Assembly: GCA_012513855.1 (NCBI GenBank)
Contig: JAAZBK010000113.1
Coordinates: 1-33,103 of the forward strand
Origin: Acidimicrobiales bacterium
GTDB lineage: Bacteria; Actinomycetota; Acidimicrobiia; Acidimicrobiales; Iamiaceae
Direction: 5' to 3'
DNA: 33,103 bases
The position numbers and the translations under genes were made by a program. Shown here piece after piece: positions 1-33,103 of the stretch. The notes beneath the pieces were generated by a model that had not been told where the DNA came from, did no database searches, and saw only the letters and a list, made by a program, of their open reading frames with translations. Within the stretch, counting starts at the first letter, position 1, and each line of letters begins with the position of its first letter.

Positions 1-1380
1 GACCTCGGTCGCTACAAGCTCGGATGGGCCGACGAGGAGGACTACGTCTTCAAGCCTCGTCGTGGCCTGAGCGAGGACATCATCCGCGAGATGTCGTGGA
101 TGAAGGGCGAGCCGGACTGGATGCTCAAGTTCCGGCTCGACAGCCTCCGACGCTTCCAGAAGCGCCCCATGCCCACGTGGGGCGGGGACATGTCCGAGAT
201 CTTCTTCGACCAGATCTACTACTACATCAAGCCGACCGAGGATCAGGTCGACTCCTGGGACGACCTGCCCGACGCCATCAAGACCACCTACGAGAAGCTG
301 GGCATCCCCGAGGCCGAGCGCAAGTACCTCGCCGGCGTCACCGCCCAGTACGAGTCCGAGGTCGTGTTCCACCGGAACCGGGAGGACCTCGAGGCCCAGG
401 GCGTCATCTTCTGCGACATGGACACCGCCCTCCGCGAGCACCCGGAGCTGGTCAAGCCGTACTTCGGCACGGTGATCCCGATGAACGACAACAAGTTCGC
501 GTCGCTGAACTCCTCGGTGTGGTCCGGCGGGTCGTTCATCTACGTCCCGCCCGGTGTCGAGGTGTCGATGCCGCTCCAGGCGTACTTCCGCATCAACGCC
601 GAGAACATGGGCCAGTTCGAGCGCACGCTGATCATCGCCGACAAGGGCTCGAAGGTGCACTACATCGAGGGCTGCTCGGCGCCGACCTACACGTCGGACT
701 CGCTGCACTCGGCGGTCGTCGAGATCGTCGTCAAGGAGCAGGCCCGGGTCACCTACACGACGATCCAGAACTGGTCGTCGAACGTGTTCAACCTGGTCAC
801 CAAGCGGGCCCGGGTCGAGGCCGAGGGCCACATGGAGTGGATCGACGGCAACATCGGCAGCCGACTCACCATGAAGTACCCGGCGGTCTGGCTGGTCGGG
901 CCGAAGGCGTCGGGTGAGGTGCTCTCGGTGGCCTACGCCGGCCCCGGCCAGCACCAGGACACCGGCTCCAAGATGGTGCACGCTGCTCCGGAGACCACGT
1001 CGAAGATCGTGTCCAAGTCGATCTCCAAGGACGGCGGCCGCACGTCGTACCGCGGTCTCATCCGGGTCGAGGACGACGCCTACGGCTGCAAGAGCCACGT
1101 CCAGTGCGACGCCCTGATCCTCGACGACGAGTCGATCTCCGACACCTACCCCTACATGGAGGTCGGTGCTCGCGACGCCGTGATCGGCCACGAGGCCACG
1201 GTGTCCAAGGTGGCCGACGAACAGCTCTTCTACCTGATGAGCCGCGGCCTCTCCGAGGAGCAGGCCATGAGCATGGTGGTCAACGGCTTCATCGAGCCCG
1301 TCACCCGCACCCTGCCCATGGAGTACGCGGTGGAGTGGTCTCGCCTCATCGAGCTCCAGATGGAGGGCTCGGTCGGCTGA
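1..1380 (+). CDS. sufB: Fe-S cluster assembly scaffold SufB (5' end outside window)
   Basis: SufB is the core scaffold of the SUF system; with SufD and the SufC ATPase it builds Fe-S clusters in the cytoplasm. The frame is open from base 1, and the residues before the first internal ATG at 91 ([17 protein letters not shown], then [12 protein letters not shown]) still align with SufB. The gene is therefore cut by the window edge, with 459 residues visible and probably only 10-20 missing. Family hallmarks are the [12 protein letters not shown] start region, the [16 protein letters not shown] block, [15 protein letters not shown] and the C-terminal GHEATVSKV with its conserved His-Glu. The position of the E. 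coli C405 ligand is occupied by Ser ([11 protein letters not shown]), which I recall as usual for actinobacterial SufB. Its usual partner sufD lies about 3.9 kb downstream, behind four unrelated genes. Identity is secure. Confidence 0.95.
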
Positions 1381-1440
1381 CGAGCTCCAGCTGACCAACT
1401 GGCCGGTCTCCCTGGTGGTCCGGCCCGGCATGCTGGGGGC

Positions 1441-2136
1441 GTGACCGAAGCAGATCGGGACCCCCACGTCGACCGAGGCGTCGAGTTCGAGCGGATCGCT
1501 CTGGACGACACCTCGTGGGTCGACGTGGCCCGCGGCTGGGTGGCGGGTGCCGAGGAGGTGGGTGAGCACCTGCTGAAGGAGGTGGCCTGGCGCACGTCGA
1601 GCGTGTACCGCTACGACCACCGGGTCGAGCAGCGACGCCTGGCGGCTGGGTGGTCGAGGGGGACGCCGCTGCCCCATCCCGTGCTGGCGGAGGCCACCCG
1701 GGTCCTGCAGCACCGCTACGGCGTGACCTTCGACGGGTTCACGATGATGCAGTATCGCGACGGTTCCGATGGGCAGGGCTTCCACAGGGACACCGACATG
1801 AGATGGCTCGACGACACCCTCATAGCGGTCCTGAGCTTCGGCGCGCAGAGGCCGTGGCTGCTGAAGCCGGTGGGATCACCCCGCTTCGACGACGGGTTCG
1901 ACGGGCGACCGCCGGCGCGGGTGATCGACATCGCTCCCGGGCCGGGGGACCTGCTGGTGCTCGGCGGACGGTGCCAGGCCGACTGGATGCACTCGGTGGC
2001 CTACCAATCGGGCCGGCCCCTGGCCCCGCGGGTGTCGATCCAGTGGCGTCACGTGAAGAAGACGGGCAAGCCCCACGTGGGCACGGGCTACGCCGCGCCC
2101 CGCACGTTCGGCGAACGGCCCAACCGGGCCCGCTGA
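1441..2136 (+). CDS. AlkB-like 2-oxoglutarate/Fe(II) dioxygenase
   Basis: A 231-residue protein of the AlkB family, non-haem iron enzymes that remove alkyl lesions from nucleic acid bases by oxidation with 2-oxoglutarate. The jelly-roll core shows the iron triad H115, D117 (GFHRDTD) and H184 (DWMHSV). Basic residues for 2-oxoglutarate binding follow: R197 and R203 in PRVSIQWR. FTMMQYRDGSD just before the iron motif is the usual nucleotide-proximal strand of the bacterial AlkB/ALKBH2-3-like group. The GTG start at 1441 is the first in-frame start giving a sensible N-terminus; no Shine-Dalgarno is evident, and a weak -10 (CATGCT) lies 6 bases before it. The gene follows sufB by 60 bp on the same strand but is not a SUF component. 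Its stop codon lies inside a 17-bp tandem duplication. The substrate (DNA, RNA or protein) cannot be told from sequence. Confidence 0.85.
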   Translation: MTEADRDPHVDRGVEFERIALDDTSWVDVARGWVAGAEEVGEHLLKEVAWRTSSVYRYDHRVEQRRLAAGWSRGTPLPHPVLAEATRVLQHRYGVTFDGFTMMQYRDGSDGQGFHRDTDMRWLDDTLIAVLSFGAQRPWLLKPVGSPRFDDGFDGRPPARVIDIAPGPGDLLVLGGRCQADWMHSVAYQSGRPLAPRVSIQWRHVKKTGKPHVGTGYAAPRTFGERPNRAR

Positions 2137-2154
2137 ACAACCGGGCCCGCTGAA
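2121..2154 (+). repeat. 17-bp perfect tandem duplication at the AlkB-like gene's stop codon
   Basis: The unit CAACCGGGCCCGCTGAA occurs at 2121-2137 and again immediately at 2138-2154, followed by a decayed third copy. The first copy encodes the last residues and stop of the dioxygenase. Each unit carries a GGGCCC core. It is probably a replication-slippage duplication with no effect on the protein end. Confidence 0.85.
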
Positions 2155-2210
2155 CCGGACGCGCTGACCCCACTGGCCCAGCCGCACCGACCCAGCCGCC
2201 CGCCGGTCCC

Positions 2211-2240
2211 CATGACAGCGCCGGCCCACCGGCGTAGCGT
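2211..2240 (+). promoter_or_regulatory. Putative sigma-70-type promoter of the PQQ dehydrogenase gene
   Basis: ATGACA (2211-2216), an 18-bp spacer and TAGCGT (2235-2240) match -35 TTGACA (5/6) and the actinobacterial -10 TAnnnT. The predicted start of transcription near 2247 leaves a 30-nt leader with AGGAGG at 2268-2273 before the ATG at 2278. Confidence 0.45.
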
Positions 2241-2277
2241 CTGAGCCGGGGTGGGACGAAGTCCTCCAGGAGGCGTC

Positions 2278-3423
2278 ATGGGAGCACGGACCCCGACCAG
2301 GCGAAGCATCACCCGGACGCTCGCGTGTCTGGCCGCGGGGGTTCTCGCCGGTCTCTCGCTCACGGCGTGTCCCGGCCCGGCCTCGCTGACGGTCACCGAT
2401 CACGTGACCGGGCTGAACCGCCCATGGGATCTTGCCTTCCTCCCCGACGGGTCGCTCCTGTTCACCGAACGGGTGGGCAACGTGAAGCTACGCGTGGCCG
2501 ACGGGACGGTGCGCACCCTCGCTTCGCCGTCCGACGTCGTCGCCGTGGGCGAGGGCGGGATGCTGGGCGTGGCGGTCGACCCCGACTTCGCTTCGAACCG
2601 CCGCATCTACACGTGCTTCCTGTCGGACCAGTCGGGTTCGCTCGACGTGAGGCTGGTGCGCTGGCAGGTGAACGCGGCGGCCACCGCCCTCGGTTCTCGG
2701 GCCGACATCGTCACCGGGCTGCCGGCTGCGTCGAACGGACGCCACTCCGGATGCCGGCCCCGCTTCGGACCCGACGGCAACATCTGGGTCGGCACCGGCG
2801 ACTCGGCCAACCCGACCGTTCCCCAGAGCCCGACCTCGCTCGGTGGGAAGGTGCTCCGGGTGGACACCGACGGCGCGGGCGTGGCCGGCAACGCCCCACC
2901 ACCGTTCGATCCCCGGATCTACACCTACGGCCACCGCAACGTGCAGGCGGTGGCGTTCGACGACGCCGGTCAGGCCTGGTCCGTGGAGCACGGGACCCAC
3001 CGCGACGACGAGCTCAACGAGCTGGTGGCGGGGGGCAACTACGGCTGGGACCCTCGGCCCCTGAGCGGTCCGTCGTTCTACGACGAGTCCAGGCCGATGA
3101 CCGACACCACCCGCCACCCGGGGTCGATCGCTGCCATGTGGTCCTCGGGCCCGAGCACCATCGCCCCCTCGGGGGCCACGTTCATCCCGGTCGGGGCCCA
3201 TGAGTGGACGGGGTGGCAGGACGATCTGGCCATGGCGGTGCTCAAGGACCAGCACCTGAGGATCCTCACCTTCACCAGCACCCGGGCGTCGCTCTCCGAG
3301 GAGCTGGTCCGCGTCACCGGGTACGGCCGCCTGCGCTCGGCGGTGATGGGACCCGACGGCAACCTCTACATCGCCACCGACGCCAACCCCGGACGCATCC
3401 TGAAGGTCGTGCCGGGAGACTGA
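2278..3423 (+). CDS. PQQ-dependent sugar dehydrogenase family lipoprotein
   Basis: A 381-residue secreted beta-propeller of the soluble glucose/sorbosone dehydrogenase (GSDH) family, which oxidises aldoses or related sugars with PQQ. The start at 2278 is chosen because AGGAGG lies 4 bases upstream and a clean lipoprotein signal follows: an Arg-rich n-region, a hydrophobic stretch, and lipobox LTAC with C31 as the lipidation site. An in-frame GTG at 2251 would put the SD inside the gene. Family landmarks are LNRPWDLAFLPDGSLLFTER near residue 45, GHRNVQAVAFD, and HGTHRDDELNELVAGGNYGW, which corresponds to the substrate and calcium loop of soluble GDH. It is probably anchored on the outer face of the membrane. 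No PQQ synthesis genes are in the window. The actual substrate is unknown, and many family members are uncharacterised. Confidence 0.85.
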   Translation: MGARTPTRRSITRTLACLAAGVLAGLSLTACPGPASLTVTDHVTGLNRPWDLAFLPDGSLLFTERVGNVKLRVADGTVRTLASPSDVVAVGEGGMLGVAVDPDFASNRRIYTCFLSDQSGSLDVRLVRWQVNAAATALGSRADIVTGLPAASNGRHSGCRPRFGPDGNIWVGTGDSANPTVPQSPTSLGGKVLRVDTDGAGVAGNAPPPFDPRIYTYGHRNVQAVAFDDAGQAWSVEHGTHRDDELNELVAGGNYGWDPRPLSGPSFYDESRPMTDTTRHPGSIAAMWSSGPSTIAPSGATFIPVGAHEWTGWQDDLAMAVLKDQHLRILTFTSTRASLSEELVRVTGYGRLRSAVMGPDGNLYIATDANPGRILKVVPGD

Positions 3424-3428
3424 CCGGA

Positions 3429-3446
3429 GCCGGTGAGCAAACCGGC
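3429..3446. terminator. Short hairpin between convergent genes
   Basis: GCCGGT (3429-3434), loop GAGCAA and ACCGGC (3441-3446) form a 6-bp stem in the 32-bp gap between the convergent dehydrogenase and MOSC genes. There is no T-tract on either strand, so this is at best a weak bidirectional terminator. Confidence 0.3.
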
Positions 3447-3455
3447 CAACCGACC

Positions 3456-4238
3456 TCAGGCTGCCGGAACCCGCACGGGGTCGCCCACCGCGACCACCCC
3501 CGGCTCCACCACCGAGGCGCACAGGCCGAGGTGGCCGGGGAAGGTCGGGTTCAGCTCGTTCAGCGCGTGGAACAGCTGGGTCTGGCGATCGAGGCCGCCC
3601 GGTTGAGCGCGCAGCGGCATGGCGCAGCGGACCATCGGCCCGTCGATCTGGAGGGTGACGGCGCCGACCTGGATCCGCTGGCCGATCCAACCGTCCTCGA
3701 AGAAGGCGGGACCGTCGACGTCGAGCAGGAGGTTGGGGCGGAAGCGACGCACGCTCCAGTCGACGTCGGGTCGGGCGTCGGCGCAGCCGCGAAGGGTTGC
3801 GGTGGTGACCACGTGCACGGCGGCGATGTCGAGGAAGGTGCCCTCGGGCGTGGGGATGTCGAACAGTTCGGCGTCGTCGTCGGGCGGGTCGAACGTCATC
3901 TGGTAGCTCATGGGCGGCGTCTCGCTGGCCCGGGCGAAGCGGATGGGCCGGCCCACCCACTCGGTGAGCGCGTCGTCGATCGACGGGTCTTCCACGGCGA
4001 ACGTGCGACCGTCGGGCAGGGTGATCTCGGTGTCGGTGGCCGACGCGGTCAGCAGCGCTCCCGTGCGCTTGGCGGACAGGAGCCGGTCGACCTCGACGTC
4101 GATGAGCCCGAAGGTGCGGTCGCCCTCGACCCCGCCGTCGGTGATCGAGAGCTGTTGCTCCGGCAGTCCCTGGAACGACTTGACCGGGTAGCGCCAGCAC
4201 TCGGCGAGCGTTCCGTCGACGGATGACCCTGTACCCAT
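3456..4238 (-). CDS. MOSC domain-containing protein (mARC-like)
   Basis: A 260-residue protein with an N-terminal MOSC beta-barrel (CWRYPVKSFQGLPEQQLSITDGGVEGDRTFGLID, residues about 13-50) and a C-terminal MOSC domain. The conserved cysteine is C205 in GPMVRCAMPL, which in mARC-type enzymes coordinates the molybdenum of the cofactor. The preceding RRFRPNLLLD motif is also typical. Related proteins (YcbX, mARC) reduce N-hydroxylated compounds using an electron partner. Here no reductase or ferredoxin domain is fused, so electrons must come from another protein. The ATG at 4238 lies 12 bp downstream of the coaA stop with AAGG before it, so the two probably share a transcript. The true substrate is unknown. 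Confidence 0.85.
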   Translation of the reverse strand: MGTGSSVDGTLAECWRYPVKSFQGLPEQQLSITDGGVEGDRTFGLIDVEVDRLLSAKRTGALLTASATDTEITLPDGRTFAVEDPSIDDALTEWVGRPIRFARASETPPMSYQMTFDPPDDDAELFDIPTPEGTFLDIAAVHVVTTATLRGCADARPDVDWSVRRFRPNLLLDVDGPAFFEDGWIGQRIQVGAVTLQIDGPMVRCAMPLRAQPGGLDRQTQLFHALNELNPTFPGHLGLCASVVEPGVVAVGDPVRVPAA

Positions 4239-4250
4239 GTCGTCAGCCTT

Positions 4251-5174
4251 TCAGAGCCGTCGGAGGCGCACCGACTGGACCCTGTGGTCGGGGCCCTTGT
4301 GGAGCACCACGTCGGCGCGATCGCGAGTGGGGGCGATGTTGGCCACCAGGTTCGCCTCGTTGATGTCGCGCCAGATCTCGAGCGCGGTGGCCTCGGCCTC
4401 CTCGTCGGTGAGGCTGGCGTAGCGGGAGAAGTAGGAGCCGGGCCGGCGGAACATGGTCTCGCGGAGCTTGTTGAACCGCTGGACGTACCACTTGCGCACG
4501 TCGGCCACCTCGGCGTCGACGTAGATCGAGATGTCGAAGTAGTCGGACACGAACGTCGTGGTGGTGCCGTTCACCTGGAGGACGTTCAGGCCCTCGACGA
4601 TGAGGATGTCGGGCCGCTCCACCACCACGTCGTGCTCGGAGGGGAGCACGTCGTAGGTGAGGTGGTCGTAGGTGGGGGCACGGACAATCTCGGCCCCGGA
4701 CTTGGCGTCGTTGAGGAACTTCAGCAGCCGGCGGACGTCGTAGCTCTCGGGGAACCCCTTGCGGTCCATGAGATTGCGGGCTTCCAGCTCCGCGTTGGGA
4801 AACAGGAAGCCGTCGGTAGTGACCAGCGAGACCCGGGGGTGGTCCGGCCAGCGGGCCAGCAGGGCCTGGAGCACACGAGACGTGGTGCTCTTGCCCACGG
4901 CCACGCTGCCCGCGACGCCGATGACGTAGGGAACCGGAGGCAGGTCTCGGGCCAGGAACACCTCGGTGGCGCGGTGGCGGGCCTGGACGGCGGCCACGTG
5001 AAGGTTCACCAGTCGGGTGAGGGGCAGGTAGACGGATTCGACCTCGTCGAGGTCGAGGCGGTCGTTGAGTCCGCGCAGCTCGTCGAGGTCGGCGGTGCTG
5101 AGCGTGAGCGGGGTGGCGGCGCGGCGCGAACGCCACTCCTCTCGCGAAAAGGTCTCGAACGGGGCCGTGTTCAC
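4251..5174 (-). CDS. coaA: Type I pantothenate kinase
   Basis: Phosphorylates pantothenate with ATP, the first committed and usually CoA-inhibited step of coenzyme A synthesis. The protein has 307 residues, close to the type I family's usual 310-320. The P-loop is [12 protein letters not shown] at residues 86-97. It is followed by [19 protein letters not shown] and the [11 protein letters not shown] and [12 protein letters not shown] segments characteristic of prokaryotic CoaA. The GTG start at 5174 gives [14 protein letters not shown], a standard CoaA opening. A TAGCCT -10 lies 9 bases upstream, so the mRNA leader is at most a few bases. The gene is divergent from sufD with back-to-back promoters and is followed by the MOSC gene. 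Identity is secure. Confidence 0.95.
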
Positions 5175-5183
5175 CGGTCGCCG

Positions 5184-5213
5184 AGGCTACGGAGGCAGCG
5201 CCCCCTCCTCCAA
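5184..5213 (-). promoter_or_regulatory. Putative coaA promoter
   Basis: On the reverse strand TTGGAG (5213-5208), an 18-bp spacer and TAGCCT (5189-5184) resemble a sigma-70-type promoter. Transcription would begin near 5177, giving an almost leaderless coaA mRNA starting at GTG 5174. The -35 box is only 7 bp from the -35 box of the divergent sufD promoter. Confidence 0.45.
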
Positions 5214-5220
5214 GGCGGCC

Positions 5221-5249
5221 TTGGGGAGTCCTTCGACCCCCGGTAGGCT
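5221..5249 (+). promoter_or_regulatory. Putative promoter of the sufD-Rieske-sufC operon
   Basis: TTGGGG (5221-5226), a 17-bp spacer and TAGGCT (5244-5249) fit a -35/-10 pair. Transcription is expected near 5256-5258, which puts the hairpin at 5257-5286 at the very 5' end of the mRNA. This gives sufD its own promoter, separate from sufB. Confidence 0.5.
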
Positions 5250-5256
5250 CGGCCCC

Positions 5257-5286
5257 TGATCCGGGGCACTTCGTCGCCCCGGATCA
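5257..5286 (+). promoter_or_regulatory. 11-bp perfect inverted repeat (5' hairpin) in the sufD leader
   Basis: TGATCCGGGGC (5257-5267) and GCCCCGGATCA (5276-5286) pair perfectly across an 8-base loop. The stem lies between the predicted transcription start and the sufD start region, with GAGAGG (5292-5297) just after it. No gene on this strand ends nearby, so it is not a terminator of an upstream gene. It could be a mRNA-stabilising or regulatory 5' hairpin, or a DNA operator. Confidence 0.6.
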
Positions 5287-5306
5287 CGTTTGAGAGGCCG
5301 ATCTTC

Positions 5307-6593
5307 CTGAACTCGTTCACCCCCACCGTCGCTGCCGGGACAACCGGTCCGGCCTGGCTCGACGCTCGTCGTTCGGCTGCCGCCGAGGTCTTCGCTGCAT
5401 CCAGCCTCCCGAGTCCCGAGGAGGAGGTGTGGCGCTACAGCCGCATCGCCGACCTCGACCTGGAACGGTTCCAGCCAGCGGGCCCTGAGGCGTCTGACGT
5501 CGCTGCCGATCCAGGGGTCGCGGCGGTGGCCCAAGAGATCGACGCCGTCGTGGTCACGATGGTCGACGGGTCGCCGTCGATCCCAGCGCTGCCCCAGGAG
5601 TGGGTGGCTCGGGGCGTGGTGCTGGCCCAGGCCGCCGACCTCGCCGAGGAAGCGGCCGGACTGGGTTCTGTGGCGGTCGACGCCCCCGACGTGTTCGCCA
5701 CCATGAACGACGCCTTCACCGCGGCGCCGGTGGTGGTGAGCGTGCCGAGGGGGGTCACCTTGGATCGACCGATCCTGGTGCACCACCGGCTCGTCACCCC
5801 CGGAGTGGCCGTGTTCCCCCGACTGGTCGTCCAGTTGGGCGAAGGTGCTCAGGCCACGGTGATCGACCACGTCTCGTCGTCGTCGGCGGCGGGCGCTGTT
5901 CTGAGCGTTCCGCTCACCGAGCTGTCGGTGGAGCGTGGCGCCCGCCTCGGGTACCTGAGCTTCCAGGACCTGGCCGCCGATGCCTGGCAGGTCGGGTCGC
6001 TCGTGGCCCGGATCAGCCAGGAGGCGAACCTCAGCGCCGGACTCATAGGGCTGGGCGGCGAGTACGCGCGCATGCGGACCGACTGCGCCATGGCCGGCCG
6101 TGGCGCCAACGGCGACCTGTACGCCGGCTACTTCGGCGAGGGCGACCAGACGCTCGACTTCCGCACCTTCCAGCACCACGACGCCCCCGATACCACCTCG
6201 AACCTGCTGTTCAAGGGGGCGGTGGGTGGTAGGAGCCGATCGGTGTACACCGGCCTGATCCGGGTCGACAAGGCCGCTCGCGGCACCAACGCCTTCCAGA
6301 CCAACCGCAACGTGAAGCTCTCCGACACCGCGTGGGCCGAGTCGGTTCCCAACCTCGAGATCGAGACGAACGACGTGCGCTGCAGCCACGCGTCCACCGT
6401 CGGTCCGGTCGACCCCGAGCAGCGCTTCTACCTGGAGAGCCGGGGCGTCCCGCCCACGGTGGCGGATCGGTTGATCGTGGCCGGCTTCTTCGACGAGGTG
6501 GTCCGCCAGATGCCCGGAGGACAGCCGGTGGTCGACGCCATCGGCGTCCGCATCTCCGAGAAGCTCGACCGCGTCGAGGGAGACCTGCGATGA
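5307..6593 (+). CDS. sufD: Fe-S cluster assembly protein SufD
   Basis: SufD pairs with SufB and SufC in the SufBC2D scaffold. Homology to SufD N-termini begins well before the first conventional start (GTG 5427): the upstream in-frame residues GPAWLDARRSAAAEVFA and LPSPEEEVWRYSRI are standard SufD sequence. No in-frame ATG, GTG or TTG exists between the upstream stop (5244) and 5427. I therefore place the start at CTG 5307, preceded by GAGAGG with 9 bases spacing, giving 428 residues; ATC 5301 is a less likely alternative. The C-terminus carries RCSHASTVGPVDPEQRFYLESRGV, including the conserved SufD histidine. The TGA overlaps the ATG of the Rieske gene (ATGA), so the genes are translationally coupled. 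Function is secure; the exact start is inferred. Confidence 0.9.
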   Translation: MNSFTPTVAAGTTGPAWLDARRSAAAEVFAASSLPSPEEEVWRYSRIADLDLERFQPAGPEASDVAADPGVAAVAQEIDAVVVTMVDGSPSIPALPQEWVARGVVLAQAADLAEEAAGLGSVAVDAPDVFATMNDAFTAAPVVVSVPRGVTLDRPILVHHRLVTPGVAVFPRLVVQLGEGAQATVIDHVSSSSAAGAVLSVPLTELSVERGARLGYLSFQDLAADAWQVGSLVARISQEANLSAGLIGLGGEYARMRTDCAMAGRGANGDLYAGYFGEGDQTLDFRTFQHHDAPDTTSNLLFKGAVGGRSRSVYTGLIRVDKAARGTNAFQTNRNVKLSDTAWAESVPNLEIETNDVRCSHASTVGPVDPEQRFYLESRGVPPTVADRLIVAGFFDEVVRQMPGGQPVVDAIGVRISEKLDRVEGDLR

Positions 6594-6943
6594 GCACCGG
6601 GGTCGAGACGATCGACGTCTGCGCGTTCGACGAACTGGGTTCGGGGGAGGCCAGGCGGGTCGACGTCGCCGGTCATCGCCTGGCCGTGGTGCGCGTCGAC
6701 GACGACGTGTACGTGATCGGAGACCGGTGCACCCACGCCGAGGCCTCCTTGGCCGAGGGCGAGGTCGACACCGAGACGCTCCACATCGAGTGCTGGCGGC
6801 ACGGCAGTTCGTTCTCGTTGGTCACCGGTGAGCCCGACGTCCCGCCGGCCACCAAGGCCACCCCGGTGTACGACGCCCGGGTCGAGGAGGGCCGCGTGGT
6901 GGTGGCCGTGTCCGTGGCAGCAGAGGAGGCGCACCGTGGCTGA
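6590..6943 (+). CDS. Rieske [2Fe-2S] ferredoxin-like protein of the SUF operon
   Basis: A 117-residue single-domain Rieske protein. The cluster ligands are C47 and H49 (RCTHAEASL) and C68 and H71 (CWRHGSSF), the CxH...CxxH pattern of Rieske ferredoxins and dioxygenase-type Rieske components. The ATG at 6590 overlaps the sufD stop by four bases, and the gene's end overlaps the start of sufC by eight, so it is locked between two SUF genes. Rieske proteins at this position recur in actinobacterial suf operons. A role in delivering electrons to cluster assembly is inferred, not shown. It has no signal peptide and no membrane helix, so it is cytoplasmic. Confidence 0.9.
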   Translation: MSTGVETIDVCAFDELGSGEARRVDVAGHRLAVVRVDDDVYVIGDRCTHAEASLAEGEVDTETLHIECWRHGSSFSLVTGEPDVPPATKATPVYDARVEEGRVVVAVSVAAEEAHRG

Positions 6944-7733
6944 GCTGATCATCGAAGGACTCCGAGCAGGCGTCGACGGCAAGGAGATCCTCAAGGGGAT
7001 CGACCTCACCATCCGCAGCGGCGAGGTGCACGCCGTGATGGGGCCCAACGGCTCCGGCAAGAGCACGCTCTCCCACGTCATCATGGGTCGGCCCGGCTAC
7101 GAGATCCTCGGCGGTTCGATCACCCTCGACGGGGCCGACGTGCTGGCCATGGAGACCTGGGAGCGAGCCCAGGCCGGGCTGTTCCTGGCGCTCCAGTACC
7201 CCACCGAGGTGCCCGGCGTCTCCGTGCACGACGTCGTCACCGCCGCCCTCACGGCCGGGGGGCGCGATGCCAGCACCGTCACCGCTCTGCTGGAGCGCGA
7301 AGCCGCTCGCATCAACTTCGACCCACGGTTCCTGGTGCGAGACATCAACGTCGATCTCTCCGGGGGCGAGAAGAAGCGCAACGAGACCATGCAACTCGGT
7401 GCGCTCGAGCCCAGGATCGCCATCCTCGACGAGCTCGACTCGGGGCTCGACGTCGACGCCCTGCGCGACTGCGCTCGTCGGGTCGAGGCGGCCACCAACG
7501 AGGCCGGCCTCGGCGTTCTGGCCATCACGCACTACACCCGCCTGCTCCAGGAGCTGAAGCCCGACGTCGTGCACATCCTCGCCCAGGGCGAGGTGAAGGC
7601 CACCGGCGGGCCCGAACTGGCCGACGAGCTGGAAGCTCACGGCTATGCCGGCTACGTCGAGGTCGAGGAGCAGGCACCCCCGGCTCCCGATCCCTTCGCC
7701 GACCCCTTCGGGCCCGGGCCGTTCGCGGTCTGA
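6936..7733 (+). CDS. sufC: SufC ATPase, first copy (with sufD)
   Basis: ABC-type ATPase that drives SufB-SufD rearrangement during cluster assembly; it is not a transporter. It has 265 residues from GTG 6936, chosen because AGAGGAGG ends 6 bases upstream and the protein then opens MAELIIEGLRAGVDG. The Walker A is GPNGSGKST at residues 36-44, the signature LSGGEKKRNE, and the H-loop AITHY. The Walker B region reads AILDELDSGLD, where SufC normally has DETDSGLD, so a Thr is replaced by Leu just after the catalytic Glu. The C-terminus continues past the usual end with a Pro-rich tail (EEQAPPAPDPFADPFGPGPF). A second, more canonical SufC is encoded at 24681-25442. The start overlaps the Rieske gene by 8 bp. 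Confidence 0.93.
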   Translation: MAELIIEGLRAGVDGKEILKGIDLTIRSGEVHAVMGPNGSGKSTLSHVIMGRPGYEILGGSITLDGADVLAMETWERAQAGLFLALQYPTEVPGVSVHDVVTAALTAGGRDASTVTALLEREAARINFDPRFLVRDINVDLSGGEKKRNETMQLGALEPRIAILDELDSGLDVDALRDCARRVEAATNEAGLGVLAITHYTRLLQELKPDVVHILAQGEVKATGGPELADELEAHGYAGYVEVEEQAPPAPDPFADPFGPGPFAV

Positions 7734-7752
7734 CCTGACCCCAGGCCGTTCC

Positions 7753-9762
7753 GTGGGGGACACGTCGGGGGAGGGGTCCGCTCTCCGCAGCGCGGCGCAG
7801 AAGTGGCGCGTCCGCGATCTCGGCCCGCGAGGGCGCCTGGTGGTGCTGGCCGTGGCGATCCTGCTGTCGGTGCCGTACGCGGCGGCGGTGGTGGGGGCAC
7901 TCGAGGTGGGTTGGCGACCCAGCAACGACGACGCGCTGATCGCCCTTCGGGTGCACGACGTGCTGGCCGGCGAGTGGCCGCAACTGGGCCAGCCCAGCAC
8001 GGCCGAGCACTACGCCGGCTCCGAGATCGTGCGCCATCCGGGACCGATCCAGTTCTACCTGTTCGCCCCGGTGGTGGCCCTGGTGGGTGCCAACCCGGGC
8101 CTGCTCCTGGGCGCGGCCGCGGCGAACCTGGGAGCGGTCCTGGTGGCGGCATGGGTGCTGTTCCGGCGGGCCGGACCGAAGGTGGGGCTGCTGGGCGCGA
8201 TCGCGTTGTCGTTGCTGGCCTGGGCGCAGGGCCCGGTCCAGCTCGTCGACCCGATCAGCTCGAACATGGGGGGCATCACGCTGGTGGGTCTGGCGGTGCT
8301 GGCGTGGGCGGTGATCGACGGCGACGCGCGACTGCTCCCTCTCATGGCGCTGTCGCTCGCCTTCGTGGCGCAGCAGCACCTGGCCGTCTTCGGTCTGGCC
8401 GGCGGGCTCGGGGCGGTGGCCGTGCTCGTCCTGGTCGTCACGATGGCCCGACGGCGCGACGGAGCGGCGGTCCCATGGTTGCTGGGCGCGGTGGCGGTGT
8501 CGCTCGTGGCTTGGGCACCCGTGCTGGTCGACCAGTTCACCGGGACCGGGAACCTCGGTCGGTTCCTGACCTTCGCGGGCTCGTCCGACCGACCCGACCT
8601 GGGGTGGGCGGCCGGCGCGCGCCAGGCGGCGAGGGCCATCGGGTTCCCCCCGTTGGTCTGGCGCACCGACCTGACCGGCGACGACATCCACGTGGCCCTG
8701 TCACCCTTCGCCTGGTTCGGTGCCGCGGCGGTGGGGGTTGCTCTGGTGGCCGTGGTCGTCGCCGACCGTCGTCGCCGGCCCAGCCGGGCGGCCCTGGCCG
8801 GCACCGTCCTGGTGCTGGTGGTGCTCGGGGTGATCACCGGTTCGAACGTGCCGGCGTCGGTGGAGGCCGCCCGCCTCAACCTGTACCGGTGGACGTTCGT
8901 GGCCAGCGTCCTCGCCTGGTCGACGTTGGGCTGGAAGGCCGCGTCGATGCTGGCTGCCCGATTCCCGACGCTCATCCGCGATCCGCGTCGGATCCAGCTG
9001 GCGGGCGCGGCCGGGGTCCTGCTGCTCGCGTGGGTGACCGTCGCCGCCGTGGTGGCCGGAGGACCGCGGGTCTGGCGTGACGAGGTCGTGTTCGACGCCG
9101 AGGCCCGACTGTCTGCGGCGATCGAGCGCGAGGTGGCCGGGTTCGACCGGGTGCTGGTGGTGCCGGTGGGGGCAGCGGCCGAGTTCTCCGTGGCGCCGGC
9201 GCTGGTGGTCGACCTGGTGGAGGCCGGGCACCTAGTGGGCGTACCCCCCAGCCAGGAGGCCGGCTACGGCCGCCACCTCGTCTCCGACGGCGACTACGAC
9301 GCGGCGCTGGTGGTGGTCTCGGGGTTCGGGGAGGCCCAGGCCTGGCCGGGACGGACGGTGGCCCGCGTCGACCTGAACGAGTCGTCGTCGGCCGCGCGGG
9401 CGATCCTGGCCGACCAGGTGCGCGGGCGTGATCTGGAGGTGTCGTCGACGGCCGACGAGGTCCTCACCGAATTGATGGGCGACCCGAACGGCGCCGCCGC
9501 CGGGCTCTTCTCCACCTTCATGCTCGGCTTGGCCGACGAGCCCGAGAAGGTCCTCGCTCACGGCCTCGCCGGACGAGCACTGGCCGCTGGCTACTTCGAT
9601 GGGCTGGAACTGGACGAAGAGGCGCTGGCGACGCTGGTCGACAACCCTCCGGTGGAGGTCTGGAACGACGATGTGCTCGAGGTCCGGATGCTCACGCCCG
9701 CCGAGATCGACGAGCACCGCGATGCCCTGATGGGAGCAGGCCTGGGACGACCGGTGGCCTGA
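7753..9762 (+). CDS. Large polytopic membrane protein, GT-C glycosyltransferase-like
   Basis: A 669-residue protein, from the GTG at 7753 placed 19 bp after sufC. About ten or more hydrophobic segments occupy roughly residues 20-450, starting with LVVLAVAILLSVPYAAAVVG. A soluble domain of about 200 residues follows. The first outer loop carries an acidic pair (SNDDALIALRVHDVL) followed by HPGPIQFYLFAPV; this layout recalls GT-C glycosyltransferases, which transfer sugars from polyprenyl-phosphate donors using acidic residues in the first loop. I cannot assign a specific family, donor or acceptor. No SD is evident, and it may be read through from the suf operon. It has no obvious link to Fe-S assembly. 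Confidence 0.6.
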   Translation: MGDTSGEGSALRSAAQKWRVRDLGPRGRLVVLAVAILLSVPYAAAVVGALEVGWRPSNDDALIALRVHDVLAGEWPQLGQPSTAEHYAGSEIVRHPGPIQFYLFAPVVALVGANPGLLLGAAAANLGAVLVAAWVLFRRAGPKVGLLGAIALSLLAWAQGPVQLVDPISSNMGGITLVGLAVLAWAVIDGDARLLPLMALSLAFVAQQHLAVFGLAGGLGAVAVLVLVVTMARRRDGAAVPWLLGAVAVSLVAWAPVLVDQFTGTGNLGRFLTFAGSSDRPDLGWAAGARQAARAIGFPPLVWRTDLTGDDIHVALSPFAWFGAAAVGVALVAVVVADRRRRPSRAALAGTVLVLVVLGVITGSNVPASVEAARLNLYRWTFVASVLAWSTLGWKAASMLAARFPTLIRDPRRIQLAGAAGVLLLAWVTVAAVVAGGPRVWRDEVVFDAEARLSAAIEREVAGFDRVLVVPVGAAAEFSVAPALVVDLVEAGHLVGVPPSQEAGYGRHLVSDGDYDAALVVVSGFGEAQAWPGRTVARVDLNESSSAARAILADQVRGRDLEVSSTADEVLTELMGDPNGAAAGLFSTFMLGLADEPEKVLAHGLAGRALAAGYFDGLELDEEALATLVDNPPVEVWNDDVLEVRMLTPAEIDEHRDALMGAGLGRPVA

Positions 9763-9820
9763 GGGCCCCGTCCTCGACCTCTCTGCCCTATGTGGCGCCC
9801 GGTTCGATGATGTGTTTCTG

Positions 9821-9905
9821 TGTTCTGTGTTCGTGACGGCGTGAACAGCAAACGTTGGGATCGATGGCGAGATGAGGTACCCTTTGTTCTGTGTTCGTGA
9901 CGGCG
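9821..9905 (+). repeat. Two perfect 21-bp direct repeats flanking the AbiE-like promoter
   Basis: Bases 9821-9841 and 9885-9905 are identical over 21 positions (both contain GTGTTCGTGACGGCG), with a 64-bp period, close to six helical turns. The first copy lies upstream of the -35 box. The second begins just after the -10 box and covers the GTG start codon. This is the arrangement expected of operators bound by the antitoxin itself. Confidence 0.8.
9855..9883 (+). promoter_or_regulatory. Putative promoter of the AbiE-like operon (leaderless)
   Basis: TTGGGA (9855-9860), a 17-bp spacer and TACCCT (9878-9883) form a good -35/-10 pair. Transcription would begin at about 9890-9891, which is the GTG start codon itself, and no Shine-Dalgarno sequence precedes it. 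A leaderless mRNA is inferred. Confidence 0.55.
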
Positions 9906-10898
9906 CAAACGGATGAATATGTAGATCTGGCGCGCGAGGTGGCCGATGCGTTGCGCCACCTGGGCCTCGACGTCCGGGAGGTGCACGGCATCCTCACGAT
10001 CGACGGCACCCGCCAGGCGCTCAACCTCGTCTCGCGTGCCCACCCCACTCCGGCCGACGTCGCCCGCCTGGTCGACGAAGCGCCCGCCCGGTTCCCCGCG
10101 ATGGTCGTGGCCGACCGGATCAGCGAACCAGGACGCGATGCGCTGCGACGAGCGGGCTGGGGCTGGCTGGATCGTCGAGGCCACGTACGGATGTGGACGG
10201 TCGGGGTCCGGGTCGAGTCACCCGTGGACCTCGGCACCGGAGCGAAGACGGGCCGCTCCGCCGACGGCGACTCAGGTCCGTCCGGGAACCCGTGGACCAC
10301 CGTCGGCCTCGAGGTGGCGCTGGCCGCGCTGGTCGACCCCGATGCGCCGGTGGCGGCGCGGGCGGTCTCGCAGCGGATAGGTCGTAGCGCGGGCGCGGTC
10401 CACCAGATGGTCACCCGCTTCACAGAGGTCGGCCTCATCGGCCCCACCACCCGGCTCGCCCTCCTACCCGAGCTGTTCTGGGAGACGGCCGCCCACTGGC
10501 CCGACGACGGGTGGATCGCCCTGCCCATATCCATCGACGAGGTGGCCGAACGGATCGGTGGCGACGCCATGACCCGGGCCGACGAGCGCGCGGCCACCCT
10601 CGCCGGTGCCCGGATCCCGGCCGTCGGCGACCTGCCCGCGCGTTGCTACGTCAGGGCCGAGGGGGCCATCCGCCGGCTCAGGAACCTGTCGGACCGCACC
10701 CGTCCGACCCGCACCTGGATCAGGCGGGCACCGGTCACCTGGCTGCCCGACAACGACGATCACCCACCGTCCGATGCCCATCCCTGGCGCGTCGCCCACC
10801 CGATCGTGTGCGCGCTCCGGCTGGCAGCCGATCCCGCGCGCGGTCGCGAGATCGTCGAGCAGTGGGGCATCGTGCCCGCGGGGGAGGGGGCATCGTGA
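9891..10898 (+). CDS. AbiEi-like antitoxin / winged-helix regulator of a type IV toxin-antitoxin pair
   Basis: A 335-residue protein. The central motif, MVVADRISEPGRDALRRAGWGWLDRRGHVRMW (about residues 68-100, quoted here in part: VVADRIS, GWLDRRGHVRM), matches the 'becomes L..aGi.ylD..GN.rl' block seen in AbiEi-family antitoxins. Residues about 135-185 (SQRIGRSAGAVHQMVTRFTEVGLIG) look like a helix-turn-helix of winged-helix type. AbiEi proteins neutralise the AbiEii nucleotidyltransferase without forming a stable complex and repress their own promoter. The stop overlaps the toxin start (GTGA at 10895-10898). GTG 9891 is chosen because it sits at the predicted transcription start; GTG 9897 is possible. 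It is longer than the minimal AbiEi proteins. Family assignment is by motif and context, not by alignment. Confidence 0.7.
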   Translation: MFVTAQTDEYVDLAREVADALRHLGLDVREVHGILTIDGTRQALNLVSRAHPTPADVARLVDEAPARFPAMVVADRISEPGRDALRRAGWGWLDRRGHVRMWTVGVRVESPVDLGTGAKTGRSADGDSGPSGNPWTTVGLEVALAALVDPDAPVAARAVSQRIGRSAGAVHQMVTRFTEVGLIGPTTRLALLPELFWETAAHWPDDGWIALPISIDEVAERIGGDAMTRADERAATLAGARIPAVGDLPARCYVRAEGAIRRLRNLSDRTRPTRTWIRRAPVTWLPDNDDHPPSDAHPWRVAHPIVCALRLAADPARGREIVEQWGIVPAGEGAS

Positions 10899-11653
10899 CC
10901 GTGATCCTGTCGGGCCGGCGCAACGGCAGCACCCACCGCGAGATCGAGCTGCTGGCGTCGCTGCCGTCCGAGCTCCGCTTGATCGGTGGCCTGGCCGTGA
11001 TGGTGCGGGTCGGGACCCCGCACCGCGCCACCGTCGACCTCGACGCCCTGGCTCGGGACCCAGGCGTGCACGAGCAGCTCGCACGCCTAGCCCTCACGGC
11101 CGACGGCGGCGGGCAGTACACGTTCCGGGGCGACATGGACCTCGACGTCATCGACGTGGCCGGCGTCCGCGTGGATCAGCTGCTCCTCGACATCGCGGCC
11201 GCCGATCCCGGAGCAGAGCTCACCGACCTGGAGCTGAACGTGGTGGCCCACACCTGGGCGCACGACACCGCCACCGAGCTCGACCTGGCCGCGGCCGACG
11301 ACGAGAGCGGCGACATCCTGGCTAGAGCCGACCGGCGACTGGTGGCCAGCACCGCGGGTCTGGTGGCGATGAAGGCCACCACCGTGGCTCTGAGGGCATC
11401 GTCGAAACCGGAGAAGCGGGCTTCGGATCTCTACGACCTCGGACGTCTCCTGATCGACGGTGGGCTCTCCCGCGGCGAGCTCCTGACGCTGCCCAACCCG
11501 CTGTCGGAGGCGGTTCGGGAGCGCCTGGAGGGCTGGTACGTCGACGACCGCGGCCGCGACCGCACCTTCCGCGAGGTCCGCCGCTTCGACGAACCCCGCC
11601 TCGACCTCGACGACGCCGCCGACGCAGTGGCCGACGCCTTCGACTCCGTGTGA
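10895..11653 (+). CDS. AbiEii-like nucleotidyltransferase toxin
   Basis: A 252-residue protein from GTG 10895 (GTG 10901 is possible). The N-terminal nucleotidyltransferase motif is IGGLAVMVRVGTPHRATVDLD: G31-G32, then R44, T46, D48 and D50, matching the GG...RxTxDxD signature of AbiEii/AbiGii toxins. A second block, KATTVALRASSKPEKRASDLYDLGRLL (in parts: KATTVALR, KRASDLYDLG), matches the downstream Lys/Asp motif of the same family. Characterised relatives such as AbiEii and MenA-type enzymes add nucleotides to RNA, blocking growth, and can act in phage defence by abortive infection. The 4-bp overlap with the AbiEi-like gene is typical of the operon. Both catalytic Asp residues are intact, so the toxin appears functional. 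Confidence 0.8.
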   Translation: MTVILSGRRNGSTHREIELLASLPSELRLIGGLAVMVRVGTPHRATVDLDALARDPGVHEQLARLALTADGGGQYTFRGDMDLDVIDVAGVRVDQLLLDIAAADPGAELTDLELNVVAHTWAHDTATELDLAAADDESGDILARADRRLVASTAGLVAMKATTVALRASSKPEKRASDLYDLGRLLIDGGLSRGELLTLPNPLSEAVRERLEGWYVDDRGRDRTFREVRRFDEPRLDLDDAADAVADAFDSV

Positions 11654-11668
11654 CCAGGGCGGTATGCG

Positions 11669-11682
11669 CCTGATCGATCAGG
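11669..11682. promoter_or_regulatory. 14-bp perfect palindrome upstream of the transporter operon
   Basis: CCTGATCGATCAGG is a perfect palindrome 16 bp after the AbiEii-like stop. As RNA it gives a 5-bp stem with a TCGA loop and no T-run, so it is a poor terminator. As DNA it could be an operator for the transporter operon. Confidence 0.4.
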
Positions 11683-11709
11683 GTGCGTGACGCCCGGCAC
11701 GCGAAAGAA

Positions 11710-11728
11710 CTTGCAGATAGGGTGCAAG
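11710..11728 (+). promoter_or_regulatory. CTTGCA-N7-TGCAAG dyad over a -10-like TAGGGT
   Basis: CTTGCA (11710-11715) and TGCAAG (11723-11728) are perfect inverted 6-mers. The spacer holds TAGGGT (11718-11723), a TAnnnT -10 candidate without a convincing -35. It lies 75 bp upstream of the permease start and is the best candidate operator/promoter for the transporter operon. Confidence 0.35.
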
Positions 11729-11803
11729 GACTTCGTCGGGGGAAGGGGAAGCCCACGACGGGGTCTCAAAGGGGATCTCATCACTAGGAGTCGTCGCCGG
11801 ACA

Positions 11804-13924
11804 ATGGCCCGCACCGGATTCCAGGGGACCGACGCGGCGCAGGCCGTCCGTCCGTTCATCCCCGCGCTCCTGATCATCGGGGTCCAGTTGGTGGTCTTCC
11901 CTGCGGGCCTCGGGCCGTGGTCGCTGGGCGTGATCTCGGGGTTGCTCACCGCGCTCGTGGCCCTGGGCCTGGCGCTCGTCTACCGGGCGAACCGGATCCT
12001 CAACTTCGCCCAGGGCGACCTGGGCACGGTCCCCACCACCGTGGTGGTCGGGCTGGTCGCGGTGACCGGGCTCCCCTGGCTGGTGGGAGCAGCACTGGGC
12101 CTGGTGTTCGCCGTGGTCCTCGGGGCCGTCATCGAGTTCTTCATCATCCGGCGGTTCGCCCGAGCGCCCCGGCTGCTGCTGACCGTGGCCACCATCGGGC
12201 TGTCGCAGTTGCTGGTGGTGGCGGGAACGTTGCTGCCCCGCTGGTGGGGCAAGACGATCTTCGCTGCGGAACGGCTCCCGGATCCCTTCGAGGCGAGCAT
12301 CGAGATCGGCAACCAGACCCTCGGTGGGACCGAGGTGCTGGCGCTGGTGCTGGCGCCCGTCCTCATGGCCGGCCTGGCTCTGTTCCTGCGGGGAACCGAC
12401 GTGGGCGTGGCCGTGCGGGCCGCCGCCGAGCGATCCGACCGGGCCGCTCTGCTCGGCATCCCGGTGCGACGGCTCCAGACCCTGGTGTGGGTGGTGGCCA
12501 CCGTGCTCTCCTTCTGCGGGGTGTTCCTGCACGCCGGGATCTTCGGATTCGGCGGTGCGTCGACGCTCAGTCCGCAGGCGCTCGTCTTCGCCCTCGGGGC
12601 CCTCGTGATCGGTCGCATGGACCACCTGCCGGCGATCGCCGCGTCGGCCGTGGCGCTCCGGATCCTGGAGCAGGGCATCCTCGTGAACAACCCGAGCCAG
12701 CCCGGCCGCACCTACGTGGTCCTGGCCGCTCTCCTGCTGGTGGTGCTGGTGGTCCGCCGCTCCGGAACCCGGCGGATCGACACCGATGCGGTGTCGTCGT
12801 GGGCCGCCGCCGAGGAGGTGCGCCCCATCCCCCGCGAGCTGCGCTCACTGACGATCGTGCGCGTCCTCCGGATGGCGCTGCCCTTGCTGGCGTTGGCGGT
12901 GGCCGTCGCCCTGCCCGCGGTGCTCAGCGAGTCGCAGGAGTTCAAGGCGGCCACGGTGGCCGCCTTCGCCCTCATCACCTTGTCGGTGGTGGTGCTCACC
13001 GGCTGGGCCGGGCAGGTCTCGCTGGGGCAGATGTCGTTCGTGGGCACCGGTGCCGCGGTGGGGGCGGTGGCCACCCACACCTGGCACTTCGACATGAGCC
13101 TCGCCCTCCTGGTGGCCGGACTGGCCGGAGCGGTGGTGGCGGTGGTGGTCGGGCTTCCGGCGCTGCGCCAGCCCGGCCTCTACCTGGCGGTGACCACGCT
13201 GGCGTTCGCGCTGGCCAGTTCGAACTTCCTCCTGAACCGCGCCGAGCAGACCTGGATCCCCCGCGACGGTCTCGAACGGCCCGACCTCTTCAAGACCTAC
13301 GACCTGAGCAGCGAGGCCGCCATGTACTGGTTCGTTCTCGGTGTGGTGGTCCTCGGCTTCCTCGCCGTGGCCGGCATCCGCCGCAGCCGGACCGGGCGAA
13401 CGTTGCTGGCCGTGAGGGACAACGAGCGCGGAGCCGCGGCGTACGCGATCCCGGTGCTCCGGGCCAAGCTCACCGGGTTCGCTCTCTCCGGTTTCCTGGC
13501 CGCGGTGGCCGGGTGCCTGCTCGTGCACGTCAACGGCTCCTACACCGAGCAGCCGTTCGTGGTGGGAGAGAGCCTCGGCGTGTTCACCGCCGCGGTGGTG
13601 GGCGGGTTGGGCTCGTTGACCGGCGCCGTCCTGGGCGCTCTCTTCATCAACGGCGGGCGGTGGTTCCTGTCCGAACGCTGGGCGTTGCTGCCGTCGGCGG
13701 TGGGCGTGCTCGGGGTGCTGCTGGTGGCCCCGGGAGGTCTTGGCGACCTCCTCTTCCGGCTTCGCGACGCCGGTCTTCGCCGTCTGGCCCGCAAGCGGGG
13801 GATCGTGGTGGCCAGCCTCATGGCCGACGAAGGGGGCGACGACGCGCCCGCCGCCCTCAAGGTGGCGATGCCGTCCGCACCCGACGGCAAGGAGCTGGTG
13901 GGCGCCGGAGAGGGAACCCGATGA
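11804..13924 (+). CDS. Fused branched-chain amino acid-type ABC permease (LivH-LivM)
   Basis: A 706-residue protein joining the two membrane subunits of a HAAT-family importer, which are usually separate genes of about 300-350 residues each. The LivH half (about 15-325) shows LVYRANRILNFAQGDLGTV and the coupling-loop motif AAAERSDRAALLGIPVRR. The LivM half (about 350-660) shows LTGWAGQVSLGQMSFVGTGA, the loop LLAVRDNERGAAAYAIPV and FALSGFLAAVAG. A soluble linker of about 35 residues (RRIDTDAVSSWAAAEEVRP) joins them. The ATG at 11804 is preferred because it comes shortly before the first helix; AGGAG lies 13 bases upstream, a long spacing. An in-frame GTG at 11687 would add a basic, non-homologous stretch. 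The stop overlaps the ATG of the next gene (ATGA). The substrate is unknown; amino acids, amides or urea are all known for the family. Confidence 0.88.
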   Translation: MARTGFQGTDAAQAVRPFIPALLIIGVQLVVFPAGLGPWSLGVISGLLTALVALGLALVYRANRILNFAQGDLGTVPTTVVVGLVAVTGLPWLVGAALGLVFAVVLGAVIEFFIIRRFARAPRLLLTVATIGLSQLLVVAGTLLPRWWGKTIFAAERLPDPFEASIEIGNQTLGGTEVLALVLAPVLMAGLALFLRGTDVGVAVRAAAERSDRAALLGIPVRRLQTLVWVVATVLSFCGVFLHAGIFGFGGASTLSPQALVFALGALVIGRMDHLPAIAASAVALRILEQGILVNNPSQPGRTYVVLAALLLVVLVVRRSGTRRIDTDAVSSWAAAEEVRPIPRELRSLTIVRVLRMALPLLALAVAVALPAVLSESQEFKAATVAAFALITLSVVVLTGWAGQVSLGQMSFVGTGAAVGAVATHTWHFDMSLALLVAGLAGAVVAVVVGLPALRQPGLYLAVTTLAFALASSNFLLNRAEQTWIPRDGLERPDLFKTYDLSSEAAMYWFVLGVVVLGFLAVAGIRRSRTGRTLLAVRDNERGAAAYAIPVLRAKLTGFALSGFLAAVAGCLLVHVNGSYTEQPFVVGESLGVFTAAVVGGLGSLTGAVLGALFINGGRWFLSERWALLPSAVGVLGVLLVAPGGLGDLLFRLRDAGLRRLARKRGIVVASLMADEGGDDAPAALKVAMPSAPDGKELVGAGEGTR

Positions 13925-16900
13925 CCGACACCGTCGAGACCGTCTCCGACGACGAGGAGCTGCCGGGCGAGGCGATGCCGGGTGAGGCTGGCCCTCCGAA
14001 GCGGTTCGGCGGCCGGCTGCTGGACTCGTCGTGGCTGGGCGCGGCCGGCTGGTATCCGCTGGCCGTCCTGTTCGGCCTGAACATGGCCGACGAGCTCGAC
14101 CGCTCCGCCTTCGTGGTGCTGCTGCCCGACATCCGCGACCACTTCGGCCTCGACAACTCCGGGATCCTGTGGGTGGTGGCGCTGGCGGGGGCGGCGGCGC
14201 TCCTGCTCACCGTCCCCATCGCCCAGCTCGCCGATCGCTCCGACCGGGTGCGCATCGCTCTCGCCGGGGCGGCCATCTGGGCCGCCTTCTCCTTGGGCAC
14301 CGGCTTCGCCCTCACCATGTGGATGCTGGTGATCATGAGATCTGGCTCGGCCATCGGCCAGGCCGTGGTCTTCCCAACCCACAACAGCCTCATCGCCGAC
14401 TTCTACCCGATCGCCAGCCGGCCCAAGGTGTACTCCTGGCACCGCGCCGCCAACAGCATCGGCTCGATCCTCGGTCTCCTGATCGGTGCCGGCCTGGCTT
14501 CGGTGTTCGACTGGCGAGCGCCGTTCCTGGTCTTCGCCGTGCCGACGATCCTGCTGGTGATCGCCGGGCTCAGGCTCAGCGACCCGGGCCGGGGCCACTT
14601 CGAGAGGCAGGCATCGGACCTGGGCATCGACCCTGGGCTCGAGGAACCGCCGCCATCGTTCGCGGAGGCGATCAGGATGGTGTGGACCGTCCGCAGCCTG
14701 CGTCGGATCTTCACCGCACTGCCGTTCCTGGCCGCATCGATCGTCGGCTTCGCCTCGCTGGCCTCGCTCCAGTACGCCGAGACCTTCGACCTGGAGGAGC
14801 TGGGCCGGGCGTGGGCCAACGTCCCGGTGCAGTTGGTGGAGCTGGCCGGCGTGGTCCTAGGCGCCCGCCTGACGTCGAAGGCGTTCGCCAAGGGCGGACC
14901 CTCGGCCATCTTCAACGTCCTCGGTGTGGCCGCGGTGGTGGCGTCCGTCCTGGCCGTCGGGTTCGCCCTCGCCCCCAACGTCGGCACCGCCATCGCCCTC
15001 CACGGGCTGGTGGCGGGCACGTTGGTGATCGTCGGCCCCGGCGTCATGGCCTCGCTGTCGCTGGCCATCCCGCCCCGGGCCAGAGCCATCGGCTTCTCGG
15101 TCGGTGCGCTGTGGGTTCTGCCCGGGCTGCTGGTCATCCCGTTCGTGGGTTGGATCGGCGACGCCCACGGCTTCCGCTGGGGGCTGCTCGCCATGCCACC
15201 CGTGTTCCTGGTGGGCGGGTTCCTCATCGCGTCGGTGCGGTCGGTGATCGACGACGACATCGCCCAGGTCTGGACCGGCGCCGCCACCCGGGCCCAGATG
15301 ATCAAGGACCGGGCCGACGGCAAGCTCCCACTGCTGTCGGTTCGCAACCTCCAGGTCGCCTACGGCGACGTGCGGATCCTCTTCGGGGTCGACCTCGACG
15401 TCGAGGAGGGCCAGATCATCGCCCTGCTCGGCACCAACGGAGCCGGCAAGTCGACGCTGCTCAAGGCGATCTCCGGGGTGGCCCCGGCGCACCGGGGAGC
15501 GGTGGTGTTCGACGGGCGCGACATAACCCACGCCCCGCCCGACGAGATCGCCCCGCTCGGCGTCGCCCAGGTTCCCGGCGGCCAGGGCACCTTCCCCAGC
15601 CTCACGGTGGCGGAGAACCTGCGGGTCGCCGGGTGGCAGATCCGCGGCGACGAAGCCACCCGCGCCGCTCGGGTCGACGATGCGCTCGAGCTGTTCCCGG
15701 TGCTGCGCCAGCGGCTCGACGACCCGGCCGCCGACCTGTCGGGTGGTCAGCAACAGATGCTGGCGCTCGCCATGGCGTTCCTCACCAGGCCCAAGCTGTT
15801 GATGATCGACGAGCTGTCGCTCGGCCTGGCACCGGTGGTGGTCGAGCAGCTCCTCGACGTGGTGCGCTCTCTGCGCGATCAGGGCACCACGATCATCCTC
15901 GTGGAGCAGTCGGTGAACGTGGCGCTCACGGTGGCCGACACCGCCTACTTCATGGAGAAGGGCGAGATCCGGTTCCACGGTCCCACCGCCGAGCTGCTCG
16001 ATCGGCCCGACGTGCTGCGCTCGGTGTTCCTGGCAGGAGCCGGATCACGGTTGACGAGCAACGCCAGCGACGGGGATCGCGACACGGAGCCGACGCCGGT
16101 AGCCGAAGCACCGGTGGGCCGGCCGGCCTCGGCCGGCGACGCAGAACAGACCCCCGCTCTCCGGGTGAGCGACGTGGGCATCAGCTTCGGCGGGATCCGG
16201 GCGGTGAGCCAGGTCACCTTCGACGTCGATCCCGGTGAGGTGGTCGGCATCATCGGACCCAACGGGGCGGGCAAGACCACGCTGTTCGACCTGATCTCGG
16301 GCTTCCTGGCCTCCGACACCGGTGAGGTCCGCCTGGCCGGCGTCGACGTGTCGACCCTGCCGCCGCACCGGCGGGCAGGTCTGGGTCTCGGCCGCAGCTT
16401 CCAGGACTCCAAGCTGTTCCCGTCGCTCACCGTGGAGGAGACGCTCCTGGTGGCGCTCGAGCGGTGGCTCGACGTCCGCGACCCGATCAACGCGGCATTG
16501 CGCATGCCCGCCCACGTCGACAGCGAGACCGTCGCCCGTCACCGGGTCGACGAGCTGATCGACCTGCTGGGCCTGGAGGCGTTCCGCACCAAGTTCGTGG
16601 GTGAGCTGAGCACCGGATCGCGTCGGGTGGTCGACCTCGGCTGCGTGCTGGCCCACGAACCGTCGCTTGTGCTGCTCGACGAGCCGTCGTCGGGGATCGC
16701 CCAGCGTGAAGCCGAGGCGCTCGGGCCGCTCCTGCTGCGGATCCGCGATTCCCTGAACGCCAGCATCGTGGTCATCGAGCACGACATGTCGCTCATCTCG
16801 TCCATCTCGGACCGCCTCGTCGCCCTCGACCAGGGCCGCCTCGTCACCCAGGGAGAGCCGGCCGAGGTGCTGGCCCACCCCGAGGTGGTCGCCTCCTACC

Positions 16901-16959
16901 TCGGCGGAGACTCCGCCGTACTCAGCCGATCAGCAGCAACTCGACCGGAGCCCTCATGA
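13921..16959 (+). CDS. MFS carrier fused to two ABC ATPases (MFS-LivF-LivG)
   Basis: One uninterrupted 1012-residue frame holds three modules. Residues about 35-440 are a major facilitator with about 12 helices, including LNMADELDRSAFVVLLPDIR and the loop QLADRSDRVRIAL (motif A-like). Residues about 470-695 are a LivF-type ATPase: Walker A GTNGAGKST (504-512), signature LSGGQQQ (606-612), Walker B with D630-E631, and LVEQS in place of the H-loop, which is normal for LivF. A variable linker (about 700-743) follows. Residues about 745-985 are a LivG-type ATPase: Walker A GPNGAGKTT (779-787), a divergent signature LSTGS (896-900), Walker B D920-E921 and H-loop H954. Both ATPases look competent. 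The gene overlaps its neighbours by ATGA at both ends, so it supplies both ATPases of the HAAT importer. What the MFS part does is unknown. Confidence 0.92.
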   Translation: MTDTVETVSDDEELPGEAMPGEAGPPKRFGGRLLDSSWLGAAGWYPLAVLFGLNMADELDRSAFVVLLPDIRDHFGLDNSGILWVVALAGAAALLLTVPIAQLADRSDRVRIALAGAAIWAAFSLGTGFALTMWMLVIMRSGSAIGQAVVFPTHNSLIADFYPIASRPKVYSWHRAANSIGSILGLLIGAGLASVFDWRAPFLVFAVPTILLVIAGLRLSDPGRGHFERQASDLGIDPGLEEPPPSFAEAIRMVWTVRSLRRIFTALPFLAASIVGFASLASLQYAETFDLEELGRAWANVPVQLVELAGVVLGARLTSKAFAKGGPSAIFNVLGVAAVVASVLAVGFALAPNVGTAIALHGLVAGTLVIVGPGVMASLSLAIPPRARAIGFSVGALWVLPGLLVIPFVGWIGDAHGFRWGLLAMPPVFLVGGFLIASVRSVIDDDIAQVWTGAATRAQMIKDRADGKLPLLSVRNLQVAYGDVRILFGVDLDVEEGQIIALLGTNGAGKSTLLKAISGVAPAHRGAVVFDGRDITHAPPDEIAPLGVAQVPGGQGTFPSLTVAENLRVAGWQIRGDEATRAARVDDALELFPVLRQRLDDPAADLSGGQQQMLALAMAFLTRPKLLMIDELSLGLAPVVVEQLLDVVRSLRDQGTTIILVEQSVNVALTVADTAYFMEKGEIRFHGPTAELLDRPDVLRSVFLAGAGSRLTSNASDGDRDTEPTPVAEAPVGRPASAGDAEQTPALRVSDVGISFGGIRAVSQVTFDVDPGEVVGIIGPNGAGKTTLFDLISGFLASDTGEVRLAGVDVSTLPPHRRAGLGLGRSFQDSKLFPSLTVEETLLVALERWLDVRDPINAALRMPAHVDSETVARHRVDELIDLLGLEAFRTKFVGELSTGSRRVVDLGCVLAHEPSLVLLDEPSSGIAQREAEALGPLLLRIRDSLNASIVVIEHDMSLISSISDRLVALDQGRLVTQGEPAEVLAHPEVVASYLGGDSAVLSRSAATRPEPS

Positions 16960-18659
16960 CCCCCCGGACCTCCACGCCGGCACCCCGCGCCTCGGCCCTC
17001 GCCCGATTCGGGCCGGTCACCGCGGTGGTGGCCGCCATCGCCCTCGTGGCCGTGCTCGCGTCGACCGGACGGTCGCCCGACGAGGTGAGCGCCGGCGAGA
17101 CGTCGACCACGGATGTCGTCACCGAGGCATCCGACATGCCCATCTCCTACGCCGAAGCGGTGGAGGAGGGGACCGTCGACGACTACGACTGGGGAGACGA
17201 GTGCGATCCCGAGACCGGCCGGGTCACGGTGCCGTCGAACTACTCGCCCCCGTGCCTGGTCGCCAGGGAGGGTGCGCCGGGGCTCAACACCGCTCAGGGC
17301 GTCACCGAGACCTCGGTGAAGGTCGTCATCTACGGAACGCCCGACGATGACCTGGCCGCGGCTCTCGGGGGTCAGATGGACCCCCCGGAGGTGCGGGCGG
17401 CGACATCCGAGAGCCTGATCCGCATCTTCGAGGACCGCTACGAGATGTGGGGTCGCACCATCGAGATCGTGCACATGAAGGGCAGCGGGTCAGACGAGAC
17501 CTCGGCCCGCGCCGACGCCATCAAGGTGGCCGAGGAGATCGGGGCGTTCGCCTCTCTGGGTGGCCCGAGCCAGCAGGGTGCGTACGCGGAGGCGCTGGCC
17601 GACCGCGGCGTGGTGTGCGTGGGCTGCGGCCTGTCGGTGCCGAACTCGACGTTCCTCGAGAACGATCCCTACATGTGGGCCAACCTGCCCACTCCTGAGC
17701 AGTACCTGATGATCCTGGGCGACTACCTGATCGAGCGCCTCAACAAGAAGCCGGCCATCCACGCGGGCGACCCTGCCATGCACACGCGGACGCGGGTGTT
17801 CGGCCACGTGAACTTCGAGCAGGACCCGCCGGTGTTCAAGGGCGTGAGCGAGGAGGCCGACAGGCGGGGCAAGGAGCGGGGCTACGAACCTGCGGTCCGG
17901 CTCACCTACCAGTTGGTGATCCCGGAACTGGCCGAGAAGGCCCGGGTGATCATCGGCCAGCTCAAGGACGCCGGGGTCACCACCGTGGTGTTCCTGGGAG
18001 ACCCGGTCATGCCCATGTACCTCACCCAGGCGGCCACCGACCAGGGCTACTTCCCCGAGTGGATCATCACGGGCACGGTCCTCACCGACACCACCACCTT
18101 CGGTCGCCAGTACGACCAGCAGCAGTGGTCGCACGCGTTCGGCCTGTCGCCGCTGCCGCTGCGGACCGACCCGGCCCAGGGCGAGGCCCGTCGCCTGCAC
18201 CGCTGGTACTACGGCGAGGAACCGCCGTCGATCCGCAACGCTGCGGTCATCTACGAGCCCATCCGGGTGCTGATGCTGGGCCTCCACATGGCCGGACCCA
18301 ACCTCACCCCCGAGACGTTCCGCGACGGCCTGTTCGCCTACCCGCCGTCGGGCGACTCGCCCACCCAGCCGCAGATCTCCTTCGGCAACCACGGCTTCCA
18401 CGCCGACCCCGACCACCTGGCGGTCGACGACATGGTCGAGGTCTGGTGGGACGCCGAAGCCACCGGCAAGGACGAACAGGAGAAGGACGGCACCGGGATG
18501 ATGCGCTACGCCAAGGGCGGACAGCGCTACCTCCCCGGTGAGATGCCCAAGGAAGACGTCTACGCCTTCCAGGTGGAGGGATCGGTGATATCGGCCGACG
18601 ACATCCCCGCCGACGACCTCCCGCCCGACTATCCGTCCCCCGCCGAGACCGGTGGCTGA
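16956..18659 (+). CDS. HAAT-type periplasmic substrate-binding protein
   Basis: A 567-residue binding protein of the Leu/Ile/Val-binding (type I periplasmic fold) class, translationally coupled to the MFS-ATPase gene by an ATGA overlap. One hydrophobic segment near residues 22-45 (ARFGPVTAVVAAIALVAVLAS) is followed by an acidic linker and then the ligand-binding domain. That domain starts near TSVKVVIYGTPDDD and includes GAFASLGGPSQQGAYAEAL, FGHVNFEQ and VVFLGDPVMPMYLTQAATDQGYFPEW (in part: VFLGDPVMPMYLTQAA). No lipobox cysteine follows the hydrophobic segment, so the protein is either anchored by an uncleaved helix or released by signal peptidase I. It is longer than the typical 380-420 residues of LivJ-like proteins. 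The ligand cannot be told. Confidence 0.85.
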   Translation: MTPRTSTPAPRASALARFGPVTAVVAAIALVAVLASTGRSPDEVSAGETSTTDVVTEASDMPISYAEAVEEGTVDDYDWGDECDPETGRVTVPSNYSPPCLVAREGAPGLNTAQGVTETSVKVVIYGTPDDDLAAALGGQMDPPEVRAATSESLIRIFEDRYEMWGRTIEIVHMKGSGSDETSARADAIKVAEEIGAFASLGGPSQQGAYAEALADRGVVCVGCGLSVPNSTFLENDPYMWANLPTPEQYLMILGDYLIERLNKKPAIHAGDPAMHTRTRVFGHVNFEQDPPVFKGVSEEADRRGKERGYEPAVRLTYQLVIPELAEKARVIIGQLKDAGVTTVVFLGDPVMPMYLTQAATDQGYFPEWIITGTVLTDTTTFGRQYDQQQWSHAFGLSPLPLRTDPAQGEARRLHRWYYGEEPPSIRNAAVIYEPIRVLMLGLHMAGPNLTPETFRDGLFAYPPSGDSPTQPQISFGNHGFHADPDHLAVDDMVEVWWDAEATGKDEQEKDGTGMMRYAKGGQRYLPGEMPKEDVYAFQVEGSVISADDIPADDLPPDYPSPAETGG

Positions 18660-18663
18660 TCGG

Positions 18664-18669
18664 TACGAT
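18664..18669 (+). promoter_or_regulatory. -10 box of a probable leaderless arsC transcript
   Basis: TACGAT (TAnnnT) lies 7 bases before the arsC ATG at 18677, and no Shine-Dalgarno is present. Transcription would start at or next to the start codon. No convincing -35 box was found. Confidence 0.4.
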
Positions 18670-18676
18670 CGGCTCC

Positions 18677-19033
18677 ATGGCTGATCTCACCGTGTTCCAC
18701 AACCCGAACTGCTCGACCTCTCGCTACGCCATGGACGAGGTGGCCTCGGCCGGAGCCGATGCTGAGGTGGTGCAGTACCTGAAGGCGCCGCTGGATCGCC
18801 AGGGCATCCTCGATCTGATCGCCAAGCTGGAGGACCCGCCGGCCGACCTGGTCCGCAAGGACGGGTTCTTCAAGGAGCAGGGGCTGGACGAGGCCGACTA
18901 CACCACGCCCGAGGCCGTGGCCGACCTGCTGGTCGAGCACCCCCGCCTCATGCAGCGCCCCGTGCTGGTGAAGGGCGACAAGGCCATCATCGGCCGCCCC
19001 AAGGACCGGGTGCCCGCTTTCATCGCAGGCTGA
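18677..19033 (+). CDS. arsC: Arsenate reductase, glutaredoxin-coupled ArsC type
   Basis: Reduces arsenate to arsenite using a thiol co-substrate. It has 118 residues. The catalytic cysteine is C12 in HNPNCSTSR, and the arsenic-binding arginines R60, R94 and R107 all fall at the same numbers as in E. coli ArsC. This argues for a true reductase rather than a Spx or YffB-like relative. No ars regulator or arsenite efflux pump is adjacent, so it acts alone here or with distant partners. A TAnnnT box 7 bases upstream suggests a leaderless mRNA. It converges on lon. Confidence 0.85.
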   Translation: MADLTVFHNPNCSTSRYAMDEVASAGADAEVVQYLKAPLDRQGILDLIAKLEDPPADLVRKDGFFKEQGLDEADYTTPEAVADLLVEHPRLMQRPVLVKGDKAIIGRPKDRVPAFIAG

Positions 19034-19034
19034 C

Positions 19035-19050
19035 CCGGTCCTCGGACCGG
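19035..19050. terminator. Hairpin between convergent arsC and lon
   Basis: CCGGTC (19035-19040), loop CTCG and GACCGG (19045-19050) form a compact GC-rich stem in the 22-bp gap between the two convergent stop codons. There is no T-tract. It is plausibly a bidirectional terminator of the GC-rich, U-poor kind. Confidence 0.45.
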
Positions 19051-19055
19051 CTAGC

Positions 19056-21701
<2,646 letters not shown>

Positions 21702-21733
21702 GGAGGGACCTCCTGGAAGTGCTGTGGAACTTC

Positions 21734-21762
21734 AACAACGCTATCCAGGAAGTTGACATTCC
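21734..21762 (-). promoter_or_regulatory. SigR/SigH-like promoter of lon
   Basis: On the reverse strand GGAAT (21762-21758), an 18-bp spacer and GTTGTT (21739-21734) match the thiol-oxidative-stress ECF sigma consensus GGAAT-N18-GTT of Streptomyces SigR and mycobacterial SigH. Proteases including Lon are known members of such regulons. Transcription would begin near 21727, about 26 nt before the start codon, with a strong SD in between. Confidence 0.5.
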
Positions 21763-21772
21763 CTCGCTCAAG
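21752..21772. promoter_or_regulatory. HAIR-like element (HspR operator type) at the lon promoter
   Basis: GTTGACA (21752-21758), 7 bases and GCTCAAG (21766-21772) agree with the HspR inverted repeat CTTGAGT-N7-ACTCAAG at 10 of 14 positions with the exact spacing: 6/7 in one arm and 4/7 in the other. It overlaps the GGAAT box. HspR is known to control lon in Streptomyces. One degenerate arm makes this uncertain. Confidence 0.35.
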
Positions 21773-21904
21773 TTTCGTGATGTTCAACCAAAGCCGAGCG
21801 ATGTCGGCCCCTACCGTCTGCCGCCGTCCGTGTCCGGCGTGCCCGGACGCCCAGGGGCGGGTTGGCGTGGCATTTCGGCATGGTGCCATCGTCCTCGCCC
21901 GCCG

Positions 21905-21910
21905 TAGGGT
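21905..21910 (+). promoter_or_regulatory. -10 box of a probable leaderless DUF2889 gene transcript
   Basis: TAGGGT lies 6 bases before the GTG at 21917. GGGAGG overlaps the start codon itself and so cannot act as a normally spaced SD. Confidence 0.4.
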
Positions 21911-21916
21911 CGGGAG

Positions 21917-22921
21917 GTGGCCATCCGTCCCGCTCCGCTCGTGCCCGGGCCCAGACGTCCGCTGGTCGACGGCGGGGACCTGCCCGCCGGCGGGGTGCGG
22001 CGCACCACCACCATCGACACCCTCCGTCCGATCGATCCACCGGGTCCCGCGGTGCTCGCGCTCAGCGGGCGCGACGTGGCGCTCGACGCCGCCGGCACCG
22101 TGGTCCACGCAGGGACGGCCGACTTCTCGGCCGAGGTGGACACCACCGGCGTGGTCACCTCGATCGCCGGCGATCTGCCCGACCACCTGCTCCGGCCACT
22201 CGTCGGAGCCAGCGTTCGAGCCGGTTTCGGCGGGCTGGTGGCCAGGAGCATCCCAAACGAGATGGAGCACCGGACGCTGGCGGCGTCGCTGCTCGAAGAC
22301 CTCTCGGGCGGCTACTTCGTGTCGGGCACCGTGCTGTTGTGGGCGGGTGAGAACGCCATCGACGACGCCGGGCTCGAACTGGTCTCCGACATGCAGGGCG
22401 ATGTCTGCGCGGGCTGGCGGCGAGACGGCCAGCAGTTCACACACCTCGCCGAGAACCTGGAGATCGCCTCTCCCAGCGGCGCGCCGGCCCCCGACCTGGC
22501 AGCCACCGCCGGGTCCGTCGGCTGGCACGAGGTCGACTCCCTGGCTCCCCACACCCATCGGAGGGCGCGTCGGCTCGACCTGGTGCCGACCCACGACGGG
22601 CTTCGGCTCTCGGCCCACTTCCGCGACTCGGTGGCCGACGGCGATTCGGAACTGGTGCTGCACGAGTACCGGGTCGACGCGGGCGTCGACCCGGAGGGGA
22701 AGGTGACGGCCGTGACGGTGGCAGCGCTGGTCCTGCCGTGGGCGGAGTGCCCGGCGGCTGTCGCCAGCGCTCAGCGGGTGGTGGGCGAGCGCCTCGCCGA
22801 TCTACCCACGTTCATGCGGCGCGGGCTCGTGGGTGCGGAGACCTGTACGCACCTGAACACCACCCTCCGGGCGCTAGCCGATGCCATCGCCCTGGACGAG
22901 GTTCGTCAGGCGCTCTCCTGA
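21917..22921 (+). CDS. DUF2889 family protein
   Basis: A 334-residue soluble protein without signal peptide or membrane helix. The opening GGVRRTTTIDTLRP, the central GELVLHEYRV-like segment (SELVLHEYRVDAG) and the C-terminal WAECPAAVASAQRVVG...CTHLNTTLRALADA match the DUF2889 family. The end carries its conserved Cys-x-His motif and a second conserved Cys about 40 residues earlier. No biochemical function is established for the family as far as I know; the Cys/His pattern would allow metal or cluster binding, but this is a guess. The gene is convergent with sufU and their coding ends overlap by 16 bp. GTG 21917 fits a leaderless start after TAGGGT. Confidence 0.75.
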   Translation: MAIRPAPLVPGPRRPLVDGGDLPAGGVRRTTTIDTLRPIDPPGPAVLALSGRDVALDAAGTVVHAGTADFSAEVDTTGVVTSIAGDLPDHLLRPLVGASVRAGFGGLVARSIPNEMEHRTLAASLLEDLSGGYFVSGTVLLWAGENAIDDAGLELVSDMQGDVCAGWRRDGQQFTHLAENLEIASPSGAPAPDLAATAGSVGWHEVDSLAPHTHRRARRLDLVPTHDGLRLSAHFRDSVADGDSELVLHEYRVDAGVDPEGKVTAVTVAALVLPWAECPAAVASAQRVVGERLADLPTFMRRGLVGAETCTHLNTTLRALADAIALDEVRQALS

Positions 22922-23409
22922 GCCTCGCTGATGCCCTGGGCGAGGGTGTTCCAGGCCAGGGTGGCGCACTTGATGCGGACGGGGAACTTGACCACGCCGC
23001 GCAGCGCTTCCAGGTCGCCCAGCTTGACCTCCTCGAACGCGGCCAGGGCCGCTTCGTCGGGGATCTCCTCGCCGGACTCGCCCTCGGCGTCGAGGCTCGA
23101 CTCGTGCACCGACATCATGGCCTTGAACGCCTTGGTCAGATCCTCGACCTCGGCCACCGTCTTGCCCTTCACCGCGGCCGACATCATCGAGGCCGACGAC
23201 TGGCTGATGGAGCAGCCGGTTCCGCCGATGCGGATGTCGGTGACGGTGCCAGCGTCGTCGAGGTCCAGGAAGACCACGATCTCGTCGCCGCACAGGGGGT
23301 TGAAGCCTTCGGCCCGGTGGGCCGGGGGGACCTCCAGCTCGCCCCGGTTGCGGGGGTTGCGGTAGTGGTCGAGGATGATCTCCCGGTAGAGATCCTCGAG
23401 TCCTGGCAT
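22906..23409 (-). CDS. sufU: SufU-type sulfur-transfer protein
   Basis: Takes persulfide sulfur from the SufS active-site cysteine and passes it to the SufBCD scaffold; it is the Gram-positive counterpart of SufE. It has 167 residues. The zinc/thiol residues are C40 and D42 (NPLCGDE), C66 (GTGCSISQ) and C148 (RIKCATLAW). The opening LEDLYREIILDHYRNPRNRG is diagnostic. Between C66 and C148 is an acidic stretch (SSLDAEGESGEEIPDEAAL) that makes it about 20 residues longer than the Bacillus protein. It lies 39 bp downstream of sufS in the reverse-strand operon. Its 3' end overlaps the convergent DUF2889 gene. Confidence 0.94.
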   Translation of the reverse strand: MPGLEDLYREIILDHYRNPRNRGELEVPPAHRAEGFNPLCGDEIVVFLDLDDAGTVTDIRIGGTGCSISQSSASMMSAAVKGKTVAEVEDLTKAFKAMMSVHESSLDAEGESGEEIPDEAALAAFEEVKLGDLEALRGVVKFPVRIKCATLAWNTLAQGISEAQESA

Positions 23410-23448
23410 TGGTGGGCCTCGCAGTTGTGGGTCGAGACGGCGTGGCCG

Positions 23449-24680
23449 TCAGAACGAGAAGAAGCTTGCCGCGTCGGCCAGTGCCTCGGCCAACGCATCG
23501 ACGTCGTCGGTGTCGTTGTAGACGTAGAACGACGCCCGAGCGGTGGCACCGACGCCAAGCACCTTCATCAGGGGCTTGGCGCAGTGGTGCCCGGGACGGA
23601 CGCACACGGCGTGCTCGTCCATGACCTGGGAGAGGTCGTGGGGGTGGATGCCGTCGACCGCCATCGACAACACGCCGCCCCTGGCGGCCGGCTCGGCGGG
23701 ACCGTGGATGGTGAGCTTGTCGCCCAGGCGCTCGGTGAGCGTGCGCATGGCGTGGGCGGTGAGGGTGACCTCGTGCTCGCGGACGGCCTCCATGCCGAGG
23801 CCCTCGAGGTAGTCGATGGCCGCGTGGAGGCCGATGGTCTCGGCGATGGGCGGCGTGCCGGCCTCGAACTTGGCCGGCAGCTCGGCCGGGGTGAAGCCGT
23901 CGAGGCGGACGTCGAGGATCATGCCGCCGCCACCGAGGAACGGCGGCATGGCGTCGAGCAGCTCCTCGCGCCCCCACAGGACGCCGATGCCGGTGGGCCC
24001 GAGCATCTTGTGGCCCGAGAAGGCAGCGAAGTCGACGCCGAGGTTTGCGACGTCGGTGGGGAGGTGCGGAACGTACTGGCAGGCGTCGAGCACCACGATG
24101 GCGCCGGCGTCGTGTGCTGCCGCGGTGATCTCCCGCACCGGCGTGAGCGTGCCGGTGACGTTGGACATGGCGGTGAGCGCCACCACCTTCACGCCGTCGA
24201 GCAGGCGCGGCAGGTCGGTGAGGTCGAGCTGGGCGTCGGCGGTGAGCGGGATCCAACGGATCTCGAAGCCCTTCTCGGCCTGCAGCTGGAACCAGGGGAC
24301 GATGTTGGCGTGGTGCTCGAGCTGGGTGATGAGCACGGCGTCGCCCGGGCCCAGGTTGGCCGCGCCCCAGGAGCGAGCCACCAGGTTGAGCGACTCGGTG
24401 GCGTTCTTGGTGAAGATGACCTCGGTGGCCGGGCGAGGTGCTCCGATGAAGCGACCCACCCGGATCCGGGCGCCCTCCATGGCGTTGGTGGCGGCCTCGG
24501 CGATCTCGTAGACGCCACGGTGCACGTTGGCGTTGATGGTCTCGTAGTAGGTGCTCATCGCCTCGAGCACCGAGGTGGGCTTCTGCGAGGAGGCGGCGGA
24601 GTCGAGGAACACCAGCCGTCGGCCCTTGACCTCGCGTTCGAGGATCGGGAAGTCGGCGCGGACCTTCTGGGCGTCGAACG

Positions 24681-24684
<4 letters not shown>
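23449..24684 (-). CDS. sufS: Cysteine desulfurase SufS
   Basis: PLP-dependent enzyme that removes sulfur from cysteine as a persulfide for Fe-S assembly. It has 411 residues from ATG 24684, which overlaps the sufC2 stop (ATGA). The opening VRADFPIL and LVFLDSAASSQKP are standard. The PLP lysine is K226 in FSGHKMLGPTG, and the catalytic cysteine is C368 in RPGHHCAKPL, in the short-loop group II arrangement that needs SufU or SufE for full activity. A longer in-frame reading exists upstream but only covers sufC2 in another frame. SufU follows directly, giving a matched donor-acceptor pair. The ligand residues are all intact. Confidence 0.96.
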
Positions 24685-25442
<758 letters not shown>

Positions 25443-25452
25443 GGGCGTCAGT

Positions 25453-25479
25453 GTATTAGCACTATGGCGATAGTGGTTA
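25453..25479 (-). promoter_or_regulatory. Promoter and dyad operator of sufC2-sufS-sufU
   Basis: CACTAT (25460-25465) and ATAGTG (25470-25475) are perfect inverted repeats around GGCG. The wider arms (25456-25465 and 25470-25479) match at 8 of 10 positions. On the reverse strand an extended -10, TGC-TAATAC (TAATAC at 25458-25453), directly follows the dyad, which fills the position between -10 and -35. No good -35 is seen. This suits a regulator that grips the spacer, as Rrf2- or MerR-type proteins do. The regulator is not in the window. The site is an AT-rich island between divergent sufC2 and msrA. Confidence 0.5.
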
Positions 25480-25554
25480 TTTCGCCGGATCACCGAGGCG
25501 AGCCCGACGGGTGAGCCCAGAACCACCAGCCCGAACCACCAGGAGGCGAGTCCG

Positions 25555-26202
25555 ATGTGGACCAGGACCAAGCCCGACATGCCAACCGCCGAGACGGCCA
25601 TCGCCGGCCGTGACGAACCGCTGTTCTCCATCTCGGGCATCCACGCGGTGAACGGGAACAGCTTCCTGCCGCCCCACCCCGATGGGATGGAGACGGCCGT
25701 GTTCGGCATGGGTTGCTTCTGGGGAGCCGAGCGCCTGTTCTGGCGGTTGCCGGGCGTCCACGCCACCGCCGTCGGCTACTCGGGCGGGTTCACCGCCAAC
25801 CCCACCTACGAGGAGACGTGCTCGGGCCGCACCGGCCACACCGAGGCGGTGCTCGTGGTGTTCGACCCCGAGGCCGTCTCCTACCGGGATCTGCTCCAGG
25901 TGTTCTTCGACGAGCACGACCCCACCCAGGGCATGAGGCAGGGGAACGACGTCGGCAGCCAGTACCGCTCGGCCATCTACACCACCACCCCGGATCAGGC
26001 CCGCGCCGCCGAGGCAGCCCGGGCTGCGTTCGACGCCGCGCTGGCCGATGCCGGCCGACCCCCCGTGACCAGCGAGATCGCTCCGGCCGGGCCGTTCTAC
26101 TTCGCCGAGGAGTACCACCAGCAGTACCTGCACAAGGTGCCCAACGGCTACTGCGGCCTCCAGGGCACGGGCGTCACCTGCGCCATCCCCCAACCGTCCT
26201 GA
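25555..26202 (+). CDS. msrA: Peptide methionine (S)-S-oxide reductase MsrA
   Basis: Repairs the S-epimer of methionine sulfoxide in proteins. It has 215 residues from ATG 25555, with AGGAGG upstream. The catalytic cysteine is C54 in [10 protein letters not shown]. Probable resolving cysteines are C200 and C209 in the C-terminal [13 protein letters not shown], as in the E. coli-like subclass with a C-terminal recycling tail. GYSGG, GRTGHTE and the [21 protein letters not shown] block are typical. An N-terminal extension of about 45 residues precedes the domain. The gene is divergent from the sufC2 operon across a 112-bp gap that includes its dyad operator, and msrB follows 37 bp later. Confidence 0.95.
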
Positions 26203-26239
26203 CCACCCGCCCCGCGCGCTCAAGTCCCGAAGGAGTCCC

Positions 26240-26668
26240 ATGACCGGATCAGCCGAGACCGACGGCCTCAAGCCCATCGCCGCCAACGACGACGAGTGGC
26301 GGGCCCGCCTGAGCCCCGAGCAGTACGCGGTGCTTCGCGAATCGGGCACCGAGCGCCCCTTCACCGGGGCCTACACCGACGTCACCGACGACGGCCTGTA
26401 CCGCTGCGCGGCGTGCGGCAACCCGTTGCACACCAGTGAGAGCAAGTTCCACTCCGGGTGCGGTTGGCCGAGCTTCACCGAGGCCATCTCGCCCGACGCC
26501 GTCACCCTGATCGAGGACAGGTCTCACGGGATGGTGCGCACCGAGGTCCGCTGCGCCCGCTGCGACTCGCACCTGGGCCACGTGTTCCCCGACGGCCCCC
26601 AGGACCGGGGCGGGATGCGCTACTGCATCAACAGCGTCGCCATCGACCTGGAGAAGGCCGACAGCTAG
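26240..26668 (+). CDS. msrB: Peptide methionine (R)-S-oxide reductase MsrB
   Basis: Repairs the R-epimer of methionine sulfoxide, complementing MsrA. It has 142 residues from ATG 26240 with AAGGAG 5 bases upstream. The structural zinc site is C56/C59 (CAAC) and C105/C108 (CARC); the catalytic cysteine is C129 in [18 protein letters not shown] (C74) and [10 protein letters not shown] are family hallmarks. Together with msrA it forms a two-gene repair operon next to Fe-S assembly genes, a sensible pairing under oxidative stress. Confidence 0.96.
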
Positions 26669-26712
26669 CCCGCGCCAGCCTCCGCGGCTGGGGCACCCGG
26701 TGCGTCGGCCGG

Positions 26713-26718
26713 TACGGT
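26713..26718 (+). promoter_or_regulatory. -10 box of a probable leaderless TPR gene transcript
   Basis: TACGGT lies exactly 6 bases before the GTG at 26725, with no Shine-Dalgarno sequence. No clear -35 box was found. Confidence 0.4.
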
Positions 26719-26724
26719 CGATGC

Positions 26725-28425
26725 GTGTCCAACGAACCTACGCCACCCCCCGCCGAGACCTTCGCCTTCGACGAGTGGGCGCGCGAACGCTTCGACCGGT
26801 GGGAGCAGTCGCTCGTGCTGGAAGAGGCCGGGCGCCGCATGTCCGACCCTTCGTCGTCTCAGGACGAGCGGGCGATGGCGGCCGTGTGGGGTGCTCCGGC
26901 GGGGGTGGCGTCGGTCCCCGAGATGGAGACCATCGCCGAGGACCACTCGGTCGACCCGGTGCTCCGGTCCCGGGTCCGTGCGGTGCTGGCGTCGTCGATC
27001 GTCGGGAGCGACGGCGAGAAGGCAGCGGTGCTCGTCCAGCTGAGCCTGTCCGAAGCCGACGACGCGTCGGTCCACATCCGCACCCGGCTCAGCCTGTACT
27101 TCGCCGCTGTCGACGTGCTCGTGCGCGTCGGTCGCCTCGAAGACGCGCTCGACGTGTTGAAGCGGGCCGCGGCCGCGGCGAAGGCCGATGAGTCGGCCCC
27201 GGAGTGGGCCCTGGTGGCGATCGACGCCGAGCAACTGGTGATCGCAGCCCGAACCGGGATGGACCGCGAGCAGGTGGCCCGGATGGCCGACCAGATCGCT
27301 CGGGTGGCGAGGCAGTTGGACGACACGCCGAGCACCGTCGACGTCGTCCTGAAGGCATCCGACGTCCTCATGGGCCTGGGTGCTGTCAAGGCAGCCGAGG
27401 CCCACTACGAGGCGGTGGCCGAGGGGGCTGCCGACAACCCGGCGGCTCGTGCGCCGCGCTACCAGGCGCTGCTCGGGATGGCCGAGGCCCGGCTGCGGCT
27501 GGAGGGTCCCGATGCAGCCATCGAGGCCCAGCGCGAAGCGATCGCTGCGGTCGAACCCCTGGGCGACACCCCCATGCTCGGGTGGGCCCGACGCGGCCTC
27601 GCGGTGCAGATCCTGGCCACCGATCGCTACAGCGACGCGGCCGACGAGTTCGCCAGGTCGGCCGACGTCTACGACCGGATCGGTCTGGGGATCGACGCCG
27701 CGGCGCTGCGCCTGGAGCAGTCAGCAGCGCTGATCCAGGACGACGACGCGCCAGGTGCCCGCGCGGTGGCCGATGCCGTGGCCGCCGCGGCCGAGGACAT
27801 GGAGGAGGAGAAGCGCTTGGCACTCGAGCTCCGCGTCCACCAAGTCTACGCCCAACTGGCCGTGTACGACGGAGAACTGGAGGTGGCGGCCGAGCACTGG
27901 TTGGAGGTCGCCGACCGCGCCACCAGCACCGGCCAGTCTCCGTTGGAGGCAGAGCTCAACGCCGCCCAGCTCTTCGCTGCCGCGGGCGACATCGACGAGG
28001 CCACCGCGCAGTTCGGTCGCGCCGAGCTGAGCGCGGCAGACGTCGCCGATCCGGCCAAGGCCACCGCTCGCGTCATGCGCACCCACGCCGAGACGCTCCG
28101 TCAGGTGGGGCGGTCGGACGAGGCCGCCGAACTGGCCCGGGTGGCGTCCAACCTCGCCCGCGCATCGGGAGACGAGGCCCAGGCCATCTACCTCTCGGTG
28201 ATAGCGGCCGACTCCCTGCACGGCGCGGGAGAGTCGGAGGCCGCGCTCCAGCTCTACCGGGAGAACCTCCGGGCGGCCGAGGATGCCGAGATGCCGTCGC
28301 TCCTCGGGGCGGTGCACGCCGCTCACGCCAAGCTCCTCAGGGACCTGGGTCGCGACGACGAAGCCGCCGCCGAGGAGGCGAAGGCCGCGGCTCTGGGCGT
28401 AGCACCGGGTGCGCCGAGCGCGTAG
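26725..28425 (+). CDS. Tetratricopeptide-repeat protein of unknown function
   Basis: A 566-residue, Ala- and Glu/Asp-rich protein, almost wholly helical. It shows repeated TPR-like units such as GRLEDALDVLKRAAAAAKA, GAVKAAEAHYEAVAEGA, RYSDAADEFARSADVYDRIG, GDIDEATAQFGRAEL, GRSDEAAELARVASNLARA and GESEAALQLYRENLRAAE, spaced by 30-45 residues. There is no signal peptide, membrane helix or catalytic motif, so it is probably a cytoplasmic scaffold or interaction protein. The GTG at 26725 gives MSNEPTPPPAETFAFDEWARERF and sits 6 bases after a TACGGT -10. It follows msrB by 56 bp on the same strand, but the likely own promoter argues against co-regulation. Confidence 0.75.
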   Translation: MSNEPTPPPAETFAFDEWARERFDRWEQSLVLEEAGRRMSDPSSSQDERAMAAVWGAPAGVASVPEMETIAEDHSVDPVLRSRVRAVLASSIVGSDGEKAAVLVQLSLSEADDASVHIRTRLSLYFAAVDVLVRVGRLEDALDVLKRAAAAAKADESAPEWALVAIDAEQLVIAARTGMDREQVARMADQIARVARQLDDTPSTVDVVLKASDVLMGLGAVKAAEAHYEAVAEGAADNPAARAPRYQALLGMAEARLRLEGPDAAIEAQREAIAAVEPLGDTPMLGWARRGLAVQILATDRYSDAADEFARSADVYDRIGLGIDAAALRLEQSAALIQDDDAPGARAVADAVAAAAEDMEEEKRLALELRVHQVYAQLAVYDGELEVAAEHWLEVADRATSTGQSPLEAELNAAQLFAAAGDIDEATAQFGRAELSAADVADPAKATARVMRTHAETLRQVGRSDEAAELARVASNLARASGDEAQAIYLSVIAADSLHGAGESEAALQLYRENLRAAEDAEMPSLLGAVHAAHAKLLRDLGRDDEAAAEEAKAAALGVAPGAPSA

Positions 28426-28518
28426 CCGACGCTGCGATGTGAGGCGTCCGGCCGTCCCGGTGCGATCCGGCGGACGGGCTGCACGGTCGAGGCGCGAGAG
28501 GTCTGGGAAGCTACCGGG

Positions 28519-30531
28519 GTGACCTCCCGCGACGCCGTGGTGGAGACGTCCGCCGTCGCCTCGTCCGAGGCGCCGGCGCCACTCCGGACAGCGACGCTGC
28601 CCCACGTGCCGGCCCTGGACGGGCTGCGAGGGCTGGCGGTGGGGGCGGTGCTGCTGCTGCACGCCGGTGGAACGTCCTGGCTGCCCGGGGGATTCCTCGG
28701 CGTGTCGCTCTTCTTCACGCTGTCGGGCTACCTGATCGGATCCCTGGTCCTGTCCGAGGTCGAATCCGGTGGCGGGCTCGGCCTCGCGTCGTTCTGGGCC
28801 CGACGCGTGCGGCGGTTGGTGCCGGCCCTGGTGCTGCTCGTGCTCGGCGTGGTGGCGCTGAGCTGGTTCATCGACCTGCCGGACAGCACCCGCTCGGAGC
28901 TCCTCGGCGGGGTCGGCTACGTGGCGAACTGGGTCCAGATCGCGGGGGGCGAGAGCTACGCGCAGCTGTTCGAGTCGCCCTCGGCTGCCACCCACCTCTG
29001 GTCGCTGGCCATCGAGGAGCAGTTCTACCTGGTCTTCCCGTTCCTGGCTTGGCTGGTGGCGCGCTCTGTGCCGGGGGGTCTGCGACGCGCTTACGTGGTG
29101 GGCGGCACCGCGGTGACGGTCCTCGGCGTGCTGGCCGCCTCGAACGCCGACGACCGGGTGGTCGGGTACTACGCGACCCACATCCGCGCCCCCGAGATCG
29201 CGGTGGGTCTGGTGCTCGCCGGCCTATGGCCCATGAGCCACCTGCCCGGCCTCGGCGGAGTCGCCAAACCGACGGCTGGGATGCCGCGGGGCGTGGCCGA
29301 TGTCGTGGGCGCGGTGGCCATGGTGGTCACCGGGGTCCTCTGGTGGACCGTCGACCTGTCGGACGACCGGATCTACTCCGGGGGTCTGGTGCTGGTGGCC
29401 CTGGTCTCGGCCGCTCTCCTGGTGGGAGCGACCGCCGGTGGCTGGGTGGCTCGACTGCTGGCGGTGCCCCCGCTGACGGCCCTGGGGAGGGTCAGCTACG
29501 GCTTGTACCTGTTCCACTGGCCGGTGGTCGTGCTGCTGTCGGCGCCACGCGTCAGCCTCGAGCCGGTGCCCCTCTTCGCCCTGCGGGTGGCTGTGTCGTC
29601 GGTCCTCACCCTGGCGTCGTACCGGCTCGTCGAACAGCCGGTGCGGAGGGGCCGGGTGGCTCCCGGTGCGACGTCGGGCGCGGTGATCGCGGCGGGGATG
29701 GCCGCGCTGGCCCTGACCGCCCTGGTGGTTTGGGTGGCGGTGCCGTCGCCCGACGACACGAGGGCGCCGGACCGACCAGCCCCCGCGGTGGTGCCGGGCA
29801 CGGGCCCCGATTCGAGCGGTGGTTCCGGCCGTCCCGACCCCGACCGGAGCGACCCCGCCCCCGTCGTGCCGGTGGTGGCGGTGTTCGGCGACTCCCTCCC
29901 CAACTGGCTGCTGCGCGACGCCGGCTGGACCCTCGACCCGGCGGAGGTGCTGGTGGTCGACGGAACGTCGGAGGGCTGCGACGGTGCCGAAGGCGCGCCG
30001 GTGGGTCGGGCTGGAGCCGGGGTGGTGGTGACCTTGCCCGACACCTGCACCGGGTGGCGGACCCAGTACCCACCGGTGGTGGAGGGCCGCCACGTCGACG
30101 TGGCCGTGCTGGCGATAGGTACGGGCGCGGTGCTGGACCGCCGGCTCGACGGCGAGTTCGTCGGACCGTGCTCCGACGTTGCTCGCGACTGGTATCGCTC
30201 CGACGTGGTCGAACGCCTGGGCTACCTGGCCGACCACGTGGGACAGATCGTTCTGGTGCTGCCCGCGTGGTCGGAGGACTGGTCCGGTTGGGTCAACCCG
30301 CCCGATCACCGCGAGCGAACGGACTGCGTGCGGGCCACCCTGGAGGCGGCGGCCGGCGAGGCCGACGTGTCACCGGGCGTCGTGGTCGTCGACCTCGGGG
30401 CTCACCTGTGCCCCACTGGCCCGCAGGGTTGCGATCCGGTGCGCGAGACCGACGGTGTGCACATCGATCCCGACCAGGCGCCGGCGGTGCTCGGGTGGTT
30501 GTTGGAGAGCGCCCTCGCCTCCGGCGGCTGA
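28519..30531 (+). CDS. Acyltransferase-3 membrane protein with SGNH domain (OafA/YrhL type)
   Basis: A 670-residue two-part enzyme that O-acylates cell-surface glycans. Residues about 28-400 are a ten-helix acyltransferase-3 domain: PALDGLRGLAV with catalytic-type H48 (LLLHAGG), FFTLSGYLIG, and SLAIEEQFYLVFP. After a Pro/Asp-rich linker (about 415-450), the outer SGNH hydrolase-like domain carries the GDS motif with S459 (VFGDSLP) and the C-terminal D645/H648 pair (DGVHID). This architecture is known from peptidoglycan and polysaccharide O-acetyltransferases such as OatA, where the membrane domain passes acetyl to the SGNH domain. The acceptor here is unknown. The GTG at 28519 is the likely start; no SD is evident. 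Confidence 0.88.
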   Translation: MTSRDAVVETSAVASSEAPAPLRTATLPHVPALDGLRGLAVGAVLLLHAGGTSWLPGGFLGVSLFFTLSGYLIGSLVLSEVESGGGLGLASFWARRVRRLVPALVLLVLGVVALSWFIDLPDSTRSELLGGVGYVANWVQIAGGESYAQLFESPSAATHLWSLAIEEQFYLVFPFLAWLVARSVPGGLRRAYVVGGTAVTVLGVLAASNADDRVVGYYATHIRAPEIAVGLVLAGLWPMSHLPGLGGVAKPTAGMPRGVADVVGAVAMVVTGVLWWTVDLSDDRIYSGGLVLVALVSAALLVGATAGGWVARLLAVPPLTALGRVSYGLYLFHWPVVVLLSAPRVSLEPVPLFALRVAVSSVLTLASYRLVEQPVRRGRVAPGATSGAVIAAGMAALALTALVVWVAVPSPDDTRAPDRPAPAVVPGTGPDSSGGSGRPDPDRSDPAPVVPVVAVFGDSLPNWLLRDAGWTLDPAEVLVVDGTSEGCDGAEGAPVGRAGAGVVVTLPDTCTGWRTQYPPVVEGRHVDVAVLAIGTGAVLDRRLDGEFVGPCSDVARDWYRSDVVERLGYLADHVGQIVLVLPAWSEDWSGWVNPPDHRERTDCVRATLEAAAGEADVSPGVVVVDLGAHLCPTGPQGCDPVRETDGVHIDPDQAPAVLGWLLESALASGG

Positions 30532-30545
30532 GGGCCGCCCACCGT

Positions 30546-31157
30546 CTACCAGCCCCGGTCGATCCACTCCTGCAGGTGCGGCGACTCGGCTCCGATGGTG
30601 GTGGCGTCGCCGTGACCCGGTAGGACGACGGTGTCGGCGGACAGTGGGGCGAACAGCCGGTCCTCGAGGGATCGGATGATGGTGGGGAAGTCGCCGCCCT
30701 CGAACGAGGTGTTTCCAGGCCCTCCTGGGAAGAGGGTGTCGCCGCTGAACAAGAGGGGTGACCCCTCGAGCGAGAAGCACATCGATCCGGGGGTGTGTCC
30801 GGGGGTGTGGATGGTGTGGAGCCGGAGCCTGCCGACCTGGACCACCGCCTCGTCGTCGAGCAGGGCGTCGTAGCTCGGGAGCATGGCTGCGTCCTGCTCG
30901 GTGACGTGGACCGCGTAGCCGGCGTCGCGGAGCTGGGGGACCGCCTGGATGTGGTCCCAGTGGCCATGGGTCTCGAGCACCTCGCGGACGCCCAGGGCCT
31001 GGCACAGCTCCAGCAGTTGCTCGTGCTCGTTGGCGGCGTCGATCAGGATCGCGTCGCCCGTCTGGCGGCACCGCAACACGTACACGTTGTTGTCCATCGG
31101 CCCCACCACGACCTTGTGGACCTCGGCGCCGGCGTCGTTCCAGATCAGCGTGCTCAT
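30546..31157 (-). CDS. Metallo-beta-lactamase-fold hydrolase (glyoxalase II-like)
   Basis: A 203-residue protein with the full binuclear metal set: H64, H66, D68 and H69 (THGHWDH), H121 (HTPGHTPGS), D140 (FSGDTLF) and H182 (LPGHGD). The GNTSFEGGDFPTIIRSL segment is typical of the YcbL/GloB-like group of thioester hydrolases. It lacks the long C-terminal substrate domain of full glyoxalase II, so hydroxyacylglutathione or a mycothiol thioester is a guess only. ATG 31157 is preferred over ATG 31166: CACAAT, a weak -10, lies 7 bases before it, fitting the short-leader pattern seen elsewhere in the window. It is convergent with the acyltransferase gene. Confidence 0.85.
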   Translation of the reverse strand: MSTLIWNDAGAEVHKVVVGPMDNNVYVLRCRQTGDAILIDAANEHEQLLELCQALGVREVLETHGHWDHIQAVPQLRDAGYAVHVTEQDAAMLPSYDALLDDEAVVQVGRLRLHTIHTPGHTPGSMCFSLEGSPLLFSGDTLFPGGPGNTSFEGGDFPTIIRSLEDRLFAPLSADTVVLPGHGDATTIGAESPHLQEWIDRGW

Positions 31158-31405
31158 GTCCCCCATTGTGCCGACCGCCGGCGGCAGCCACGACCCCGGA
31201 CGCGGCGACGCCCCGGCCGGGGGGGGGAGGGATGGCCGGGACGTCACCAGAGGGGCTGCTCTCCTCCGAGAGGCGCACGCCACGATCTGCGGGCGGATGA
31301 TCACGCCACAACGGCATCCTACGCGCGCTCGGCGACGAAAAGCGCGCACTTGGCGAGATCCGGGCGTGGAGGCCCGCGGCGGAACGGCGGCGTCGTCGCT
31401 CTGCT
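31158..31405. other. Intergenic stretch, no gene seen
   Basis: About 250 bases without a supported gene. It holds a 12-bp perfect palindrome CCCCGGCCGGGG (31211-31222) running into a run of nine G (31219-31227), and a GCGCGC-rich patch near 31320-31350. The right part downstream of the PIN toxin gene may hold its terminator, but no clear hairpin with a T-run was found. Confidence 0.5.
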
Positions 31406-31810
31406 TCAGGTCGACACCACGTCCATCCCGAGCGACATGGCCGCGGGGATCTGGCGGGGGTCGAAGGTCAGGAACGTGATCGGCCGCGGCAGACGGTCTG
31501 CCGCCGCCAGGTGGAGCGCGTCGACCGTGCGGAGGGGTCTCTCCCGGCTCAGCTCGCTGGCCCGGTCCAGGCAGCGTTGGTCGACCGGGACGACGTGCAT
31601 CCGCTCCCAGTCGTCGCGCAGCGCTCGGCGGACGCGATCGCCGTCGGTCGGGACGTCGCACACGCGATCCACCATCCCCAGCGCCTCGGCCAGCGCGAGC
31701 GCCGATGCACACCACGCGTGGTCGGCCGCCATGGCGTCGATCACGACCTGGCGGTGCGGGCCCGAGAGGTAGCGGCCCAACAGGGCAGAGGTGTCGATGG
31801 CGAGGGTCAC
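31406..31810 (-). CDS. PIN-domain toxin (VapC type)
   Basis: A 134-residue PIN ribonuclease. The acidic metal-binding residues D6 (AIDTSAL), E42 (ALAEALG), D97 (RTVDALHLAAA) and D117 (TFDPRQ) are all present, so the nuclease looks intact. VapC toxins cleave tRNA or rRNA and arrest translation when the antitoxin is lost. The GTG start at 31810 overlaps the antitoxin stop (GTGA), which is typical of toxin-antitoxin operons. The target RNA cannot be told from the sequence. Confidence 0.88.
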   Translation of the reverse strand: MTLAIDTSALLGRYLSGPHRQVVIDAMAADHAWCASALALAEALGMVDRVCDVPTDGDRVRRALRDDWERMHVVPVDQRCLDRASELSRERPLRTVDALHLAAADRLPRPITFLTFDPRQIPAAMSLGMDVVST

Positions 31811-32091
31811 GAGCCGCGGACCTCTCGCAGCGCCCGGTCGAGCCGGCCTCCGGTCCACGCGTCGATGCGGATGCCGGGCTCGGCGGGGCGATCGCCGCGC
31901 CGGGCCGGTTCCAGCAGGCCGCGCGCCACCAGGTCGTCGATGGTGACCGGCGATCCCGGTGGTTCGACCGGCCCGAGCTGGGCCACCGCTCGGCCGCCGA
32001 TGGTCACGACGATCCGCTCGCCCGCACCGGCTCGGCGCACCAACGACGTGAGCTGGCTCCGCAGCTCGCGTATGCCGGTGCGCTCGGTCAC
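31807..32091 (-). CDS. Phd/YefM-family antitoxin (VapB role)
   Basis: A 94-residue protein. Residues 1-45 (VTERTGIRELRSQL, then GERIVVTIGGRAVAQLGPV) match the Phd/YefM DNA-binding domain of antitoxins, with the iReLr..l and Ge.ivVT..GrpVA.l.p pattern. The C-terminal half is the toxin-neutralising tail. GTG 32091 is the natural start: TACCCT, a good -10, ends 6 bases before it, so the mRNA is probably leaderless. A longer reading to 32208 would include the promoter. The protein is expected to repress its own operon, perhaps through the palindrome at 32120-32129. Confidence 0.85.
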   Translation of the reverse strand: MTERTGIRELRSQLTSLVRRAGAGERIVVTIGGRAVAQLGPVEPPGSPVTIDDLVARGLLEPARRGDRPAEPGIRIDAWTGGRLDRALREVRGS

Positions 32092-32097
32092 ATCGTC

Positions 32098-32129
32098 AGG
32101 GTAGCGGGCAGCCCGGCCTTGTGTACACA
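32098..32129 (-). promoter_or_regulatory. Promoter and palindromic operator candidate of the Phd/VapC operon
   Basis: On the reverse strand TACCCT (32103-32098) is a TAnnnT -10 placed 6 bases before the GTG at 32091. The -35 position overlaps TGTGTACACA (32120-32129), a perfect 10-bp palindrome. A palindrome at that position fits autorepression by the Phd-type antitoxin. No TTGACA-like box is visible. Confidence 0.45.
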
Positions 32130-32225
32130 TGAGTACGCGCAGCGGGTGGAGGCTGGTCGGCCGGGCGCGCGATCGTTCCCAGATCCGGATGCGCCCGCGC
32201 CGGCCCACCGCCAGGAGGCACCCAA

Positions 32226-33103
32226 GTGAACTTCGCGTTCAACGAAGAGCAGGAAGAGCTCCGCAAGACCGTCCGCCAGTTCCTCGAGGCGAAGTCGCCC
32301 GAGAGCGCCGTGCGCGAGCAGATGGACACCGAGGCCGGCTACGACGCTGCGGTCTGGTCCCAGATGGGCGAGCAGCTCGGCCTGCAGGGCCTGGTGATCC
32401 CCGAGGAGTTCGGCGGTTCGGGCTACGGCTTCATCGAGCTGGTGGTGGTGCTGGAGGAGATGGGCCGCGCCCTGCTCTGCGCCCCGTTCTTCTCGTCGGC
32501 CGTCCTCGCCGCCCAGACCCTCATCCACTCCGGCGACGACGCCGCCAAGGGCGAGTACCTCCCCGGCATCGCATCGGGGGAGACCATTGCCACCCTCGCC
32601 TTCACCGAGGAGAACGGCCGCTGGGACGAAGAGGGCATCACGGCCACCGCCTCGGGCTCGGGCGACTCCTGGACCATCGACGGCACCAAGATGTACGTGC
32701 TCGACGGCCACACCGCTTCGCTGCTCCTCGTGGCCGCCCGCACCGGTGCCGGCGTGAGCCTGTTCGCGGTCGACGCCGGCGCCTCCGGAATCACCCGCAC
32801 CGCGCTGGCCACCATGGACCAGACCCGCAAGCAGGCCAAGGTCGAGTTCTCCGGCACCCCTGCCCGTCTGATCGGAACCGACGGCGGCGGCTGGACCGTG
32901 CTCTCGCGGGTGCTCGACCTGGCGGCTGTGGCCCTGGCCGCCGAGCAGGTGGGCTGCGCCCAGCTCTGCCTCGAGATGGCCGTCCAGTACGCCAAGGACC
33001 GCGTCCAGTTCGGCCGCCCGATCGGATCGTTCCAGGCCATCAAGCACAAGTGCGCCGACATGCTGCTCGAGGTCGAGTCGGCCAAGTCGGCGGCCTACTA
33101 CGC
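32226..33103 (+). CDS. Acyl-CoA dehydrogenase family protein (3' end outside window)
   Basis: FAD-dependent oxidation of acyl-CoA to enoyl-CoA, or a related reaction. The GTG at 32226 has CAGGAGG about 7 bases upstream and gives VNFAFNEEQEELRKTVRQFLE, the normal N-terminal helix. 292 residues are visible and the frame is still open at the right edge. The N-terminal helical domain includes LGLQGLVIPEEFGGSGYGFIE. The middle beta-domain has LAFTEENGRWDEEGI and WTIDGTKMYVLDGH. The C-terminal domain has begun with YAKDRVQFGRPIGSFQAIKHKCADML, the FAD/dimer motif. The catalytic Glu region lies outside the window. Actinobacteria carry many paralogues, so the substrate (fatty acyl, steroid side chain or other) cannot be assigned. 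Confidence 0.92.
   Translation, partial: MNFAFNEEQEELRKTVRQFLEAKSPESAVREQMDTEAGYDAAVWSQMGEQLGLQGLVIPEEFGGSGYGFIELVVVLEEMGRALLCAPFFSSAVLAAQTLIHSGDDAAKGEYLPGIASGETIATLAFTEENGRWDEEGITATASGSGDSWTIDGTKMYVLDGHTASLLLVAARTGAGVSLFAVDAGASGITRTALATMDQTRKQAKVEFSGTPARLIGTDGGGWTVLSRVLDLAAVALAAEQVGCAQLCLEMAVQYAKDRVQFGRPIGSFQAIKHKCADMLLEVESAKSAAYY

Follow-up and report, generated by a model that had tools for sequence, protein, structure and literature searches.

Membrane transport is divided into a primary (ATP-driven) and a secondary (gradient-driven) class, which are taken to have no parts in common. In the first of these, the HAAT importers (LivFGHM, and with them the urea importers UrtABCDE) bring together LivH, LivM, LivF, LivG and a type-I binding protein in one operon, as does the locus described here; however, their LivF carries no MFS, whereas in our locus LivF is joined to an MFS and to LivG, and LivH is joined to LivM. 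Its binding protein also departs from the HAAT counterparts in being long and without a solved relative by sequence. The double ATPases of the peptide importers (mycobacterial DppD, OppD) resemble our fusion in having two ATPase domains per chain, but no MFS is attached to them and they serve a different permease family. In the second class, the Spns carriers (Hyphomonas neptunium HnSpns, human Spns1 and Spns2) share with our MFS domain the Asp-Arg of TM1, the Arg of TM4 and the charge-relay Asp, and differ from it in their switch Glu129 (Gln147 here), in the absence of any fusion to an ABC ATPase, and in an identity of about 20%; the DgoT/TIGR00893/TIGR00895 symporters (anion:cation, aromatic acid:H+) are among its best NCBIfam matches, but they have an acidic TM4 residue which is absent here, and the domain scores far below their cut-offs. 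No prior description of an MFS-ABC fusion, or of an importer of this kind, was found in the open-access papers searched; the parts belong to known families, and their union in one chain is apparently undescribed.

The fusion gene and its operon

The window, that is, the whole stretch of 33,103 nucleotides of DNA analysed, contains the following features of the transporter operon, with domains given by the residues of the fusion protein:

11804..13924, + strand: LivH-LivM fused permease of a HAAT-type ABC importer, 706 aa (two BPD_transp_2 stretches; order kept in relatives)
13921..16959, + strand: MFS-LivF-LivG fusion protein, 1012 aa (open frame, Pfam/NCBIfam, AlphaFold2 (AF2); conserved in dozens of genomes)
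14041..15243, + strand: MFS carrier domain, residues 41-441, 12 transmembrane helices (Pfam, AF2, fold and sequence matches)
15247..15315, + strand: helical linker from TM12 to LivF, residues 443-465 (AF2, alignments)
15331..16038, + strand: LivF-type ATPase domain, residues 471-706 (NCBIfam and motifs)
16039..16152, + strand: LivF-LivG linker, mostly unstructured, residues 707-744 (AF2, dN/dS)
16153..16929, + strand: LivG-type ATPase domain, residues 745-1003 (Pfam, NCBIfam, motifs)
16956..18659, + strand: substrate-binding protein of type-I periplasmic fold, 567 aa (Peripla_BP_6, AF2 pLDDT 81.8)

The fusion gene lies between the gene of the fused LivH-LivM permease, whose product contains two stretches of BPD_transp_2, the model of LivH/LivM-type permease halves (E 2e-48), and that of the type-I binding protein. 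A plausible ribosome site (GGAGAGG) precedes its ATG at 13921, which overlaps the LivHM stop (13922-13924) in a four-base ATGA, and its end overlaps the start of the binding-protein gene (16956) in the same manner, by four bases, ATGA. The initial annotation had proposed a single protein joining an MFS carrier to both ATPases of a HAAT importer, and had taken the four-base overlaps with the permease and binding-protein genes to mean that it is built into the importer operon; both proposals hold, as the frame is open across 1012 codons with Pfam and NCBIfam matches to its domains, and both overlaps are present. Of the two findings that it named as refuting, neither was encountered: there is no stop or frameshift in the frame, and the homologues of relatives are not always separate genes, since fused ones are found among them.

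An artefact of assembly or annotation, or a stop codon lost locally, might be suspected because the source assembly of the window is a draft of 540 contigs. However, the same fusion is present at 43-80% identity in many independent assemblies, including finished isolate genomes; the assembly artefact was rejected on account of these independent fused homologues, and we regard this whole explanation as practically inconceivable.

Distribution and architectures

The initial annotation had left open how common the fusion is, and it proves to be widespread. Of 11 congeners, 10 carry it, with identities of 73-84% (in three of these it is truncated where the contig ends), and, within the order, it is present in 99 of the 397 genomes sampled, about a quarter, finished isolates included, and in 68 of 203 genera. 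These counts were taken at E <= 1e-200, a limit that exceeds any match to LivF-LivG only among the congeners (best 2e-195 to 2e-196), and the 99 include a few partial matches, mostly from contig ends. Dozens of full-length fusions in Acidimicrobiia came from a scan of one genome per species (GTDB); the finished isolate genomes of Aquihabitans sp. G128 and actinobacterium IMCC26256 carry it, and it also occurs in other classes of Actinomycetota. Outside Actinomycetota, none was present among the best 80 matches of the GTDB scan or among plasmids, where the sole fused match was that of Embleya. The genes of one record titled Thermoanaerobacterales (L083, PKRH01000008.1) and of another titled Bifidobacterium breve (L103, CAMBEL010000001.1) match those of Acidimicrobiia; both records are probably mislabelled bins, and L083 lies inside the Acidimicrobiia clade in the trees.

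By means of domain profiles built for this analysis, the loci were sorted into five architectures:

A (that of the window): LivHM, MFS-LivF-LivG, binding protein
B: MFS-LivF, LivHM-LivG, binding protein; its carriers include Haloechinothrix (L114) and a megaplasmid of Embleya (L216)
C: LivHM-LivF-LivG as a single chain, about 1200-1300 residues long and lacking the MFS; the genome of the window itself has one (L145)
D: LivHM, LivF-LivG, again lacking the MFS
E: separate genes

The single-chain importer cores of C (L145, at G000:C526:1-6805, with its frame at 3199-6804 on the minus strand; L184-L194; L200-L203) mostly adjoin a binding protein, and several of them look as though they were derived from the MFS fusion through loss of the MFS. 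A small lipoprotein-like protein, unmatched in Pfam, accompanies the MFS-LivF form and no other (L117:6591-7082 and six other B loci).

The ATPase domains and the linkers

Pfam recognizes two ABC_tran domains in the fusion, and in NCBIfam the first ATPase is best matched by the UrtE/LivF type, with the UrtE model scoring above its cut-off, and the second by the LivG/UrtD type; the C-terminus of the latter has the BCA_ABC_TP_C tail, just below cut-off. The LivF domain has Walker A GTNGAGKST, signature LSGGQ, Walker B ..IDEL and a Q that replaces the switch His, and the LivG domain has Walker A GPNGAGKTT, signature LSTGS, Walker B LLDEP and its switch His. These nucleotide-binding motifs had been described as intact, and Walker A, Walker B and signatures are indeed present in both ATPases. 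The LSTGS singled out as a variant in LivG is there too, although it is no oddity: LSTGS or LSTGT is the rule across the lineage, whether the MFS is present or absent, and it is not, therefore, a defect. The idea of a degenerate site tied to the MFS was likewise rejected, since the MFS-free relatives have the same signature. As for LivF and LivG, which as a HAAT norm were expected to be separate proteins, they form one chain here, but their joining is also common in the lineage without the MFS, and is thus not peculiar to the MFS form; LivHM-LivF-LivG even occurs as a single chain.

AlphaFold2 was run on the fusion as a single chain, with 56 aligned relatives, and gave a model (mean pLDDT 87.5, pTM 0.76) in which a disordered stretch (1-31) is followed by a 12-helix MFS (pLDDT mostly 92-98, about 95), a continuous helix (443-465), LivF, a second disordered stretch (704-740, pLDDT <50) and LivG. 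The LivF-LivG pair of the model aligns best with the double ATPase chain of ATP-bound mycobacterial DppABCD, a resemblance by which the usual ATPase sandwich could form within one chain. The linker between LivF and LivG is poorly conserved and has a high dN/dS. The MFS is always N-terminal of LivF, and in the 140 fusion frames compared, 15-27 residues separate the two; 103 of these frames are of A and 37 of B, a few of those called B being really A genes cut by contig ends.

In this model a helix joins TM12 directly to LivF, which would be in keeping with an ATP-driven MFS transporter, that is, one powered or gated by the ATPases, with LivHM as its partner or as a second user of the motor. However, LivF and LivG match the permease that is usual for them, and their own operon encodes it in intact form; the ATPase motifs are identical in MFS-free importers, and MFS carriers are not known to have a docking surface for an ABC ATPase, all of which makes such a transporter highly unlikely. 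It is also rather doubtful, although the chance is not negligible, that the nucleotide state of LivF-LivG would pass through a rigid helical linker and switch or drive the MFS in step with the importer; were this true, the nucleotide-switched MFS would make of the whole a single machine, in which two transporters of one substrate are physically coupled.

The MFS domain and its relatives

The first reading of this DNA, as a full-length MFS domain of 12 helices, is borne out by the match to Pfam MFS_1 at residues 52-394 (E 6e-36; 124 bits against a cut-off of 33.4) and by the 12-helix fold of the AF2 model, whose top fold match is human Spns1 (Z 40.3 over 408 residues, 20% identity). Among solved relatives, the profiles give the bacterial Spns 6e8j as the best (E 8e-36) and DgoT as the second (E 2.5e-25). 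The conserved residues are D57, E58, D60 and R61 in TM1, R109 in motif A (D105/R106/R109), R140, H154, D160, R296, R388 and D446, the last three being invariant across A, B and the free forms. The best NCBIfam subfamilies are the galactonate and aromatic-acid symporters, at 61-74 bits against cut-offs of 395-419, the model of the DgoT-type anion:cation symporter (TIGR00893) remaining at 74 bits below its curated cut-off of 395.

In HnSpns, Asp41, Arg42, Arg122 and Asp142 act together with the proton switch Glu129 (PMC9440201). By alignment to 6e8j, the counterparts of the first four are D60, R61, R140 and D160, and that of Glu129 is Q147. An alignment with functional carriers had been suggested to see whether the transport residues are kept, and its outcome is divided: most window-type fusions retain the Spns Asp-Arg of TM1 and Arg of TM4, and the charge-relay Asp is kept without exception, but the glutamate switch of TM4 is absent in the window and replaced by R, K or Q in most of the 83 relatives compared, free ones included, with Glu at this position in 2 window-type relatives. 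Since Glu129 is replaced here, the MFS was not filed as Spns, and the proton-coupling scheme of Spns is not transferable to it; transport could have been lost or altered. The same change is also seen in free carriers, and is not a sign of decay after fusion.

Evolutionary history and selection

In the tree of the ATPases (concatenated LivF and LivG, 104 rows), B falls in one clade (99/94), together with one row with separate LivF, and A, C and D fall together in another (99/95). Rows of D or C are nested in A (L195 with L034, 100/95; L196 with L037, 100/99; L100 with L092, 98/89), and L145 and L101 are inside a 100/99 group of the window's relatives. The presence and absence of the MFS entail at least nine changes, even without the outgroup. 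Most of these are read as losses, because the fused MFS domains share one origin: in the MFS tree, to which nine free MFS of these genomes had been added, all the fused ones form one clade (97/93), with B (98/82) as sister to A plus derived free forms (99/95), in agreement with the ATPase tree. Eight of the nine added MFS lie outside the fused clade and the other, L222, nests in A as sister to L035 (100/97). Seven free carriers (the S clade, 100/100) are also inside A; they end just within the linker helix, their genomic neighbours are unrelated, and they have no ABC partner. An earlier MFS tree, with poor outgroups, had split B into two clades; two separate captures of the MFS were unsupported once the nine free MFS had joined the tree. 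The distances of the MFS and of the ATPases correlate with r 0.65 in A and 0.90 in B. The simplest reading of these trees is a single ancient MFS-LivF fusion, after which LivG came to be placed in two ways; the MFS was then lost several times, each loss leaving an importer that looks intact, and at least twice it was released as a carrier on its own. Both halves are separately dispensable, importers without the MFS and MFS carriers without ABC being found in the same lineage.

With respect to selection, simple Nei-Gojobori counts against seven congeners (419 aligned codons each), which are rough in GC-rich DNA, gave dN/dS of 0.14-0.42 for the MFS, 0.12-0.39 for LivG and 0.13-0.27 for LivF, and mostly far weaker constraint than that of the MFS for the N-terminal tail and the LivF-LivG linker; the MFS values are within the range of LivG and a little above those of LivF and, judged by these counts, purifying selection acts on the MFS as it does on the ATPases. 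Identity among the fusions is 0.47 for the MFS, against 0.46 and 0.50 for the permease halves, and its divergence would appear to follow the pace of substrate handling, as in those halves. A mere membrane anchor or scaffold, holding LivF and LivG at the permease, would profit from the fixed 1:1 geometry and the near-constant length of the linker, but it does not need 12 helices, which far exceed the requirements of anchoring, nor the conserved carrier-type charged residues and low dN/dS; moreover, the MFS also exists as a free carrier, and MFS-free LivFG recurs within the fused clade, adjoining or fused to the same permease. We thus hold the anchor to be very improbable.

The rate of the MFS covaries best with that of LivF (partial r 0.30, 14 of 999 permutations); with the binding protein, the partial r of 0.19 is not significant (66 of 999). 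By analogy with the regulatory domains of other ABC importers, the MFS may be a transceptor, a carrier fold that serves as a sensor, which reads the level of substrate or the energization of the membrane and modulates the hydrolysis of ATP by LivF. Besides this covariation, the short helical linker into LivF, of near-constant length, and the replacement of the Spns proton switch would speak for it; on the other hand, the free MFS forms without an ABC partner retain the same residues, and the MFS has been lost repeatedly with the ATPase motifs visibly unchanged. We consider the transceptor the main alternative to the reading preferred below, with a chance of about one in four.

Proposed function

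The initial annotation had offered three roles for the MFS, of which that of an anchor is weakened, and those of an alternative route and of a sensor both stand, with the route favoured. As each half is found without the other and the MFS is complete and selected, the driving of the MFS by ATP and its use as a pure anchor are both unlikely. The reading that we prefer, and to which we would give an even chance, is that of an ordinary ABC importer with an MFS carrier tethered 1:1 to LivF, so as to form two routes for the same substrate or for linked ones. Its elements are: (i) a complete LivFGHM (HAAT) importer, which would work as the normal ATP-driven route of high affinity; (ii) an MFS carrier permanently joined to the N-terminal end of LivF, so that each importer has one carrier; (iii) a presumed gradient-driven mode of transport in this carrier, which would not be powered by ATP and whose organic-anion substrate would be that of the importer or one linked to it in metabolism; (iv) a route of high capacity, or of exchange or efflux, which the MFS would give beside that of high affinity; (v) and finally, a short helical linker that would fix stoichiometry and position, and by which the state of LivF may influence the carrier. 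We infer that the MFS acts as a working secondary carrier.

Carrier and importer ATPases were already joined in a single polypeptide when A and B parted, and either half has been lost naturally in some lines. The fusion is of clear interest because it joins two classes of transporter and offers natural controls, and the comparisons available in nature (with the MFS, without it, and the MFS alone) are suited to tests of mutual regulation or supply. Automatic annotation may often name such fusions after just one half.

The binding protein, the substrate and the genomic surroundings

The binding protein has additional segments and an N-terminus like a membrane anchor. No solved relative was found for it by sequence, the general type-I fold alone being matched; its nearest folds are those of LivK/LivJ (leucine) and of aromatic-acid binders, with Z of about 19-21. 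The recurrent neighbours of the loci are AMP-ligase, hydrolase, luciferase-like monooxygenase, hexapeptide acyltransferase and P450, with no family in more than 12 of the 112 loci. Putatively, the importer would carry out the ATP-driven uptake of an amino acid, an amide or a related compound; operon logic and weak family hints suggest that it shares a substrate with the MFS, and this substrate is most likely an organic anion, to which the MFS subfamily matches, the binding-protein folds and the scattered catabolic neighbours faintly point. The gene of the hexapeptide acyltransferase type is close to the fusion in 12 A loci (L091:12850-13347 and 11 others), and a link between it and the substrate is possible.

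Directly after the binding protein, the window has a small gene of the ArsC family (18677-19030), and similar genes are found in four related loci. Just upstream of LivHM (9891-11650) is a unit of two genes that resembles an AbiE toxin-antitoxin pair, one encoding a 335-aa protein that Pfam does not match, the other a nucleotidyltransferase of the AbiEii type (E 3e-7). A SUF iron-sulfur cluster set (1-1377, 5427-6590, 6936-7730, 22909-24684) flanks the transporter operon together with Lon and the AbiEii-like gene, with two SufB/SufD-type genes and an ABC ATPase in the place of SufC on one side, and SufU-like and SufS-like genes on the other; the Lon/SufU/SufS side of the window is retained in several related loci.
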